Shown: positions 1 to 63,022 of the stretch, piece by piece
Numbering within the stretch: the first letter of the stretch is position 1
How the letters are laid out: each line of letters opens with the position of its first letter
From: a virus
DNA: 63,022 nucleotides
Strand: one strand, 5' to 3'
Virus record (IMG/VR): IMGVR_UViG_3300037504_000243
Location: 1-63,022 of that record
The notes under the pieces: generated by a model
The model's database searches: none
What the model saw: only the letters and a program-made list of their open reading frames with translations
Told to the model about the DNA's origin: nothing
Program-made: the position numbers and the translations under genes

Positions 1-126
1 ATACTGATACTGATACTGATACTGATACTGATACTGATACTGATACTGATACTGATACTGATACTGATACTGATACTGATACTGATACTGATACTGATAC
101 TGATACTGATACTGATACTGATACTG
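1..126. repeat. Pure hexanucleotide array (21 copies), left contig end
   Basis: Twenty-one perfect head-to-tail copies of ATACTG. The same array, one base out of phase, fills the last 126 bases, and the last 125 bases equal the first 125. The contig therefore closes on itself inside the repeat, and the true copy number is unknown but at least 20. In the frame of the upstream terminase small subunit gene each unit encodes Asp-Thr, so the array is coding. There are no synonymous changes between copies, which suggests recent slippage or expansion at the DNA level. Confidence 0.97.
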
Positions 127-149
127 AGGGTGGCAGTAACAATGGCTAG
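1..149 (+). CDS. 3' end of terminase small subunit gene (continues from 62216-63022)
   Basis: Joining the contig ends, the small-subunit frame reads through the array as alternating Asp-Thr, then Glu-Gly-Gly-Ser-Asn-Asn-Gly, and stops at TAG 147-149. The stop overlaps the TerL start (ATG at 142) by eight bases, the usual coupling of terminase genes. The GAGGG at 126-130, which serves as ribosome binding site for TerL, is the first sequence after the array, so the array abuts the TerL initiation signal. This relies on treating the two contig ends as contiguous. Confidence 0.8.
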   Translation, partial: TDTDTDTDTDTDTDTDTDTDTDTDTDTDTDTDTDTDTDTDTEGGSNNG

Positions 150-1458
150 TACCACTCTTATCCCAACCTCCTCATACCCTTTCCGCCTCAAGCACTACAT
201 CCACCCATATCAACGGCGGTTCATTGCCGACCAATCAAGGTTTCGTATATGGGTTGCCGCCCGTCAAGTCGGCAAGACCACTACCGTTGCCCTCGACGCT
301 ACCGAGGCTTGCTTGACTAAATCCAACAACTCAGTGATACTAGTATCCGCCTCCCAACCCCAGTCAAACGAACTGATAGACCGAGTGAAATTCTGGGTGC
401 GGGTCATGGAGGCGGCACTTGGCCAGGACCTCACCGTCCGAGAGAACATGAGCGAGGTAGTATTCCTGAACGGTAACCGGATCAAGGCCCTACCTGCCAA
501 CCCTAGAACCATCCGTGGTTACACTGCCAATGTAGTACTAGATGAGTTTGCCCAGCTCCATGGTCGGTTATCTCGCAAAATATGGGCGGCGGCTAGCTAC
601 ATCGCATCCAAGGGCGGTTACCGTATCACAATCACTTCCACCCCTCTAGGTAAATCAAACATCTTCTACGACATGTGGTTGAAAGATACTTGGTCAAAAC
701 ACCATACCGATATATACCAAGCAGTGGCAGAGGGACACGACGTAGACATTGACTCTCTCAAATCCATCAACCCCGATCCGCTCATCTGGTCTCAAGAGTT
801 TGAATGTCAATTCATTGACGAGGCCCATGCCCTCCTACCATACGACCTTATCACTAGCGCTGTTGACAACGACGCTGGCAACCCTCAACTATCAACAGGC
901 GGTGAGTACTACGTTGGAGTTGATGTCGGTCGACGCCATGACCTAACAGTAATCTGGGTATTAGAATCTCTCTCTCGTGGAGGCGTTCTAGCAACCCGCT
1001 CTATTACCACTCTCCGTGACACTCCCTTTCCGCAACAGCGCAAAGTGCTAGAATCAACCATCAGACGTTTCGACCCTGTTCGAGTGTGCATTGACCAGAC
1101 AGGGTTAGGTGAGGGACTAGTCGACGACATGGTTCAACTATTCGGTAGCACTATCGAAGGTGTCACCTTTACCAACAAGTCTAAGTCTAGCATGGCCATG
1201 GGGTTACGTCGTGTGTTCGATGAGAAGCGGATCACTATACCTAATGACCGAGATGTATTCACAGACTTGCACTCTATAGCCAAGACCACTACCTCAGCCG
1301 GTAACATCCGGTTTGACGCTGAGCGAAACGAGGACGGCCACGCTGACAGATTCTGGGCGCTGGCTCTCAGTGTTCATGCTACTGACAATGCCGCACCCAA
1401 CCCAGTAGTTGACACCGCCCAACCTCGGTCTATGTATAGAGAGCTGGCAGGGTACTAG
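142..1458 (+). CDS. Terminase large subunit (Mu gp28-type ATPase-nuclease)
   Basis: This is the motor that drives DNA into the prohead and cuts it. Walker A AARQVGKTT lies at residues 39-47, Walker B VVLDEFA has its Asp-Glu at 134-135, and the RNase H-like nuclease begins with GVDVG and the metal-binding Asp 261. At 438 residues the length is normal. ATG 142 is preferred over GTG 130 because GAGGGTGG at 126-133 is correctly spaced for it. It follows the small subunit with an overlap and precedes the portal gene. Order and motifs match Mu-like head modules rather than HK97 or T4 types. Confidence 0.93.
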   Translation: MASTTLIPTSSYPFRLKHYIHPYQRRFIADQSRFRIWVAARQVGKTTTVALDATEACLTKSNNSVILVSASQPQSNELIDRVKFWVRVMEAALGQDLTVRENMSEVVFLNGNRIKALPANPRTIRGYTANVVLDEFAQLHGRLSRKIWAAASYIASKGGYRITITSTPLGKSNIFYDMWLKDTWSKHHTDIYQAVAEGHDVDIDSLKSINPDPLIWSQEFECQFIDEAHALLPYDLITSAVDNDAGNPQLSTGGEYYVGVDVGRRHDLTVIWVLESLSRGGVLATRSITTLRDTPFPQQRKVLESTIRRFDPVRVCIDQTGLGEGLVDDMVQLFGSTIEGVTFTNKSKSSMAMGLRRVFDEKRITIPNDRDVFTDLHSIAKTTTSAGNIRFDAERNEDGHADRFWALALSVHATDNAAPNPVVDTAQPRSMYRELAGY

Positions 1459-1466
1459 AGCTATAG

Positions 1467-1520
1467 CAACGATAACGATAACGACACCAATACCAATACC
1501 AATAACAATAACGATAACGA
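1467..1520. repeat. Degenerate hexanucleotide repeat in the TerL-portal gap
   Basis: The gap between terL and the portal gene is built almost wholly of six-base units of the form TAACGA, TAACAA and TACCAA, ending at the GAGGG ribosome binding site of the portal gene. It resembles a decayed form of the pure array at the contig ends. Confidence 0.75.
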
Positions 1521-1530
1521 CGAGGGTTGC

Positions 1531-3132
1531 ATGGCCAAGAAAAAACAAACTGAACCAGACATAGTCACCACCCCAGATAACGAGTTTGACATCACGGTCC
1601 ACGACAGCGCCGACACCTCCTCCTTGTCCCGCCCTGACTTATACGAGATGGATGGAGTGTTGGCCCAGTTCTCTGTGTCATTGAACAGAGCTGTTAGTCA
1701 AAGTGGTGGTGACGGGGTTGACCGCCCTGTATTACAAGAGATTGCTACTTACGACACCTCGCAAGACTACTATGACAACAACATTCTCCTGCCCGACCCC
1801 GACCAGGTCTGCAGCAAAGCTGGGTATGTTACCTATGACTGGATGACGGTGCTGCGGTTCCTCCTGACCGACCCCCATGTTTGGGCTTGCTATCAATCCC
1901 GCAAAGCCGCGACGTTAGGGCGTGAGTGGGAGATAGTCGAAGGCAGGTACGGGACTAAGCCTGACCAGTTCAAACTGATCAAATCCTGGTTCGAGTCTCT
2001 CGATGTCCGACAGGTAATCTCTGACATATTAGACGCGCCGTTCTTTGGTCACTCCCCTCTCGAAGTCATCTGGGCAGTCGACGATCTGTACTGGTGGCCA
2101 GAGTCAATCGTAGGTCGTCCGCCTGAGTGGTTCGCCTATGACTATCAAGGCAACCTCCGATACCTCTCTCGCGCCGCACTGATTAACGGGGAACTACTGC
2201 CACCTAAGAAATTCCTACTAGCTCGTCACCACGCCAACTACTACAACCCTTTTGGCGAACGACTACTCTCCCGCTGCTTCTGGCCTATCACATTCAAACG
2301 AGCGAGCCTCAAGTTCTGGGCCATATTTATCGAGAAATACGGTATGCCCTGGGCGGTGGGGAAGGTCAGTCGGGGGACACCACAGAAGGAACGAGAGGCG
2401 TTACTGTCAGAGCTGGCCAAGATGGTCCAAGACGCGGTAGGTGTGATCAACGACGACGAGTCGGTAGAGTTCATGAACGACAAAATTGGTGGGCGAGGTG
2501 ACGTTACTCGTTCTTATGAGGGGTTGACTAAACAGGCTGACACTCAGATTTCTAAAGCCATACTCGGACAGTCCCTCACTACTGATAGTGGGCAAGACGG
2601 GTCCGGGTCGTACGCACTAGGGAAAGTTCATTCGGATGTTCGAGCCGACCTGGTCGAGAGTGACGCCCGGATAGTGGAGTATGTAATGAATACTCTACTG
2701 GCCTGGGTAACGTCTCTCAATTTCAACACCAATGCCCCGGAGTTCAGGTTCTATGAGGAGGAGGCGGTACAGCGGGACCTAGCTGAACGAGATGAGAAAC
2801 TGGTCAACACCGGTTTAAGGTTTACCAGGGAGTACTACGAGGACAAATACAACCTTGACCCTAGTTGGGTAGCCGGAGTGGTTGATCCAAAGAGCGGTGA
2901 AGGTGGCGGTCAGAGTGTCACGGTTCCGGGTGGACCTAGTACCGCGCCTTATAAACTATCACCGCCTATCGACTTGTTACCAGCACCAAACGAAAGCGGG
3001 GGTCGCGGGTCCGGTGCGGTGGCCAACCCTGAGACCAACGACGACGACAGCAACCCTGGTCAATTTGCTGAACAGGGTTTAAAAAAAAATCGTGGGTCTC
3101 GACTCAGGCGGCTCAAGTCAGTCAGATGGTAA
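1531..3132 (+). CDS. Portal protein (DUF935, Mu gp29-like)
   Basis: Forms the dodecameric ring at the head vertex through which DNA enters and leaves. The segment GKVHSDVRADLVESDAR (around residue 370) and the following helix are characteristic of Mu gp29/DUF935 portals. The preceding WPITFKRASLKFWAIFIEKYGMP-like region is also typical. At 533 residues the size is normal. Start ATG 1531 has GAGGG at 1521-1525. The C-terminus is Gly/Pro/Asn-rich and probably disordered. The end overlaps the next gene by seven bases, showing coupled translation with the MuF protein that binds the portal. Confidence 0.92.
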   Translation: MAKKKQTEPDIVTTPDNEFDITVHDSADTSSLSRPDLYEMDGVLAQFSVSLNRAVSQSGGDGVDRPVLQEIATYDTSQDYYDNNILLPDPDQVCSKAGYVTYDWMTVLRFLLTDPHVWACYQSRKAATLGREWEIVEGRYGTKPDQFKLIKSWFESLDVRQVISDILDAPFFGHSPLEVIWAVDDLYWWPESIVGRPPEWFAYDYQGNLRYLSRAALINGELLPPKKFLLARHHANYYNPFGERLLSRCFWPITFKRASLKFWAIFIEKYGMPWAVGKVSRGTPQKEREALLSELAKMVQDAVGVINDDESVEFMNDKIGGRGDVTRSYEGLTKQADTQISKAILGQSLTTDSGQDGSGSYALGKVHSDVRADLVESDARIVEYVMNTLLAWVTSLNFNTNAPEFRFYEEEAVQRDLAERDEKLVNTGLRFTREYYEDKYNLDPSWVAGVVDPKSGEGGGQSVTVPGGPSTAPYKLSPPIDLLPAPNESGGRGSGAVANPETNDDDSNPGQFAEQGLKKNRGSRLRRLKSVRW

Positions 3133-6100
3133 CTAGTATGGTCAATGCCTCACGTACTACCATGACCAATATGCTATTACCGATTACTATGTTGGCCGGT
3201 AGCGTTGACGGGTATGATGCGTTTGATGATGGTATCAATGAGCTTGACCTGTCTGGTAGTGTGATCGAGATGTCTAGGGTGTTAGTGTCCGGGTTGATCA
3301 ATACGGCCCTGGTTGGGTATGTCCAAATTGAACGAGAGAGGTTAGGTGAGGGGAAAGAGTTCGATGACTGGGCAGGGAGTGTTTGGTACTTGGAGTTTGC
3401 AGACGACGCCGATTCTGGTCCAGGTGATCCTTACGATTTTAGAGAGACGGTAGGAAAACTTAGAAAAAGGTGGAAAAAGATATTTGGCGAAGGGTCTGCC
3501 GTTATGTTCGATAAGGATTTTAAATTGACTGGTCACACAAAGGAGCTTAACCCAGATCAACCCGAGTGGGTAGCGGGACCAGTGAAATACCGAGACGACT
3601 CCGAGAACTACACTAAGGTTAAGGGTATAGTAAGTATGCTAGAAGATTTGGTTTCTAGTTACGAGGACCACGAGTTGTCTCGACCCGGTTTCCATAAACT
3701 TAGGCAGTCGTACACGTTACCCGCTAAATTGGTTTTAGAGGATGAGGGGAGGGTTGAGTATGAGGACGTCATGGCTCTATCGGACGACGACAAACCCGTA
3801 ATGCGGAAAGCTCACGGGTACTTCAACCCTCTGACCGGTAAGGTTCATATAGCTGCAGACCCAAACCAGTCACCGATTTTTGGACGTGGATACAAATCAA
3901 AATACAACCGGAACGCTAGAGGACCAGATGAAGTTTGGACGGTTGATGAATCAGTATATGGCACTCTCTCTCACGAACTTTCACACCACCTTTATCACGG
4001 GATGGGAAACGGTACTGCAAGTGTGTGGAGAAAGATAAATGAGAACTTGCCGAAGGATAAAAAAATAATCAGTGGGTACGGTGACCAGAGCGTGTACGAT
4101 GGTTTACGTAGTGAGACAGAACTCTGGGCTGAGTGCTTCGCGGCCTACCAGCACCCTGATTATAAGCCTGGTACCTTACCTCCTGCGATAGAAGAGTTTG
4201 CTGCAGAAGTGGCCCAACACGGGGGGATAATTTCAGATGAACAGATTGTACGTAGGGACCAACTTTCCTTTGCTTCGAAGTCAAGCCGTAAACATCTAGG
4301 GGGGTACATCAGTCTCCTGGACTATATTGATTCCGGGAAAACAGCCGACGACGTACCTGTACCAGATAAGGCCTACGAGCACTCTATAGCTATAGAGGAT
4401 GAAGCTGTAAGGTTAGGAAAAAAGACCCGGTTGATAGATGCAGAGGGTGAGGGTAGTAAATGGTACTATGTCCTACCTAACGACGAAATGGAAGCTATCA
4501 ACTCTACGTCACTTGAACCTTTATTAGGCGGTGACGAGGTCGACAACAGTGTTACAGGTCAGTTACGCAGGGAATACGGCAAAGCTTATATGATGGAGGT
4601 CGAGACTACTATACCTGAGATTAGCAAATTATGGGAGGAGTACCACCACGAGGAGGACGTGACAGCTATTAGCAATAAGGCTGGCTTTGACCCTTTGGAC
4701 TCTTTTGCGGAGTCGTTCAACGCTTTCACTCACCCTAATTACAAACCTGGTACTTTACCTGCCAGAATGGAAAACTTTATCGATGAAGTTTTATCATCAG
4801 ACGACCCTTACGATACCGAGCTTGTAGATAGGATTAGAGAACGGGGTGAAGGTAGGGCGGACAGGTTGAAATCTCTCCCTGAAAAATACGTCACAGTCGA
4901 AAGCGGTGATGATGAGGTTGTGGTCAGTGATAGTGGGGAGGAGGTTGTGGATGACCCGCCGGAAGTAGATAGTAAGAGTAGGGCAAGGAGGCGCGTGGAC
5001 GATGGAGAAGAGGAGGACGGTGGTACCGAGGATGAAGGTGGTACCGAGGATGGAGGCGATGGTGACGACGACACCGACGGCGGTGATGACTTCAAAGTCC
5101 AACTAGGATTCAATACCCCTTTCAAGGACGCGATGACTTGGGCCAAGGCCCGAACCACAACTATCAACCCGGGGTCTTGGAAGGAGCTTAGTGCCGACGC
5201 GTACAGTCGTGCATTCTCAGTTGCCCACGTTACTAGCCAACAAGTACTAGACGACGTTAGAGAATGGTCGGAGAAAGCTCATACCGAGGGGTTGACGTTC
5301 AAGAAATTCCAGAACGAACTGGTGCCCAAACTCAAAGAGCGAGGGTGGTGGGCCACCGCCGGTGAAAGTGCCGTAGTGGAGCTTGAGGACGGGACCCTTA
5401 GAAAACGACTCAACATGTCTAGACTCGGTATCATCTATGACACTAACATTGCCGTGGCTAACGCGGTAGGTAGGTGGCAGAACATCGAAGAGAACCAGGA
5501 CCTCTGGCCTTATGTGCAGTATGAAGGTATTGACGATGAGATGACTAGACCTACACACCGGGTTTTGTTCGGCCGGGTGTTTAGGGTTGGGTCAGAGATA
5601 TTGGATTCGATAGCGCCGCCGAATGGTTTCAGGTGTAGGTGTAGTCTGACGCAGGTTGACGACGACGAACTATTTGAGATACTTAGTGAGACAGGGTTTG
5701 AGTTGGACCAGTTACCTAGCGACGCGGCCCCGGATGAAGGGTGGAATCACAACCCTGGCAAGGCCGGGATGTTGGGCGGTTGGGAACCAGAAGAGGATGT
5801 ACCAGAGTTGCCAGGGAAGTTAAAGGATGATCTGAGTGACCTTATGGATAGTCTAGGTGATACCGATGATACTGATGTTGTTGCTAAGACAGGCGACACT
5901 GACACGGAACTATATTTAGGCGACCTGGTACCAGACCTTGATGTAGACGATCTGGACTTAGGTGACTTGGTATTCGACTCCGAGGACGGAGATGATACTG
6001 ACGCGGTCAACTTAGACGATACTGACACGGTTAGTTTAGGTGATACAGATAACGTTGATGTTGACACGGTGACAGGTAGTGAGAGTGACCAGAGCGGCCT

Positions 6101-6932
6101 CGGTGGCGATGATGACGTCATTGAAACTTCTCCCCTTGTTACACCTTTTATTCCTCACGACTGGGATGATGATTTCGTCACGTATGAAAAAACCCCGGAC
6201 CGCCCTGGTGTGACTGAGACCTATTACATTGAGACCGCCGATGGTAAATCTGGGTTATTCAAACCAAGAGGTAATAAAGGGGCCTTGCAAAAAGATGGGT
6301 TATTTGCGTCGGAACGCGAGGTCGCAACCAGCGCTATAAACGACTACCTAGGTTTTGATGTAGTACCACGTACTAGAATGGTTAAGCATCCTAAACACGG
6401 AGTAGGTTCATTTCAAGAGTGGGTCAAAGACGGTAGATTACAAGGTCAGGAGCCAACTGACAATATCAATCCTGAGGACTTTTATCAGGCGGCAATAATA
6501 GAGCAACTTATAGACAATCGGGATAGGCACAGCGGCAACTTTCTTATGACTGGTGCATACGATTCATCTAGTGGTAAGACGCGTCTACACTTGATAGATA
6601 ACGGAATGTCTTTTCTAGATCGTATGGGTTCAATACTTCCTCCACCTTACCTAGTTGAAGATGATTATAACATTGATGATGGTAAAGAGTTTGAGAAGGG
6701 TCTAGACGATGAGTACAAAAGGGATTTAATAGCCAAGGTCAAAGCTATTAAAATTGACGACTACTTGTCTGATTTAGTCGACGAGGAGGTCTATGGTCCG
6801 GACGCAGACAATGCTAAGACGAACGTGCGCGATCTGTTTGAAAAACGTAAGGAGGTACTCATCGAACGTATTGAAGCAGGAGCAGTTATTGAAGAGTCTA
6901 ACCCAGATAGGTGGTCGAGGTACACGAGATAG
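3126..6932 (+). CDS. Polyvalent MuF head protein: zincin-like protease + MuF domain + kinase-like domain
   Basis: A 1268-residue multidomain minor head protein. Residues ~200-360 carry HELSHH (His 283, Glu 284, His 287) and a downstream ELWAECF (Glu 336), the layout of a zinc metallopeptidase. Residues ~480-560 repeat the second half (SFAESFNAFTHPNYKPGTLP, Glu 529) without an HExxH, a decayed duplicate. After an acidic linker, ~690-845 is the Mu gpF/SPP1 gp7 MuF domain with RPTH (His 811) and PPNGFRCRC. An Asp-Thr-rich linker then leads to a protein-kinase-like fold: GLFKP (Lys 1046), DNRDRHSGN (Asp 1133, Asn 1138) and LIDNG (Asp 1158). MuF proteins with effector domains are known as polyvalent proteins, delivered with the DNA. 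Delivery here is inferred. Confidence 0.85.
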   Translation: MVTSMVNASRTTMTNMLLPITMLAGSVDGYDAFDDGINELDLSGSVIEMSRVLVSGLINTALVGYVQIERERLGEGKEFDDWAGSVWYLEFADDADSGPGDPYDFRETVGKLRKRWKKIFGEGSAVMFDKDFKLTGHTKELNPDQPEWVAGPVKYRDDSENYTKVKGIVSMLEDLVSSYEDHELSRPGFHKLRQSYTLPAKLVLEDEGRVEYEDVMALSDDDKPVMRKAHGYFNPLTGKVHIAADPNQSPIFGRGYKSKYNRNARGPDEVWTVDESVYGTLSHELSHHLYHGMGNGTASVWRKINENLPKDKKIISGYGDQSVYDGLRSETELWAECFAAYQHPDYKPGTLPPAIEEFAAEVAQHGGIISDEQIVRRDQLSFASKSSRKHLGGYISLLDYIDSGKTADDVPVPDKAYEHSIAIEDEAVRLGKKTRLIDAEGEGSKWYYVLPNDEMEAINSTSLEPLLGGDEVDNSVTGQLRREYGKAYMMEVETTIPEISKLWEEYHHEEDVTAISNKAGFDPLDSFAESFNAFTHPNYKPGTLPARMENFIDEVLSSDDPYDTELVDRIRERGEGRADRLKSLPEKYVTVESGDDEVVVSDSGEEVVDDPPEVDSKSRARRRVDDGEEEDGGTEDEGGTEDGGDGDDDTDGGDDFKVQLGFNTPFKDAMTWAKARTTTINPGSWKELSADAYSRAFSVAHVTSQQVLDDVREWSEKAHTEGLTFKKFQNELVPKLKERGWWATAGESAVVELEDGTLRKRLNMSRLGIIYDTNIAVANAVGRWQNIEENQDLWPYVQYEGIDDEMTRPTHRVLFGRVFRVGSEILDSIAPPNGFRCRCSLTQVDDDELFEILSETGFELDQLPSDAAPDEGWNHNPGKAGMLGGWEPEEDVPELPGKLKDDLSDLMDSLGDTDDTDVVAKTGDTDTELYLGDLVPDLDVDDLDLGDLVFDSEDGDDTDAVNLDDTDTVSLGDTDNVDVDTVTGSESDQSGLGGDDDVIETSPLVTPFIPHDWDDDFVTYEKTPDRPGVTETYYIETADGKSGLFKPRGNKGALQKDGLFASEREVATSAINDYLGFDVVPRTRMVKHPKHGVGSFQEWVKDGRLQGQEPTDNINPEDFYQAAIIEQLIDNRDRHSGNFLMTGAYDSSSGKTRLHLIDNGMSFLDRMGSILPPPYLVEDDYNIDDGKEFEKGLDDEYKRDLIAKVKAIKIDDYLSDLVDEEVYGPDADNAKTNVRDLFEKRKEVLIERIEAGAVIEESNPDRWSRYTR

Positions 6933-6977
6933 AGGTAGATACTGTGATTATTTATCTACAAGGAGACACTAACGATT

Positions 6978-7259
6978 ATGGTTATAGAGTTTTACAGGTG
7001 GGTTGCAAGGGGTAATGAACTTCTTGGGTCGATAACGTTAAACCCGGATAGCACTTTTAGTGTGTCAGGTGAAATCATAAAGTCTATGTTCGACCAATGG
7101 TCTGAGGAGGGTTTTGTTGACCTAGACTACTTCACAGCTAACCAGGTTATTATACCAGAAGAGGACCCTCTGGAGTTTATGCAAGCTGTATTAAAGCGGT
7201 TTCCGGGTGGTATGTTTTGGGCGGTTGAAGTCGATAACGAGAACAGGAGACCGAGTTAG
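6978..7259 (+). CDS. Small hypothetical protein in the head operon
   Basis: A 93-residue protein with a strong AAGGAGA ribosome binding site at 6959-6965. It is acidic with alternating hydrophobic strands (VIEFYRWVARGNELLGSI), with no membrane segment and no motif I recognise. The stop overlaps the GTG start of the next gene by one base, so the two are probably translated together. Its place between MuF and the gpG-like gene suggests a head or packaging accessory, but nothing in the sequence shows this. Confidence 0.7.
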   Translation: MVIEFYRWVARGNELLGSITLNPDSTFSVSGEIIKSMFDQWSEEGFVDLDYFTANQVIIPEEDPLEFMQAVLKRFPGGMFWAVEVDNENRRPS

Positions 7260-7465
7260 TGCTACCAGAACCTAGATGTTTCCGTAGACGTTGCCGACAC
7301 TTTGTCGGTGTCTGGCAACCAGACGGGACTGAGATGTCAGAGAGAGTTGTGTGTAAAGCGTTCCCTGAACGGATACCGGATGAGATAGCCTACGGGGACA
7401 ACCTTCACCTTGAACCGTTCAAAGGCGACAACGGTATACAGTATGAGCCGCAAGAAGGGCAGTAA
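7259..7465 (+). CDS. Small Cys-rich head-operon protein
   Basis: A 68-residue protein beginning at GTG 7259, which shares a base with the preceding stop. It has C-x5-C-x-H, then a further Cys (VVCKAFPERIPDEI) and a GDNGIQYEP ending. This pattern, with Cys/His near the N-terminus, a C-x-AFP-x-x-IP-x-EI core and a C-terminal GD-x-GI, is familiar from short phage proteins of unknown function. It could bind a metal ion. No ATG alternative is available. Confidence 0.65.
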   Translation: MLPEPRCFRRRCRHFVGVWQPDGTEMSERVVCKAFPERIPDEIAYGDNLHLEPFKGDNGIQYEPQEGQ

Positions 7466-7485
7466 GGTGGTAGGTATAAGGTACA

Positions 7486-8046
7486 ATGGCTGAGCCGTTT
7501 ATTAGAGTTGACGTAGAGACTAAGGGTGTTAACAAATACCTGCGACGTATCGAGTCTCGCTTTCCTAGCCAGGTTAAAAAAGCGCTGTCAGCTATCGGGA
7601 CAATTCTAGTTAAGTCCATCAAACGCAACTTCAAAGTTGGCGGTAGGCCGGTTAAGTGGAAACCCTTATCCCCGGTCACATGGGAGATAAGACAAAAAAA
7701 GGGTTGGACCACACCTACCCCGCTTACCGCTAGAGGTGACCTCAAGAATAGTATTAATTTCAACGTCACTAAGGACACGGTTACGGTTAGTCCTAACAAA
7801 GAGTATGCGGCGGTGCAGCACTTCGGGGCTAAGAAAGGGTCGTTGTTTAAAGGTAGTGTTACAGTCGGTCCGTATACTAGAAGGGTACCGGGTGGTGGTA
7901 AGACTACAGTGCGTAAACACGAGAGGCGAATGGTTGCTCCTTGGGGTGACATACCAGCTAGGCCTTTTATGTTAGTACAACGTGAGGACTTTGTCAAGAT
8001 TCGAAGAGTGCTAGGAAAAATAGTTGAAAACTCTACCAGAAAATAG
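7486..8046 (+). CDS. Virion morphogenesis protein (Mu gpG-like, Phage_tail_S family)
   Basis: A 186-residue protein matching the Mu gpG / P2 gpS-type morphogenesis family: N-terminal VDVETKGVNKYLRRI, the WKPLSPVTWEIRQKKG segment, the LTARGDLKNSI motif (T-x-x-G-x-L-x-x-SI) and the VGSN-like 'VSPNKEYAAVQHFGAKKG' turn, ending with a PARPFM motif. These proteins act late in head or tail completion. It lies between MuF and the protease, the same relative position as in Mu-like heads. The start is ATG 7486 with AAGGT upstream. Confidence 0.88.
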   Translation: MAEPFIRVDVETKGVNKYLRRIESRFPSQVKKALSAIGTILVKSIKRNFKVGGRPVKWKPLSPVTWEIRQKKGWTTPTPLTARGDLKNSINFNVTKDTVTVSPNKEYAAVQHFGAKKGSLFKGSVTVGPYTRRVPGGGKTTVRKHERRMVAPWGDIPARPFMLVQREDFVKIRRVLGKIVENSTRK

Positions 8047-8123
8047 TACTATTTGGTTGACAGTATTTGTGGTAACAGTGTTTGTAGTACCAGGTACTGA
8101 GATGTGATTAACAAGGTGACAGT

Positions 8124-9446
8124 ATGCCGTTAAAGAGATGTGAGGTTGGTGGGGTTAGAGGTTGGAAATACGGCGACCAAGGGAAGTGCTATACTGGCCC
8201 GGGTTCTAAAGATAAAGCACTCGCTCAAGCATTGGCTATAGGTGAGGGTAAACTACCTAAAGATTTTTCGGGAGGCGACGTTATGAGAAACAGTAGAAAA
8301 AAAGGTACTGTGGATTTCAAAGGGTTCGAGGATTGGGTGGAAATTTTCGCAGGAGGGAAACAGACTGACTCGTATGGTCGAGAGTGGGATGGTGACAAAC
8401 TAGTCGACCAGGCGGTGTCCACTTTTAACGCCGACGACTTTGAACCGCCCGCCGTAATCGGCCACCCCCAAGAGAATGCCCCGGCTTATGCTTGGGTTGA
8501 GGGAGTTAGGCAGAGGATGCGCGATGGTAAGAAGGTGCTAGAGGCGAAGTTCAAGCAAGTGGTACCCGAGTTCGCGCAAATGGTGGAGAAAGGATTGTTC
8601 AAGAAACGTTCAGCAAGCTTTTACCCAGACGGTAGGTTACGGCACGTCGGGTACTTAGGAGCGGCCCCGCCCGCTGTTAAGGGGCTGAAGGATATAGCGT
8701 TTGATGATGGTAACGGGGACGTAGCCAATTTTGAAGAAGAGATCAACAGGAGTAGTATTATGGATAAGGGTAAGGACAAAGACGGGATCGTCCAGGCGCT
8801 GCTTAAGATCGGGCGCAAGGACGTGGCGGATCTGGTTCGCGGCTCGCAGTTTAACGAGGAGGATAATGGTCAAACCGCTAGCAACCAGGCAGGGGTTGAT
8901 GCAGAGGCGCTGGCCGATGCTTTGATTAAAAAACTCGGACTTCAAGCACAGCACAGCTCTGACCCGGTTGGTGACCAAGGCGATGAAGGTAACGGTACCA
9001 ATGCTGGTGTTGGTACTGCTACCCCGGCATTTAACGAGAGGGAAATCAGGCAGGATGAGAGGCGCAAGGCGGAAGAACGGTTGATGGGTGAGATAGGTCA
9101 GATCAAGGCTGAGGCCAGGTCCAAAGAACTCCACGCTCTGGTCAACGACAAAATTCGAGACGGTATTATCCCGCCGGTTTTCAAAGACAGCGGGTTAGTG
9201 GAGTTCCTGGAAAGCATCGACAACCAGAACCAACCGATCGAGTTCACCGAAGGTGCCCAGGTTAAACAAGTCGACCCGGTGTCCATGTTCATCGGGTTCA
9301 TGGAAAAGGCCAGCGCAAACAAACTGTTTAGCGAGTTTGCTCAATTTGCTACGGCGGACGCGGGAAAGAACGACAAGGACGACCAGCTAGGTAAGACCAT
9401 TGCCAGCTTTTCTCCTTTGTCCAAAGACAAACAACAGAGTCACTAG
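8124..9446 (+). CDS. Prohead protease with C-terminal scaffold (Mu gpI-like)
   Basis: A 440-residue protein. Residues ~55-200 resemble Mu-like prohead protease: DFEPPAVIGHP, APAYAWVEGV and FKKRSASFYPDG, containing His and Ser residues typical of the catalytic centre. The second half is charged, helical and Gln/Glu-rich, as expected of scaffold. The first 53 residues (RCEVGGVRGWKYGDQGKCYTG) form a small separate module. ATG 8283 with GGGAGG just upstream could instead be the protease start, since the protease-like sequence begins there. It is followed by decoration and capsid genes. It cleaves scaffold and probably itself during maturation. Confidence 0.85.
   Translation: MPLKRCEVGGVRGWKYGDQGKCYTGPGSKDKALAQALAIGEGKLPKDFSGGDVMRNSRKKGTVDFKGFEDWVEIFAGGKQTDSYGREWDGDKLVDQAVSTFNADDFEPPAVIGHPQENAPAYAWVEGVRQRMRDGKKVLEAKFKQVVPEFAQMVEKGLFKKRSASFYPDGRLRHVGYLGAAPPAVKGLKDIAFDDGNGDVANFEEEINRSSIMDKGKDKDGIVQALLKIGRKDVADLVRGSQFNEEDNGQTASNQAGVDAEALADALIKKLGLQAQHSSDPVGDQGDEGNGTNAGVGTATPAFNEREIRQDERRKAEERLMGEIGQIKAEARSKELHALVNDKIRDGIIPPVFKDSGLVEFLESIDNQNQPIEFTEGAQVKQVDPVSMFIGFMEKASANKLFSEFAQFATADAGKNDKDDQLGKTIASFSPLSKDKQQSH
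8760..9446 (+). CDS. Nested in-frame scaffold protein (predicted internal start)
   Basis: ATG 8760 is in frame with the protease and has AGGAG at 8748-8752, seven bases upstream. It begins MDKGKDKDGIVQALLKIG and runs 228 residues to the shared stop. Separately made scaffolds from an internal start are known for Mu I/Z and lambda C/Nu3. The start falls exactly where protease-like sequence ends and low-complexity helical sequence begins. This is a prediction from position and the ribosome binding site only. Confidence 0.6.
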   Translation: MDKGKDKDGIVQALLKIGRKDVADLVRGSQFNEEDNGQTASNQAGVDAEALADALIKKLGLQAQHSSDPVGDQGDEGNGTNAGVGTATPAFNEREIRQDERRKAEERLMGEIGQIKAEARSKELHALVNDKIRDGIIPPVFKDSGLVEFLESIDNQNQPIEFTEGAQVKQVDPVSMFIGFMEKASANKLFSEFAQFATADAGKNDKDDQLGKTIASFSPLSKDKQQSH

Positions 9447-9447
9447 C

Positions 9448-9489
9448 ACTAACGTGTTAGATTGGTAACACAGTACTAACGTGTTAGAT
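9448..9489. promoter_or_regulatory. Two palindromic boxes before the decoration/capsid genes
   Basis: Two perfect 15-base copies of ACTAACGTGTTAGAT at 9448-9462 and 9475-9489. Each contains the inverted repeat CTAAC-GT-GTTAG. Spacing is 27 bases start to start. They sit in the short gap between protease and decoration genes and could be a protein-binding site or RNA element that raises capsid expression. Confidence 0.45.
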
Positions 9490-9519
9490 CGTTAACATGT
9501 TTGCAAAGGAGAAAACGAT

Positions 9520-9987
9520 ATGGCGACTTATGGAGTGACTAAAACGGCTGACACTGCAGCAATTAGTCAGTTGGTAGCCTCTGAAAACTGTCAGATGAAA
9601 CAGGTTACCATGAAGGGAAGCTGCGGTGATCTGGACAGAGGGACGGTTCTCGAGTTAGCTAGCGAGAGCACCGGCCTTTGGCAGCAACTTACAGCCGGCA
9701 CGTCCGTTGAGACACTGGCTATCCTGGCTAAGGATGTAGACGACCAGACAGCAACCCAGCTAGCTTGGGTTTACATTACTGGTAAATACCGTGAGACAGA
9801 CTTGATCTGGCCTGCGAGTATCACCACGCTGCAGAAGTACGCGGCTATTTACAAAATGCAACGGGCCGGGATATTGATTGACGAGGCGGTATTGAGTGTC
9901 TCGACCACAACCACGACCACGACTAGTACTACGACCAGCACTACTAGTTCAACCACTACCACCACGTCCACGACTACGGCTCCGTAG
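9520..9987 (+). CDS. Head decoration protein (lambda gpD-like) with mucin-like C-terminal tail
   Basis: A 155-residue protein. Residues ~30-125 match the gpD-like decoration fold: GTVLELASEST, TLAILAKDVD, TQLAWVYITGKY, with the usual pattern of an AVLA-DVD strand and a V-Y-x-G-x-F/Y turn. It sits directly before the capsid gene. The last ~28 residues are almost entirely Thr and Ser and end in Ala-Pro. All four Thr codons and several Ser codons are used, so selection is on the protein, not a DNA repeat. The same ending occurs on three other virion proteins here. Decoration trimers would display the tails over the whole head. AAAGGAG precedes ATG 9520. Confidence 0.85.
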   Translation: MATYGVTKTADTAAISQLVASENCQMKQVTMKGSCGDLDRGTVLELASESTGLWQQLTAGTSVETLAILAKDVDDQTATQLAWVYITGKYRETDLIWPASITTLQKYAAIYKMQRAGILIDEAVLSVSTTTTTTTSTTTSTTSSTTTTTSTTTAP

Positions 9988-10018
9988 TAGTTGGTAGATA
10001 ACCGAGAGGAGATTAGTT

Positions 10019-11020
10019 ATGGACAATCTTTTTAAAAGTAGAGTATTAACGGCCGCAATCAACGAAATGTTTTCGCCCTCCATGATGATTTACCGTACCT
10101 TGTTTGCTGGTAAAGAACACATGGAGGCGACTGACCGCCTGGCCTTTGACGTTATCACCGGAAGCGAGGACGTGCTAGGTGAGATTGCGGTGGAGGCCCC
10201 GGCTACTGTAACCGATCACAATAGCCGTAAGACTGTGACCGTGACCGCGCCTAGGTTGGCTCAGAAGCGCTTCATCTCTAGTGCTAGTCTCAATGCGCTG
10301 AGGGGGTACGGGGAACCGGTAGCTACTGCCCAGATGCAGCAAACCGTTGCCCGCGAACTGCAGGACATGAGGCTCAAACATGATCGCACCTTGGAGATGT
10401 GGGCGGCGGACGCGATGAAGGGTCAGATCTACGACAATGATCGGTCCACTGTGTTGGTGGACTACAACATGTCAGATAGTCACAAACCTACTCTGTCTGG
10501 TACCGAGTTGTGGACCAACGCGTCTAGCGACCCGATCGAGAACCTCCGAACTTGGAAGCGTATGATTGAGGATGACAGCGGCACCGGTATTGACTCGTTC
10601 CTTGCTTTTGTCGGGTTCAATGCTATGACTGCACTACTCGATCATGACAACATCAGAGACTATTTCAAGTACACTGAGGGTAGCCGGATTGCCCAGATGG
10701 GCCGGATCAGCAACGTTGCTGAGGTGGACATGAAAGAGTATAACGGGAGTTACAAAGACAAGAATAGTACCAGGCGTCGGTTTATCCCGGAGGACTACAT
10801 TATGTTGGTCGGGGTAACCCCGGACATAACTGATATGCCGTACGCGCCGGTTGTGGACGACGACGCGCCCGGCGGGGTTGGTAACTCCGGTGCGGGCCGG
10901 GTCTTTTTCAGCAAGTCCTGGAAAGAGAAGGACCCGAGTGGGCGATGGATCAAAACCGAATCTCGACCTTTACCGGTGCTGCAACGTCCTGGCTGCGTTG
11001 TCTACGCTAAAGTGGTCTAG
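10019..11020 (+). CDS. Major capsid protein (lambda gpE-like)
   Basis: A 333-residue protein with the lambda gpE family pattern: MIYRTLFAG near the start, the APATVTDHNSRKTVTVTAPRLAQKRFISSASLN block, the long DMRLKHDRTLEMWAADAMKGQI helix and an FVGFNAMTALLDH segment. The start ATG 10019 follows AGAGGAGA. It lies just after a gpD-like decoration gene as in lambda. The upstream portal, MuF and protease are Mu-like, so the head is a mosaic. It forms the icosahedral shell. Confidence 0.9.
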   Translation: MDNLFKSRVLTAAINEMFSPSMMIYRTLFAGKEHMEATDRLAFDVITGSEDVLGEIAVEAPATVTDHNSRKTVTVTAPRLAQKRFISSASLNALRGYGEPVATAQMQQTVARELQDMRLKHDRTLEMWAADAMKGQIYDNDRSTVLVDYNMSDSHKPTLSGTELWTNASSDPIENLRTWKRMIEDDSGTGIDSFLAFVGFNAMTALLDHDNIRDYFKYTEGSRIAQMGRISNVAEVDMKEYNGSYKDKNSTRRRFIPEDYIMLVGVTPDITDMPYAPVVDDDAPGGVGNSGAGRVFFSKSWKEKDPSGRWIKTESRPLPVLQRPGCVVYAKVV

Positions 11021-11090
11021 TAGTACTAGGCAGGTGCAAGATGTTGCACTGGGTCATTGGTATTAATAGCTATAGATAAGGAGCGCACCT

Positions 11091-11516
11091 ATGGCTTACT
11101 GTAGTTACTCGGATGTGTTAGACGTTATACCAGAGTCCAAGTTGATCGAGCTAACAGACGACGCTGGCTCTGGTAGCGTCGACACGGATATTGTCAACGC
11201 GGCCATATCCAAAGCGGCGGATTTAATTGATGGGTATCTTGGCCAGATTGTCACTCTCCCTCTAACTACTACTCCTGCACCGCTCAAGGGTTTAAACGAG
11301 GACCTAGCCGTATGTGAATTGTGGCATAGATATCATGCTAGTATGCCTAAGCAATGGGAAAGCCGATGCGAGAGAGCACACGGTATGTTGTTAGATTTGG
11401 CTGCTGGAAAAATCAGCCTATACCCCAACCCGGAAGCGGACGGTGAAGGTCCTGGTTCTTTCCAGACTGAGACCAGGGATAAGCAGTTTACTGTAAAAGA
11501 GTTGACTAAGTTTTAA
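11091..11516 (+). CDS. Head-tail connector (DUF1320, Mu gp36-like)
   Basis: A 141-residue protein beginning MAYCSYSDVLDVIPESKLIELTDDAGSG, the typical DUF1320 opening. It continues with an AISKAADLIDGYLG helix and a GLNEDLAVCELWHRY helix. This family corresponds to Mu gp36, thought to be a connector or head-completion factor. AAGGAG lies upstream at 11078-11083. It is followed after 13 bases by a gp37-like gene in the standard order. Confidence 0.85.
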   Translation: MAYCSYSDVLDVIPESKLIELTDDAGSGSVDTDIVNAAISKAADLIDGYLGQIVTLPLTTTPAPLKGLNEDLAVCELWHRYHASMPKQWESRCERAHGMLLDLAAGKISLYPNPEADGEGPGSFQTETRDKQFTVKELTKF

Positions 11517-11529
11517 CAGGTGGTGAGAC

Positions 11530-12006
11530 GTGAGTGATAAGCATCCATTCGAGCTGATAGAGGACGGAGTACTAGACGTATTAGCACCTTTAACTGATGA
11601 AGGGGTGAGGAGCCTAGAGCAGTATGCTGGACAACTAACCCCGGATGTTGGTGAGATACGGATACAATACCCTTTTGTCCTAGTCGCAGTTTGGTCAATG
11701 GATGCTGAGATACGAAACGAGTTGCGAATTGAGCAGTACGATGTGTTTCTGTATGTGGGGTCTCGTCACCAACAGTCTATAAAAAAAGCTACCAGAGGTA
11801 GCCAGGCCCAACCTATGGGAATATGGGATTTGCTCAGGAGGATTAGACAGTTGATGGACTACCAGACCGTGATTAAGGGGAAGGGGTTTACTCCGGCCCA
11901 ACTAGTAGCAGAGAACGGGGTGGTGGTTGACCCGGACCAGTCGCTAGTTATATATGAGGCCCAATACAGGCTTTGGTATAAAGTAGCTAGGTCGGGGTCT
12001 AGATAA
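11530..12006 (+). CDS. Mu gp37-like protein (DUF1834)
   Basis: A 158-residue protein starting at GTG 11530 with AGGTGG upstream. It has the DUF1834 layout: an N-terminal helical LIEDGVLDVLAPL segment, 'IRIQYPFVLVAVWSMDAE', a YDVFLYVGSRHQQS strand region, a 'GIWDLLRRIRQLMDYQ' helix and a terminal YEAQYRLWYKV strand. It is probably the tail terminator or neck protein that joins head and tail. Position after gp36-like and before tail tube agrees. Confidence 0.82.
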   Translation: MSDKHPFELIEDGVLDVLAPLTDEGVRSLEQYAGQLTPDVGEIRIQYPFVLVAVWSMDAEIRNELRIEQYDVFLYVGSRHQQSIKKATRGSQAQPMGIWDLLRRIRQLMDYQTVIKGKGFTPAQLVAENGVVVDPDQSLVIYEAQYRLWYKVARSGSR

Positions 12007-12031
12007 CGATAACGTTACCGTTACCGATAGA
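12002..12031. repeat. Short hexanucleotide repeat before the tail tube gene
   Basis: Units GATAAC, GATAAC, GTTACC, GTTACC and GATAGA run straight into the TAGGAG ribosome binding site. The first 24 bases are also nearly self-complementary. This is another member of the family of six-base repeats placed directly upstream of ribosome binding sites in this genome. Confidence 0.6.
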
Positions 12032-12045
12032 TAGGAGTTTATCAT

Positions 12046-12624
12046 ATGCACTCAACCGAATTAATCAGGCGAGGTCGAGGTAAGGTTGCAATTGCTTTAC
12101 GGACAGGGGACGTGATAGGGACATACAAATACACCGGTATTTGTTCTGACTTCACGGTTGAACCGTCGATTGAAACGCAAGAGCATTTTGACCGCACTAA
12201 GCACAACACGCCTAGGACCAAGATTGTGGTTACGTCTAGCTCTCTCACTATATCGTTCAGTCATGATGAAGTATGGGTTGAAAACCTCGAAAGGTTTTTG
12301 ATGGGTAGTATGACAGGAGACGACGTCATCAATATTCTACAAGGTACAAGTAAGAGGTACGCCGTAGAGTTTAAAGAGACTCCAGAAGAGGGGACGACTG
12401 AGTATGATATTTGGTTGTTTCCCAAGGTCCAACTGTTACCCGGCGGTGCACACAGTTTGATCGCCGACGATTTCAGAACTATCCCTATGACCGGGGAGGT
12501 TGAAGAAGATGAAACCAATTACCCTGATTCGCCGTACGGTACCGTAACGAAAGTGCGGGGAGTGACGACCACGTCCAGTACAACCAGTACGACTACCACC
12601 ACGTCAACCACTACCGCACCGTAA
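12046..12624 (+). CDS. Probable major tail tube protein with mucin-like C-terminal tail
   Basis: A 192-residue protein, mostly beta: GRGKVAIALRTGDVIGTYKYTG, then FTVEPSIETQEHFDRT and LTISFSHDEVWVENLERFLMG, the pattern of siphovirus tail tube subunits. It follows the gp37-like gene, the normal place for the tube. The final ~19 residues are Thr/Ser-rich and end in Ala-Pro, as in the decoration protein. If it is the tube, the tails would line the outside of the whole tail. The tube assignment rests on fold pattern and order, not on a diagnostic motif. Confidence 0.65.
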   Translation: MHSTELIRRGRGKVAIALRTGDVIGTYKYTGICSDFTVEPSIETQEHFDRTKHNTPRTKIVVTSSSLTISFSHDEVWVENLERFLMGSMTGDDVINILQGTSKRYAVEFKETPEEGTTEYDIWLFPKVQLLPGGAHSLIADDFRTIPMTGEVEEDETNYPDSPYGTVTKVRGVTTTSSTTSTTTTTSTTTAP

Positions 12625-12629
12625 ACCGG

Positions 12630-12655
12630 AGGGCGGGCATTGTCCCGCCTTTCAA
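12630..12655 (+). terminator. Terminator-like hairpin after the tail tube gene
   Basis: GGCGGG (12632-12637) pairs with CCCGCC (12644-12649) around a six-base loop and is followed by TTTCAATTT. It begins six bases after the tail tube stop and could cut transcription before the fibre genes. The run of T is interrupted, so it may be only partial. Confidence 0.6.
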
Positions 12656-12675
12656 TTTCTGTTATTGAGGTTTTT

Positions 12676-13845
12676 ATGGCACAAAAATCAGTCCAGGAAA
12701 TTCTTAACAAGGTGTACCGGGACGAAAACGGGGATATCCGCGTAGTTCAAGGGACTGTACAAGAATTGTTGAATCTGGTTTATGATGTGGACAACGCAGC
12801 CTTGAGAGTTTCAAGCACGGGAGGTGGGACGACAGAAAATTTCGGTGTCGAACACAACGCTGACGGCACACATGCGGACGTTACGCTTAGTAATTCGACA
12901 GCCTTTACAAATGAGCACAACGCTAATGGTAGCCATAAAACCTTCGACCTCGATCTATCAGGTAACACAAATTTTACGGAGCAGCATACTGCCTCAGGAC
13001 TACACATTCTGAAAGGTTTTATTAGTGGGCTTGATTTGTCTGTCAAAGATGCTGATGAATTTTATATCGATGGCGGTGCTATCGATCTAAGCGGTGTGAT
13101 GTATAAAGTTTCTTCGCAGCTAACCAAGTCACTCTCGACGCCCTCAGCATCCACAGTATATCACGTATACATCAAACCGCCGGCTTCGGGGGATACGCTT
13201 TCAGCGTCTGAAATAGAATATAACACTACGGCCCCGACGTTAGATAGTGATAAAGGTGCAGGGTATCACGGGTCAAATACAACATGGCGATGGATCGGTT
13301 GGTTAGAAACGGACGGAAGCAGCAATATTGATAAAATAGAAAGCGTGCACGCTTTCAACGCTAAAACCGTGGGAGATCTTGAATACTACTTAGTGGCCGA
13401 GTCTGCACCGTACGGACGGGTAGAGCTTGACGGGTCGGCTATCAGCCGCACTACTTATGCCGATCTTTATCAATATGGGATTAAAAGCTTTGGAGTCGCA
13501 TTCGGAGACGGCGACGGCTCGACCACGTTCGACTTGCCCGACCTACGCGGCCGCTTTTTCAGAGTCTGGGACCACGGCGCCGGGATCGACCCGGACGCGG
13601 CCAGCCGCACCGATAGAGGTGATACAACTACAGGTGATAATGTAGGAACTAAGCAAGCGGATGATTTCGCGTCCCATAATCATGACCTCAAGTGGACTTC
13701 CGATCGCTATAGTTTGGGGAGTGCGTCTGGTGTCGGTAGCACCAGCTCAACGCTTGGTTCATTGATCATTGATACCGGCGGCAACGAAACCCGGCCGAAA
13801 AATATCAATATCGCGGTATACGCCAAATATATCGGGAGGCTTTAG
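12676..13845 (+). CDS. Tail fibre with phage tail collar domain
   Basis: A 389-residue protein from ATG 12676 (GAGG upstream); the longer TTG start at 12640 lies inside the preceding hairpin. The N-terminal ~45 residues contain two related helices (SVQEILNKVYRDENGD and TVQELLNLVYDVDNAALRVS) that also occur in the fibre at 14439. The C-terminal third is a collar domain: APYGRVELDGSAISR, TTFDLPDLRGRFFRVWDHG, HNHDLKW. The middle is repeated short beta segments with EHNADG or EHNANG. It is probably a receptor-binding fibre. Composition differs from the flanking genes. Confidence 0.85.
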   Translation: MAQKSVQEILNKVYRDENGDIRVVQGTVQELLNLVYDVDNAALRVSSTGGGTTENFGVEHNADGTHADVTLSNSTAFTNEHNANGSHKTFDLDLSGNTNFTEQHTASGLHILKGFISGLDLSVKDADEFYIDGGAIDLSGVMYKVSSQLTKSLSTPSASTVYHVYIKPPASGDTLSASEIEYNTTAPTLDSDKGAGYHGSNTTWRWIGWLETDGSSNIDKIESVHAFNAKTVGDLEYYLVAESAPYGRVELDGSAISRTTYADLYQYGIKSFGVAFGDGDGSTTFDLPDLRGRFFRVWDHGAGIDPDAASRTDRGDTTTGDNVGTKQADDFASHNHDLKWTSDRYSLGSASGVGSTSSTLGSLIIDTGGNETRPKNINIAVYAKYIGRL

Positions 13846-13847
13846 GT

Positions 13848-14417
13848 ATGCAGATTTATCATTATAACCCGGAAACCGGCGAACCAACCGGTCAAAGACA
13901 GGCGAAGCTGGACCCGGCCGAAGCCGCTTTGGGCAATACTCGCTATCTGATCCCCAAAAACGCGACCGACCAGGCCCCGCCCAAGGCTGGTGCAAACGAG
14001 GCGGCCGTCTGGAACGGCCAGGCCTGGGAACTTGTCGCCGACTATCGCGGGACCACACACTACGACCCGGCCACGGGCGAAGAAATGACTATCGCCACAC
14101 TGGGAGAATCCCCGGACGTAACAGACCCGCCCCCGACCGAGCTATATCAACCGACGCGGAACGGGGCCGCCTGGGTTGAAACTCTGACCGAGGCCGAAAT
14201 CGCACAGCGAGAACTGTCGAAAACAGACATGGATTTAACTAGGGTGGTAGAAGAAGTATTTGAGTTGTTGTTTCAAGATCAGATCATTAAAAAAAGTGCG
14301 CTATCAGCAAGCACAAGAAGTTTGCTCAAGAAAAGAACAGCCTTAAGAAAAAAGCTTGAACCTACAGCAAAAGTCAGTTTTTTAAGTCGACTAAACCCGT
14401 TTAAACGAAGAGCGTGA
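13848..14417 (+). CDS. Tail fibre assembly/accessory protein
   Basis: A 189-residue protein three bases after the fibre stop. Features include QIYHYNPETGEPTG, WNGQAWELVADYRGTTHYDPATGE and NGAAWVETLTEAEIAQRE; paired W-x-G/N-x-x-W motifs and D-Y-R-G-x-x-x-Y-D are typical of fibre assembly proteins of Gram-negative phages. The C-terminal ~80 residues are helical and strongly basic (LLKKRTALRKKLE, RLNPFKRRA), an addition. It likely acts as chaperone or cap for the neighbouring fibre. Confidence 0.75.
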   Translation: MQIYHYNPETGEPTGQRQAKLDPAEAALGNTRYLIPKNATDQAPPKAGANEAAVWNGQAWELVADYRGTTHYDPATGEEMTIATLGESPDVTDPPPTELYQPTRNGAAWVETLTEAEIAQRELSKTDMDLTRVVEEVFELLFQDQIIKKSALSASTRSLLKKRTALRKKLEPTAKVSFLSRLNPFKRRA

Positions 14418-14438
14418 TTGAATACTGGAGGTGATTAA

Positions 14439-15680
14439 GTGGTACACCGCACCGAGCAAGACATATTAAACCAGGTTTATCGAGAGTCGGATGGCAGCTT
14501 GGCGACCACGACCAAGAGCGGTCAAGAGATTTTAAATCTTGTATTTGACCCCGACACCAACTCCCTCAAAGTCAGCGAAGGAGCCACGTCGACCAGAAGT
14601 GTTGTTCATGTTACCGGAGATACTACTCTGTCTAGCGTTTCGCCGGGTGCAGTGTATCATGTTGAAGCAGCTGTAAGTGATGAGGTGGATTTAGTACTGC
14701 CGGACGCTAGTGGCAACACCGAGGGGGTGTATGCTACTGTAGTACTCTATACAGGTAGTCAGATCAACATCACTACATCTGGTGGGCAAGGTATTAACGG
14801 TGAGACTACGCAGATTATTAGCGAATCTGGAAAGTCTATCACGGTATTAGATCTGGGTGATCATTACACGATTATCCAAGATAACCGGTTGGGTAATATC
14901 TACGTGCCGTATGACGGTATGGTCGATGATATCAAAACCGATCGCTGGTTTGATAATGACACCAACACGTTTTTAGGTGTTGGTGTTGTTGGTGCTGGAG
15001 CGCTTCAGAGCCCTAATAATACATTTATAGGTTATAACGCTGGGTATTCAATCACAACCGGATCTCAGAACATGGGAATCGGGGCCAGCGCTTTATACGG
15101 TGTCACGTCTGGGTATTCGAATGTTGCTGTTGGTTGGAAAGCTCTGTTCAACGTCAGTGACGGACATGACAATATTGCGCTCGGACCGGGTGCAGGTGAG
15201 AATCTGACAACTGCAGATTACTGTATTATAATCGGACAACAAATCGACGCACAGACAGCGACGACAAACGGTCAGATGTCTATCGCCAACGCGATATTCG
15301 GAACCGGTAATACTGCTACGGGGACCACAATTAGTTCTGGTAACCTCGGGTTATTTGCTACATCATGGGGAACGAGCGCGGCTAGGGTTCTCGCTGTCGG
15401 CAACGGCACTGCCCCGACTACCCAACCAGCGGACACCTTTCAAATGTGGAGCGCTGACCAGGCCGCTGGGAACGCCTGCCCACACTTCATGACTGAGGGC
15501 GGGGCGACCATCAAACTATACCAACAAGCCCACGTAGCCAACGCCACCACGTCTCACGATATGACCGGGTCAGACTCAGTCGACCAGACAAATTTGGAGT
15601 CCGCACTTGATGCACTGGGGACCACGTTGAACACAATACTATCCTACCTGGAAAACCTTGGGTTCAACGCGACCTCATAA
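14439..15680 (+). CDS. Second tail fibre with trimeric beta-roll repeats
   Basis: A 413-residue protein from GTG 14439 with GGAGGTGA upstream. The N-terminus (EQDILNQVYRESDGSL, then SGQEILNLVFDPDTNSLKVS) repeats the anchor module of the fibre at 12676. Residues ~180-270 hold repeated N-x-x-I/V-G-x-x-A motifs (NNTFIGYNAGYSITTG, QNMGIGASALYGVTSG, SNVAVGWKALF, DNIALGPGAG), typical of trimeric beta-rolls in fibres and trimeric adhesins. It is probably an alternative or co-assembled fibre on the same tail site. Confidence 0.8.
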   Translation: MVHRTEQDILNQVYRESDGSLATTTKSGQEILNLVFDPDTNSLKVSEGATSTRSVVHVTGDTTLSSVSPGAVYHVEAAVSDEVDLVLPDASGNTEGVYATVVLYTGSQINITTSGGQGINGETTQIISESGKSITVLDLGDHYTIIQDNRLGNIYVPYDGMVDDIKTDRWFDNDTNTFLGVGVVGAGALQSPNNTFIGYNAGYSITTGSQNMGIGASALYGVTSGYSNVAVGWKALFNVSDGHDNIALGPGAGENLTTADYCIIIGQQIDAQTATTNGQMSIANAIFGTGNTATGTTISSGNLGLFATSWGTSAARVLAVGNGTAPTTQPADTFQMWSADQAAGNACPHFMTEGGATIKLYQQAHVANATTSHDMTGSDSVDQTNLESALDALGTTLNTILSYLENLGFNATS

Positions 15681-15704
15681 TCGATAACTAGAGGAGATAT
15701 CAAC

Positions 15705-15986
15705 ATGGCATTACAAAAAACACTTGAATATGACACCGGGGTAAGCGGTGATTATTGGCAGCTTTATCAAGTCAGGTTTGATCGGGCCGGGATGCAAATG
15801 TCGATTGAGTTTCGGCATTTTCTCAGTGCCACGGCCGCCACTGAAGGCAAGCAGCCAATTGGGTCTATGACTATCTGGACCACATTTACCGCTCAAGAAA
15901 TCACGACCGTTGACGCGGTAACTCTGGCGTATCAAAAAGCCAAAGCCGCCGAGGATTCATTTTTCGCCGACGCGGTAGACGTGTAG
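15705..15986 (+). CDS. Small hypothetical protein after the fibres
   Basis: A 93-residue protein with GAGGAGA upstream of ATG 15705. It is beta-rich at the start (TLEYDTGVSGDYWQLYQVRFDRAGMQ) and helical at the end (TLAYQKAKAAEDSFF). No motif identifies it. Its place after two fibre genes suggests a fibre or baseplate accessory. Confidence 0.7.
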   Translation: MALQKTLEYDTGVSGDYWQLYQVRFDRAGMQMSIEFRHFLSATAATEGKQPIGSMTIWTTFTAQEITTVDAVTLAYQKAKAAEDSFFADAVDV

Positions 15987-15994
15987 ATCTAGAC

Positions 15995-16276
15995 GTGTGT
16001 GAATATAGTCGAGAGACCAGAGAACTGCGAGCAGAACTAGATTCTGTTTCGTCCACTGTCCAAGAATTGAACCAACAACTAGAGCGGACTGAGCAAGACC
16101 TAGCCTCACTATTACAAGCTCTAGATCTCCCAGTAGTCAGGTTGATAGACGACCTGGTCAAATTGTTAGTCGACAAACACGTAATTACTGAAGGTGAGAT
16201 TGACAAGACAGCATTAAAGAGGTTGAAAACAAGGGCGGTAGTAAGAGAGTTGTTAAAACAAGTGAGGGGTGGTTGA
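15995..16276 (+). CDS. Small coiled-coil protein
   Basis: A 93-residue protein from GTG 15995. Residues 5-45 form a clear coiled coil (RELRAELDSVSSTVQELNQQLERTEQ, written here in part), followed by basic helices. It overlaps the downstream membrane protein gene only if that gene uses its GTG 16269. Function unknown; the next genes are lysis genes. Confidence 0.6.
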   Translation: MCEYSRETRELRAELDSVSSTVQELNQQLERTEQDLASLLQALDLPVVRLIDDLVKLLVDKHVITEGEIDKTALKRLKTRAVVRELLKQVRGG

Positions 16277-16277
16277 T

Positions 16278-16670
16278 ATGTCTAGTAACGAGTTGAGGTT
16301 GTTTCTGGTTATTGTTGGAATCGTTTTGACTATCGCGTCGTCTCTAATCACGCGGTGGTTGGTGGGCAGGAGTAAAACTAGTTCAGATGTTTGTGAGGCA
16401 AAGCATAAACTGATCTGTGTGAAAGAGGGGGAGTTAGAGAGGAAAGGTGAAGTGTTGGAGAAGGAGATAGCCGAAGTTGAAGATAAGCTAGTGCAGGGTC
16501 TAAAAGAGTTGCAGGCCAACAACAACAAAAACTTTACTGATATGAGAACAGATTTCAGTAACCAGTTCAACCAGATGCACACACGACTATCAGAAATGAG
16601 GGAGGCCCTGTCAAACCTTAACTCTAGACTGTCGGTTATTGAAGACAGGTGGGATCGGTCGGTGAGGTAA
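16278..16670 (+). CDS. Membrane-anchored coiled-coil protein near the lysis genes
   Basis: A 130-residue protein. One transmembrane helix (LRLFLVIVGIVLTIASSLI) at residues ~6-26 is followed by a long charged coiled coil to the end. ATG 16278 is preferred; GTG 16269 would add three residues. N-terminal anchor plus coil resembles an i-spanin or a holin-linked factor, but a better spanin pair lies at 17706-18159. It is directly upstream of the endolysin gene, so a lysis role is likely. Confidence 0.65.
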   Translation: MSSNELRLFLVIVGIVLTIASSLITRWLVGRSKTSSDVCEAKHKLICVKEGELERKGEVLEKEIAEVEDKLVQGLKELQANNNKNFTDMRTDFSNQFNQMHTRLSEMREALSNLNSRLSVIEDRWDRSVR

Positions 16671-16699
16671 CAACACTAGTAATACTAACGAGGTGACGT

Positions 16700-17206
16700 A
16701 TGAGAAATAACCCAGAATATATTATAGTCCACTGTTCTGCTAGCCCGGACACCGCCGGTAAGGACTGGGATGGTATTAGGCGGTACCATATGGATAGTCG
16801 AGGGTGGTCGGACATTGGTTACCACCGAGGTATTGAACTGGTCGGTGGTAAGTATGAAGTGTTACAAGGGCGGCCAGTGTCGGTACCTGGAGCACATTGT
16901 AAAGAACAAAGGATGAACTACCGGTCTATTGGGGTCTGTCTGGTCGGGGGTGATCCGTGGGTAGGGTTTGACGACGTGAAGTACCCATTACCAAAAGAAC
17001 AGTATGAGGTGCTAGTCAAACAGTGTATCAACGACTGTCTCGACTACAACATACCTGTCATAAACATAGGCCTGCACAGGGACTACGTGCCTAAACCCTG
17101 CCCTGGTTACGCCGTGGACCGAGACAAACTACAACATGATGTTAGCGTAGGGTTGGGTAAGATTGAAGGCGATACTGCAACGGACAACCTCGACTACACT
17201 GAATAA
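16700..17206 (+). CDS. Endolysin: N-acetylmuramoyl-L-alanine amidase domain
   Basis: A 168-residue Amidase_2/T7 lysozyme-type enzyme that cuts the amide bond between muramic acid and the stem peptide. Zinc ligands are recognisable in IIVHCSASP (His), GYHRGIEL, PGAHCKEQ and HRDYVPKPCPG (C-terminal His and Cys). It has no signal peptide, so a holin is needed. The stop is TAA 17204-17206, but the same frame continues without interruption into a peptidoglycan-binding domain to 17410. The gene is therefore split by one in-frame stop. Confidence 0.92.
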   Translation: MRNNPEYIIVHCSASPDTAGKDWDGIRRYHMDSRGWSDIGYHRGIELVGGKYEVLQGRPVSVPGAHCKEQRMNYRSIGVCLVGGDPWVGFDDVKYPLPKEQYEVLVKQCINDCLDYNIPVINIGLHRDYVPKPCPGYAVDRDKLQHDVSVGLGKIEGDTATDNLDYTE

Positions 17207-17410
17207 CTTAAACCCACCATTAGCCAAGGCGATACAGGCGTGTCGGTGGTGTGGCTGCAGCATTATTTAGGTGTCAACGTTACAGGTGTATTTGACGATA
17301 ACACTGTTAACGCGGTTCAGGACTACCAGACCTCAAACGGTTTGTTGATTGACGGTATAGTGGGTCCTCAAACTTGGGGTCATATTTTTAACAACCACCT
17401 GTCAAGGTGA
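17207..17410 (+). CDS. Peptidoglycan-binding domain in frame after the endolysin stop
   Basis: Sixty-seven codons in the same frame as the amidase. They encode a PG_binding_1 domain: LKPTISQGDTGVSVVWLQ, then GVFDDNTVNAVQDYQ and GLLIDGIVGPQTW. These match the classic G-x-x-G-x-x-V-x-x-L-Q, D-G-x-F-G-x-x-T and V-D-G-x-V-G-x-x-T-W pattern. It could be made by readthrough of TAA, or alone from an internal GTG near 17237, or be a relic of a mutation. No good ribosome binding site is seen for the GTG. The conserved sequence argues that it is still used. Confidence 0.7.
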   Translation, partial: LKPTISQGDTGVSVVWLQHYLGVNVTGVFDDNTVNAVQDYQTSNGLLIDGIVGPQTWGHIFNNHLSR

Positions 17411-17428
17411 GAGAGGAGGTACTATACA

Positions 17429-17632
17429 GTGTCTAGGACTAAACCGTTTTGGTTATCCAAAACTGTCTGGGCGGCGGTAATAACTCTAGTGGTTGTGATC
17501 GCCAAAATGATGGGAGTCGAGATAGCCGAAACTACCCAAGCAGATATGCTGACCGTAGTAATGTTGATTGCTACGATTATTAGTCGTTGGGTTGCCAAGG
17601 ACCAGATTGGTCTTGGTACCCGCGACGGTTGA
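17429..17632 (+). CDS. Holin-like small membrane protein
   Basis: A 67-residue protein from GTG 17429 with an excellent GAGGAGGT site. It has two transmembrane helices, VWAAVITLVVVIAKMMGV (~13-30) and DMLTVVMLIATIISRWV (~39-55), joined by a short acidic turn, and a charged end. The start KPFWLSKTVWAAVI is common in phage holins. It lies between endolysin and spanins, the usual lysis cassette. It would form membrane lesions that release the amidase. Confidence 0.8.
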   Translation: MSRTKPFWLSKTVWAAVITLVVVIAKMMGVEIAETTQADMLTVVMLIATIISRWVAKDQIGLGTRDG

Positions 17633-17642
17633 CCTAACTACT

Positions 17643-17675
17643 GGTCGAGGTAGTAGCACAACTATTACCTCGACC
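17643..17675 (+). terminator. Strong hairpin between holin and spanin genes
   Basis: GGTCGAGGTAGTAG (17643-17656) pairs with CTATTACCTCGACC (17662-17675) through 14 pairs including one G-U, around a five-base loop. No T-run follows, so it may be an RNA-stability or attenuator element rather than a full terminator. Confidence 0.5.
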
Positions 17676-17705
17676 TAACCACCCTGATAACAACGAGGTG
17701 TTGAT

Positions 17706-17921
17706 GTGACAGAATCTATACTAGGAATCATTGCGGGTATACTGTCGGTGGCGGTATTAGTACTCAGGCGATACAGGAAAACAAACGATGAGAAACTGGT
17801 TGACGCCTACGAGAACGCGGTAAGGCAGAGGGACGAGCAAGAGAGAGAAGGGAGAAAGGCTAGAGACACGACAAAGGATATGGGGGAGTGGACAGATGAG
17901 ATACGCCGCAAGGGGTTCTAA
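17706..17921 (+). CDS. Probable inner-membrane spanin subunit (Rz-like)
   Basis: A 71-residue protein from GTG 17706 (GAGGTG upstream). An N-terminal membrane helix (SILGIIAGILSVAVLVL) is followed by a highly charged helix for the periplasm (NDEKLVDAYENAVRQRDEQ). The lipoprotein gene at 17896 starts inside its 3' end in another frame, the classic overlapping Rz/Rz1 layout. It is short for an Rz. Together they would bridge inner and outer membranes for the last lysis step. Confidence 0.7.
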   Translation: MTESILGIIAGILSVAVLVLRRYRKTNDEKLVDAYENAVRQRDEQEREGRKARDTTKDMGEWTDEIRRKGF

Positions 17922-18159
17922 GGTATTGGTATGTTTGGTGTTGGTGTTAACGTTGACAGTAACGTTGTCGTCTTGTGGCCACGACACAGCACCTCAGATA
18001 GCCTGTCCCGCACCTAACATCGTGGACTACAACCAGGAGTTTAACGATAACTTGGCTGACCAGATTGACCGTGTGTGCGGGTCCGGTGAGAACAGGGAAC
18101 TATGTCAAGCACTGAGAGACGCCTATGTGGTGAGACGTAAGATTAAAGCCTGTAATTAG
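17896..18159 (+). CDS. Outer-membrane spanin lipoprotein (Rz1-like)
   Basis: An 87-residue protein. The signal peptide has basic residues (MRYAARGSK), a hydrophobic core and lipobox LSSC (Cys 27). The mature part is short, with Pro near the start (CPAPNIVDY) and three further Cys. The gene overlaps the i-spanin gene by 26 bases in a different frame. A lipoprotein spanin means the host has an outer membrane. Confidence 0.75.
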   Translation: MRYAARGSKVLVCLVLVLTLTVTLSSCGHDTAPQIACPAPNIVDYNQEFNDNLADQIDRVCGSGENRELCQALRDAYVVRRKIKACN

Positions 18160-18210
18160 TGTGTGCAATTAATAATTAAGTAGTAGATAATGATAGGTAG
18201 GAGGAGCGCA

Positions 18211-18645
18211 ATGCAGAAAACAGAAAGTGTGAAATTGTCAGGACAGAAAACGGACAAGGTCAAGGTGGGAAGTAAGAACAAGAAAGGTAAACAGCGCGAG
18301 GTCATGGTTAAGGAGTTATCAGCCGGTGACATTGCAGACGCTTGGGATGTATTGAATAGCGATGACGACGGCGACACTGTTGAACTATTTATCACCCTGT
18401 GGAAGAAGTGCACTGGCATGTCGGCTCACGAGGTAAGGACGTTTTACCCTAGCGAACTGAAGGAAATATACGAGGGTATTGTTAGAGTGAACTCGGCTTT
18501 TTTCGGCCTCCCCCAGGCGCTGGGGATAGAAGATCTAGTAGGGGAACTGAAACGGGTAGTCGTCGCCAGTATTGTCAGAGGTTGGCAGAAGTATGTGGGC
18601 GGCATGGATCAGGAGCCCTCAACTACGGATTCGAGTTCTTCCTAA
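18211..18645 (+). CDS. Tail assembly chaperone, first frame (G-like)
   Basis: A 144-residue protein. ATG 18211 follows AGGAGGAG, and the longer start at 18190 lacks this. A basic N-terminus leads to a helical core (MVKELSAGDIADAWDVLN, FGLPQALGIEDLVGELKRVV). It lies immediately before a second frame-shifted ORF and the tape measure, the conserved place for tail assembly chaperones. The end is low-complexity (EPSTTDSSSS) while the -1 frame carries a better helical sequence, suggesting programmed frameshifting. Confidence 0.7.
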   Translation: MQKTESVKLSGQKTDKVKVGSKNKKGKQREVMVKELSAGDIADAWDVLNSDDDGDTVELFITLWKKCTGMSAHEVRTFYPSELKEIYEGIVRVNSAFFGLPQALGIEDLVGELKRVVVASIVRGWQKYVGGMDQEPSTTDSSSS

Positions 18646-19022
18646 TATGTCTAGATGAGTTGGATAATGAGAGGGACGAGAGGTACCTTGATATGGCCCA
18701 GGCTGTAAGCCTAGGGGCATGGGGGGATAAGAAAGCCTGGAAGAATGTCGAGAACCAGATAAAAAGTATTAAGAAGGCTAGAGACTTGAAGTGGAAAGAA
18801 CCGGTTATGCCTAGTGAGAGCAGTAGTGACGGTGGTAGTAATGCTGACAGTAGCGGCACTAACCGAGGGAGTGATAAAAAGACGACCAAAGCACCGCCTC
18901 ATGTTATACGCAAACAAGGGTTTGGATATAACGAGGTAAGGGTGAAGATAAGACGCGGCAAGATGGATGAGGTACCAGGGCGGGTAGAGCCGCTAGGTGG
19001 TCCACCGGATAAACAGGAGTAA
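18582..19022 (+). CDS. Tail assembly chaperone, second frame (GT-like extension)
   Basis: This reading frame is -1 relative to the first chaperone and overlaps its 3' end by 64 bases. Its own best start is only TTG 18582 without a clear site. It encodes NYGFEFFLICLDELDNERDERYLDM (shown in part) and GDKKAWKNVENQIKSIKKARD, then a Ser/Asn-rich linker and a basic end. In most siphophages such an extension is made as a fusion through ribosomal slippage. I could not identify a convincing X-XXY-YYZ heptamer in the overlap. The stop is four bases before the tape-measure start. Confidence 0.65.
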   Translation: MAEVCGRHGSGALNYGFEFFLICLDELDNERDERYLDMAQAVSLGAWGDKKAWKNVENQIKSIKKARDLKWKEPVMPSESSSDGGSNADSSGTNRGSDKKTTKAPPHVIRKQGFGYNEVRVKIRRGKMDEVPGRVEPLGGPPDKQE

Positions 19023-19026
19023 TGTT

Positions 19027-21534
19027 GTGGCTGGTAATGCACAGGTTGACGATGTTGTTATAAATTTTACCACCCAAACAAAAGGGGTGAAAGCAGCGCT
19101 ACAGCGAGTAGCGAGAAACATCAAGAAAGTGGGGGATGCTAGTAAGAAGGTTACTAGAGATGTTGACTCCCTAAACGATTTTATTACAGGTCTATCTGGC
19201 CGGTTACAAAGTTATTACTCCGTAGCACAGATCGCAGTCGGTGCCCTTCAAAAAGCGGTAGGTGGCCTAGCGTCTGAGTTTGTCAACGTCGCGGATCAAC
19301 AAGACCGGTTTGTTAATAAGCTGAATGCGTTGACTGACGGTAAAGGTGTTGAGACGTTTGAACGGTTGAATGACTGGGCGCTGGAAATGCCGGTCAATAC
19401 AGCCGAAGCAATCAACGCCTTTACCACTATGAAAGCTTACGGCCTAGACCCCACCCTCGAACAAATGGAAAGCCTGGTTGATGTTAGTGCGGTTTTCGGG
19501 GAGGAGGCTATACCTAGTGTGGCAAGGGCGCTTGGTCAAATGGCGTCGCTTGGGAAGGTGAGTGCCGAGGAGATTAATCAATTAGCTGAGGTAGGTATTA
19601 ACGCTCGAAAAATACTGAGTGATGCCTTTGGCATGACAGTCGAGGAGATACAAAAAAGCAACATCGCTATTGACGAAGTTATACAAGCTATCTGGAATGG
19701 GCTTAAGAGAGATTTTGGAGGTGCGGCTAAAGGTGCAATGGACCAGTGGGGGTCGTTGATAGCCGTGGGCGTTTCGTATTGGAAGGAGTTCGTTAGACTA
19801 GTGGCCAATACGGGCTTATGGGATATGATAAAAGAAAGATTCCGTAGTTTCATCGATTCCATAAGCGAGTTTGTTTCGGGCGGCGGTGCGGCTAAATACG
19901 CTAGAGCTATAGGTGGAGAGCTCATGCGTATAGTCGATATTATCAATATTACGATAGCGGGTATTACGGGTAAAGACGGGATAGCGGGAGCGCTTGATTT
20001 AGTACTAGTTGGAGTAAAAGCCTTGGCCGCTCCGGTAGCGGCGGTGGGTAGATTCTTTTTGAGATGGAAGGTTATTTGGGCGGCGCTGAAGGTTGCGTGG
20101 GGTGAGGTGACCACGTTCATTGCAGATAAGTTGTCATCCGTTGCAGGCTTCTTTTCCGATCTCTCGGAGAGTGTTGGGCTAGAGGGGACTAGTGAAAAGT
20201 TTGACAAGGTGTCTGAGAGCTTGTCAAAGTGGGCGGAGGAGCAAGAGAAAATTAACCCCAGTCGTATGGCTGAGTACGATCACGCTATCGAACAAATAGT
20301 GGCCCTAGAAAATAAGATGACTGAGACGATTGATACTAGAGGTAAGCTTGTTAAAGCTCAAGAGGAAGAGCGGCAGGTAGCGGAAGAGCTAGCCAAAGCT
20401 CTCGAAAAACAAGAAGCGGCACAACAAAAACTAAACCAGACACAGTCAGGGGACCAGTATATAAAAAACGCGGAGGCAGCGAAACAGGCACAAGCTGAAG
20501 TGGTTGACTTACAGGAGAAACACAATAAAGCACTTGCAGAGGTTAAGAAATCAAGAGGTGTGCAAGGTGTAGGTGAGGATCTAGTTAAGGAGGCAGCAAC
20601 CTTTAAGGCCGCTTTGAATATTGAAGAAGAGGCTTACAAAAATCTGGTCGCGGTGCAGCAAGACAAGGCTGCGACCGATGAACAGCTGGCCACTGCCCAG
20701 TTAAAGTTTCAGAAAGCACAAGAGCAAACAGTAGCACTAAGAGAGAAACAGTTTGCACAACAGGTGAAGGAGTCAGAGGCGGCAAAGAAAGAGGCACAAG
20801 CTAAAGCTAAGGCGGCAGAGGCTACACGTAAACAGGCGGAAACTAGTGGTAAAGCCGCTACTAAACAAAGCGAGTTTGGCAACGCCGCCATCCAAGCAGC
20901 TGACAGCGTTGACAACCTCAGTAAGGTGTTAGGTGGTCAAACTGGAGTAGCGCAACAATTATCAGGGGTGATTGAGAGTCTAGTGGTTAAGTACCGAGAC
21001 CTAGCTACAGCGGCTAAGGAGGCGGCGGCAAACGGTATTAGTGGAGGTGGGGGTGATAGCGCTACTGTCAGCGTTCAAGGCAAGGCAAGAGGAGGGATTC
21101 TCAGCATGGCCGAGGGCGGCGCGCTCCCTGGCAGTAGCCCCACCCCCACCTCCGACAACTTGTTGTTTGCTGGTACCGCTGGTGAATATGTACACCCAGT
21201 ATCGTCTGTTAAGTACTACGGCGAACAGTTCATGGACGCGGTGAGAAAAAAGCTGATACCTAGACCTAAAGGGTATGCTTTCGGCGGGTTAATGAGAGCA
21301 CAACGCGGGACTGGTAAAGAGGTTATGTGGTCTGCATTACAAGGCGACCTCAGAAAAAACTGGGGTGGTTGGGGTGCAATGCAGGACTTTGGCCGGGTGG
21401 ATATTAATATGGGTGGTCAGGAAATACCGGTGTGGACTACTAGTGACTATAGCGAGTTACTGAAACAGGCAGTGAAGGACGGTCAGAGTCGAGGAAATAA
21501 ATGGTTTGGCATGTTACCGGACGCGGCTGGGTAA
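19027..21534 (+). CDS. Tail tape measure protein
   Basis: About 835 residues; sets tail length. GTG 19027 follows AGGAGT at 19015-19020 and is preferred to GTG 18997, which would overlap the chaperone. Residues ~100-230 form the conserved tape-measure domain: DRFVNKLNALTDGKG, WALEMPVNTAEAINAFTTMKAYGLDP, SVARALGQMASLGKVSAEE. The middle has hydrophobic helices (LDLVLVGVKALAAPVAAVGRFF) that may insert in the host membrane. Residues ~440-650 are Lys/Glu/Ala/Gln coiled coil. By the usual ratio this length fits a tail of roughly 120-130 nm. Confidence 0.9.
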   Translation: MAGNAQVDDVVINFTTQTKGVKAALQRVARNIKKVGDASKKVTRDVDSLNDFITGLSGRLQSYYSVAQIAVGALQKAVGGLASEFVNVADQQDRFVNKLNALTDGKGVETFERLNDWALEMPVNTAEAINAFTTMKAYGLDPTLEQMESLVDVSAVFGEEAIPSVARALGQMASLGKVSAEEINQLAEVGINARKILSDAFGMTVEEIQKSNIAIDEVIQAIWNGLKRDFGGAAKGAMDQWGSLIAVGVSYWKEFVRLVANTGLWDMIKERFRSFIDSISEFVSGGGAAKYARAIGGELMRIVDIINITIAGITGKDGIAGALDLVLVGVKALAAPVAAVGRFFLRWKVIWAALKVAWGEVTTFIADKLSSVAGFFSDLSESVGLEGTSEKFDKVSESLSKWAEEQEKINPSRMAEYDHAIEQIVALENKMTETIDTRGKLVKAQEEERQVAEELAKALEKQEAAQQKLNQTQSGDQYIKNAEAAKQAQAEVVDLQEKHNKALAEVKKSRGVQGVGEDLVKEAATFKAALNIEEEAYKNLVAVQQDKAATDEQLATAQLKFQKAQEQTVALREKQFAQQVKESEAAKKEAQAKAKAAEATRKQAETSGKAATKQSEFGNAAIQAADSVDNLSKVLGGQTGVAQQLSGVIESLVVKYRDLATAAKEAAANGISGGGGDSATVSVQGKARGGILSMAEGGALPGSSPTPTSDNLLFAGTAGEYVHPVSSVKYYGEQFMDAVRKKLIPRPKGYAFGGLMRAQRGTGKEVMWSALQGDLRKNWGGWGAMQDFGRVDINMGGQEIPVWTTSDYSELLKQAVKDGQSRGNKWFGMLPDAAG

Positions 21535-21546
21535 GGCGGTGATGGT

Positions 21547-22041
21547 ATGTCAGTAGTACTAGGTGGGGTTACGTTAGCCGGGTTGGTGTGGTGGGACGAG
21601 TTTAAACCCCACGTTGATACCCGGATACAACCGTCGTTAGGTGGTGGAATCAATATATGGGAGCAAGTGTTACAAAGTAGGCCTATCGATCTGGTTGGCG
21701 GTGGCGATTATGGTTGGCAGAGTAAGTCGACGCTACAGAGTTTATACACTCTAGCTACATCACTTAACACAACGTATGAGTTGAACTATGAAGGGACTAA
21801 GTACCAGGTTAGGTTCAGGCACGAGGACGGAGCTATATCTGCTGAACCTGTAGTGCCGCGACCTAATACAGGGAACACTGACGATTATAGGAACGTTGTG
21901 GTTAGGTTGATGATTATTAGTACTACGGGGACAACCACCACAACCACGACCAGCACTAGTACCACGTCAACGACGACGTCCAGTACAACATCGACCAGCA
22001 CTAGTACCAGCACTAGTACTACAACAACGACCGCACCTTAA
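21547..22041 (+). CDS. Tail protein after tape measure, with mucin-like C-terminal tail
   Basis: A 164-residue protein. Residues 1-125 are a compact beta domain (VVLGGVTLAGLVWWDEF, GGGINIWEQV, QVRFRHEDGAISAEPVVP, NVVVRLMIIS) of the size and place of distal tail or tail-cap proteins, though I cannot name the family. The last ~40 residues are Thr/Ser only, with one Gly, and end in Thr-Ala-Pro. This is the longest of the four mucin-like tails. Codons are mixed. Confidence 0.75.
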   Translation: MSVVLGGVTLAGLVWWDEFKPHVDTRIQPSLGGGINIWEQVLQSRPIDLVGGGDYGWQSKSTLQSLYTLATSLNTTYELNYEGTKYQVRFRHEDGAISAEPVVPRPNTGNTDDYRNVVVRLMIISTTGTTTTTTTSTSTTSTTTSSTTSTSTSTSTSTTTTTAP

Positions 22042-22057
22042 TCAAGGAGATGACAAT

Positions 22058-23500
22058 ATGGCTATAGTAGCAAGTGATATTAAGTTCAGGAAATCCGCTG
22101 TTGTATCCGACGGTAACAGTAACGGAGGTCGAGCTAGTTACGTTGAGGTGCAGTCAGGAGTACGGCATTCGTTATTCCCTCGTGTGACTAAGGCGCAACG
22201 CACCGACGGAGTGACTAGGTATAGAAAACAATTCTGGTCTAACGAGGATACAGGGGATGAGACGGCATATTCTACCTTGATCTGGTTGGAGCACCCTAGC
22301 AACGGTGGGGATAGGTTCTATTTAGGTAAGGGGTCGCAAGTAGATATCCAGAGTGCGTTGACTGCATATGGTCCAGCTTGGTTAGGGTGCGGATTGTTGA
22401 ACGCAAATCTCACCGCCGGGGTTAGTACTACTGTGGCGGTAGATATGTCTAGCAATGACTATGTGTTTCCGCAAGGCGGGTATATACATATCAGTGACAA
22501 GTTCAGTACTAGCCAAACAATCGCAAGCGGGGTCGATATTGGTGACTCGGTGGAGTGGAGTTCGGGCGCTAGTGAGTGGCAGCTTATAGCGTCAACCGAC
22601 GACATCACGTACCCAAAAGGTCTGTATATTGGTAACAATACCGTGATGACGATTCAGGGTACTAGTAACGAGGAGTGGCTGGAGTTGGCTACCAACCAGT
22701 ATTCGGATGAAGATATCGGAGACGGGGACGGGAGTGACACTAGCCCCACTCTATCTACCTTGACTAACAACACGAACGGTATCAGTACGCAACCAGACTA
22801 CCTCCCAGTTGTTACCGCTACCTGTGGCGGGGTGAGTAGGACTGTTAATGTGGCGGCCGACGGGACGTGTTCAGGTTATTGTTCAACCGGCGAACTCAAC
22901 ATGGCGACCGGAGCCTGGACAACCGATATTACTTGGACTACTGCTCCCGATAACGGTACTGACATCACCATCACGTACTACGAAAACAACTTCTCATACT
23001 CCGGTAATACAGCCACTGTCGAGCTTGCTAGCGGGGTTACCCCGGATAACAGTTACACCGCGTCTAATACTTATGCTAGTGGGTGTGTTAACGCGGGTGA
23101 TGTTGAGGCGTCAACGTCCGACTGGTCAGAAAGCGCAGCCGGGTCTGGGACCTACGACGAATCAACTTATCCACTAACACTTTATAACGACGGCACTGTA
23201 TATGATACCTGGACTATCATGTTCACAGGGGCCGGAGTGTTCTCTATCTCTGGTACTAACGAGGGGGCGGTGGCCACGGGTCAATCCACAGGAGAGGATG
23301 TTAGTCCGACCAACAGTAACACTGGTCAACCATATTTCACTATACTGTCAGCGGGTTGGTCCGGGACCTGGACAACCGGGGATACAATTACATTCACCAC
23401 GTCACCGGCTAAACAACCGCTGTGGTTAAAGCAAGTGGTACCGGCTAGTACTAACTCCGCCGCGAACAACTTATTCACGTTAGGATGGTATACTTCATAA
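22058..23500 (+). CDS. Tail structural protein, beta-rich
   Basis: A 480-residue protein. The N-terminal half (VASDIKFRKSAVVSDG, GGRASYVEVQSGVRHSLFPRVT, YRKQFWSNEDTGDETAYST) resembles tail proteins encoded after the tape measure in Mu-like siphophages. The C-terminal half is a string of Ser/Thr/Gly-rich beta segments (YTASNTYASGCVNAGDVEAS, ITFTTSP) likely to be Ig-like. ATG 22058 follows AAGGAGA. The stop overlaps the start of the sulfotransferase gene. Role probably in the tail tip. Confidence 0.75.
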   Translation: MAIVASDIKFRKSAVVSDGNSNGGRASYVEVQSGVRHSLFPRVTKAQRTDGVTRYRKQFWSNEDTGDETAYSTLIWLEHPSNGGDRFYLGKGSQVDIQSALTAYGPAWLGCGLLNANLTAGVSTTVAVDMSSNDYVFPQGGYIHISDKFSTSQTIASGVDIGDSVEWSSGASEWQLIASTDDITYPKGLYIGNNTVMTIQGTSNEEWLELATNQYSDEDIGDGDGSDTSPTLSTLTNNTNGISTQPDYLPVVTATCGGVSRTVNVAADGTCSGYCSTGELNMATGAWTTDITWTTAPDNGTDITITYYENNFSYSGNTATVELASGVTPDNSYTASNTYASGCVNAGDVEASTSDWSESAAGSGTYDESTYPLTLYNDGTVYDTWTIMFTGAGVFSISGTNEGAVATGQSTGEDVSPTNSNTGQPYFTILSAGWSGTWTTGDTITFTTSPAKQPLWLKQVVPASTNSAANNLFTLGWYTS

Positions 23501-24129
23501 TGACTCAGCCAAAGATATTGATAACTGGGTGCGGAGCTAGTGGTACTAAGTTCACCACTGAACTACTACGTCAAGCGGGAGTGATGGTGTCTCATGAACG
23601 TATAGGTCCCCGCGGTATGGTGTCCTGGTATGCCGCGCCTGGGTACAAGGTGTGCGGTCGTATTCCGTTTAACGGTCACGCACTGGGGGATTTCTACCCG
23701 GACCCGTACGTAATACTACATCAAACACGCCACCCTCTAGGAGTTATATCGAGTGCTAGTCAAGCCTGGAGCCCTAAAAGCTGGTTGTTTATTTCGCAAA
23801 ATATAGACGTATCCTGGACCCGTAATATGACTCACGCGGCTATGGTGTACTGGCTGAACTGGAACCAGTTGGCTGAAGGTATTTCCCAGCATACTTACCA
23901 GTTGGAGTCACTGTCACAACCAGATATTTGGGCTGAGTTCTGTAAGTGGATTAGACACCCGGAACTAGTTGACAAACGAGAGGAGTTGTTTGGGAGGGTG
24001 AACCGTAATACCAATAGCCGCAAAGACCACTATAAGAAATTGACCTGGCGGGACTTGAAGTTTACAGACCCAAGGTTGGCTGAGGCTGTACAAGCCCAGG
24101 CGGTGAAGTACGGGTATGAGATTGAATAA
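23500..24129 (+). CDS. Sulfotransferase-like P-loop enzyme
   Basis: About 209 residues. The N-terminal ITGCGASGTKFTTELLRQAG (residues 8-27) is a 5'-phosphosulfate loop of the G-x-x-x-SGT type. HQTRHPLGVISSASQAW matches the 3'-phosphate binding motif (R-x-P-x-x-x-x-S). This supports a PAPS-dependent sulfotransferase. ATG 23500 overlaps the previous stop; ATG 23485 is possible. An enzyme gene inside a run of tail genes is unusual. It may sulfate virion glycans or a tyrosine, or act on host surface sugars. Substrate unknown. Confidence 0.75.
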   Translation: MTQPKILITGCGASGTKFTTELLRQAGVMVSHERIGPRGMVSWYAAPGYKVCGRIPFNGHALGDFYPDPYVILHQTRHPLGVISSASQAWSPKSWLFISQNIDVSWTRNMTHAAMVYWLNWNQLAEGISQHTYQLESLSQPDIWAEFCKWIRHPELVDKREELFGRVNRNTNSRKDHYKKLTWRDLKFTDPRLAEAVQAQAVKYGYEIE

Positions 24130-24157
24130 CGTTGCAATGACAGGGTTAGGTTGACCT

Positions 24158-26863
24158 ATGGCTAATGATTTCTCAGGTGACAGTAATTGTGTAGCACTTT
24201 ACAGGTTTGAGAGTGGAGCGTTATTAACCGATAGTCAAGGGTCAAATGATCTATCAAACTCAGGTACTACTCTCTATGCTGATACTGGAAACTACAAAGA
24301 GGGCAGTGCAAGCGGTGACTTTAGCGGCTGTGAGTGTCAGGTTTCGGACGCATTTTTATCTTCAGACTTTCCGATGAAATCAGGAGGTAGTGAACGATCT
24401 TTCACTATTTGTGCTTGGTTCAACCACGACGCTATAGGTGAAGGGACTATCGTTGACTACCTGATACAAAAAACCAACTCGATATCCGCAAACCTACATA
24501 CTAACGCGGGGAGTCCACCACCTTTCACTTTCTATTTCTACCTTTCCGGCGGCGGCAACCAGAGTGTAGCACTAGGTGATTTCACTACTGGTCAGTGGTA
24601 CCACATCGCTGTTACTTACGATAGCTCAGATTATAGTTATAGGATTAGAGTTTACGACGATAACGCAGGGACACAGAAGTTCACTGACAAAACCGGGACC
24701 CTGTCGAGCGCGTTAGCCATTGACTCCACACCGTGGTATATCGGGGCTGGGTCCGCAGCTTACGGCGCGTGGCAAGGGTTGATAGATGAGGTTGTAGTAT
24801 TCAATAGTGTTTTGTCAGCCGATGATATAGACCTTATCAGAGACGGTAGCTATCCCCCTACCTATGACTATGTCCTGTTTGCCGACCACTTAGCGGTCAG
24901 TGGTATGTCAAATCCACCATTGTCGACTAATAGCAAGTTCTTCGCCGACCACTTAGCCGTCCCCAATCTAGCACTCCCACACCTAAACAATCCCTTACAC
25001 TTTTTCGGTGACCATCTAGCCGCGTCAAAAACATACGCCGGGGAAATGATCCAACCTATCCACGTTGACAACCAGACAGTATCGCAACTCTCCAACCCTG
25101 CACTCTACACTAACACACAGTTTTTTGCTGACCATCTAGCGACAAGTTTACTACCGAGTGCGTTGGCTAGCACTGTCTGGTCAGTAGGAGTGCAGAGGTT
25201 GTTAAATCAATTAGGCGACCAAGGGGAGCAGCTAGTAACTGGGGACTTAGGGGTACAGGAGGTCCAACGCTATTTACTGTCACTAGGTATACATGCTCAA
25301 TCAATCCAGCGTGTCCTAGCCACTATTATCGAAGACACCGCACAGTCAATACAACGAGTCCTAGCTACAATCGAGGACACCAATGTGGTCCAGTCTATTC
25401 AGCGCCACTTGCTAACCATACTACCTACCGAGGTTGTATACCGTGAGGTAGAGTATGATATATATCTAGACGGGGTGTCAGTTAAGGATTATTTGACAGG
25501 GGCAGTGGTGGAGTACGACGAGGACTCGATACATAACAAAGTTACCCTGAATGTCAACCCATTAAAATCCGAATACTCACCTCGACACAATATGTGGGAT
25601 AGTGCGGACCCGGACGTGAACAGTGGGGAGTCTAGGATAGAGATACATGTTGGCTCCCGTGTGCTGTATTTTCTAGTCGAGAAAAGGCAAGGGAGCGAGA
25701 GAGGGTTTACTATTGTTGGTCGTAGTCTTACCGCACAAGACGATCAACCGTATAGTGAGTACCAGACCACCACTATCAATACCCCTGAAACAGCGTCGTC
25801 TCTAGCCGGCACCTTGGCCACAAGTCGAGCAGTGGACTGGCAAGCTAACGATTGGGTACTACCTGTTGATACGTTCGAGGCTGAGGGATACCCGGCTAGG
25901 ATTATTAGAGAGATAGCCGAACAAGTCGGGGCCGTGGTCAGGTCCGATGACGCGGGAGATTTTGTAGTTAGGCAAGCGTTACCAGTAAGGCCGATTGACA
26001 TGCAAGGGACTACGGCGGAAGTGAGTTATGATCGAGAAGTGACTCTACTTGAACTCAGCGTCCAAGAGGCTAGAGGGACAGGTCACAACAAGATTACAGT
26101 TGACGGGTATAGTCCAGACGTTGATCTGCCTAAGATCGAGACAGAGGCTGACCCGGACGGGGCGAGAATAGAGGGGGATACAACTTATGTGCGAGTGTAC
26201 TGGTACGACGCAATCCCGTCTAGCGCCCCTAGTAAATATACAACGGATGGGTATTCACAGTACTTGGGTCAGTATACCGAGACGGTTAAAGAGGTGGTGG
26301 AGTTTAGGGACGGGGTGGCTAATCTCTCGTACCCACTGACCTCTCTGATCTACTGCTCATGGATTGGTGATACTAGCACTCTCAATAGTGCTGAAAAGTA
26401 CCAGGGGGAGTTGACGTTAGATGTTGATGACGACGCGTCAATGAGTGATAGGTATCGGGTGGCCGAGGTGAAATATACTACCACGTATTGGAGGTATAAA
26501 CTTTACGGCCATGATGTTGAAAGGCTACTGTTAGTGTTGGACTTAGGGGGTGGTGAGGACGTTACCGTGGATGTGACTATGGGTGACGGGGATAGCGAGG
26601 CCGACAGCGTAGGCGCAGACTGGTTGACCAACGAGTCTGTAGCGGTAGTGAGGGGTAAGTATGAACTAGACCGGACCAGGTATGACAGAAAGGTTATGAC
26701 ACTTAGAGTGCCGTATAACGACGCGGCCAAAGACGGGGTGGTTGTTTCGGTAGATAATGGTGAGCTTAGTGTGAATGGTAGGTGCCATGTGACTAGGTCG
26801 AGGATTATATTTGACGGCCCTATGGTTTTGAATGAACTGGAAGTGGTCAGGTTTTTAGTATAG
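24158..26863 (+). CDS. Tail hub/tip protein with N-terminal LamG-like lectin domain
   Basis: A 901-residue protein. Residues ~1-230 form a concanavalin-like LamG domain (FTICAWFNHD, GQWYHIAVTYDSS, YIGAGSAAYGAWQGLIDEVVVFN). Residues ~235-330 hold four copies of a short unit centred on FADHLA or FGDHLA, about 25-30 residues apart. Residues ~375-425 hold three copies of SIQRVLATI/SIQRHLLTI. The rest resembles a baseplate hub: YDIYLDGVSVKDYL, EIHVGSRVLYFLVEKRQG, GFTIVGRSLTAQ, ARIIREIAEQVG. The lectin domain may bind surface sugar. Confidence 0.8.
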   Translation: MANDFSGDSNCVALYRFESGALLTDSQGSNDLSNSGTTLYADTGNYKEGSASGDFSGCECQVSDAFLSSDFPMKSGGSERSFTICAWFNHDAIGEGTIVDYLIQKTNSISANLHTNAGSPPPFTFYFYLSGGGNQSVALGDFTTGQWYHIAVTYDSSDYSYRIRVYDDNAGTQKFTDKTGTLSSALAIDSTPWYIGAGSAAYGAWQGLIDEVVVFNSVLSADDIDLIRDGSYPPTYDYVLFADHLAVSGMSNPPLSTNSKFFADHLAVPNLALPHLNNPLHFFGDHLAASKTYAGEMIQPIHVDNQTVSQLSNPALYTNTQFFADHLATSLLPSALASTVWSVGVQRLLNQLGDQGEQLVTGDLGVQEVQRYLLSLGIHAQSIQRVLATIIEDTAQSIQRVLATIEDTNVVQSIQRHLLTILPTEVVYREVEYDIYLDGVSVKDYLTGAVVEYDEDSIHNKVTLNVNPLKSEYSPRHNMWDSADPDVNSGESRIEIHVGSRVLYFLVEKRQGSERGFTIVGRSLTAQDDQPYSEYQTTTINTPETASSLAGTLATSRAVDWQANDWVLPVDTFEAEGYPARIIREIAEQVGAVVRSDDAGDFVVRQALPVRPIDMQGTTAEVSYDREVTLLELSVQEARGTGHNKITVDGYSPDVDLPKIETEADPDGARIEGDTTYVRVYWYDAIPSSAPSKYTTDGYSQYLGQYTETVKEVVEFRDGVANLSYPLTSLIYCSWIGDTSTLNSAEKYQGELTLDVDDDASMSDRYRVAEVKYTTTYWRYKLYGHDVERLLLVLDLGGGEDVTVDVTMGDGDSEADSVGADWLTNESVAVVRGKYELDRTRYDRKVMTLRVPYNDAAKDGVVVSVDNGELSVNGRCHVTRSRIIFDGPMVLNELEVVRFLV

Positions 26864-26900
26864 GTTAGGTATAGGTATAGATCATGTTTGGTAGGTGGTT

Positions 26901-27116
26901 ATGGCTGACATTATGAGTGGGGTTGTGACTAGAGCACTGTCAGGCGGTAGGTATAAAGTCCGTTCGCGTGGTAAGGTTTATACTGTTAAAGGACAAGGGC
27001 ACAGCCTCAATGTTGGTTCGTCCTGTATCGTTAACCGGTCAGGTAATGGCTGGGTAGTGGTAGGGTCGGGCAAAACTAAACGGCGGAGTACCACCACGGT
27101 AACAGTTACAGGTTAG
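26901..27116 (+). CDS. Small beta-barrel-like tail protein
   Basis: A 71-residue basic protein from ATG 26901 (GTG 26895 possible; GGTAGGTGG upstream). Alternating strands (VVTRALSGGRYKVRSRGKVYTVKG, partly shown) suggest an SH3- or OB-like barrel. The end is Thr-rich. It lies between hub and tip genes. No family recognised. Confidence 0.65.
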   Translation: MADIMSGVVTRALSGGRYKVRSRGKVYTVKGQGHSLNVGSSCIVNRSGNGWVVVGSGKTKRRSTTTVTVTG

Positions 27117-27125
27117 GTTAGGTTA

Positions 27126-27896
27126 ATGAGCGAGCAAGTACAAAGTATTAGTTTCTCAGGTGCGGGAAGTAACACTGCTATCAAGGCGGAACTCGACAGT
27201 GTATTCAACGACTCAGCCTCCCAGTTTGCCTACAAGGAGTCGGCTTATTTCCGTGTCTACCCCTACCCCGACAACCTCGCTATCACTATCACCCCCTCTG
27301 CCGGTGAGGTTTACGGGGCCGGGGATGGGAGTTACACTGTCACAGAGACAGTTACATTCGACGACACCAACCTAGCCGCAACCACATATCCGATACAGAG
27401 TATTGTCAGTACGTCGTGGTACGGCAACGACCTAGGCGGGGTTGTCAGTAAGGGTAACACCACTATTCAATCCTCCAAGTCTGGGATAGGGGTGTTGTCC
27501 ATCACATACACCTCATACTTTAAACGCTTCCGAGTTAGATTAGATACGCAAAGTGAATCAACCTTCCCAGTACTGTTGTCGATACAAGGCGGGACTGACA
27601 GTGACGATGACAGACCTAGTACCTCCCTCACTGTCACGTTTTACCAAACCTCAACAACAACCACGGACTATTTGTTTACCGTGCAAAACTACTGTACTGA
27701 CACCGCTATCAGCGGGGTGGGTGTTTACATTGACGGGGTTAAGGTTGGTACCACTGACAGCAACGGCCAGGTAACCTTGAGTGACGCCGTGGTTGGTGAA
27801 AGCTATACCGCGTATGTGAGTGAGGGCGGGTATAGAGTTTTTGAGGCAACGTTTACGGTGCCCACCCCCTCAACCGACGATAGCGAGGCGTGTTAG
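27126..27896 (+). CDS. Tail protein with C-terminal carboxypeptidase-regulatory-like domain
   Basis: A 256-residue protein. The N-terminal two thirds are beta-rich (YFRVYPYPDNLAITITPSAG). Residues ~185-245 (GVGVYIDGVKVGTTDSNGQVTLSDAVVGESYTAYVS, partly) show the G-x-T-D-x-x-G pattern of CarboxypepD_reg/PEGA-like folds, common in surface-exposed phage proteins. It is followed by the next tail gene one base after its stop. Likely part of the tail tip. Confidence 0.7.
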   Translation: MSEQVQSISFSGAGSNTAIKAELDSVFNDSASQFAYKESAYFRVYPYPDNLAITITPSAGEVYGAGDGSYTVTETVTFDDTNLAATTYPIQSIVSTSWYGNDLGGVVSKGNTTIQSSKSGIGVLSITYTSYFKRFRVRLDTQSESTFPVLLSIQGGTDSDDDRPSTSLTVTFYQTSTTTTDYLFTVQNYCTDTAISGVGVYIDGVKVGTTDSNGQVTLSDAVVGESYTAYVSEGGYRVFEATFTVPTPSTDDSEAC

Positions 27897-27897
27897 T

Positions 27898-30552
27898 ATG
27901 GCGACTGTAGAAGGAACTATATATCTATGTCCTCGGTCGTGCTCTCAACTGGTCGACTCCACACCAACAAGTGAGAGGGATAGTGTTACTATTACCGCAC
28001 CTGAGGACGGGGTGGAGTATGGAACCGCTATCATCGTCCTCAAACCGTATGCCGTCACCAACCTCACCCCCTATTCAGCCGGCACAATAAAACTACGGAC
28101 CATTACCGGACCGACCTGTGGTGATATATTAAGTTGGCAACGCACAGACAGAGGTATTGTCACTGTCACCTACGCGGCCCCGGATGACTGTAACTGGGAG
28201 TACTCGGAGCTAGGACCACGTAAACCACCTAACTTGACTATCGGCGCTGGTTGGCCTTTGTGGTCATGGTTACTTGAACCAGAACAAGCGGTAGTGCAAC
28301 CGGCCAACGACGACACCAAGGCCGACGCCTACACGTTACTAGGAGATAGTAACACCACTAACCTCACTGTACTATCCATGGTACCAGGGACCTACGTTGC
28401 CGCGTACGAGTACCACCTTAACCTCGCGGGTAACCGTATCGGGACCTTGATACTTAGCGAGTGGGGGACGCCTAATGTAACAGGCGGGTATATCACTAAC
28501 ATTGGCGGGGTCAATGACCTTGACCTGACCGTTACCGTGTTCGGTGAGAGTGTTAACGCTAAAGCCTCTGACCATAGAAGCTGGTCGGTTGACGACTGGG
28601 TAGTGCTAGTACAAAACTGCTGCCAGGATAACAACGGCAACCTCCCTAATTGCTCACCTTACGTAGGCGGCGCACCCGCTGAGTTCCAAGAGTTTGGACC
28701 TGATAATATTCTGACCAACCCCGATAACGACTACATAACACTGCCAGTCGGGTATAGTCTATATGAGCCAGTGAGTGAGGCGATACATAGGTATAGTAGT
28801 ACCGAGTGGGCCGCGTCACTAGACCTGTCAGTTCATCGCGGTGAGGTGACAGCGGTAGACACTGGCAACGACACTTGTACGGTGGCTTTTGAAAATGACT
28901 TCGGGACCATCGCCGACATCCCGGTCAAATATATAGCGCAAGGAGAAAGCAGTTATACAGGCGGGGCCGGGTCGATAGGTGTTGGCGCTAACGTTCTAGT
29001 CCTTAACAAATCAGGTACTAGTACCCCTGTGGCCGGGGACCTGATTGTGTTCTCGGTATGCGATCGGTACGTGCTGTACTTCTATAACGAGGACTATTAT
29101 GATGTTGGTGATGGGTATAGTAAGTATTGTTTTTTCTGGGATAAGGGGACGGACAATTACCTCCAGGGTGTTACCTATAACAACGGGGACCCTGTGCTTG
29201 ACGCGGATTGGCCGGTGTTAGAAAGTGATATCAGTGATTGGATACTGGCCAACTTCCAGGAGTCGCAATACCCGGAGTATTTTTTTGAAGTAGTCAACCA
29301 GCAAGGTACTCATCATCTAAACGAATCGACAGACAGTGTTACCAACTATTGTATCCCAGACTTGGACAACCGATGCACGGAGGACGAATACATCACAAAC
29401 AATATCGGAACTGTTTTTGTCGACCAGTTTTTCACGCCTCATATAAACTACTTTGTTGGGGAAGACGAATACGACCCATACGACGTGTTTCCTTTTGATA
29501 TGACTGGGTACCGAAACGACACTGAGGTATCGGCTGAGGTGGCGGCAAGGATAGTGGTGGTGGAAGGGGAGTTTTATAAAAGTTCATTTATCCCAGAATA
29601 CCGCTACGACAGGTACGTCAACGATATCTACGCGGAGGTCTCAGATGCTACAGACCCCACAAAAACATACCGCGAATACGACGGACCCTACCAAACAGAA
29701 CTAAACCCCACCGCCCCACATGGCCACGACCAGACCCACGATTGGAAATTTCGAGCAGTCATTAAACAACGGCACGGAGATGATTATAGAACTGCCTGGA
29801 CTCACATCCAACTAAACCGCACTGGTACTTCCGACGGTATAGGTGAGATTAAAGGGGCTGGTGCCGGTAACCAAACCGCCGAGCTTGATATTGATATTAC
29901 CGGGACAATGTCGCTGACGATCCCAGGTCTCGGTATCGAGGAGAGCTTCGACTATCTGTGGAGTCAAACTAACTGCACATGGGATGACAGCGACAAAGAG
30001 AATCCAACTGGAGGGTCATACGGATATACAACGGGCGGGATTGGAACTGGTATGAGAAACGGGAAGTGGACAGACGAGGAAGTAGCGATAACCTACCTTG
30101 CCATATTCAAACACACTGAAACCGTCTATGGCACCTACACCAACACTAACGACACACCCGAGAATTTCGATGTTAATACTAACAACCTCGACATCTACGC
30201 GTGGCAAGCGGACGGGAGTGAATATGTAGGTGAAGAGGTGGAAGTGTATGATCGTTTTTTTGTAGCGGATAACAGGTCAAGTAACCTCGAAGCGGCAATC
30301 AAAAAGATGGTGTTGACGTACCAACAACCTGTATCGTTCGCCACCACAAACGCGGGAGGGATTGTTGAATATGACTATCTGGTTGACTCGGACCCAGTCC
30401 AAGGTATCCCAGGTAATCACTATGCTTGCGGTATCCACCTACCAGACAATCTCCCACATTGGGATTTTACAGTTAGCCAATCTGTCTGGGAGAAGTCCTG
30501 GATTTGGGGCGCAAGGATATACGTACCAGAATGTCTACTTGTAAAAATATAA
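27898..30552 (+). CDS. Large tail-tip structural protein
   Basis: An 884-residue protein. ATG 27898 (GAGGCG upstream) begins one base after the preceding stop; longer starts would overlap that gene heavily. It is acidic, Tyr/Asp/Asn-rich and beta-dominated, with many Cys near the N-terminus (CPRSCSQL, CCQDNNGNLPNCSPY). Around residues 320-400 a segment GEVTAVDTGNDTCTVAFEND and GVGANVLVLNKSG looks like a small barrel of the kind in baseplate spike proteins. No enzyme motif seen. Confidence 0.7.
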   Translation: MATVEGTIYLCPRSCSQLVDSTPTSERDSVTITAPEDGVEYGTAIIVLKPYAVTNLTPYSAGTIKLRTITGPTCGDILSWQRTDRGIVTVTYAAPDDCNWEYSELGPRKPPNLTIGAGWPLWSWLLEPEQAVVQPANDDTKADAYTLLGDSNTTNLTVLSMVPGTYVAAYEYHLNLAGNRIGTLILSEWGTPNVTGGYITNIGGVNDLDLTVTVFGESVNAKASDHRSWSVDDWVVLVQNCCQDNNGNLPNCSPYVGGAPAEFQEFGPDNILTNPDNDYITLPVGYSLYEPVSEAIHRYSSTEWAASLDLSVHRGEVTAVDTGNDTCTVAFENDFGTIADIPVKYIAQGESSYTGGAGSIGVGANVLVLNKSGTSTPVAGDLIVFSVCDRYVLYFYNEDYYDVGDGYSKYCFFWDKGTDNYLQGVTYNNGDPVLDADWPVLESDISDWILANFQESQYPEYFFEVVNQQGTHHLNESTDSVTNYCIPDLDNRCTEDEYITNNIGTVFVDQFFTPHINYFVGEDEYDPYDVFPFDMTGYRNDTEVSAEVAARIVVVEGEFYKSSFIPEYRYDRYVNDIYAEVSDATDPTKTYREYDGPYQTELNPTAPHGHDQTHDWKFRAVIKQRHGDDYRTAWTHIQLNRTGTSDGIGEIKGAGAGNQTAELDIDITGTMSLTIPGLGIEESFDYLWSQTNCTWDDSDKENPTGGSYGYTTGGIGTGMRNGKWTDEEVAITYLAIFKHTETVYGTYTNTNDTPENFDVNTNNLDIYAWQADGSEYVGEEVEVYDRFFVADNRSSNLEAAIKKMVLTYQQPVSFATTNAGGIVEYDYLVDSDPVQGIPGNHYACGIHLPDNLPHWDFTVSQSVWEKSWIWGARIYVPECLLVKI

Positions 30553-30591
30553 CCTAGTACAGTAATATCAATACTAGTAAGGAGAATAACC

Positions 30592-31713
30592 GTGGGCAGC
30601 TTATCAGACTATTTAGAGAACGCAATACTAAAACACCTGGTCGACGAAGAGTCATACACTCCACCGACCATCTACGTTGGGTTGTCAACAGCTGACCCGA
30701 CCGACGACGCTAGCGGACTAAGTGAACCGAGCGGTGACGGGTATGCCCGTGTCGCCCATAGTAGTTGGACCACCGCCGCTAGCCGAGGTACCGCCAACAA
30801 CGGTCAAATCACCTTCCCTACAGCTACCGGATCGTGGGGGACTGTCACCCACGTTGCGTTGTTTGACGCTTCAAGCGGTGGTAACATGTTGGCCCACTCA
30901 GCCCTTGACGCTTCAAGGTCTATCGTATCAGGTAATACTTTTGCTATAGCCGACGGTGAGATAACGATAGACTTCAAAGTCTGGAAGTTGTACTACACCA
31001 GCGGCGGGACGTATGAGATACAAGATGATGACACTATAGAAGGCGACACTGGAGGCGCCACTGCCACTGTTCATGACGTTATACTACAGTCTGGTACCTG
31101 GGCTGGAGGTGACGCGGCCGGGTATATCTGGATTAAATCTGTAACTGGTACTTTCCAAAGTGAGACTATTTCGGTAGGTGCTAACAGTAACGTTGCAACA
31201 ATAGACGGTGATTTGGTCGGTGGTATCTCTGACTACCTAGCTCACAAAATGTTAGACCTGATATTCTCCGGGACGGGATACACCGCGCCGTCAATATACG
31301 TGGGGTTTTCCACAGCCAACCCAGAGGACGACGGTGGTGGTACTAGTGAGCCTGTCGGTAACAACTACAGCCGAACTCAGGTCAGCTCGTGGCGGTCGGT
31401 TGCTAACAGTGTAGTTGACAACGCGGCGGAAGTGACGTTACCGACCCCGTCTGGTTCTTGGGGGACGTTGACTCATGAGATACTGATGGACGCGGCGACA
31501 AGCGGTAACCTTCTATACTATGGCAAGCTACGATACACACAAAGCCCCAACAACGGGGACGGGTTAACAATCCCTGTTGGGGCTTTGAACATTGGAGTGG
31601 ACAGGACGTTACCGGTTACTACGACCACGACGACTAGCACTAGCACTACCACGACGTCAACCACTAGTACCACGTCAACGTCAACCACAACCACAACGAC
31701 GACAGCACCTTAA
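30592..31713 (+). CDS. Tail-tip protein with duplicated fibre domain and mucin-like tail
   Basis: A 373-residue protein from GTG 30592 with AAGGAG upstream. Two copies of a phage fibre-type domain lie at ~1-120 and ~210-335: SDYLENAILKHL ... YVGLSTADP ... GSWGTVTHVALFDA, and SDYLAHKMLDLI ... YVGFSTANP ... GSWGTLTHEILMDA. An unrelated beta insert separates them. The last ~31 residues are Thr/Ser ending in Thr-Ala-Pro. It is the last gene of the rightward operon and overlaps the convergent gene by four bases. Confidence 0.8.
   Translation: MGSLSDYLENAILKHLVDEESYTPPTIYVGLSTADPTDDASGLSEPSGDGYARVAHSSWTTAASRGTANNGQITFPTATGSWGTVTHVALFDASSGGNMLAHSALDASRSIVSGNTFAIADGEITIDFKVWKLYYTSGGTYEIQDDDTIEGDTGGATATVHDVILQSGTWAGGDAAGYIWIKSVTGTFQSETISVGANSNVATIDGDLVGGISDYLAHKMLDLIFSGTGYTAPSIYVGFSTANPEDDGGGTSEPVGNNYSRTQVSSWRSVANSVVDNAAEVTLPTPSGSWGTLTHEILMDAATSGNLLYYGKLRYTQSPNNGDGLTIPVGALNIGVDRTLPVTTTTTTSTSTTTTSTTSTTSTSTTTTTTTAP
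31541..31586. other. Inverted repeat inside the 3' end of the tail-tip gene
   Basis: AAAGCCCCAACA (31541-31552) is a perfect complement of TGTTGGGGCTTT (31575-31586) around a 22-base loop, within coding sequence. It lies ~125 bases before the convergent gene ends, where no other terminator is visible, so it may end transcription from both sides or protect the mRNA 3' end. Confidence 0.5.
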
Positions 31714-31913
31714 CCCTTGCCGCTGGTCGATGACTTCTTGACAACCTCGGGGTCTGGTTCCCAGACCCCTTTCCAGTAGTTCCACAGAGCGGCCATGATA
31801 ATCTTTCCTATACTGTAACCCTCAGCCTTGGCTCTCGCTTTAGCCCCGTCCCAGGTTTTCTGGTTCTTGTTTGTGCCTGCGATGATCAAAGTTTTTTTTA
31901 AATGCACACTCAC
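31710..31913 (-). CDS. Small basic hypothetical protein
   Basis: A 67-residue Lys-rich protein, LKKTLIIAGTNKNQKTWDGAK then an aromatic stretch ALWNYWKGVWEPDP. It starts on the last base of the upstream membrane protein gene, so both are coupled. The stop overlaps that of the convergent tail gene by three to four bases. I recognise no family. Confidence 0.6.
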   Translation of the reverse strand: MSVHLKKTLIIAGTNKNQKTWDGAKARAKAEGYSIGKIIMAALWNYWKGVWEPDPEVVKKSSTSGKG

Positions 31914-32182
31914 TATCTGTCCCCTTCGTCCTTATCGTAATAATCACCCATATCGTACGGTTTACTAAACTGAGACTGCATCGCCCGTAGAACAACTATT
32001 TGCTTCAAACCTTCTGAAATATTGTTGTTAGTTTTGTTTAACTTGTCTAGCAACTGGGAGACTCTGCCGAGGTACACGAAGCTAGCTAGTCCCAACAAGA
32101 ACAGTCCAAACAACGGACGGTCTGTAGCCGCGTAGTAAGACGACAACACTACGATAATCAGTTCATACAACAACTGTCCCAT
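31913..32182 (-). CDS. Small membrane protein of the sugar island
   Basis: An 89-residue protein. ATG 32182 overlaps the stop of the glycosyltransferase gene and has AAGGAGG within it. Two hydrophobic helices (LLYELIIVVLSSYYAA and LFGLFLLGLASFVYLG) are followed by an amphipathic and acidic tail. It may anchor the neighbouring glycosyltransferase, but this is inferred from coupling only. Confidence 0.65.
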   Translation of the reverse strand: MGQLLYELIIVVLSSYYAATDRPLFGLFLLGLASFVYLGRVSQLLDKLNKTNNNISEGLKQIVVLRAMQSQFSKPYDMGDYYDKDEGDR

Positions 32183-33195
32183 CACTCATCCTCCTTTAAC
32201 CATTTACTAACCCACTCCTGTATATCCACCACAGTCCTATCCTTCACCTTATCTCTCCAGGGTTGGCAATGTTCAACCACCTGTGTTATCATTTCCTTTT
32301 GCTTGTCCGGCCTCACTCCTCCACCTGTCTCAACGTACCTAATCAACATATCCTCACCACCCCAAACATATACTGCGGCAGCTCTATTCCAAGCCATACC
32401 CCAATGGGTGTAATGATAATCACGCTTGTCTCCTTGATGCCTCAAAAACCCATGTAACCAAAGCCAATGCTTATACCCCATTACTACCGGGGCAAAGTTC
32501 ATGAAGTGCTCACCGCCGGAGTATGAGTACCGTTGCGGCCACAGGTCCCCGGTCTGGTCGTTCTTCAAGTCGTTGACTATCTCCCTTGACAGCATCATCC
32601 CGCAAGAGCTAGCACACGGAACCTCGATAACACCAACCCGTTTCGACCAGTTGCGAGACAGGGTGTAACCTAGAAACCCTTTCTCGTCCATCTCGTCTAC
32701 CAGCTTATACCCTAACCCGTGACCTTCGAGTAGTTTATAACTGTTGGCGAAGTGTATTATCCCACCTAAAGTATGGTAGTTGTGACGGTAGAAGTCGAAC
32801 ATTCTGTACAACTGCCCGCGCTGGACTACACAATGCGCGTCACAGAACCAGAGGTAGTCGCTATCGGTTGCCTTGACCCCGACGTTCTTAGCCTGCCAAT
32901 GGCTCAACCTCTCGCTATACGTCAACACTTGTAACCAAGGTTCGTGTTTGGCGACGGCTGACAGGGCAATGTTACTCCGGCTCCTGTTCTCCTTGACATC
33001 TATCTGGTTGACAAACGCGTCGGACTCAGGAGCCGCGTTAATTTCTAGTTGCGATCGCCACTCAGGGCAGTCGTTGTCGATACAGATAATCTGGTACTCA
33101 ATCCCCCGGTCCCGTAGTTCCTCGTGGATTGACGCGACCGTGTATAGTATTTGCGGGTACTCTCCGGCAAATGGTATTATGATTGACAGGTCCAT
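32182..33195 (-). CDS. GT-A glycosyltransferase with DAHC metal motif (GT2/GT27-like)
   Basis: A 337-residue enzyme that moves a sugar from a nucleotide donor. MDLSIIIPFAGEYPQIL and IICIDNDC are the GT-A nucleotide-binding strands. YLWFCDAHCVV holds the metal motif Asp 119-Ala-His 121-Cys. Most GT2 enzymes have DxD, while D-S/A-H-C is the hallmark of polypeptide GalNAc-transferases that start mucin-type O-glycans. A later GGEHF and conserved Trp/His-rich end also fit an acceptor region. GAGGAG precedes ATG 33195. It heads the genes nearest the mucin-tailed structural genes. The protein acceptor is inferred. Confidence 0.82.
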   Translation of the reverse strand: MDLSIIIPFAGEYPQILYTVASIHEELRDRGIEYQIICIDNDCPEWRSQLEINAAPESDAFVNQIDVKENRSRSNIALSAVAKHEPWLQVLTYSERLSHWQAKNVGVKATDSDYLWFCDAHCVVQRGQLYRMFDFYRHNYHTLGGIIHFANSYKLLEGHGLGYKLVDEMDEKGFLGYTLSRNWSKRVGVIEVPCASSCGMMLSREIVNDLKNDQTGDLWPQRYSYSGGEHFMNFAPVVMGYKHWLWLHGFLRHQGDKRDYHYTHWGMAWNRAAAVYVWGGEDMLIRYVETGGGVRPDKQKEMITQVVEHCQPWRDKVKDRTVVDIQEWVSKWLKEDE

Positions 33196-33247
33196 TTAAT
33201 TCTCCTCTCTCTTTTCTAACAATACTCACTAAACTGATACTCATAAC

Positions 33248-34021
33248 CTAGCCCTCCTCCTTCTCGTACCACTCTGTAAAAAAGGCCTTCACCCCTTTCT
33301 TTCTGTACCCATTCTCCACCATCCACTCCCGACCAATATCCTTAACCGTCTTACCACCACCTCTCTCACACCATATACACCACCGGTTACTCTCCACCAT
33401 CTCGACCAGTTCCGACAGATCCCCTCGGTGAAACTGTTTCTCAGGGTTGGACTCCGGGTTGATATACTTTGCCGCCTTACTAACAAAGCTACTCCTCAAT
33501 ACTTGTGGGTGGCCGCAAAAACCGAACGTTAACCTTTGATAATCTGGTACTTCGAAACAACCAAGCTCGTCGTTGTACGGCATGAACCGGTTAAACGTTT
33601 TGATATCCTTTTCACCCGCTGGCTTGTCATTCAACCTTACCGACACCACATCCGGGTGGTCGTCCATAAACCTCATTATCTCTTTGAACCTAACCGACCT
33701 CAACAACTCCCAGTCATCCTCCAAATAAATCACATACGGGTACTGGTTCTCGTAGTCCCCTACCGAATACCAGACTGTTCTGAAAGCGTAACCGAACCCA
33801 GGCGACATCGGAAGGTAAACCCTTGTACCGCCAGTCCCCCAACTCTCAACCACACGTACAACCTCCTGTATATCGTCTGGTCCAACGGGGTCAACATTGG
33901 CAATGATAAACGGCGACAGGTATGGTAGGTCCGAGAATGTATGGAAAGTTTGGTATGTCCGGTTTAACAACTCCGCTCGCTTTGTAGCCGTAGTGATGAT
34001 TATAATACTGTCAGTTGACAT
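33248..34021 (-). CDS. Glycosyltransferase with LEDDW motif
   Basis: A 257-residue GT-A-like enzyme. SIIIITTATKRAELLNRTYQ is a typical opening, and YVIYLEDDWELL (Glu 101-Asp-Asp-Trp) is the metal and nucleotide motif. The end is rich in charged and aromatic residues. GAGGG precedes ATG 34021. It stands between another glycosyltransferase and a methyltransferase. Donor and acceptor unknown. Confidence 0.75.
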   Translation of the reverse strand: MSTDSIIIITTATKRAELLNRTYQTFHTFSDLPYLSPFIIANVDPVGPDDIQEVVRVVESWGTGGTRVYLPMSPGFGYAFRTVWYSVGDYENQYPYVIYLEDDWELLRSVRFKEIMRFMDDHPDVVSVRLNDKPAGEKDIKTFNRFMPYNDELGCFEVPDYQRLTFGFCGHPQVLRSSFVSKAAKYINPESNPEKQFHRGDLSELVEMVESNRWCIWCERGGGKTVKDIGREWMVENGYRKKGVKAFFTEWYEKEEG

Positions 34022-34031
34022 AACGACTCCC

Positions 34032-34622
34032 TCATACCTCCCTTACAAAATACAACAAGTTGTCGTAGTACGCTTTGATCCCCGGTTTATTTTTCCACGG
34101 TTTCCAATGCTCTTTGATCCTGTCACAAATACTGGGTCTGTATACGTAGCCAAATACCTTGAGCGATTCAACCCAGTATTCTGGTGGTTGGCAATTGACA
34201 TGGTGATGACCGTCTTGTCCAGGGGGGGCCGCACTACAGAGAATCTGGTCAGACAGGTCTGTAAGGTTTCTAACAAAGACAGACTTGCTCTCCGGCTCTA
34301 TGTGTTCTAACACCTCAAAACATGTGACAAGGTGATACCTCCCAGTCACCAAATTAAGCCTTTGAATGACACGGAAATCTAGATACCAAATACCATTAGT
34401 TTCTGCGTATTCCTTGGCGGCGGTGGACCCCTCGACACCAATGGCGTTTATACCCCGACACTGCCACTCTTTGACCAGATCACCAGTAGCACACCCCACA
34501 TCGACCACGTTAACAGGGTCTATCACTTCTTGTATTGCACCCACAACAATGGGAGCACGCCACCTCAACTTATGTCTCCTGGCAAAAAACCTTTTCCCGT
34601 ATATCTCTTCAAGTGGCTTCAC
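34032..34622 (-). CDS. SAM-dependent methyltransferase
   Basis: A 196-residue class I methyltransferase. VVDVGCATGDLVKEW (Asp 41 onwards) is motif I, IGVEGSTAA the adenosyl acidic loop, and LVTCFEVLEHIEP motif IV of the Methyltransf_11/23 type. It starts at GTG 34622 with GAGGAGGT upstream, five bases after the preceding gene. In sugar clusters such enzymes often cap glycans by O-methylation, which would suit this island. Confidence 0.82.
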   Translation of the reverse strand: MKPLEEIYGKRFFARRHKLRWRAPIVVGAIQEVIDPVNVVDVGCATGDLVKEWQCRGINAIGVEGSTAAKEYAETNGIWYLDFRVIQRLNLVTGRYHLVTCFEVLEHIEPESKSVFVRNLTDLSDQILCSAAPPGQDGHHHVNCQPPEYWVESLKVFGYVYRPSICDRIKEHWKPWKNKPGIKAYYDNLLYFVREV

Positions 34623-34626
34623 TCAC

Positions 34627-35766
34627 CTACCTCCTCTCGGTATAGTAGTGTGCATACTTTAATATGTTGTTCACCTCCACCATTAAGGCACCCCCTCTCG
34701 ACCCCCGTCTTAACCCAGGTACCAGCTTTAAAAACAACGGACCAGACCATCTACTGACCCCACGTTGCTGATCGGTCCATACTGCTGTCTCTTCTCTCCA
34801 CGTTATCTCTCTCTCGTAATAATCATCATCCAGATCCGACAACACCGATGCAACCTGTAACGCTACTGTATGAGGATCATCTGTCGACGCCGCAATCATA
34901 TTCACCCCACCCACTTCATACGTTACAGGTTCGTGGTACTGTGGGTAGCGTATCAGTGCGGGGCAACCGCAAGCATTGGCCTCTAGTAGCGACCGGTCAT
35001 TCTGGCCCGACCCCAAATGTAAAAACAACCTCGTCTTGTTGAACAACCTAGCCAGCTCGTTTCTAGGTAACTCACCTGTCAACTCCACATCCACCTTGCC
35101 CCGTTCAATTTTCTCCATAGCTTTAACCGTATTAATACCCCCACCCCGCAGTTTACCGGGCATTACCGCTCTAAGCTTTTTCTTAAACACCCGCTCGTAT
35201 TCTTCGACCACTTCCACTCCAAACCACTGACCCTTTTTGTCATGGATGTTACTAGCTCCTAGACACACGTCATACTCTTGAACGTAGTCATCAATCATGT
35301 AAAACACATTGTCTTTGATGGGTTTACGGTAAGGGACCACTACAGTATTGTTGCTAGTAGTATAACTCAACTTGATATCCTGCAAGTCATCCAGCACTAC
35401 ATCCCAAAAACCCCACCGCTCCCGGCCGGTATTAGCACCGTAAAAAATCATGGGTATACCCGACTGTTTACAGTGTTCATAAAAATCCGTAGGCTTATAC
35501 CCTCCCCGTACAAACACAACATCATTCGGCTCCAACCAAGGTATGAGTTGGGTGGAGTCCGGCAAACACAACCACTCGATATTCCACCCTATCGACGTCT
35601 TATAGTTAGGCATTGCAGTATTGACCACCAACACCTCAGTAACAACCCCGCTATGTGTCAACCATTCCATTAGATCGAACAACCCATCTTGTCTAAAGTG
35701 TTGGACGTCGGTGCGGTTGTGGGCATAGTGCAGGATTAGCTTACCTCGATTACCATCATCACTCAT
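34627..35766 (-). CDS. GT4-type glycosyltransferase (GT-B fold)
   Basis: A 379-residue protein. The C-terminal half carries the GT4 pattern VELTGELPRNELARLFNKTRLFLH followed by LLEANACGCPALIRYP (the E-x7-G-x-P-type donor motif). The N-terminus (KLILHYAHNRTDVQHF) is the acceptor Rossmann fold. ATG 35766 has a weak AGAAG site. Neighbours are a zinc-ribbon gene and the methyltransferase. Confidence 0.8.
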   Translation of the reverse strand: MSDDGNRGKLILHYAHNRTDVQHFRQDGLFDLMEWLTHSGVVTEVLVVNTAMPNYKTSIGWNIEWLCLPDSTQLIPWLEPNDVVFVRGGYKPTDFYEHCKQSGIPMIFYGANTGRERWGFWDVVLDDLQDIKLSYTTSNNTVVVPYRKPIKDNVFYMIDDYVQEYDVCLGASNIHDKKGQWFGVEVVEEYERVFKKKLRAVMPGKLRGGGINTVKAMEKIERGKVDVELTGELPRNELARLFNKTRLFLHLGSGQNDRSLLEANACGCPALIRYPQYHEPVTYEVGGVNMIAASTDDPHTVALQVASVLSDLDDDYYEREITWREETAVWTDQQRGVSRWSGPLFLKLVPGLRRGSRGGALMVEVNNILKYAHYYTERR

Positions 35767-35779
35767 TGTTTCTCGCTTC

Positions 35780-36124
35780 TCACTTTCTAGGTCTAGGCAC
35801 TTTCATTTTGTTTGACCAACATATGTTACAGTATCCGTTTCTACCCTTCTTGAACTTGCGGCCACAGTGTTTACATATGGTGGATGTATTGGACATACTA
35901 CCGTCCAACTTCCCCACCTTGACATTACGTTTGTATTTGGGGCAATCCTTACAGCCAACCCAACGGCCGTGAGCTAGACCAGTGTAGAACGTTGACACGT
36001 ACGCTCCGAGTTCATGACTCCTGGCCAACTCTTGGTTACGTTTACACGCGGTTCTCGTCAATCTGGCTTTCATTAGTTTACACTCAATTAAACTAAGCCC
36101 CCTGTAGCGCTCGTCGTCACTCAT
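35780..36124 (-). CDS. Small zinc-ribbon protein
   Basis: A 114-residue basic protein. CKHCGRKFKKGRNGYCNICW is a four-Cys zinc ribbon near the C-terminus, and CKDCPKYKRN adds another pair. Unknown function; possibly nucleic-acid binding. Confidence 0.65.
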   Translation of the reverse strand: MSDDERYRGLSLIECKLMKARLTRTACKRNQELARSHELGAYVSTFYTGLAHGRWVGCKDCPKYKRNVKVGKLDGSMSNTSTICKHCGRKFKKGRNGYCNICWSNKMKVPRPRK

Positions 36125-36129
36125 AACCG

Positions 36130-36423
36130 TTACCTATCTCGACCACTCATCTTCTCAGGGCCCTTGACGATCTTGTATTTTTTATTCAACTCAAACAACA
36201 CGTGCTCTGTTACCTTTTTCAACTGCGCGTCGTAAAGACTATCCACCCAGTCTTTAAACGCCTCTGGTCCTAACCCCCAGATGCTCTCTTTAACTTCGAC
36301 TCCTTCGCGCTCTATCAACTCCACCTCGACACCCCTGTTTTCACACTGGTCCAGCAACGTCTTGACCCGGACCGCTTCACGTATTGGAATATTGGGTGTA
36401 CGTTTATCTCTGTCCTGACTCAT
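36130..36423 (-). CDS. Hypothetical protein after the mutase gene
   Basis: A 97-residue charged, helical protein. ATG 36423 with GGGAG upstream is preferred; the longer ORF would overlap the mutase gene by ~85 bases instead of 20. Segments: IREAVRVKTLLDQCENRGVE and FKDWVDSLYDAQLKKVTEHV. Not recognised. Confidence 0.6.
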   Translation of the reverse strand: MSQDRDKRTPNIPIREAVRVKTLLDQCENRGVEVELIEREGVEVKESIWGLGPEAFKDWVDSLYDAQLKKVTEHVLFELNKKYKIVKGPEKMSGRDR

Positions 36424-37570
36424 TGTTTCTCCCTTTCCTATTGTGTATAATACCCTTAGCCGCTTTTCTCCCGCGCCTAAAAGCCTCATCCATGTTTAAG
36501 TACTCGTACTGAGCTAGCCTCCCCACTAATGTATGACTAGTCCCTACCTCTTCCTTTCTGTAGTCCCTCGCTCTGATATATTCCGGGTGACCTTCTCGGT
36601 ACGGTATCGGGTAAAACCTACCTTCGTCACCATCTCTCACACTGGACCAGTCTCTAGGGTACTCCTCGACAACTACCGTGCCGTGACACCGTTGTCCTGT
36701 AACGTGTTTGATTTCCACCTGTCTAGTAAAATCGTAGTCGTTAGGGTAGTTAATCTGGACACACGGAAGGGCGGTATCTTGAATGTAGTCCATCGCCTTA
36801 AACATAAAGTCCACAGTGCGGTAATTGAGTTCACCATACTTGTACCCGTGGTACTCATCTAATGGTCCAGTGTAAACAACGTCACTGAATTGTCCCCAGT
36901 CCAGTTCCCTCGCATCGGTCTGTAACAACACACGTATATTGCCGTGGTCCAGTATCCGCTTGAACATAGCAGTGTAGCCGTCGTGCGGCATTTGCTGGTA
37001 CCTGTCAACAAAATACCGGGGGTCGTCAACTCCCCTAAGTGGAATCCGACTAACTAACAAATCTATATCAAGCCCACTAATCGCACCCCACTGTTTGAGA
37101 GTGTACCCCTGGTAGTACTCTTTACCAATTTTACGACCTAGATATTGAACGTGATCGTTTACAAGGATGTCATCATACCCAAACAACATCCCGTCTATTA
37201 TATGTTTTCTGTCCACAATATCGATGTCCTGTTGCCCCTTTATTGTAGGCCCATTTGATACGGACCAAGGGTTTAACGGCAGTGTCCGTAGTTGCCCAAA
37301 CACAAACGTTTTTACATGGTACGGCGGGTTGTATATCCATTCGGTGAACCGGCTCAACCACTTGACTAGCTCACTATCATTAGTATGGAAATAGTGAGGG
37401 CCATACCGATGAGTCAGTACCCCGCCGTGGTAATAATCATAACAGTTACCCGCAACCTGATTCCGCCTATCCACCACTAGTACTTTTAACCCACCGTCAG
37501 CTAACTCCCTAGCGGCAGCTGCCCCTGTCGGACCAGCACCTACCACCAACGCGTCACAGTCATTGAACAT
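36404..37570 (-). CDS. glf: UDP-galactopyranose mutase
   Basis: A 388-residue flavoenzyme that converts UDP-galactopyranose to UDP-galactofuranose, the donor for galactofuranosyl sugars. ALVVGAGPTGAAAARELAD is the FAD-binding loop. VAGNCYDYY and RYGPHYFHTNDSELVKWLS are diagnostic of the family, as are WIYNPPYHVKTFV and the EIKHVTGQ region. The length is normal. Its presence suggests that one of the neighbouring transferases uses UDP-Galf. Start ATG 37570. Confidence 0.92.
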   Translation of the reverse strand: MFNDCDALVVGAGPTGAAAARELADGGLKVLVVDRRNQVAGNCYDYYHGGVLTHRYGPHYFHTNDSELVKWLSRFTEWIYNPPYHVKTFVFGQLRTLPLNPWSVSNGPTIKGQQDIDIVDRKHIIDGMLFGYDDILVNDHVQYLGRKIGKEYYQGYTLKQWGAISGLDIDLLVSRIPLRGVDDPRYFVDRYQQMPHDGYTAMFKRILDHGNIRVLLQTDARELDWGQFSDVVYTGPLDEYHGYKYGELNYRTVDFMFKAMDYIQDTALPCVQINYPNDYDFTRQVEIKHVTGQRCHGTVVVEEYPRDWSSVRDGDEGRFYPIPYREGHPEYIRARDYRKEEVGTSHTLVGRLAQYEYLNMDEAFRRGRKAAKGIIHNRKGRNNESGQR

Positions 37571-37575
37571 AACCC

Positions 37576-37914
37576 TTACCCCTTGTCAAACTCGTTAGCC
37601 ATAAGCTTACTGCTCCAGTCATCAAAAACACCTTGTGCCCTTAACGCCATCTCAAAATACTCAACAACTCTTGTGCTTGTAATAAAACCGTAACTCGAAG
37701 CTAACACGGGTCTACTACCGTCTAACACAGCTTTCAACACACCGTCTCCGTACTGTGCTATGTGATCACGCTTGAAACCAGAGACCTCCTCCCCGTCAAG
37801 CTCTATAACCTTATCCTCCCTATCCCACCACCGATCGGCTCTCATTAATGCTAGAGCTCGCTTTGACAAATCGTCCTGACCCACTACCAACAACATCGCT
37901 TTACTCTTGCTCAC
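37576..37914 (-). CDS. Hypothetical protein in the sugar island
   Basis: A 112-residue protein. GTG 37914 with GGAGGTG upstream is preferred to the longer start at 37965, which overlaps the preceding gene by 65 bases. AMLLVVGQDDLSKRALALMRADRWW and VLKAVLDGSRPVLASSYGFI suggest a small alpha/beta fold. Unknown. Confidence 0.6.
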   Translation of the reverse strand: MSKSKAMLLVVGQDDLSKRALALMRADRWWDREDKVIELDGEEVSGFKRDHIAQYGDGVLKAVLDGSRPVLASSYGFITSTRVVEYFEMALRAQGVFDDWSSKLMANEFDKG

Positions 37915-38425
37915 ACACCACCTCCGTCTCCACCATGTTATCGTTAACCTCAACCACTTGTTCATAGACCTGTAGACAGTTACTACAAATCAGATTACCC
38001 GACCCCTCTATTATGAACTCACTGTATTCATCAACACTGTCATCATACTCATCCGTGTTGATCTCATAACACAATGGGCAAATCAACCTAGTAGAAAATG
38101 TGTAGTCTCTCTCCGGGTAGTTAGTAGTAATCCCCCATTGCCCTTTCATTTTCCATACACGGGAGTTAACCTCGTCCTCTTCGTGATCGTTTCCACAGTT
38201 AGTGCCGCGGTACTCATACCCCACCATAACCGCCGCTATCTCCTCGAACCTGGCCTTAGCGTCCGTCTCACTCTTGCACACGGTACTCAGGACCTCGTCA
38301 TCCTTGAACACTACCTCCACGTAATAGTGTGGACTGACCAGAGCCGCTTTCCTATAACCGTAATGCGCTGACTTAAAATCATTTTTATCAAATACGAAAC
38401 CACCCGCCTTAACAATCATCCTCAC
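37901..38425 (-). CDS. Zinc-binding hypothetical protein
   Basis: A 174-residue acidic protein, GTG 38425 or ATG 38419. Two CxxC pairs, LICPLCYEINT and LICSNCLQVYE, form a split zinc ribbon in the second half. The N-terminal half is mixed alpha/beta (YYVEVVFKDDEVLSTVCKSE). Unknown. Confidence 0.65.
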   Translation of the reverse strand: MRMIVKAGGFVFDKNDFKSAHYGYRKAALVSPHYYVEVVFKDDEVLSTVCKSETDAKARFEEIAAVMVGYEYRGTNCGNDHEEDEVNSRVWKMKGQWGITTNYPERDYTFSTRLICPLCYEINTDEYDDSVDEYSEFIIEGSGNLICSNCLQVYEQVVEVNDNMVETEVVCEQE

Positions 38426-38658
38426 ACCAACCCTTTCTCAATTGCTAACCACTCGGGTACCTCAATCATAACATCCTCATGTGGTTCAACAATATTGTAG
38501 TCCCCATACGTACAGTCCCCACACAGTAAATGTATTTGACTTTTCGGTAACCACACCGGGTTACCACTACCTTCGTCTATCAATACTGCTACTGCATCTA
38601 AGGTGTGAGTAATGAACACCAAGTCGAGCAGTATATAACCATCCTCAATGACTCCCAT
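38422..38658 (-). CDS. Small beta-rich hypothetical protein
   Basis: A 78-residue protein. AVAVLIDEGSGNPVWLPKSQI is a pattern often seen in small phage and plasmid proteins of unknown role. The start ATG 38658 with GGAGGT lies inside the end of the glycosyltransferase gene. Confidence 0.6.
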   Translation of the reverse strand: MGVIEDGYILLDLVFITHTLDAVAVLIDEGSGNPVWLPKSQIHLLCGDCTYGDYNIVEPHEDVMIEVPEWLAIEKGLV

Positions 38659-39589
38659 AACTACCTCCTTCTAAATCCCACCTGATCCGTTGCGCCAACG
38701 CCTTGGCCCTGGCTCTACTACTATGCCTATGAACCGCCAACCTTTGACCGCGCTTTGCAATACTAACCCGCCTCACGGTATTACTCAGACATCCGTCAAT
38801 CAACGACAATAGTTGGTCGATATTATCCCAGTAAACCAAATGGTCCTCGTCCACAAAACCATAACCTTGGGCGAAGTCTAACCCCTTATCATTGAAGGGT
38901 CGTTGCGCCAACACTACACACCCGGACGCCATAGCCTCTAAGTACTTAGGGCTTACGTTTCTGTATTCCGAATTGGCCACTACGAAAATCTTTGACCGCC
39001 TCAGTGTCTCGATATATTCCGGTCCTCTGACGACCCCCGTGACTAGCCTAACACCATCACCCACCCCTTTCTCTAACTCCTCCATTACCACCTTTCTGTA
39101 TTTGAATATACTTGCTTGGTTACTACCTAAACATGCAACGTCAATAACCCGTTCACCGTTTACCTCAACCATTTTAAACCGCTCCAGGTCCACGTCAAAC
39201 GGCATGAATGATACTGGTTCCTCGCGTCTCTTTGCAGCTTCCATACACTCATACCACCCCCTAGCAAATATGTGATCAAATCTCACCGTGTCTAGGTAGT
39301 TGTCGTGGTGTTGTTGTTGTCGTTTGTACGGGAAGTAGTCACCTAGTATATGATACCTGAGCTTGGCATGGACAACAGCATCCAATCCCAACCACCCACT
39401 CCACTTGTAATCATACCCTACAACCGCGTCACAAGAGATACCAGGGTGGCGGTGGTCCCAACTACTCCATCCTCTACCTAGGTAGGTGACATCAACATCC
39501 TCCACGTTTGCCAGCTCTTTCAATACACCCCATTGATAAGCTAGGTCCAACCGGTCCACGTTATTATCCCAAGCCACTACCACTTTCAT
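38645..39589 (-). CDS. GT4-type glycosyltransferase (GT-B fold)
   Basis: A 314-residue protein. It has SKIFVVANSEYRNVSPKYLEAMASGCVVLAQRP (parts only), the acidic-Gly donor region of GT4 enzymes, and a C-terminal helix. The N-terminal half begins KVVVAWDNNVDRLDL. It is slightly short, consistent with a reduced acceptor domain. Basic C-terminus. Confidence 0.78.
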   Translation of the reverse strand: MKVVVAWDNNVDRLDLAYQWGVLKELANVEDVDVTYLGRGWSSWDHRHPGISCDAVVGYDYKWSGWLGLDAVVHAKLRYHILGDYFPYKRQQQHHDNYLDTVRFDHIFARGWYECMEAAKRREEPVSFMPFDVDLERFKMVEVNGERVIDVACLGSNQASIFKYRKVVMEELEKGVGDGVRLVTGVVRGPEYIETLRRSKIFVVANSEYRNVSPKYLEAMASGCVVLAQRPFNDKGLDFAQGYGFVDEDHLVYWDNIDQLLSLIDGCLSNTVRRVSIAKRGQRLAVHRHSSRARAKALAQRIRWDLEGGSYGSH

Positions 39590-39643
39590 TATCTATTCAT
39601 CCTTTCGTATTTTACTTACTTCATATTTGACCATTCAAAACTA

Positions 39644-40147
39644 CTACTTCGGAAGCGATCGATCTTTTTTCCCTGACTTTTCTTGTAGCTCGGATAGAAT
39701 TTTGTCCCTTATTTGCGAACCGTCTACGTATTGCTGAGTAGTAGTTATGATACCATAGCCAAACACCCGCTTAAGCATCTCATCGTAGATCCCCACAAAA
39801 ATATGAACGTGGGCCGGTACAGCTCTTAGACTCATCTCACAAATAGTGATGGCCACTTCAGCCGCTGTTCCTGGCCTGGTATCCGCACTTTTAAGCACAC
39901 GGTTTAACAGCTCGCGACAATGGGGCTTGTAAAGTTTGCGATACTTTGTTTCCATGCGATGTGTCGGAGTTAACAAAGCAAAAGCATTACGCAGCGTTTG
40001 TGCTTGCTCCGGGCAGTCCGCTTGATAATCCCGGATCATACCCTGGGCAAGTTCCATGCACTCCAACGTTCCAGTTAAAGTGTCACATGTTGATCCTTGA
40101 CCGAGTAAGTTGAACGCTCGCTGTGCGTCAAATTCAAGTTTAGTCAT
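39644..40147 (-). CDS. Hypothetical accessory protein
   Basis: A 167-residue, mostly helical protein from ATG 40147 with a very strong AAGGAGGAGG site. It stands alone between two terminator-like or structured regions and codon choice looks different from the neighbouring sugar genes. No motif recognised; possibly a late insertion (moron). Confidence 0.65.
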   Translation of the reverse strand: MTKLEFDAQRAFNLLGQGSTCDTLTGTLECMELAQGMIRDYQADCPEQAQTLRNAFALLTPTHRMETKYRKLYKPHCRELLNRVLKSADTRPGTAAEVAITICEMSLRAVPAHVHIFVGIYDEMLKRVFGYGIITTTQQYVDGSQIRDKILSELQEKSGKKDRSLPK

Positions 40148-40182
40148 GTCAAAACCTCCTCCTTTTTATTGTGTGTGTGAAG

Positions 40183-40349
40183 GTGAGGACGTTGACCGAT
40201 TGGGGCTATACGACGATCAAACATCCTCACAGGATTGGAACTACAAACCCACTCGAAACCAATCCCCACACACACATTTGGTCCGTTTATCATCTGACTG
40301 GTCGACCTCACCTTTCCAAGGAGGTAACGAGGCAGGTATACCCCACCTC
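40183..40349 (-). promoter_or_regulatory. Structured leader upstream of the accessory gene
   Basis: The 230-base gap holds two stem-loops end to end: GTGAGGA (40183-40189) with TCCTCAC (40224-40230), and GGATTGG (40232-40238) with CCAATCC (40259-40265). A third, GAGGCAGG...CCCCACCTC at 40329-40349, follows the glycosyltransferase stop on the minus strand and may be its terminator. It is not a tRNA by eye. It could be an RNA switch or small RNA for 39644-40147. Confidence 0.4.
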
Positions 40350-40380
40350 ATGACCTAGCTATGCTTTGACCTTTAACTTA

Positions 40381-41754
40381 TTAAGGTTCAGTGGTGGACC
40401 TCACAGACTTAATAACGGACGTATCAAACCTCTCACCGCTCATATCCCTACCGTCAACCATCAACGGCTCATAATACTTTCTGTATATCCGGTCCCAGTT
40501 ATACATCTGTCTGCACCAAGTCTTAGCCACTACCGCCGACTCCTTAGTGGTTAGCTGTTGTATAATTCTAGCCGCCACCGCATCTAAGTACTCCGACTTA
40601 TCAGCGGGGATAAAATGCTGCCACACTGAGCCGAATTCAAAGTACAACGCGTTACCGCCACTGATCTCGATTTGTTGTTGCAACGACTTATTCAACACCA
40701 ACAAGTTCCCACCCAGCGCCGCCTCCGGGACTACCAACCCGAACGACTCGTGGTGAGTAGGGAAGATGAACAGGTTAGTCAATCCAAAAAACTCTCTCAC
40801 CGTGTAGTCAGGTATCCCGCTTTTAAACTGCTCCTCAAACCTAGTCCCTTCACCTACCCCCCTGGTAAACTCGAAGTCCTTACCCCGCTCTAGTCCAAAC
40901 AACTCTGCTAGGTGATAGTACTCATCCATCTCTCGCAAGTGGGTGGTCGCCGTTGCCCACTGGTTAGCCACGACCAGAAAAACATTGAGTCCCCGACGTT
41001 TCATACACCCAAATATCTCCATGACCTCCGGGACTCTTTTGAAAGTCAACCTGTCCTGGCCGGCCGGTAAACACTGGGTTATATCCGCTTGTAAAAAGTC
41101 CGGGTACCTCTGCAGGAAATCTCGCATTTCCAAACTGACCCCGCCACCCCACGACCTTGGGTCCTTTATGTGCGGGACTACCACCACTCGATACGGCATC
41201 GTCTGGTACTTCTCGACAACGTTCATGGCATCGCTTCTGTTGGGGTATACAAGGTAATGACGGTGGGTGAACCGGTCAAACTCCCACCAGTCTTTACGAG
41301 GGTCGCCGGGGATAGAGTGAATCCAATGATACCAAGCTTTAGGACCTGGATCGTTGCCGTCTGAACAAAACTGTTTGTCCAACCCCTCTAACATCTTGAA
41401 GTGCGGGAGGTTCCAACCAGTCAAGCACAGGTCGTGAGTGAAGACTATGTCAACCTCCTTTAGTTCCTCCTTCATTAGCTCAACAGTAGTACCCACCCAA
41501 TCCATATGTTCTTGAGTTAGACCACCTTCCCGTTCATAATCAATCAGGTTTGTTTTCGGTATCACGTCTCGCAACCGCCACCCGTAACTAGCCGCGTCTC
41601 TAGCTGGGTAATGCTTCATGTCTGCACCCTCTTGACAATACACAACCACCTCGTGACTATAAGTACTGAGCATCCTAGCCTGGTCAAACACAATACCAGT
41701 CAGTGAGTATTTACTATCGAAGTAGCTGAAGTTTGTCAGTATCGCAACCCTCAC
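40381..41754 (-). CDS. Glycosyltransferase (GT-B fold, GT4-like)
   Basis: A 457-residue enzyme. MRVAILTNFSYFDSKYSLTG begins the acceptor domain, and FGLTNLFIFPTHHESFGLVVPEAALGG (part) is the donor motif E-S-F-G-L-x-x-x-E-A. GTG 41754 with GGAGGTG. The largest of the phage transferases and the first gene of the sugar block. Confidence 0.8.
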   Translation of the reverse strand: MRVAILTNFSYFDSKYSLTGIVFDQARMLSTYSHEVVVYCQEGADMKHYPARDAASYGWRLRDVIPKTNLIDYEREGGLTQEHMDWVGTTVELMKEELKEVDIVFTHDLCLTGWNLPHFKMLEGLDKQFCSDGNDPGPKAWYHWIHSIPGDPRKDWWEFDRFTHRHYLVYPNRSDAMNVVEKYQTMPYRVVVVPHIKDPRSWGGGVSLEMRDFLQRYPDFLQADITQCLPAGQDRLTFKRVPEVMEIFGCMKRRGLNVFLVVANQWATATTHLREMDEYYHLAELFGLERGKDFEFTRGVGEGTRFEEQFKSGIPDYTVREFFGLTNLFIFPTHHESFGLVVPEAALGGNLLVLNKSLQQQIEISGGNALYFEFGSVWQHFIPADKSEYLDAVAARIIQQLTTKESAVVAKTWCRQMYNWDRIYRKYYEPLMVDGRDMSGERFDTSVIKSVRSTTEP

Positions 41755-41778
41755 ATCACACCTCCACCGTAAAATTGG

Positions 41779-41805
41779 GAGGCAGGTATATTGTATACCC
41801 GCCTC
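41779..41805 (-). terminator. Rho-independent-type terminator
   Basis: GAGGCAGGTATA (41779-41790) pairs with TATACCCGCCTC (41794-41805) around three bases. On the minus strand it is followed by CCCAATTTT. It ends the transcript of the exported small protein gene and shares the GAGGCAGGTATA arm with the hairpin at 40329. Confidence 0.75.
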
Positions 41806-41811
41806 AAGTTA

Positions 41812-42150
41812 TCAATCAAACAACATGATTTCAGCTATCCAAAACCACAAGTCAGACCTACCCACAGGGGAAACTTTAACCAGACCCGCGTCTCTGTCCA
41901 CTTCTATCACCACCACCTTGGCTACAGGCTCAAGCACTATAACCTTTTTAGCCATGATCATCATAGCCAAACTATCAGTCTCACCCTGTAGCGCCAACGC
42001 GTTAGCCAATGCGACCATGCTTTTATTCGGGCCAATGATCGCGTTCTCTCGCGTAAACCTGTAGCTTTGAGCGCTGACAATCGATACCGTCGTGATCATC
42101 AACATCACAGCAACTATACTTAATAACCGTAACTTTATTAAACTCTTCAT
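41812..42150 (-). CDS. Small exported protein
   Basis: A 112-residue protein from ATG 42150, with AAGGAGGT upstream. The longer start at 42249 would bury the leader hairpin. A signal peptide is clear: MKSLIKLR, a hydrophobic core and VSAQS cleavage near residue 28. The mature part (~84 residues) has small hydrophobic stretches (MVALANALALQG, AKVVVIEVDRDAG) and ends LWFWIAEIMLFD. It is a single-gene unit with its own strong promoter and terminator, as expected for a superinfection-exclusion or host-envelope factor. That role is a guess. Confidence 0.7.
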   Translation of the reverse strand: MKSLIKLRLLSIVAVMLMITTVSIVSAQSYRFTRENAIIGPNKSMVALANALALQGETDSLAMMIMAKKVIVLEPVAKVVVIEVDRDAGLVKVSPVGRSDLWFWIAEIMLFD

Positions 42151-42179
42151 TATTGTTACCTCCTTATTGTCTGTTTGGT

Positions 42180-42221
42180 GGAGGTGGCTACAGTAACAAC
42201 AACGCCACTGTAACCACCTCC
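42180..42221 (-). promoter_or_regulatory. Leader hairpin of the exported protein gene
   Basis: GGAGGTGG-CTACAGT at 42180-42194 pairs with ACTGTA-A-CCACCTCC at 42207-42221, about 15 pairs with one bulge. It lies in the 5' untranslated region between the promoter at 42296-42324 and ATG 42150 and may control or stabilise the transcript. Confidence 0.5.
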
Positions 42222-42295
42222 GGTACGGGGAAAGTGGAAGCCGAGTCAACAGCTGTTATCGGTAAGGCTACCGTGTCCGTTGACCCACACTATCT

Positions 42296-42324
42296 ATATT
42301 AACAGTATACTATGATCCTGTCAA
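42296..42324 (-). promoter_or_regulatory. Sigma70-type promoter (minus strand)
   Basis: TTGACA (42319-42324, read on the minus strand), a 17-base spacer and TAATAT (42296-42301). The spacer holds the palindrome AGTATACT. It drives the exported protein gene and overlaps the stop region of the gene at 42321. Confidence 0.8.
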
Positions 42325-42650
42325 GCACCTTTTGAGATTTTATCTCGTAACCTCTGTAGAACGTCGTCCACTGCATCCTCATCGCCGACCACTTTTACGA
42401 CTCCCCGGTCATAATCGAGTCGACAAGTCTTGTCTTTCAACTCCGGGTGAGACTGATAGATCAACCCCCATATCAACTCCTTTAACTGGTTTATTTGTTC
42501 GGTTTTTTCCAGTGTCTCGATTCTGAGCTGGTGTAGTTTATTGACTGTAGGTAGTAGCGATTTGAACAAACCTTCGTCCAACGCCACCTCACCCTGTTTT
42601 TCATCTGTCAACAACGCCACCTCACCCTCATCGACATTACAATCACACAT
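42321..42650 (-). CDS. Hypothetical helical protein
   Basis: A 109-residue acidic protein with AAGGAG upstream of ATG 42650. Residues ~25-60 are a coiled coil (LLPTVNKLHQLRIETLEKTEQ). The start has a duplicated GEVAL segment. Last gene of the replication operon. Not recognised. Confidence 0.65.
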   Translation of the reverse strand: MCDCNVDEGEVALLTDEKQGEVALDEGLFKSLLPTVNKLHQLRIETLEKTEQINQLKELIWGLIYQSHPELKDKTCRLDYDRGVVKVVGDEDAVDDVLQRLRDKISKGA

Positions 42651-42651
42651 C

Positions 42652-43395
42652 TCATACGCTCCTTTTCGTAAGGTTAAATCCTTCAGTTATTTCTCTAACA
42701 CGTTTTCTCACTCGATCACTGAGCGGTGTGTCGCCGTTGACCATCCTGTGAACACTCGACTTTGACACACCCAACACCTCACCCACTCTCTGGTACGACT
42801 CGTGAAAGATATAGAAATCTCTCAACCTCTCCAGGTCCTCATCCACCTTTACAACCCCGTTCACCACCTCCATTATCTTGGCCTTGATCTCATCCGTTAC
42901 CTCCATACTACCAAGCAAGATACTTCTAGCGTCCTGCCAACTAATCCCCATTAACCACCCCAGTTTTTGTAACGATAGCTTATTCCGGGAAACATAACCC
43001 CGTAACAGGTGGGCTTCATTGGGAGTCGAGTCAACAGGTGTTGAACTCGTTACCTCTACACCTCTATCATCCAACCCCACCATCTCTGATACCTTGCTGT
43101 ACCGTATCAACGCTAAGCAATGCCAAACCACATGGGCCAAATGATGACACCCGCTCTCGCTATCAACATCCACACCTTTCCGCCACTCGACCAGGTGTCG
43201 TTGCATAGCGCCGTAACATTTCAGCCACGGCATTCCCTTCTCCCATTGTCTGGGCTGGTACTTCCCACTCCCAAACTGATACACCTTAACTACTTCCTCC
43301 ATCGCGTCCACTGGTACTAGCTCGTAAGGCAGTTTACCTTCTGTATCTTTGTCAGCGGTACCTATACCTCCACTGTCATTACCATACGTACCCAC
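42652..43395 (-). CDS. dNTP diphosphohydrolase-like domain (DUF5664) fused to two HTH modules
   Basis: A 247-residue protein from GTG 43395. Residues ~18-105 match the dATP/dGTP diphosphohydrolase N-terminal family: GKLPYELVPVDAMEEVVKVYQFG, GKYQPRQWEKG and CHHLAHVVWHCLALI (parts). Residues ~125-240 add two helix-turn-helix modules, LQKLGWLMGISWQDARSILL and YQRVGEVLGVSKSSVHRMVNG. Nucleotide pool control next to ribonucleotide reductase makes sense. The HTH fusion suggests an enzyme that also binds DNA. No purZ-like gene is present, so a diaminopurine genome is not indicated. Confidence 0.72.
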   Translation of the reverse strand: MGTYGNDSGGIGTADKDTEGKLPYELVPVDAMEEVVKVYQFGSGKYQPRQWEKGMPWLKCYGAMQRHLVEWRKGVDVDSESGCHHLAHVVWHCLALIRYSKVSEMVGLDDRGVEVTSSTPVDSTPNEAHLLRGYVSRNKLSLQKLGWLMGISWQDARSILLGSMEVTDEIKAKIMEVVNGVVKVDEDLERLRDFYIFHESYQRVGEVLGVSKSSVHRMVNGDTPLSDRVRKRVREITEGFNLTKRSV

Positions 43396-43406
43396 ACTTA
43401 CACCTC

Positions 43407-44000
43407 TTACTTATCACACGTCCCCACATTACGCCGCCTCTCAATATCCTTGGCCGCGTTAACAATCATCACCCAGTTACTCTCTAGTTCCTCCTCGCTA
43501 AACTCAATCTCATACTCTCTGTAACAAGGACGCTCAGTCTTGTAATCACCATTGATATACAACACGTGGAGCACCGCCTTACTAGCACCGAGCATGTAGC
43601 AGTACGACTTTAACTGGGTTAGATAGTACCAGGCATTGTCATTGTCAATCGGCCTGCGCGCACTCTTCCAAGTAAATTTATACTCATGCACCACCCACTC
43701 ACCATCAACAACTCTAACCCCGTCTGGGCTACCAACCACCTCATCAAGCTCTACCTCACCCGGTCTTATCAACTCACCACCATACCGCTTTGACAACGCT
43801 TCCTCTATCACCTCCTCCCACATAAACCCGCACTCGAACATCAACACTCTCTGCCATACACCATCATCCCTGTACCCCTTCCCGGTCATGGACTCAATGT
43901 ACTTAATTACCTCTGTGAGGTGTGGTCGGTGGTCTCTCGACCTCTCCACCCCACTACCAACCACCTCACCTAGTTCTGTTTTAGTTGTTGTTATCTTCAT
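43407..44000 (-). CDS. PD-(D/E)XK nuclease
   Basis: A 197-residue protein. Helical N-terminus with MFECGFMWEEVIEEAL (motif Glu), then VELDEVVGSPDGV and EWVVHEYKFTWKSARRP, giving the D...E-x-K core. This fits RecB/Cas4-like phage exonucleases that feed single-strand annealing, and a Sak4-like ATPase lies upstream. No four-Cys Fe-S motif is seen. Overlaps the neighbour at 43981. Confidence 0.75.
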   Translation of the reverse strand: MKITTTKTELGEVVGSGVERSRDHRPHLTEVIKYIESMTGKGYRDDGVWQRVLMFECGFMWEEVIEEALSKRYGGELIRPGEVELDEVVGSPDGVRVVDGEWVVHEYKFTWKSARRPIDNDNAWYYLTQLKSYCYMLGASKAVLHVLYINGDYKTERPCYREYEIEFSEEELESNWVMIVNAAKDIERRRNVGTCDK

Positions 44001-44385
44001 ACTTTATACGCAGTACTATGTTAACCCCGGTTACAGAGTATGACTTGCCAACAGGTTCAATATGCCCCACTGGTTTCCCCAACCTTCTAGCCACCTCAAC
44101 CTCTCGGTTAACACCTTTCGACTCCTCCCAGCCATTGATCCTCAACACCATCAAACAATCTGCCACACCAATCATCAACTCATCCAGTTCCACCCAGTGC
44201 TCGTAACTCTGACCCGTCCTAGTGTCTGCCTGGTATATCCCGTGACTGTGACTAATGGGGCTGAACACCTGGCCATACCCGTTCAACATCAACCACGCCG
44301 CACACCGGCAAGCTTCATAGTACCTGGTCTCTCTCACTGCCTTGTCCGGGTGGGTGTATGGGCTAGCCAAATATATCAGACTCAT
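43981..44385 (-). CDS. Nucleoside deoxyribosyltransferase-like protein (DUF1937)
   Basis: A 134-residue protein. ATG 44385 with AGGAGGTGTGAG upstream is preferred. MSLIYLASPYTHPDKAVRETRY, then FSPISHSHGI, ADCLMVLRINGWEESKGVNREVE (parts) and LGKPV are diagnostic for this family. It probably handles nucleosides or nucleotides near the RNR. Confidence 0.8.
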   Translation of the reverse strand: MSLIYLASPYTHPDKAVRETRYYEACRCAAWLMLNGYGQVFSPISHSHGIYQADTRTGQSYEHWVELDELMIGVADCLMVLRINGWEESKGVNREVEVARRLGKPVGHIEPVGKSYSVTGVNIVLRIKYEDNNN

Positions 44386-44398
44386 ACTCACACCTCCT

Positions 44399-44701
44399 CT
44401 ACCTAAGCTGTCGTTGTTCATTGATCTGTGTCGCCTCGCTGAACGCGGCTTCAACAACACTGAACTCAACGCCTCGCTTCAACAACACATCCCGCAACGT
44501 ATCCTTGTTCAACGACTCTCGTTCAAACTCGACCAGCTTACGGCCGTCACACTCAGCCACACCTAATCGGTCCATCTCCTCCATCACGTCGTTACGGAGT
44601 GCTTTCTTTTTTTTCTCCAACAACTTGAACGACTTGTCCACCTTGTTGTACTGGTCGACCAACTCCCTCAACCTCTCTGTGTTTTTGCTCACCTTATCCA
44701 T
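44399..44701 (-). CDS. Small coiled-coil protein
   Basis: A 100-residue charged protein from ATG 44701 with GGAGGT. NTERLRELVDQYNKVDKSFK and EKKKKALRNDVMEEMDRL form a coiled coil. It resembles a common small phage protein beside replication genes. Function unknown. Confidence 0.65.
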   Translation of the reverse strand: MDKVSKNTERLRELVDQYNKVDKSFKLLEKKKKALRNDVMEEMDRLGVAECDGRKLVEFERESLNKDTLRDVLLKRGVEFSVVEAAFSEATQINEQRQLR

Positions 44702-44735
44702 ACCTCCATCTGCCTATGTTAACGTTACGTTACTT

Positions 44736-46838
44736 CTAACAAGAACTATACCCACATTGCTCACACAAATTACAACCACCTACCCTCCTCAAACTCCCCG
44801 TCCCGCACTTAGGGCATATGTCCAACCATCCACCATCGTTACTCTCATCTACTTCTTGATCTAGTAAGTATGCTACCGCATCCGGGATAGATTTAAACAT
44901 CCTGTCAACTCCTGGTATCCTGAACGTTGACCCACAGTCAATACCTCGCAACGTCCTAGCCACTGCTTGGTACAACTCCGGGGTTTGCTGCAACAACAAA
45001 CTCACCACCCGGCCAAGCGCTTCAAAGCTTGAATGCAGTAAACTCCCGCCCTTGCCTGCGATAATAAACAGATCGTAGTCGGTCAGGATAGTGTGGCAGT
45101 TGATCAGCCCTTCAATAGTGACAACCACTCCATCACGTCTAGTAGGTAACGTGTGATTGTTATCTTCGGTCCTCACAACTATCTCCTCACTATCATTGCT
45201 TACACTACCTTTCCCCGCACTAACCACCTGGCCCCGCTCTCCTCTGCACCCGTCTCGGAAAACTGTGACCGCCTTCAACCCTAGTTGATACGCCTCGTCC
45301 AACACACACTGAATATCTTCAACAGTACTCCCCTTGACCATGTTAACCGTCTTACTAATAGCACTATGACAACACTCTTGCATTGCCGCCATCACCTCAA
45401 GCTGTCTATACGGAGACATCTCTAGCGCCGTGTCATCATCACTCACCCCGTCAACCTCAATCTCTACCACCTGGTCCATCTCCCCGCTCTCACCTCGGTA
45501 CCTCCGTTGCACCTTTCGACTGTACAACGGTTCAATCCCAGTGGACCAACACCCGACTAACTGACTAATGCTCCCGGCTGGGGCCTGTACTGTCGTTACA
45601 CTATTAACAACACCGTATTCCCAATACAAATCTATCGCCTTCTCTACCTTTGTCTGCTCCAGCATCTCCTTGAACCTGGTTGTATCATAGTGATGTGATA
45701 CAGCTGACATCGTTGAGAAGTTTTCCTTGGCTATTTCCGCACTCCCCGCAACTGACCCCGCTAGTACCAACCGTTGCACCTCTCTTGCATACTCTACCCC
45801 CTCGCTACTATTATACTTCACCCCGTCCTTGATCATCCTCATATGCAACCCGGTCACACCTACCCCTACTGGTCTGTATAACCTTGTCCTCCTAGCTATC
45901 TCTTTGTCCGGGTATAACCCAAGGTCCAACACTTGATTAGCAAAGTGACATGCCCGCCTCGACTCTTCATATATCTGGTCAAGCTCTACAACATCCAGAT
46001 TCACCGACACTAGGTTACAACTGGTCATCGCCGGAGCCATATACTCTGCACACGGGTTGACCCAGAACGGAGAATCATTTGTGACGGCGACCAAAGGTAC
46101 CGACTCCCGCCTCCCATACTGGTACTCTTCATACAAACCATCTGTCATCAACGGACTACTCTCAGCTTGGTTGTCAACAAACAACAACCCAGGATCCCCG
46201 CACTCCCAAAGAGATTGACAAAGCCATCTATACTTATCCTTGTCCTGCCTTAACGACCACCAGTCATAGACCATAACCGCAATGTTCATATTCTCCCACA
46301 CCCCTGGCTGCCGTTTCCGTTCCACAAACTCCCTGATATCCGGGTGGTCTTGGTCTAACGTCACCATTAACGCACCACGCCTCCTACCGCCTTGACTAAT
46401 ACCTCCGGCTACCGCGTCAAAAATACCAATAAAACTATTCGGACCACCACTGCATCCGTGGCCGTCGCGTATCAACGACCCTCTACTTCTCAACCTTGAC
46501 AAGTCAACACCTACCCCGCCGCCATGTTGAAAGATTTTCCAGGCCAGGTTAACTGCTGACATAATACTTTCGGTCGAGTCATCTACAGGGCCTAAAGGAA
46601 AACAACTGAAATGAGTAGCCTTGCTTTTCTGGCCGGCATTCATTAACACCGGGGACGCGGGGACAATACGTCGGTCCCTCAAACTACCCACCAGGTCACC
46701 ACCACACACAAACGTACTGATAACCCTCTCTATAACCTCATCATAACTAGTCTCCACAGGTCGCCCTTGCCGATCCCGTTTCGCATACCTCTCTCTGATC
46801 AACTCTTCCTGCCACACCTTAACCCCGTTACCGTCCAT
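44736..46838 (-). CDS. nrdJ: Adenosylcobalamin-dependent (class II) ribonucleotide reductase
   Basis: A 700-residue enzyme that makes deoxyribonucleotides from ribonucleotides. RIVPASPVLMNAG, HFSCFPLGPVDDSTESI (first redox Cys), FQHGGGVGVDLSRLR, NPCAEYMAP (catalytic Asn-Cys-Glu) and APAGSISQLVG are all class II motifs. The C-terminus has a TSCPD-like domain and a zinc ribbon (CPKCGTG ... CNLCEQCGYSSC) with the redox Cys pair. It needs vitamin B12, so the host must make or import it, and no NrdB is required. It overlaps the ERCC4 gene by 11 bases. Confidence 0.93.
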   Translation of the reverse strand: MDGNGVKVWQEELIRERYAKRDRQGRPVETSYDEVIERVISTFVCGGDLVGSLRDRRIVPASPVLMNAGQKSKATHFSCFPLGPVDDSTESIMSAVNLAWKIFQHGGGVGVDLSRLRSRGSLIRDGHGCSGGPNSFIGIFDAVAGGISQGGRRRGALMVTLDQDHPDIREFVERKRQPGVWENMNIAVMVYDWWSLRQDKDKYRWLCQSLWECGDPGLLFVDNQAESSPLMTDGLYEEYQYGRRESVPLVAVTNDSPFWVNPCAEYMAPAMTSCNLVSVNLDVVELDQIYEESRRACHFANQVLDLGLYPDKEIARRTRLYRPVGVGVTGLHMRMIKDGVKYNSSEGVEYAREVQRLVLAGSVAGSAEIAKENFSTMSAVSHHYDTTRFKEMLEQTKVEKAIDLYWEYGVVNSVTTVQAPAGSISQLVGCWSTGIEPLYSRKVQRRYRGESGEMDQVVEIEVDGVSDDDTALEMSPYRQLEVMAAMQECCHSAISKTVNMVKGSTVEDIQCVLDEAYQLGLKAVTVFRDGCRGERGQVVSAGKGSVSNDSEEIVVRTEDNNHTLPTRRDGVVVTIEGLINCHTILTDYDLFIIAGKGGSLLHSSFEALGRVVSLLLQQTPELYQAVARTLRGIDCGSTFRIPGVDRMFKSIPDAVAYLLDQEVDESNDGGWLDICPKCGTGSLRRVGGCNLCEQCGYSSC

Positions 46839-47556
46839 GTAATACTCTCCTTATACTCTCACTTAAAGTCTTGCCTATCCCGTCAACCTTTTGTATATCC
46901 TTAGAGCTGGCCCTCACTAGCTCTCGCATTGTTTTAAACTCCTTCTCTATCGCCACCGCCTTTAACCAACCAATCCCAGGTAACTGGGCGATCATCCTTA
47001 ACGTATAACTAGGCCGCTTCAACAACACAGTATTACCACCATAACTTCCACTACCTATCACCCTGTACGCAGTATGTTTATCCCAGTCTTTCTGCCACCA
47101 CTCGACCACACTCTCCAACCACCCAGCGGTGTCCTCTAAACTACTACACCTCACCACAAACACCCCGGCACAAACAGCTATACTATTAATAGCTCTGTCC
47201 AAGTACTTCCGGTTAAACGTCCTAGTCCCTTGCTTCAACAATTTCCTGTGATGTACCACCATCCCCGCTTTGTTATAGTACCAACCACCTTCCACGACCA
47301 GGTATAGAAAGTGGTAATGGCATTGCATATCAAGTAGTTGATTCGTCAACCTCCCACTCTCAACACTGTTGATAAAATCTCTCAACCTCTTCCGCTCTAC
47401 CCCCACCATCACCGGACCCTCCGGTCCTTGTCCTTCCCAACAAAAGTCTCCACTCTTCAGCCTCATGACAACCGGGTCCGATAAATACTCCGCAACTTCC
47501 ACACTACCAACCCGATCGTCAACGTAAATAGTACCGCCACCAACGCTACCGCTCAT
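46828..47556 (-). CDS. ERCC4-type nuclease with helix-hairpin-helix domain
   Basis: A 242-residue protein. YVDDRVGS, then VMVGVERKRLRDFINSV gives the G-x3-E-R-K core of XPF/ERCC4 nucleases. The C-terminal third (IAQLPGIGWLKAVAIEK and IQKVDGIGKTLSESIRRVL) is two HhH motifs that bind DNA. Probably processes branched recombination or replication intermediates. Confidence 0.85.
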   Translation of the reverse strand: MSGSVGGGTIYVDDRVGSVEVAEYLSDPVVMRLKSGDFCWEGQGPEGPVMVGVERKRLRDFINSVESGRLTNQLLDMQCHYHFLYLVVEGGWYYNKAGMVVHHRKLLKQGTRTFNRKYLDRAINSIAVCAGVFVVRCSSLEDTAGWLESVVEWWQKDWDKHTAYRVIGSGSYGGNTVLLKRPSYTLRMIAQLPGIGWLKAVAIEKEFKTMRELVRASSKDIQKVDGIGKTLSESIRRVLHGR

Positions 47557-47572
47557 ATCACCACCTAGACCG

Positions 47573-48250
47573 TTACCCGTATATCAGACTGTTAACCGTT
47601 TCATAATCAATCATCTCGTTGTACAACTCGGTGTCCGCCAACCCCATGTCTTGGCGACAATTCAAGATCACCGCCTTGAAATCACCGTCGTCTCTAGCCA
47701 CCTCGATATTAACCTGGACTAGGAAAGGTATCTCGCTAAACCCTGACATCTGATACTTGTTAGTCCTGTCACCATTGACATAGAGTGGTTTCATTTTGTG
47801 TAGCAGTACTAAGTTTTTGTCACTCTCAAAGAACCGCCTCACCAACTCTCGGTACTCTGCATTAACTGGCCCGTAGTGATGAGGCATTACCTGTGTGAGC
47901 TTCCCAAACCGGGCCATTCTCAATAACTCCCACAACTCTGTGGCCGTATCAATCACAACCGTCCTCACCTGTTTACTATCAAGCGCCCTTTGTATAGCCA
48001 GCTTGACATCCTGCCAAATCGTTTGAGCCTGAACCGGGTCATGGAAATCACCAACACTTTTAACTAGTACCTCCTTCTTGTTCTTATCCACCACCCCCTC
48101 GGTTCCAACATCAATGTCAATCATCGCTATGGGGTCCGGGAATGTTAAAGCAAAGTGAGTCTTGCCACATTTCTCTAACCCCTGGACGTTGACAATCAAC
48201 CTCTGCTTCTTTTCACTAACCGCCTCGAACCCTGTCAGTTTAACACCCAC
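47573..48250 (-). CDS. Sak4-like RecA-fold ATPase
   Basis: A 225-residue P-loop protein. Walker A NVQGLEKCGKTHFA, Walker B RTVVIDTATELW, and IMIDIDVGTEG fit the AAA_24/Sak4 group of phage recombinases. GTG 48250 with GGAGAGG. It is next to an SSB-like gene and near a PD-(D/E)XK nuclease, forming a recombination set. Confidence 0.8.
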   Translation of the reverse strand: MGVKLTGFEAVSEKKQRLIVNVQGLEKCGKTHFALTFPDPIAMIDIDVGTEGVVDKNKKEVLVKSVGDFHDPVQAQTIWQDVKLAIQRALDSKQVRTVVIDTATELWELLRMARFGKLTQVMPHHYGPVNAEYRELVRRFFESDKNLVLLHKMKPLYVNGDRTNKYQMSGFSEIPFLVQVNIEVARDDGDFKAVILNCRQDMGLADTELYNEMIDYETVNSLIYG

Positions 48251-48274
48251 TCGACCCTCTCCTTATTTGGTTAC

Positions 48275-48308
48275 GGGGCCGTAGCCTGGACAGTTTGACT
48301 ACGACCCC
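48275..48308 (-). promoter_or_regulatory. Hairpin in the SSB/Sak4 gap
   Basis: GGGGCCGTAG (48275-48284) pairs with CTACGACCCC (48299-48308) with one two-base internal mismatch and a 14-base loop. The 206-base gap also has an AT-rich tract near 48360-48415. It may be a terminator/attenuator after the SSB-like gene. Confidence 0.4.
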
Positions 48309-48456
48309 TGGTTGATAAACGTTGTTACTTGTTACCACGTTACCCGAACAATAAACCGAACAATAACCGGTGTTAATATTAATACTATTTACCTATATAA
48401 TAAAACTACGTCGCAATCATAGGCATCACCTCACCTTCAGTCGGCACCTGTAGGGT

Positions 48457-49200
48457 TTACATTTTAAGGGTCTCTCCGTCGTAGTCCCACGGCCCCTCTT
48501 TCAACCAGTCCTCGCTCAGCAAGAACTTGTTGACCGCTTTCTTGTCACCTTTCTTGAAGTGTTTGATGCTGGCAACGGCCAAGTCTTTCTTGGTAACCTC
48601 ACCGTCGTTATTGCTAATGGTCTCGATGACAAACTCGGTCACGTCGTTTTCGATGTCTGAGTCACTGCCCTTGTCTTTGTCTTTACCCTTGTCCTTGCCT
48701 TTGTCCTTGTCTCTGCCCTTACCCTTGTCCTGACCATCACTTTCTAGCAACGAGTCGACAACCAGAATCGTCTTATCCTGGCTACCTTGGGTAACCAACC
48801 CCGACCGTTTCGGTGCGGGTACCTGGATCATGTGAGCCCGGATACCGTCAAGGTCACTGACATCATCGGTAATCTCGTCTTGGTCATAGCCGGCATTAAT
48901 CAAGCTACTCAATAGCAACGACACGTTGCTGTTCTGATTCAACGCCTTAGCCTTGCCAACCGCCTCCAGAGTCTTACCACCATCGTCGGGGTTAGGAGCC
49001 CAGTCCTTAGCAGCACCAGCACTATAGAACTGCTTGTACTCCTTGCCGTCGTCGTCCTCCATAGTGATCATCAACCCGGGTGCAGGTTGCGGCGATTTGC
49101 CGTCGTAATCGTACATGACAAACCGGCACTCCGTCCAGGTCACATCCACATCATCAAGGACACCCTGAGTAAAGGTGTCAGGCTTTAGTGATACTCCCAT
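48457..49200 (-). CDS. Probable single-stranded DNA-binding protein
   Basis: A 247-residue acidic protein. ATG 49200 with GGAGA is preferred. N-terminal ~150 residues are beta-rich (TWTECRFVMYDYDGK, GLMITMEDDDGKEYKQFYS), as in OB-type binders paired with Sak4. A Lys-Asp-Gly repeat linker (KGKDKGKDKDKG) connects to a C-terminal winged-helix-like domain (KDLAVASIKHFKKGDKKAVN). It has its own promoter upstream, as needed for abundant early protein. SSB role is inferred from layout and context. Confidence 0.6.
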   Translation of the reverse strand: MGVSLKPDTFTQGVLDDVDVTWTECRFVMYDYDGKSPQPAPGLMITMEDDDGKEYKQFYSAGAAKDWAPNPDDGGKTLEAVGKAKALNQNSNVSLLLSSLINAGYDQDEITDDVSDLDGIRAHMIQVPAPKRSGLVTQGSQDKTILVVDSLLESDGQDKGKGRDKDKGKDKGKDKDKGSDSDIENDVTEFVIETISNNDGEVTKKDLAVASIKHFKKGDKKAVNKFLLSEDWLKEGPWDYDGETLKM

Positions 49201-49284
49201 AAATATCTCTCCTTGTTTGTTTTTGTGCTGCACTATCACAGCTGTTGTGTTTCCTAAATTAAACTCTCCACCACCACACTGATA

Positions 49285-49313
49285 ACTCTAACACACCCGT
49301 TAGTGTCTGTCAA
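49285..49313 (-). promoter_or_regulatory. Sigma70-type promoter (minus strand)
   Basis: TTGACA (49308-49313) with a 17-base spacer and TAGAGT (49285-49290) on the minus strand, ahead of the SSB-like gene. Flanks GTGCTTGACAGACAC match the promoter at 58812-58840. Confidence 0.75.
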
Positions 49314-49316
49314 GCA

Positions 49317-50225
49317 CTATTTATAATTACACCACAACACCTCCGTTCGCTTGTCCGTTGCTCTACCACCGCTACTTGCCCGACCAGTACCCACGGTAGT
49401 CCCCACAGACCAACACACCGCGTCACTCTCACTGCTGTACCAGTCGCTCAAAAACTCTTTATACAACTTGCTCGGATACCCACTTAATAACACCTTACCT
49501 TCAACCGCTCGAAGTGTTGTCAACAATCTGATATGCTCCTCCTCTGTCATATCAAACCGATACCTCGTTTTTGTTCTACTACTCGGTAGGTGTGGCGGGT
49601 CCAAGTAAAAGAAAGTGTTGGGCCTGTCACACCGTGATAATATCGTTTCAAAGTTCTGGTTCTCAATCTGCACTCTTGTTACTCGTTGATGGAACCACGG
49701 CAAAGCTTTGATGGTGTTTAGATATTTATGTGTAGTGCTAGACATGCCCCTCTCGTACGAGGTAATGCTAGTGCTTAAACTTGCGCTTGCTCTCCCTCCC
49801 CCTGAGAAACACAACCTACTCACGTACCAAAACCAAAACGCCCTCTCTACATCATCCTCAAAACTCCCAAGCTTCAACCCGTTAACCGCGTTATAGAACT
49901 CTTCTCGACTATACGGAGTCAGTGACGCCAACCTCGCCATACGTTTATATTTCTTAGGGTCCCTAAGCACCCTGAAAAAATTGACCAGGTCGCTGTCAAC
50001 ATCATTGTATATTTCAACCTTGCTAGGTTCCTTGGCGAACAACAACGCCGCAGACCCACCAAACACTTCAACGTATGTTGTATGGCTTGGTATCAACTCC
50101 AATAACCTCTTAACTAAAAACCCCTTGCCCCCGTACCAAGGGAAAGGTTTTTTAATTCGAGGCTTGACCAAACCATCACCATTACCCTTGCCGCCACCAC
50201 CACTACTACCTAGTCTCCTACTCAT
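49317..50225 (-). CDS. D12-class adenine DNA methyltransferase (Dam-like)
   Basis: A 302-residue enzyme. PFPWYGGKGFLVKRLLELIP is motif X, YVEVFGGSAALLFAK motif I (SAM), IYNDVDSDLVNFFR follows, and FFYLDPPHLPSSRTK is motif IV. The catalytic motif is normally DPPY; here it is DPPH. N-terminal Gly-rich extension of ~20 residues. It may protect phage DNA from host restriction. The variant residue leaves activity uncertain. Confidence 0.85.
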   Translation of the reverse strand: MSRRLGSSGGGGKGNGDGLVKPRIKKPFPWYGGKGFLVKRLLELIPSHTTYVEVFGGSAALLFAKEPSKVEIYNDVDSDLVNFFRVLRDPKKYKRMARLASLTPYSREEFYNAVNGLKLGSFEDDVERAFWFWYVSRLCFSGGGRASASLSTSITSYERGMSSTTHKYLNTIKALPWFHQRVTRVQIENQNFETILSRCDRPNTFFYLDPPHLPSSRTKTRYRFDMTEEEHIRLLTTLRAVEGKVLLSGYPSKLYKEFLSDWYSSESDAVCWSVGTTVGTGRASSGGRATDKRTEVLWCNYK

Positions 50226-50236
50226 ACTACCAACTC

Positions 50237-51751
50237 CTATCCTTGTATCTCCTCAACCACCTTACCCAATTCGAACGGTTTTACAAACTCCACCGCTTGC
50301 TTAAACCATCCTGGTAAAAACTTACTCTTGACAAACCATTGAGCATTCAAATCAGGTATAACATTCACACACCAATCAGCCTCACTTCTAATGCCTCTAC
50401 CACAGGTCTGGACCAGATTTACCGCCGCTACATACTCACTCCATCCTTTGTTCTCCTTGGCCAACCTCTTAGCACTCTCAGTACCAGTATGGGGAAACGG
50501 CACCTTGCACACAATCTGGAACCGACACTCCTCAAAAGGGAAATCATACCCAGTCATAACCACCGGACTCACCAACACCGCGTTGCTCTCGCTTTCTCTC
50601 CACCGCCTAACAACAACATCAACATTACTCCGGTTATGGGTAACCAGTCGATCGTTGTCTATGTTATCCATGATCAAGTCCCGCCGGCTATACGAGATAG
50701 TATGTATCACACCCTTCAATCCTTGTAGTTTATTCAACGTCTGCCTGATCGCGTTCAACCACAACATCAACTCCGACTCACTGGACCGGTAACTCACTCT
50801 TGCCCCTGGTACTATAAACAACCGTCTATTTTTGCGCGGGAAAGTATTAGCCATCTGTATATACGTACTCTCTATCCCCAACATTTCAAGCGCCGCCTCA
50901 CTGACAGTGGCCGACGTAACCACCAACTTAGTCACACTCTCACCAAATACCTCCTCTCGTTTAATCATCTGGTTATACTTGGCCACCTTAGTCGGTACAA
51001 TATCCAACCTCTTACCTACCTTCTCCTTGACCCAGCTATGGTCCACACGTTCTAACTTAGCCAGCTTGAGGTCTAGCTTTTTATGGTCGAGGTTATGTTT
51101 ACTGAGTGTCGCCCGTATCGCCTTTGCTTTCATAGAGACCTCACTAACCCCAACACTCTCCAACTCTCTCGCTACCTCCCCTTCAATCGCTTTGTCATAA
51201 CTTAACGACACCGTCAACGCATTCACCATCTGACCAAACAAATCATGGCCTTCATCACACACCACTACATCCCGGTCCCCCAACTCCACCCCGGTAAACC
51301 AGAAAGCGTAGTTAGTCACAACAATCTGGGCAGCTTGCGCCTCACGCAACTTGTCAAAGTACTCACACCCTCCATCGACAAACTCACACTTTTTACCTAC
51401 GATACAAGGACCGTCACTACAACTCTTCCCTTTGACCAACCTACACATATAGTTACTCCGCCCTTTAATAACCACCACCTGGTCACCAAAGTCCTTCAAT
51501 ATCTGGTCTTGTAGCAGTTTGGTAGTAGTCAACACGACACCCCGCTTATCAGCCAACACTAGATACCCTATATACAACAACGACTTACCGAACCCAGTCG
51601 GGCAATTCAACGTCAAGTTACTCCACTTATTCTCCAGCATCCAGTTCAACAACCGCGCTTGTTCACATCTCCACTTTTTAAAGTTCAACCCGACAAACTC
51701 AGGATCAGGTAACGACACCGGTCTATCTGGTACTACACAAACTGCACACAT
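50237..51751 (-). CDS. Fe-S superfamily 2 helicase (XPD/DinG-like)
   Basis: A 504-residue helicase. NCPTGFGKSLL is Walker A, VVVCDEGHDLF the DEAH-type Walker B (DEGH), and VVTSATVSEAALEML motif III. Between I and II, four Cys (YMCRLVKGKSCSDGPC, KKCEFVDGGC) fit the Fe-S cluster of XPD/DinG enzymes. The C-terminus has VQTCGRGIRSEAD (motif VI). It is the only clear helicase here and may serve replication. Confidence 0.87.
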   Translation of the reverse strand: MCAVCVVPDRPVSLPDPEFVGLNFKKWRCEQARLLNWMLENKWSNLTLNCPTGFGKSLLYIGYLVLADKRGVVLTTTKLLQDQILKDFGDQVVVIKGRSNYMCRLVKGKSCSDGPCIVGKKCEFVDGGCEYFDKLREAQAAQIVVTNYAFWFTGVELGDRDVVVCDEGHDLFGQMVNALTVSLSYDKAIEGEVARELESVGVSEVSMKAKAIRATLSKHNLDHKKLDLKLAKLERVDHSWVKEKVGKRLDIVPTKVAKYNQMIKREEVFGESVTKLVVTSATVSEAALEMLGIESTYIQMANTFPRKNRRLFIVPGARVSYRSSESELMLWLNAIRQTLNKLQGLKGVIHTISYSRRDLIMDNIDNDRLVTHNRSNVDVVVRRWRESESNAVLVSPVVMTGYDFPFEECRFQIVCKVPFPHTGTESAKRLAKENKGWSEYVAAVNLVQTCGRGIRSEADWCVNVIPDLNAQWFVKSKFLPGWFKQAVEFVKPFELGKVVEEIQG

Positions 51752-51792
51752 AATTACTACTACCTCTCTACTACCTATTGATCACATGTTGA

Positions 51793-54465
51793 TTATTGAT
51801 AGTCAACCAACTCACCCCAACTAGGCCCCACTTTGGCGTCGACCAACAACGGCACCGACAACCTCACAGCCGACTCCATGACACTGGTCTGTAACAACAC
51901 CCAGTCATCCAACATCTCCTCTCTCACCTCGAAAACCAGATCGTCATGTATCTGAATCAACGGCCTGGCCCACTCACCCCAAACATCTCTTAACCCCCAT
52001 AGCTGCCCCATCGCCTCCTTAATAATCCCCGCCGCTCCCATCTGTATCTGAGCATTCCCGGCTTGCCTTTCCGCCGCCTCTCGGACATTATCAATACAAC
52101 TCCTAACTCCTGGTAAAAACCTGCACCGACCAAACATATCCTTGACATACCCGTACCTCCTCGCTTGCCTCACCCCCTCTTTCATATACCTGGCCACCCC
52201 ATAGTAAACTTTAAACCACCGGTCAATTAAATCCTGACACCTGTCCACCGGCCAGTCTTTCTCACTAGCACCCCCTTCAACCATCGTATCTCTCAACCCA
52301 ACCCCGCTAATACCATACAGTATCCCGAACCCAACCCGTTTAGCCGGGTACCTATGTTCCTTGTCGTCTACCTGGTCTAGTGGTATCTCAAACATCCTGG
52401 CCGCTGTCTCCTTGTGTATGTCCAGGTTATCCAAAAAAACTTTTAACATCACCTCGTCTTGACTACAATGTGCCGCCACCCTCATCTCCACTTGACTGTA
52501 ATCAGCTGACACCATTACCCAACCATCCGTTGCCACAAACCCTTTACGGATCAACTTACTGTGACTGGTCCTGGTTGGTATCGCCATTAGGTTGGGACTA
52601 CTACAACTCAACCTCCCAGTGTCGACCTTGGTCACTCTCCAAGTACTCCGCACCCGACCATCACTGTCCGCTTTGTCTGCCAGTTTCAAACAGAAATCGC
52701 TATTCAGTTTGTTCAAGTGTCTCCACTTGGTAATCATACCCACCACCGGATTACTACCCTCTAACCGACTCAACACTTTTGAACTAGTACTGCTCTCACC
52801 GCCCTTTGTCTTCTTATACACTGGCAACCTCAACCTCTTATACAACAACTCCCCCACTTGCTGCGTTGACTGAGGGTTAACCACACCCATGCCCAACCCC
52901 TCGGTCACCTTATCTATATCCTTCTTGACACTCTCAATCTCTTTGACCAACTCTCTACTACTCTCCTCCATCCTAGTCCTACTAACTCTCACCCCGTCTC
53001 TCATCATCTGGGCAACCATACCCATGATCCCCATATCTCGCTTAAACGTTCCCACCATACCCACATCATCAACTTTCCCCCTTAGTATGGGATATAACCG
53101 TATTGTCATATCAGCATCCTGAGCCGCGTAATGCACCGCCTCACCCCTATCGACATCACACAACTCTCCCTCGGCCATCTCACCTAGCACCTCCTCAACC
53201 ACCTCTACCCCAGTCATCGCCCTCCACTTACCTCTAACATCCACTTCCTCGCCCTCATCGACCCACTTCTGCCACTGATTACTCAATAACCTAGCCACTT
53301 TTTTCTTGATGTTCTGAGGTTGACTCACCTTACCGCTCGGACCAACCACTGGTTCAGGGTCCTTCCACTCCCTCTCCACAACACTTGCTAGGTAACTCAT
53401 TGCTAACGTGTGACTAGCCCCACCAACTACATCGCTGTAGTCTCTCATCAATACCTTCAAGTGCCGGTATGCTAGGTCTTTCAACCCCTGTGGTTCAGAC
53501 TGTAGTAGATACGCTATAACCATAGTATCCTCCGGGTTAGCCACCTGCACCCCCATGATATCCAGGACATTCAAATCGTACAACACATTGTGAATAACAG
53601 TGACAACACTTTCCCTACTAGTAACTTCCCCGACAGCCTTAACCGCCTCGACATCCTCAGCCATAACCACAGTGGCAGTACCAGGATTAACACTGTAACT
53701 CAGACACCATGGCCCGCCTCTAGCCCACTCGGTATCCACCGCCACCACCTTACATCCACTTAACTCGTCTCTCACTTCCTCCGCTGTCCTGACCACCCGG
53801 TAATCACCTTTCACTCTAACTGGATTGACAACTTCAACCTCACCCTTGACCAACCCTTTCAATACTTGATAGTCGTCTTGTATCTTGTGCATGTTCGCGT
53901 TATTATGTAACCCCGCCGCCGGATGTATCGTAGGCAAAACCCATACCTTGCCAACCTCCCCGCTCCCACACAAACTACAACCATCTCCCGCGTTATTCAA
54001 CCACCTACACACCGGGCAGTCAACCTCCCTTACCACTCCATGCTCTCGACCTAGATCAACCTTACCCCCACATAACCACTCACTAGCCGGTTTACCCACA
54101 CCAACCAGACACAACGGCGGGGTACTGAACTCAGTTAACTCCAGCACCAACCTCATCACACACTGTTGTATTTCACTTTGCTTAGGGTCTCGGTTACCTG
54201 GAGGTTGACATTTGACCAGGTTAGTGACATAGCAATCTTCCCGTTGAAGCCTGGCTATCTGCAGGTACCGGTCCAGCTCCATCCCCGCCGCACCTACAAA
54301 CGGACGGCCTAACATATCCTCAGTCTTACCCGGCGCTTCACCCACCAACACCACTACAGGGTTATCGCTTCCTTCACCTTTAACCACGCTACCACTAAGT
54401 CCACAACCCTTACTATTACCGCAAACTCTCACGCTTACCTCCATGACAATACACTGACAGCACAC
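51793..54465 (-). CDS. Uracil-DNA-glycosylase/DNA polymerase I fusion
   Basis: An 890-residue protein (or 883 from ATG 54444). Residues ~1-205 are a family-4-like uracil glycosylase: LVGEAPGKTEDMLGRPFVGAAG, Cys pairs for Fe-S, and LPTIHPAAGLHN. Residues ~235-470 form the 3'-5' exonuclease (AVDTEW, HNVLYDLNVL, YAAQDADMTIRLY). The rest is family A polymerase: SADYSQVEMRVAAH (motif A), RYPAKRVGFGILYGISGVG (motif B with Phe), QIHDDLVFEV (motif C; the usual HDE is HDD). It could couple uracil removal with synthesis. Confidence 0.92.
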   Translation of the reverse strand: MCCQCIVMEVSVRVCGNSKGCGLSGSVVKGEGSDNPVVVLVGEAPGKTEDMLGRPFVGAAGMELDRYLQIARLQREDCYVTNLVKCQPPGNRDPKQSEIQQCVMRLVLELTEFSTPPLCLVGVGKPASEWLCGGKVDLGREHGVVREVDCPVCRWLNNAGDGCSLCGSGEVGKVWVLPTIHPAAGLHNNANMHKIQDDYQVLKGLVKGEVEVVNPVRVKGDYRVVRTAEEVRDELSGCKVVAVDTEWARGGPWCLSYSVNPGTATVVMAEDVEAVKAVGEVTSRESVVTVIHNVLYDLNVLDIMGVQVANPEDTMVIAYLLQSEPQGLKDLAYRHLKVLMRDYSDVVGGASHTLAMSYLASVVEREWKDPEPVVGPSGKVSQPQNIKKKVARLLSNQWQKWVDEGEEVDVRGKWRAMTGVEVVEEVLGEMAEGELCDVDRGEAVHYAAQDADMTIRLYPILRGKVDDVGMVGTFKRDMGIMGMVAQMMRDGVRVSRTRMEESSRELVKEIESVKKDIDKVTEGLGMGVVNPQSTQQVGELLYKRLRLPVYKKTKGGESSTSSKVLSRLEGSNPVVGMITKWRHLNKLNSDFCLKLADKADSDGRVRSTWRVTKVDTGRLSCSSPNLMAIPTRTSHSKLIRKGFVATDGWVMVSADYSQVEMRVAAHCSQDEVMLKVFLDNLDIHKETAARMFEIPLDQVDDKEHRYPAKRVGFGILYGISGVGLRDTMVEGGASEKDWPVDRCQDLIDRWFKVYYGVARYMKEGVRQARRYGYVKDMFGRCRFLPGVRSCIDNVREAAERQAGNAQIQMGAAGIIKEAMGQLWGLRDVWGEWARPLIQIHDDLVFEVREEMLDDWVLLQTSVMESAVRLSVPLLVDAKVGPSWGELVDYQ

Positions 54466-54542
54466 TATACAGTATACTGCATAACTATTACCAGCACCTC
54501 ACATAAACAACCACCACTCCAACTACATCATTACCAGTACTA

Positions 54543-55031
54543 CTACCCCTCCTCCTTCAACAAATACCCATACCTCGAATACACTGCTTGCCGACACGAC
54601 TCCCGCCAGTACCCCTCCGGCATATTATTGATCTGGTTCAACACTGTCACCACCAACCGCTTAGCCTCCTGACTAGCACCTCTAGACAGAAACATTGACA
54701 CGGTATCACTCATCCGGTTAACCACGTCCTCAGTCTCTCTCTTACTCTGTTCTTCTCTAAGTATCTCATTAATAACATCCACCTCAGCCATCACGCTCTT
54801 AATCCTCACCCCCTCTTGTGAGTCCAGCCATTTCAAATGCCGTATCAACGCATGTCTAATCAAGTCCCCGCGTGTTCTATACGGGAAAACCTTGCTAGAC
54901 ATCACTCTCTCGATCTGACCTAGTACTTGCGGCTGACACCTTACCCACAACCTCTCACTGTGTCCCTTCGCGTCACTAGCCGGGACGTTAAAACCATCTC
55001 CATTTACCTCATTCTCATCACTCATTGACAT
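54543..55031 (-). CDS. Ribbon-helix-helix-type DNA-binding protein
   Basis: About 162 residues from ATG 55031 (or 55025); the longer ORF lacks a site. RLWVRCQPQVLGQIERVM and YRTRGDLIRHALIRHLKWL look like a ribbon and two helices of the RHH/CopG fold. The C-terminal ~90 residues are helical. Next to an XRE repressor gene; probably a regulator or partition-like factor. Confidence 0.65.
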   Translation of the reverse strand: MSMSDENEVNGDGFNVPASDAKGHSERLWVRCQPQVLGQIERVMSSKVFPYRTRGDLIRHALIRHLKWLDSQEGVRIKSVMAEVDVINEILREEQSKRETEDVVNRMSDTVSMFLSRGASQEAKRLVVTVLNQINNMPEGYWRESCRQAVYSRYGYLLKEEG

Positions 55032-55115
55032 ACCCCGTACTGATATGAGTGTTAACGTTTCACGCTCCAAACAATTACAACAACTAGTCACTAATGACAG
55101 CACTAGTGATAGTAA

Positions 55116-55313
55116 CTAGTTCAACTTGATAAACTTTTTCACGAACTCATCCAGGCTCATACCCAGAGACTTTGCCAACCGTACAGCTATAGGTAGACTA
55201 GGAACTCTCTTCCCTCCTAATATCCTCCCCACATACGTACGGTTAATCTTCGTATCTCTAGCCACCTGTGAAATATTAATCTCGCTCAGTTTCGTTTTGA
55301 CCATCCTCATCAC
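55116..55313 (-). CDS. XRE/Cro-type repressor
   Basis: A 65-residue protein. INISQVARDTKINRTYVGRILGG is a clear helix-turn-helix and AVRLAKSLGMSLDEFVKKF completes the Cro/CI fold. It overlaps the preceding gene and lies next to the iteron region. It may regulate the early operon. Confidence 0.82.
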   Translation of the reverse strand: MMRMVKTKLSEINISQVARDTKINRTYVGRILGGKRVPSLPIAVRLAKSLGMSLDEFVKKFIKLN

Positions 55314-55620
55314 CTACCTCTCTCATTACCGGAGGGGGGCCACCTTTACCGCCACCTGTTCTACAAGGAGGTCGGTCCTTCGCAGTCCCATTTGCCTTGG
55401 CCACTGCATCTAAAGCCTTAATGCGTTCCTCCTGCCTCTCCAGCTTTTTCAACAACAAGTCCAACAACACCACACTATTGGGGACAAAGGTCAGGTCCTG
55501 GTTCACGTCGTCCGTTGTCTCAGCCTGGTAGTCCCTCCAGAACTTCACCATCCTATCCCTGAGATTCTCGATGTCAACCGACTCCTCGTGTGGGTTACGA
55601 CGCCCATCATCTTCACTCAT
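55276..55620 (-). CDS. Hypothetical protein at head of the regulator operon
   Basis: A 114-residue charged protein. NLRDRMVKFWRDYQAETTDD and LLLKKLERQEERIKALDAVAK are helical, followed by a Gly/Pro-rich segment. ATG 55620 follows AAAGGAGCGG and a promoter at 55654-55682. Overlaps the XRE gene by 38 bases. Unknown. Confidence 0.65.
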   Translation of the reverse strand: MSEDDGRRNPHEESVDIENLRDRMVKFWRDYQAETTDDVNQDLTFVPNSVVLLDLLLKKLERQEERIKALDAVAKANGTAKDRPPCRTGGGKGGPPPVMREVGDEDGQNETERD

Positions 55621-55653
55621 AATACCGCTCCTTTATTTTTTATTTCTCCAATT

Positions 55654-55682
55654 ATTCTACTACTACTGAACGTGCCTGTCAA
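55654..55682 (-). promoter_or_regulatory. Sigma70-type promoter (minus strand)
   Basis: TTGACA (55677-55682), 17-base spacer and TAGAAT (55654-55659) on the minus strand, just upstream of the gene ending at 55276. The start of the regulator and polymerase operon. Confidence 0.8.
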
Positions 55683-56348
55683 GTCATAAAATATTCTGAC
55701 TTCAAACAACACCACATCACAACACCCACTCTCACTTATACCCCCAACACCACCACACCACCACCGACCATACCACTACCGACCACAACATATTGTGGTC
55801 ACCTCGATATTTAACTCTCAATCTGTAACTCTGGTACTGTATTTTACACAATAACAGTAAACCGGAGTAACTGACAGACACATAGTTTTACTCTCTATTC
55901 GTAACCCCGATTGAATTATATCAACCACTTATCTCAATTTTGTCACTTGTCACACTGTCACTTGTCACTTGTCACAGCCTCAACGCCCGCAAACATGCAT
56001 GGTTGACACCTTGTCACCTTGTCACTTGTCACACCTCAAGCTGTGACAAGTGACAAAAATCGAAACTTTGTTTCGAATCCCCACATATCAACCACTTATC
56101 TCAATTTTGTCACTTGTCACACTGTCACTTGTCACACTGTCACTTGTCACAGCAAGTGCTGTGCTACATGTACTCTTATATATATATAATGGTACTACTT
56201 TGACTCGACTAAATAGACACACTAATTGAAGCACAACATATAGCCAATGTCTGTACCTCCATCACTATCCCCATCTCAATCATAAACACCTCAACATCTT
56301 ACCCCTGAAATCCAGTACCGCCCACCACAATCGCCTCTATAAACAATC
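55683..56348. other. Gene-free iteron region: candidate replication origin
   Basis: About 16 copies of TGTCAC or its complement lie at 55941-55975 (five), 56012-56036 (three), 56043-56055 (two inverted) and 56108-56150 (six). A perfect 51-base direct repeat beginning ATATCAACCACTTATC occurs at 55918-55968 and 56085-56135. An alternating TATATATATAAT tract lies at 56177-56190. Iterons plus an AT-rich tract beside the clamp and polymerase operons suggest an origin, or a cooperative operator. No ORF with a good start is present. Confidence 0.65.
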
Positions 56349-56386
56349 AGGCGGTCAACCTATACAATCATATAGGTCAACCGCCT
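56349..56386 (-). terminator. Hairpin terminator of the clamp gene
   Basis: AGGCGGTcaACCTATA (56349-56364) pairs with TATAGGTcaACCGCCT (56371-56386): two 7-base stems with a symmetrical CA/CA internal loop and six-base loop. It follows the clamp stop on the minus strand. Confidence 0.65.
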
Positions 56387-56434
56387 AATGTCTCTCTCAG
56401 GCGACCACAGCGCCTCGGTTAGTTTATATTACTG

Positions 56435-57379
56435 TTACATCTTGACCGGCATCACTACCAGCTCGATCTCAGCAAAAGACCCATGCTCACCTACTGGGGT
56501 TTCCTCTAGGTTAGCGATAACCATAGGCCCGCCTTTGTCGTCGAACCACAACCCGACCTCGCTTTCTGTCTGGTCCATCGCTTTCAACCCCGGTAACAGA
56601 TATTTTTGCTGCACCCCAAACGGACCACTAGGTAGCCAACTACCCAACTCCGACAGTTGAACTGTCTCATAATACTTGACCGCTTGTTTGGGGTCGTCCG
56701 GTCTGGACTCTTGTATCTTGACTGCCACCGCTAACGGTTTCTCACTTCCCCTATCCACCACTGCGTACTTGTCACTGAAATCAAACACGGTCAGGTAACC
56801 GGCCGGGTGTTTCGGTTTGATCTCTTTCACTCGATCGACCACATTCAACAACGACGACAACAGGCATACATTGGGTCTTTTACCTTCACGCGGCGGTATT
56901 ACAAGGTCTAGGTCTGGGAACCTACCCGACTCTCTACCGGCATCAACATACACCTGACACCCGTCCCCGTACATAACCTCAATCACACCAACTCCCCCGG
57001 CATAACCTGGTTCGTATATCGTTACAATCCGTGAGTCATTCTTTTTACCCTTACCCGGCGCCTTCAACAACCTGAACACCTTGTCCACCTGTGTCGGTGT
57101 CACTACCACTGAACACTTGGAACCCTTAGTGTTATCATAATCGCGGGGTAAGTACTCACCTAACTTCAACCTCACACGACTTGCCGCGTGGCCATTAGTC
57201 GCCTCAAACCTCACCATGTTACCCTCTCTAGTAACCTGGATAACGTTTAGGTTGTACCTCGTTTCCTCTTTTGCAGTATAGTCAACCACCGGGGTTATCG
57301 CTCCTACAAACTCATCCCCCGACAGGGTAACTACACTGTCACCAAACAGTTCCGGCTTATTATCCATAGTCATATTCAT
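56435..57379 (-). CDS. DNA polymerase sliding clamp (DnaN-like)
   Basis: A 314-residue protein. FEATNGHAASRVRLKL matches the A-T-D-G-H-R pattern of beta clamps, FPDLDLVIP follows the usual FPD-x-x-x-v-P, and the end IELVVMPVKM is the beta-clamp terminus (Y-L-V-M-P-M-R-L). Slightly shorter than bacterial clamps (~370). AGGAGGTAATGA precedes ATG 57379. It would ring the DNA and tether the phage polymerase. A clamp with a PolA-type polymerase is unusual. Confidence 0.85.
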   Translation of the reverse strand: MNMTMDNKPELFGDSVVTLSGDEFVGAITPVVDYTAKEETRYNLNVIQVTREGNMVRFEATNGHAASRVRLKLGEYLPRDYDNTKGSKCSVVVTPTQVDKVFRLLKAPGKGKKNDSRIVTIYEPGYAGGVGVIEVMYGDGCQVYVDAGRESGRFPDLDLVIPPREGKRPNVCLLSSLLNVVDRVKEIKPKHPAGYLTVFDFSDKYAVVDRGSEKPLAVAVKIQESRPDDPKQAVKYYETVQLSELGSWLPSGPFGVQQKYLLPGLKAMDQTESEVGLWFDDKGGPMVIANLEETPVGEHGSFAEIELVVMPVKM

Positions 57380-57413
57380 TACCTCCTATTGTTTAATTGT
57401 ATCTATACCGTAT

Positions 57414-57743
57414 CTACACTGTATACCTTGACAACAACTCTCCAGTTAGGGTAAAGTGGTCTAGTACTGCTTGCGGCAACTTCTCCACCACGTCATCCCA
57501 TAACCACTTCATCCTAGTCCTTACGCTTTCAGGTAGGCACACAACCAGTAAGTCATCGCTGTCATCCCATACATGTTCAAACTCCGGGTCGTCTCCCGGC
57601 CAGCACTCTCTGGGGTCACCACTTACCCTACCTCTAGTCCCTGGCTCTACAGTATACTCCACGGTAACCACCCTGTGATACATAATCTCTGTGTCCTCAT
57701 CTTGTTCTATGAACACAACATCCAAGCTACCATACAACACCAT
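57414..57743 (-). CDS. Hypothetical protein
   Basis: A 109-residue acidic protein. TVEYTVEPGTRGRVSGDPRE and LLVVCLPESVRTRMKWLWDD. Its ATG overlaps the upstream stop (TAATG). No family recognised. Confidence 0.65.
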   Translation of the reverse strand: MVLYGSLDVVFIEQDEDTEIMYHRVVTVEYTVEPGTRGRVSGDPRECWPGDDPEFEHVWDDSDDLLVVCLPESVRTRMKWLWDDVVEKLPQAVLDHFTLTGELLSRYTV

Positions 57744-57991
57744 TACACCCCTTCACTCTCAGGTACCATAATCTCTATCCAGTGGGTGATAGTATTAGCC
57801 ACGTCATCAAACGGCCTCACACTCCCACACACCTCACAGTCATGGCTAAAGTTCCATTGTTCGTTAACATCATCCCAGTATATCAACGCAAGGAACGAGT
57901 AATACCCAGTAGTATATCCCACTAGGTACTCGTCTCCGTCTTTGGGTGGTTCGCCTTCAATCCATATCAAAGGGATTGTATTGTCAGTCAT
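57743..57991 (-). CDS. DUF551-like small protein
   Basis: An 82-residue protein. IWIEGEPPKDGDEYLVGYT, YWDDVNEQWNFSHD and ITHWIEIMVP fit the DUF551 pattern (P-x-x-G-x-x-x-L-V ... W ... T-H-W-x-x-x-P). A paralogue lies at 58202-58444. Function unknown. Confidence 0.7.
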   Translation of the reverse strand: MTDNTIPLIWIEGEPPKDGDEYLVGYTTGYYSFLALIYWDDVNEQWNFSHDCEVCGSVRPFDDVANTITHWIEIMVPESEGV

Positions 57992-58064
57992 ACTACTGCC
58001 TCCTTACTGACTCTGTTTAGTGTGCTTGTTCCAATCCTCGTAAACCCACCGGGTCCAATTGGCG

Positions 58065-58202
58065 TCAACCAGGTCCGCAAGCCTCGATTAATTCACGATC
58101 CGGGTTTGGGCCCATGATAATCTTGCCGATGTTGCCCGCGTAATCGATGGTCCCGCTATAGAAGTCTGTGCCGTTCGGTCTCGTTAGTTTGTATAAAACC
58201 AT
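58065..58202 (-). CDS. Tiny hypothetical protein
   Basis: About 45 residues from ATG 58202, which overlaps the stop of the next gene. YKLTRPNGTDFYSGTIDYAGNIG is beta-like. Just after its stop another frame encodes ADLVDANWTRWVYEDWNKH without a start, so this gene could be frame-shifted. Confidence 0.5.
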   Translation of the reverse strand: MVLYKLTRPNGTDFYSGTIDYAGNIGKIIMGPNPDRELIEACGPG

Positions 58203-58444
58203 TAGTCGTCCTCCGGCATGGGCACGGGGCTCCAGTGAGTTATATTCCATTGAGAATCAAGTTGAGTAGTTTCAAGCAGTTTTCCCTCGGAATGCATCCA
58301 ATATTTGAAAGAATCAGACCAATAAACCACAGATAGAAATGATCCCGATACATTATAAAGAGGGTTTGTTACACCCACAACCTTATAAGAAATCAAATAT
58401 TCCCTACCATCTTTGGGCGGCTCTCCCTTGCGCCATGTAAACAT
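58202..58444 (-). CDS. DUF551-like small protein (paralogue)
   Basis: An 80-residue protein similar to that at 57743: WRKGEPPKDGREYLISYK, VVYWSDSFKYWMHSEG and ITHWSPVPMP. Codon use looks different from the copy. Downstream of a clear terminator. Confidence 0.7.
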   Translation of the reverse strand: MFTWRKGEPPKDGREYLISYKVVGVTNPLYNVSGSFLSVVYWSDSFKYWMHSEGKLLETTQLDSQWNITHWSPVPMPEDD

Positions 58445-58476
58445 TTTTCGTTCTCTTTGTTAAAGTGTTATGTGAA

Positions 58477-58492
58477 GGGGCCTTGCGGCCCC
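58477..58492 (-). terminator. GC-rich terminator hairpin
   Basis: GGGGCC-TTGC-GGCCCC, a six-base perfect stem and four-base loop, seven bases past the stop of the 58499 gene on the minus strand. Confidence 0.7.
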
Positions 58493-58498
58493 ATAAAG

Positions 58499-58786
58499 TT
58501 AGTTGTTTAATAAATCGGCCACGGCCTGATAACCCGGATCGTCCTCGTTCCAGTTTTCAAAATTTTCGATATCGGTCTTGTTGATTATAACTGCGTAGTC
58601 ACGATTACGATCAGACCAGGAAACGTCATCCATCCAGGGGCCGGGAATAACCTCGATTTCTCCTGTATCCTGAAATATAATCAGGGTGGGGTCCATGACT
58701 CGGCTGTGGATCAGGTTTTCGATATGATCGGCCGATACCAGTTCGGGTTCGTCGTTGATTTTTTCTTCGCTGGTGATCTCCCGCAT
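58499..58786 (-). CDS. Hypothetical protein
   Basis: A 95-residue acidic protein. ADHIENLIHSRVMDPTLIIFQ and YAVIINKTDIENFENW. GAGGAGGTAATGAA precedes ATG 58786, and a promoter lies upstream. Not recognised. Confidence 0.65.
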   Translation of the reverse strand: MREITSEEKINDEPELVSADHIENLIHSRVMDPTLIIFQDTGEIEVIPGPWMDDVSWSDRNRDYAVIINKTDIENFENWNEDDPGYQAVADLLNN

Positions 58787-58811
58787 TTCATTACCTCCTC
58801 ACTACTCAATC

Positions 58812-58840
58812 ACTTTAACGTAACCCGGTGTGTCTGTCAA
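58812..58840 (-). promoter_or_regulatory. Sigma70-type promoter (minus strand)
   Basis: TTGACA (58835-58840), 17-base spacer and TAAAGT (58812-58817) on the minus strand. Same GCTTGACAGACAC surround as at 49285-49313. Drives 58499-58786. Confidence 0.7.
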
Positions 58841-58863
58841 GCACAAACACACCGGCAACTTAT

Positions 58864-59076
58864 TTACTCCTCTTTGTCAGTGAACCACCCAGACCAATCC
58901 TTGTCACTGCCACCTGTCAACACACAGACCACAATCATTCGCACCATCTCATCGGGAGTCTCACACCGGCCAAGAGATAAAAACCCGGACTGACCATTGA
59001 ACCAGTACAACCCTGGCCCATACCAGGTAGCTTTGACCTGTTTCAGTTGCTCACCCATCCACTCAGTGTCCACCAC
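58864..59076 (-). CDS. Hypothetical protein
   Basis: A 70-residue protein, start uncertain (GTG 59076, weak site). VKATWYGPGLYWFNGQSGFLS then a helical MVRMIVVCVLTGG. Not recognised. Confidence 0.5.
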   Translation of the reverse strand: MVDTEWMGEQLKQVKATWYGPGLYWFNGQSGFLSLGRCETPDEMVRMIVVCVLTGGSDKDWSGWFTDKEE

Positions 59077-59080
59077 ACTG

Positions 59081-59296
59081 TTATCGACTTTGATTATACT
59101 TCGTCACCTCCTTTACTAAACCCTCAGTTATCATTTCAATCCCTCGCAGTTGTCGGACTACAGGAACCACCTCTTCTTTCATTAGTTGCGCTGCTTCTTG
59201 TCGGTCCAGACAATACATGTAGATCAACGTATCTTTAAGTATATGTGCCGCCGCGTTTAACCTACCCTCTAACCACGTACTGACATTTTTTCTCAT
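59081..59296 (-). CDS. Hypothetical helical protein
   Basis: A 71-residue protein with AGGAGGACA upstream of ATG 59296. All helix: LEGRLNAAAHILKDTLIYMY, DRQEAAQLMKEEVVPVVRQL. Unknown. Confidence 0.6.
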   Translation of the reverse strand: MRKNVSTWLEGRLNAAAHILKDTLIYMYCLDRQEAAQLMKEEVVPVVRQLRGIEMITEGLVKEVTKYNQSR

Positions 59297-59307
59297 CTTG
59301 TGTCCTC

Positions 59308-59592
59308 CTAAATATCACCTAGTGATATTGCTCTTTGATGTAAATCTTCCAACCTATCCAGGTCCGTATAACACTCGTTTGCCTCTTCCCAAATCGCTTC
59401 AATTGCAATGAGATTCTGTTTACCCTGGTCTAGTCTCTTCTTCTCCCTGACTAAATCGTACTCTATAACTTCACGGTTCTCATACGACCAATCACCGGTT
59501 TTCATCCCGTGCTCTAGCCGCGCCTTATTTCTCTCGATGTTACGTTCAACGTGTTCTATACGTTCCTTTAATCTATTAACGTAAACCTTCAT
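59308..59592 (-). CDS. Small coiled-coil protein
   Basis: A 94-residue protein; ATG 59592 with AGGAGGTAACGA is preferred. RLKERIEHVERNIERNKARL is a coiled coil. Unknown. Confidence 0.65.
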   Translation of the reverse strand: MKVYVNRLKERIEHVERNIERNKARLEHGMKTGDWSYENREVIEYDLVREKKRLDQGKQNLIAIEAIWEEANECYTDLDRLEDLHQRAISLGDI

Positions 59593-59605
59593 TTCGTTAC
59601 CTCCT

Positions 59606-59848
59606 TTACTCACACAATTCTCTTGCAGCGTTATACCTTACCCACCCGTCGTATGGGTTATACGGCAATGCTAAGTAGTCGTCTCGATCTATATTGACAA
59701 CACAGTCAGAACCATTTTCTCTCTTTTGCACCACTCCGTTGGCGTCTTCCAAACTTAACACTAGGTAGTAAACAGCATCGTAAACAGCTACACCTAACCC
59801 GTTTACAAACATGTCTCCAGACCACTCGATAAACTTCTTTTCTGTCAT
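59606..59848 (-). CDS. Hypothetical protein
   Basis: An 80-residue acidic protein from ATG 59848 with AGGAGGTAATGAG. VAVYDAVYYLVLSLEDANG. Not recognised. Confidence 0.65.
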   Translation of the reverse strand: MTEKKFIEWSGDMFVNGLGVAVYDAVYYLVLSLEDANGVVQKRENGSDCVVNIDRDDYLALPYNPYDGWVRYNAARELCE

Positions 59849-59886
59849 CTCATTACCTCCTATTGTTATCATTTACACACTACCAG

Positions 59887-59923
59887 GTTGGCGCTCTACA
59901 ACCTCAATCGTAGAGCGCCCAAC
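59887..59923 (-). terminator. Hairpin terminator
   Basis: GTTGGCGCTCTAC (59887-59899) pairs with GTAGAGCGCCCAAC (59910-59923) with one bulged C. It lies between the stop of 59935-60225 and the next gene on the minus strand. Confidence 0.7.
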
Positions 59924-59934
59924 TAGTACTACCA

Positions 59935-60225
59935 TTATCTACCCACCACTAACACGCCCAACTCCCAGAGATATCGAGCGTAATCGTTAAACTCAACAAA
60001 CTCGTTCTTGATATCGGCGGGTATAGTGGTGGTATGCCACCACCCACTAAGCTCAACCACGAGTTCGTTGTAGGTTATCGGCGAGTGCTTCTTATATTTG
60101 TGGTATACTACCACATGTATAATCTTCTTATCAGTAGAGTTGCATTGATCGATACACCATTCATACAGCCTCTTGATATACTGCAGCTTCTCATTACAGG
60201 CCAGGTCCATATTATTACTACACAT
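59935..60225 (-). CDS. Hypothetical protein
   Basis: A 96-residue protein from ATG 60225 with AGGAGGTAC. LQYIKRLYEWCIDQCN and VVELSGWWHTTTIPADIKNE. Several Cys near the start. Unknown. Confidence 0.6.
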   Translation of the reverse strand: MCSNNMDLACNEKLQYIKRLYEWCIDQCNSTDKKIIHVVVYHKYKKHSPITYNELVVELSGWWHTTTIPADIKNEFVEFNDYARYLWELGVLVVGR

Positions 60226-60236
60226 TCTAGTACCTC

Positions 60237-60545
60237 CTATCTGGTAAGGTCAAAGTATATCCAGCCACCCAGATATACCGATTCCTGCCCGCCGTCTTTG
60301 ACAAACTCTATCTGACACCGGGCCTTGTTAGTATACCGTGAAGTGGTTTTATGCTGACCACCGGTCACTTCGACATTGATAGCTAACTTCATTAACCCAT
60401 CCCCGGCTAACACTCTGAACTCACAACCTGGGAACTCATTATCTCTATAGTCATCACCACTCTCTAAAGTGGCTCCAGCAATCCAACCATCTGGTAACAG
60501 ATAGTTCCCCACTTTTGGGGTATGCCTTACCCTACTAACCAACAT
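60237..60545 (-). CDS. Hypothetical protein
   Basis: A 102-residue beta-rich protein from ATG 60545 with GAGGAGGTACG. FPGCEFRVLAGDGLMKLAIN and VYLGGWIYFDLTR. Unknown. Confidence 0.6.
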   Translation of the reverse strand: MLVSRVRHTPKVGNYLLPDGWIAGATLESGDDYRDNEFPGCEFRVLAGDGLMKLAINVEVTGGQHKTTSRYTNKARCQIEFVKDGGQESVYLGGWIYFDLTR

Positions 60546-60635
60546 AATACGTACCTCCTCGTTACTGATTAATTCAAACTCCGGCCTAGTGACTCTCACC
60601 AATAGGCCGACGGTTGAACCAACCTATACCTGACT

Positions 60636-60914
60636 CTACTGTTCGTCGTGACTCCTGATAATGTCCAAGTAGTTAACCTCCTCTAAAGCGGCGGTCAACA
60701 TGTCACTTGCTAAACAGGCACCCATCTCACCACTCTGGGACTCAACCATCTCTTCGACAAAATACTTAAGCTCATCCACCTTTTCATAAACCTCCTTGCT
60801 GTCATCATTAGCCAGCTCATACAACTACTCGTTCGAGTAGGGCTCATTGTCCAGCCACAGAGATACTAACCAGGTCTCATAGTTGGTATACCCATTATAA
60901 GTATTATCAGTCAT
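60636..60914 (-). pseudogene. Early small gene split by an in-frame TAG
   Basis: ATG 60914 with AGGAGGTAATGAG opens a frame encoding NGYTNYETWLVSLWLDNEP, a recognisable start of a common small phage protein family. The frame hits TAG at 60825-60827 and continues open for 62 codons of helical sequence ending at 60636, as in the intact family. The stop sits in a perfect hairpin, CTACTCG-TT-CGAGTAG (60825-60840). It may be a nonsense mutation or a readthrough site. Confidence 0.6.
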
Positions 60915-60925
60915 CTCATTACCTC

Positions 60926-60955
60926 CTATTGTTATTGTTATTGTTATTGTTACTG
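60926..60955. repeat. ATTGTT hexanucleotide repeat
   Basis: Four to five units of ATTGTT (AACAAT on the coding strand) directly upstream of the AGGAGG site of the split gene. Same family of six-base repeats as at 1467, 12002 and the contig ends. Confidence 0.65.
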
Positions 60956-60961
60956 TTTTCC

Positions 60962-61025
60962 AGTAACTTCAACAACAGGGCAGTGGTAGTGATATCACTA
61001 CCACTGCCCTGTTGTTGAAGTTACT
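60962..61025. terminator. 64-bp perfect palindrome
   Basis: Two 32-base arms with no spacer, centred on GAT|ATC at 60993/60994, with no mismatch. One end overlaps the stop codon of the gene at 61021-61236. It is probably an extreme intrinsic hairpin or two-way terminator. A replication or recombination site, or an assembly artefact, is possible. Confidence 0.8.
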
Positions 61026-61236
61026 CGTTAGTGACACGGTCCGCGGTTATCAATGCCCGCTCTTCGTCAACACCCTCCCCCTTAAACAGAGGGTTACCGT
61101 GTTTATCCTCCCCTAAATGCAGTTGGTTAAGCTCATCAATAAGCCCCATCAACCGGTCCGGGGTTTCGACTAATCCATCATCCCACAGCGTCTTAGCCGT
61201 GAGAATATCGCTCACTAACTTGGTAATCTTGTCCAT
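61021..61236 (-). CDS. Small hypothetical early protein
   Basis: A 71-residue protein. ATG 61236 with AGGAGGTAACGAG is preferred. ITKLVSDILTAKTLWDDGLV and ETPDRLMGLIDELNQLHLG. The first leftward gene after the divergent control region. Unknown. Confidence 0.65.
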   Translation of the reverse strand: MDKITKLVSDILTAKTLWDDGLVETPDRLMGLIDELNQLHLGEDKHGNPLFKGEGVDEERALITADRVTNE

Positions 61237-61872
61237 CTCGTTACCTCCTATTGTATATACTCTATATATTATTTCTCTCCCTCTCTCTCTCTCACTGCCC
61301 CTGAGTTCCTTCGCTCGCTGTCTCACCGGAATCCCTGCCGTCCATTGGCTGCCCATCCTTCGAGCTTTCACTGATCGGGCTCTCTATTCTATTTTCAAAG
61401 ATCATGTTGAGTGTTTGCTGTGTGTTTCTGTTTCGCTCTTGCCTGTATAATATTGCAACCCCTGTGCCAACTTGGCACACCTTACACCACACCCCCACCT
61501 ACATACCACGCAACTATTTGTTATCACTGCAATAATACCCATATAAAAATCTTCTACGCCAGTACCTTCACTCCCTCAAACCCAATCTCGATTGTTCAAA
61601 ATTCTGTACCCGCACTTACGGAATGAAACATAATTCTGCACTCACCTACCTCTCACCCTCTGTGCCCGTAAGGCCCGTGCCAGTCCGTCACATGTTCACA
61701 ATCTATACAAAAATTTGGACCCTGTACAAAAACCTGTACCCCCCACACCACCTCGGTAAACTCTTAACCATTAGCAAATATTTACGGTCATCACCCTCCC
61801 CCTCGCTCGACAATGTTTCAACCGTTTCACCACCCCACCTCACCGCCACAACCCTACTCTATTCCTACCATA

Positions 61873-61901
61873 TTGACATCCACTCCATGCTAGTTTATAT
61901 T
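61873..61901 (+). promoter_or_regulatory. Sigma70-type promoter of the structural operon
   Basis: TTGACA (61873-61878), 17-base spacer and TATATT (61896-61901). A second, weaker set starts on the last base: TTGACT (61901-61906), 17 bases and TATTAC. Both point to the terminase small subunit 300 bases away. TGAAAC copies just downstream may be operators. Confidence 0.75.
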
Positions 61902-62021
61902 TGACTAGTACAAACACTTAGTGTATTACAGTGATATGAAACAATTCTGAAACAGTGAAACAGTGAGTGATCGTTTGAGTGAAACAACCTCCACATACCT
62001 CGACAACCACCGCACCCCGCA

Positions 62022-62060
62022 GCGCTCCGGGGGGACTACCTCCATTACCCTCCGGAGCGC
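62022..62060 (+). promoter_or_regulatory. Leader hairpin before the terminase small subunit
   Basis: GCGCTCCGG (62022-62030) pairs with CCGGAGCGC (62052-62060), with further GGG/CCC pairing inside. It lies between promoter and gene and could be an attenuator, or part of the packaging recognition site, since such sites often lie near terS. Confidence 0.55.
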
Positions 62061-62215
62061 CACCCCCTACCGCTCTCACCTGACCCCACCCTACACCTCT
62101 AAGAGAGTTTCACATGAAACATACGTCCACACTCTGCTAATGTCTCTACCACCAAAGAGTATCTCCTTATTGTTACCCTGTGTCGAGCAGTGGTATGGTG
62201 ACGTGGGAGGTTTCA

Positions 62216-63022
62216 ATGACACTCAAACGGCCTGACTCATTCTGGGAGCACATACGCGCCCGCTATGAGGCCGGGGGACCGCGCAACACCCAGTCCGCTC
62301 TGGCCCGTGAGTTTGGCGTCTCACATACCGCCATCAGAAAACACCGTGTCCAAGAGAACTGGGTGGACCCCATCAGAGACGAGGTCAAACACACCGCCGA
62401 CGCCATGCTCAACGGTCTGTGTGGCTACTCCCCCGACCTTCACGACACCGACATTGGTACTGGCGACCTCAATATAGTAGGTCTGACCGAGAAGGACATC
62501 GAGGCAGTGTTACCTATGCCTTCATCCGACCCCGCCCTTAACCCTGACCAACCCTTGACCCAAGCTGAACGAGACCGTCAAGGTGTGATACAACGAGAGG
62601 CTAGGAAACGAGCATTAATAAAACTACGGCATCGTAAGGAGTGGAGGATACCGCTTCAACTCTTCCATGCCGCTAAGAAAGATTTCGATACCGGCGACCT
62701 TATCGACGCTGGAAAAAAAATGGACGGAGCGAAACGAGCGGCCGAGACTTTGGCTCTCATTCAGTCAAATGAAGGCCGGCTTTGGGACCTTAACCGAGCT
62801 AGCGACGACTTTGTCCAGGATATGACAGTAGCCGCCCGAGACCTGTTGAGGGATAGTGGTTTTACTCTTAATCTACCAAGCAGTAGTATTGAGAATGATA
62901 CTGATACTGATACTGATACTGATACTGATACTGATACTGATACTGATACTGATACTGATACTGATACTGATACTGATACTGATACTGATACTGATACTGA
63001 TACTGATACTGATACTGATACT
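62216..63022 (+). CDS. Terminase small subunit with Asp-Thr repeat tail (runs off contig end)
   Basis: Starts at ATG 62216 with GTGGGAGG upstream. The first 227 codons give a basic protein. Residues ~20-45 (RNTQSALAREFGVSHTAIRKH) form a helix-turn-helix for DNA recognition, then an acidic part and two Lys/Arg-rich helices (ARKRALIKLRHRKEWR). From 62897 the frame reads pure Asp-Thr pairs to the contig end, and on circular joining it continues to TAG 147-149. It selects phage DNA and hands it to TerL. An acidic Asp-Thr tail of at least 42 residues is not a usual feature. Complete length likely about 277 residues or more. Confidence 0.85.
   Translation, partial: MTLKRPDSFWEHIRARYEAGGPRNTQSALAREFGVSHTAIRKHRVQENWVDPIRDEVKHTADAMLNGLCGYSPDLHDTDIGTGDLNIVGLTEKDIEAVLPMPSSDPALNPDQPLTQAERDRQGVIQREARKRALIKLRHRKEWRIPLQLFHAAKKDFDTGDLIDAGKKMDGAKRAAETLALIQSNEGRLWDLNRASDDFVQDMTVAARDLLRDSGFTLNLPSSSIENDTDTDTDTDTDTDTDTDTDTDTDTDTDTDTDTDTDTDTDTDT
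62897..63022. repeat. Pure hexanucleotide array, right contig end
   Basis: Twenty-one perfect GATACT copies, coding for Asp-Thr in the terminase small subunit. Bases 62898-63022 duplicate 1-125, so only one array probably exists in the genome and the contig overlaps itself. Confidence 0.97.

Follow-up and report, generated by a model that had tools for sequence, protein, structure and literature searches.

Four Virion Proteins of One Phage End in Thr/Ser Tails

Why should unrelated virion proteins of a single phage end in little else than threonine and serine? The question is raised by the DNA analyzed here, referred to as the window, i.e., the whole stretch of 63,022 bp of siphovirus DNA (IMG/VR record IMGVR_UViG_3300037504_000243, positions 1–63,022), whose PHROG matches give the gene order terminase–portal–MuF–protease–decoration–capsid–tube–tape-measure. 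As described in the initial annotation, four proteins carry near-pure Thr/Ser tails at the C-terminus of their translations, and all four tails close with TAP before the stop codon (Table 1). Tail lengths, given here including the closing AP, are 19–36 aa, and 40 aa is reached when STTG is counted for the longest tail. The variety of codons reported earlier was likewise found: with the four tails pooled, Thr is drawn from all four ACN codons (ACC 27, ACG 25, ACT 17, and ACA 11) and Ser from several (AGT 9, AGC 6, TCA 6, TCC 3, and TCG 2). Tails of this kind are restricted to these four genes within the window, the runners-up being ORFs that run antisense to the genes. Thr and Ser make up 15% of the structural proteome of the window, and the probability of a random 17-residue run is ~1e-14 per position.

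The main domains of the tailed proteins are indeed unrelated, as their bodies match four separate PHROGs (Table 1). The designation "tip protein" for the product of 30592–31713 is, however, without support: phrog_240, which is matched by two stretches of this protein, is annotated as "head protein". An AlphaFold model of the decoration protein matched gpD of the lambda virion (8xqb_J0, E 9e-7) and SHP of phage 21 (1td0, E 3e-6) in Foldseek, and with a TMt of 0.82 against 1c5e it qualifies as a gpD fold. For the tail of this protein, no secondary structure was predicted in the model. Fusions to the COOH end of gpD serve for capsid display (e.g., PMC12656833), and in the tubes of siphoviruses, C-terminal domains project outwards (PMC8718954); given the predicted gpD fold, the tails would therefore face the outside of the particle. 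Unlike the display fusions to lambda gpD or tail tubes, the tag described here is natural and not engineered. Elsewhere among the structural genes, a HELSHH (HExxH-like), metalloprotease-like motif was seen by eye in the MuF-type minor head protein (3126–6932, + strand; 1268 aa).

Table 1. Tailed genes, their tails, and genes of the sugar island in the window.
Feature	Position (nt)	Strand	Description and evidence
Head decoration protein, tailed	9520..9987	+	lambda-gpD/SHP fold; phrog_49 E 1e-12; AlphaFold model match
Tail of decoration protein	9901..9984 (residues 128-155)	+	28 aa, STTTTTTTSTTTSTTSSTTTTTSTTTAP; translation
Major tail tube protein, tailed	12046..12624	+	phrog_807 (major tail protein with Ig-like domain) E 8e-18
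Tail of tail tube protein	12565..12621 (residues 174-192)	+	19 aa, TTTSSTTSTTTTTSTTTAP; translation
Tail-region protein behind tape measure, tailed	21547..22041	+	phrog_4408 (function unknown) E 4e-21
Tail of phrog_4408 protein	21931..22038 (residues 129-164)	+	36 aa, T/S with AP end (40 aa counting STTG); translation
Protein with two phrog_240-like domains, tailed	30592..31713	+	phrog_240 E 8e-43, two stretches
Tail of phrog_240-like protein	31618..31710 (residues 343-373)	+	31 aa, T/S with AP end; translation
GT2-family glycosyltransferase	32182..33195	-	PF00535 E 2e-11; relatives in three other tailed genomes
Island protein of unknown family	33248..34021	-	no Pfam match; relatives in islands of two tailed genomes
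SAM methyltransferase	34032..34622	-	PF13489 E 1e-7; relatives in two tailed genomes
Probable GT-B glycosyltransferase	34627..35766	-	PF13524 E 5e-4, below curated cut-off; relatives in three tailed genomes
UDP-galactopyranose mutase (UDP-galactofuranose supply)	36404..37570	-	PF03275 E 2e-49
GT-B glycosyltransferase	38645..39589	-	PF13524 E 6e-13
Proposed tag glycosyltransferase (activity inferred)	40381..41754	-	457 aa, GT-B fold, GT4-like; relatives in tailed genomes; model

The Tails Are Appended Units and All-or-None per Genome

To our search of the literature, poly-Thr phage tails yielded no paper. We scanned IMG/VR for five Thr codons followed by Ala, Pro, and a stop codon, and obtained 105 stretches. 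From these, the window loci, and one relative, 97 T/S-tailed ORFs in 69 loci were read; removal of redundancy left 61 tailed proteins, which form 31 sequence clusters. T/S tails in IMG/VR are found on about 30 unrelated families and are more extensive than had been described at first. PHROG functions of the tailed proteins comprise tail tube (eight), major head (five), decoration (four), and scaffolding (three), as well as other virion or tail functions; no non-virion function was identified among them, i.e., all are virion or head-assembly proteins. The three matches to phrog_673, "head scaffolding", are odd, as they fit an outward-facing coat poorly. Candidate acceptor tags form the very C-terminal end of decoration and tube proteins and also occur in relatives of major head proteins.

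Homologues were then gathered blind to tails, from 54 loci for the tube and 66 loci for the capsid protein. In orthologues of the decoration protein, the tail either follows after ...DRGIIIDEAILAV or the protein ends at that point (...DRGILVDKDFV). Untailed orthologues end at the domain end, and the tails are appended tags, not domains. A second tailed gene was present in 29 of the 32 loci with a tailed tube versus none of the 22 with an untailed tube (p = 3e-12); tails are all-or-none per genome. On the major capsid protein (MCP) tree, the tail state switched at least four times, two of these switches being forced by well-supported branches.

A Glycosyltransferase Family Tracks the Tails

A sugar island at 32–42 kb of the window encodes a GT2, GT-B enzymes, UDP-galactopyranose mutase, and a methyltransferase (Table 1). 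Outside this island, a small protein encoded in the tail gene block (23485–24129, + strand) has the look of a P-loop sulfotransferase (ILITGCGASGTKF). This resemblance was seen by eye only, the protein being without a PHROG or Pfam match; it could sulfate the glycan.

The initial annotation had named the absence of any co-occurrence with phage sugar enzymes as an outcome that would refute a glycan on the tails. Instead, a specific glycosyltransferase (GT) family was found to track them. PF00534 (Pfam GT1) was present in 11 of 21 tailed but in none of 27 untailed relative contigs (p = 1.6e-5); among contigs of at least 40 kb, the GT was present in 7/8 tailed versus 0/9 untailed ones (p = 4e-4). 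One orthologous family, with 33–44% identity to the product of 40381–41754 (E 1e-80 to 1e-104), was recovered from ten further tailed genomes, G045 and nine of the 21-contig panel. A strong match in G012 was rejected as a family member, as it is a different GT. Using a profile of our own (50 members), we detected the family in 10/18 tailed versus 0/19 untailed contigs of the same virus class, one of the genes being cut by the contig end. Most tailed contigs without the GT are short fragments, in which its absence is hard to score; in the tailed contig G007 (46.8 kb), the GT was not detected either.

The association was also tested in reverse by a scan seeded with the GT alone, which returned 69 contigs. 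By hand count, 51 of these, about three quarters, have verified tails (33 with a tailed ORF in the fetched DNA, 6 on contigs already known to be tailed, and 12 verified later), and five more showed only runs of six Thr codons (Thr6). When whole contigs were searched for such runs, they were found in 18/29 GT contigs, chosen mostly since the fetched locus was without a tail, versus 0/21 untailed controls (p = 2e-6). Furthermore, the gene directly upstream of the GT was tailed in 9/56 loci, against an expected gene fraction of 3.7% (p = 2e-4). Shared ancestry may account for some of the association, even though the GT-bearing tailed genomes belong to different capsid families; the independent phylogenetic pairs, only one or two, are too few for a test. 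Phages with unrelated GTs were not included in the control sets, and a scan for UDP-galactopyranose mutase as a specificity control retrieved no relatives, leaving no control for "any phage sugar enzyme". Pfam GT2 was rejected as the weaker tracker, being present in 6/8 tailed tube-class contigs >40 kb and 0/5 untailed ones, but in 0/38 contigs of a second panel that combined short tailed and mixed untailed contigs.

Glycosylation of the tails could also begin with another enzyme, i.e., the first sugar would be attached by host enzymes or a different phage GT, and the ~440-aa family to which 40381–41754 belongs would only extend the glycan. Several further GTs do lie in the same islands, and two tailed contigs of 79–80 kb (G039 and G044) carry other GTs while lacking the 440-aa family. 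However, when the island genes were compared, the 440-aa GT alone had relatives in all ten tailed genomes, the others in two or three. We regard a different initiating enzyme as rather unlikely, although it should be kept in mind.

A more distant alternative is that the tails remain unmodified and serve as disordered entropic brushes or as weakly H-bonding Thr/Ser adhesion strips, with the GT acting elsewhere (host envelope or DNA) and both being merely common in such phages. Homopolymer-like brushes could function without modification, and it is well established that some phage GTs act on DNA or on the O-antigen of the host (PMC12619734). There is, moreover, a second class of Thr-rich C-termini with TTTTTTT(V/A)AP repeats (L008, L010, L020, L025, L043, L053, L096, and L105); in the tested contigs of this class (59–113 kb), the 440-aa GT was absent, and most also lacked any GT2. 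An association found from either side, with the GT enriched directly behind tailed genes, argues against unmodified tails, and neither the near-pure T/S alphabet nor the ending common to unrelated proteins would be explained by them. We therefore consider this alternative improbable.

As to the distribution of the GT family, tblastn of one member (L228:2343-3659) against 50,697 INPHARED phage records, including mycobacteriophages, gave no match, and no relatives of the tube were found in cultured phages, in which a low-complexity filter hides T/S tails from such searches. In GTDB genomes, close GT relatives were limited to three MAG contigs, two of them tailed, and the family therefore looks viral. 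Two MAG contigs (L312 and L313; a Deltaproteobacteria bin and a Desulfobacteraceae bin) hold the GT together with tailed genes; they are perhaps prophages or binned phage contigs, and give a hint at sulfate-reducer hosts. Two other contigs, L288 (113 kb, G105) and L290 (277 kb, G107), combine the GT with 155–162 overlapping Thr6 matches, which apparently sit in giant Thr-rich proteins. In L237, L240, L232, L235, and L241, the GT lies near relatives of other window-island genes (GT2, GT-B, and methyltransferase). Such neighborhoods in several tailed genomes are suggestive of a portable sugar island.

Retaining GT4 enzymes are marked by an E-x7-E motif, and the corresponding residues E336 and E344 are invariant in 50 sequences of the family. 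The AlphaFold model of the window GT (pLDDT 89) gave 279 matches in the PDB at E ≤ 0.001, with MshA, GlgM, and BshA first, by which it meets the GT-B double Rossmann fold. TarM and SdgB were matched as well; SdgB, with a Z of 14.9, is level with many non-protein GTs. By phmmer against the PDB, no sequence homology to SdgB or GtfA was detected, and the GT profile matched BshA-type chains and glycogen synthases weakly and SdgB not at all. The modeled fold provides a structural precedent for protein glycosylation but does not prove this function, as many non-protein GT4 enzymes share it.

The Ending Is Genome-Specific and Not Copied at the DNA Level

The closing Ala-Pro holds for the four tails of the window and for some other genomes, but not as the general rule that the initial annotation might suggest, since other tails end in A, S, T, V, or PP. 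Sorted by genome, TAP in the window is replaced elsewhere by TTA, TAT, TTS, pure T, TTV, or PPP/APP, and these endings at homology-found loci rule out AP as a universal end. Because the AP-based IMG/VR scan cannot tell how frequent AP is, the concordance of endings was analyzed in the window and in loci retrieved through homology to the tube, MCP, or GT. The last two residues were identical in 66% of pairs of unrelated proteins from the same genome versus 15% when permuted (85 pairs, 38 genomes), and a concordance of 66% was reached in none of 5000 shuffles.

An ending conserved within a genome is also what a recognition signal with another purpose would show, whether it guards against ClpXP-type degradation, serves assembly, or is read by a protease, the T/S run then being a mere spacer. 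We know of no protective or cleavage logic common to endings as diverse as A, S, T, V, AP, and PP; in addition, a spacer has no need of Thr or Ser, and the link to the GT would remain unexplained, which makes such a signal very unlikely.

At the codon level, the identity at matched residues of same-genome tails was 0.302 versus 0.297 in codon shuffles (79 pairs, p = 0.38), and no excess of DNA sharing was detected across these 79 pairs from all genomes. Adjacent identical Thr codons are avoided in the tails of all genomes (21.6% observed versus 30.0% expected), and such low-repeat coding fits the expected need to keep a long Thr run without a slippage-prone repeat. No codon-level copying was found despite the common ending, and it is therefore the protein sequence that is shared, not the DNA; the earlier proposal of a protein-level origin rather than slippage is thus borne out. 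Within the window, the tails are not entirely independent of each other as DNA: 19 nt are common to the tails of 21547 and 30592 (p = 0.0025 versus codon shuffles) and 16 nt to those of 9520 and 21547 (p = 0.035), each being one of six pairs. An ACN microsatellite undergoing slippage or gene conversion, to which these two pairs above chance might point, is ruled out as the main cause by the codon tests and is hardly credible as the origin of the tails.

A Proposed Glycan Coat over Head and Tail

We consider it likely that the tails serve as C-terminal acceptor tags for O-glycans, which a dedicated phage GT attaches, although glycosylation itself is inferred. In the host cytoplasm, during assembly, the GT encoded at 40381–41754 would add the initial sugar at numerous Thr/Ser hydroxyls along the disordered tails. 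It would recognize the T/S run and probably also the genome-specific end (Ala-Pro in the window); its action on the tags and the role of the ending are both inferences. Other enzymes of the island (the GT2, two further GT-B enzymes, UDP-galactopyranose mutase, and the methyltransferase) may extend and cap the glycan, in the window possibly with galactofuranose, the identity of the sugars again being inferred. With tags on both the decoration protein and the tail tube, the finished particle would have a sugar coat over head and tail. Such a coat might be of benefit by shielding against proteases or binding agents, by reducing adsorption to wrong (decoy) surfaces, or by attachment to lectin-like surfaces; nothing in the present data separates these options.

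As far as the work of Freeman et al. (2023, Cell Host Microbe) is relayed in PMC12619734 and PMC11256854, mycobacteriophages (Che8 and others) have their capsid and tail tube subunits glycosylated at the C-terminus, with phage-encoded GTs and with shielding as the proposed benefit. Our system resembles theirs in the C-terminal location of the candidate acceptor sites on head and tube proteins, in the idea of a shield, and in phage-encoded GTs, a hallmark that the window meets with several GTs, one of which tracks the tags; the glycan is, however, inferred here. It differs by a long acceptor tag on many unrelated proteins, a genome-specific end, and, as judged from the lack of a tblastn match, another enzyme family. 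In Che8, neither the capsid nor the tube sequence has a T/S tail, and both end in ...GS; judged by sequence, these Gly-Ser ends would fit a common C-terminal signal.

The staphylococcal GT4-type enzymes SdgA and SdgB place GlcNAc along low-complexity Ser/Thr runs of several proteins per cell, SdgB modifying almost every Ser in Ser-Asp repeats (PMC3794999). The proposed tag GT is similar in its GT4-like fold as modeled, SdgB being among the structural matches. Streptococcal GtfA/GtfB are also GT4-type and add GlcNAc to serine-rich repeat adhesins. Unlike either pair, the tag GT is phage-borne, shows no sequence similarity to SdgB or GtfA in our searches, and would act on short C-terminal tags instead of long surface repeats. 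The pilin sequons of Neisseria and Pseudomonas resemble the tags in having Ser/Thr near an Ala-Pro context that is C-terminal or of low complexity. Their O-oligosaccharyltransferases are, however, membrane-bound and act in the periplasm, whereas phage particles assemble in the cytoplasm.

Implications for Uncultured Phages

Glycans at the C-termini of mycobacteriophage capsid and tube proteins are known; what differs here is the acceptor tag, the genome-specific ending, and, as far as tblastn shows, the enzyme family. Documented cases of virion glycosylation come from a few actinobacterial phages. A broader and more tentative reading, which we put forward as a possibility only, is a portable glycan-tag code. 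Virion proteins would be addressed to a co-inherited GT by their T/S tail and its genome-specific terminal residue or dipeptide, proteins gaining the tag would join the coat, and endings and enzyme would co-evolve; the code would be widespread in uncultured phages, with the enzyme absent from cultured collections. Our data point to a general and genetically simple form of virion glycosylation in uncultured environmental phages, in which the acceptor tag can be read from the sequence and there is a candidate for the initiating enzyme. Should this hold, sugar-coated phage particles could be predicted by a sequence rule, proteins of choice might be furnished with defined glycans, and the Thr-rich tails on many unannotated phage structural proteins would have an explanation.
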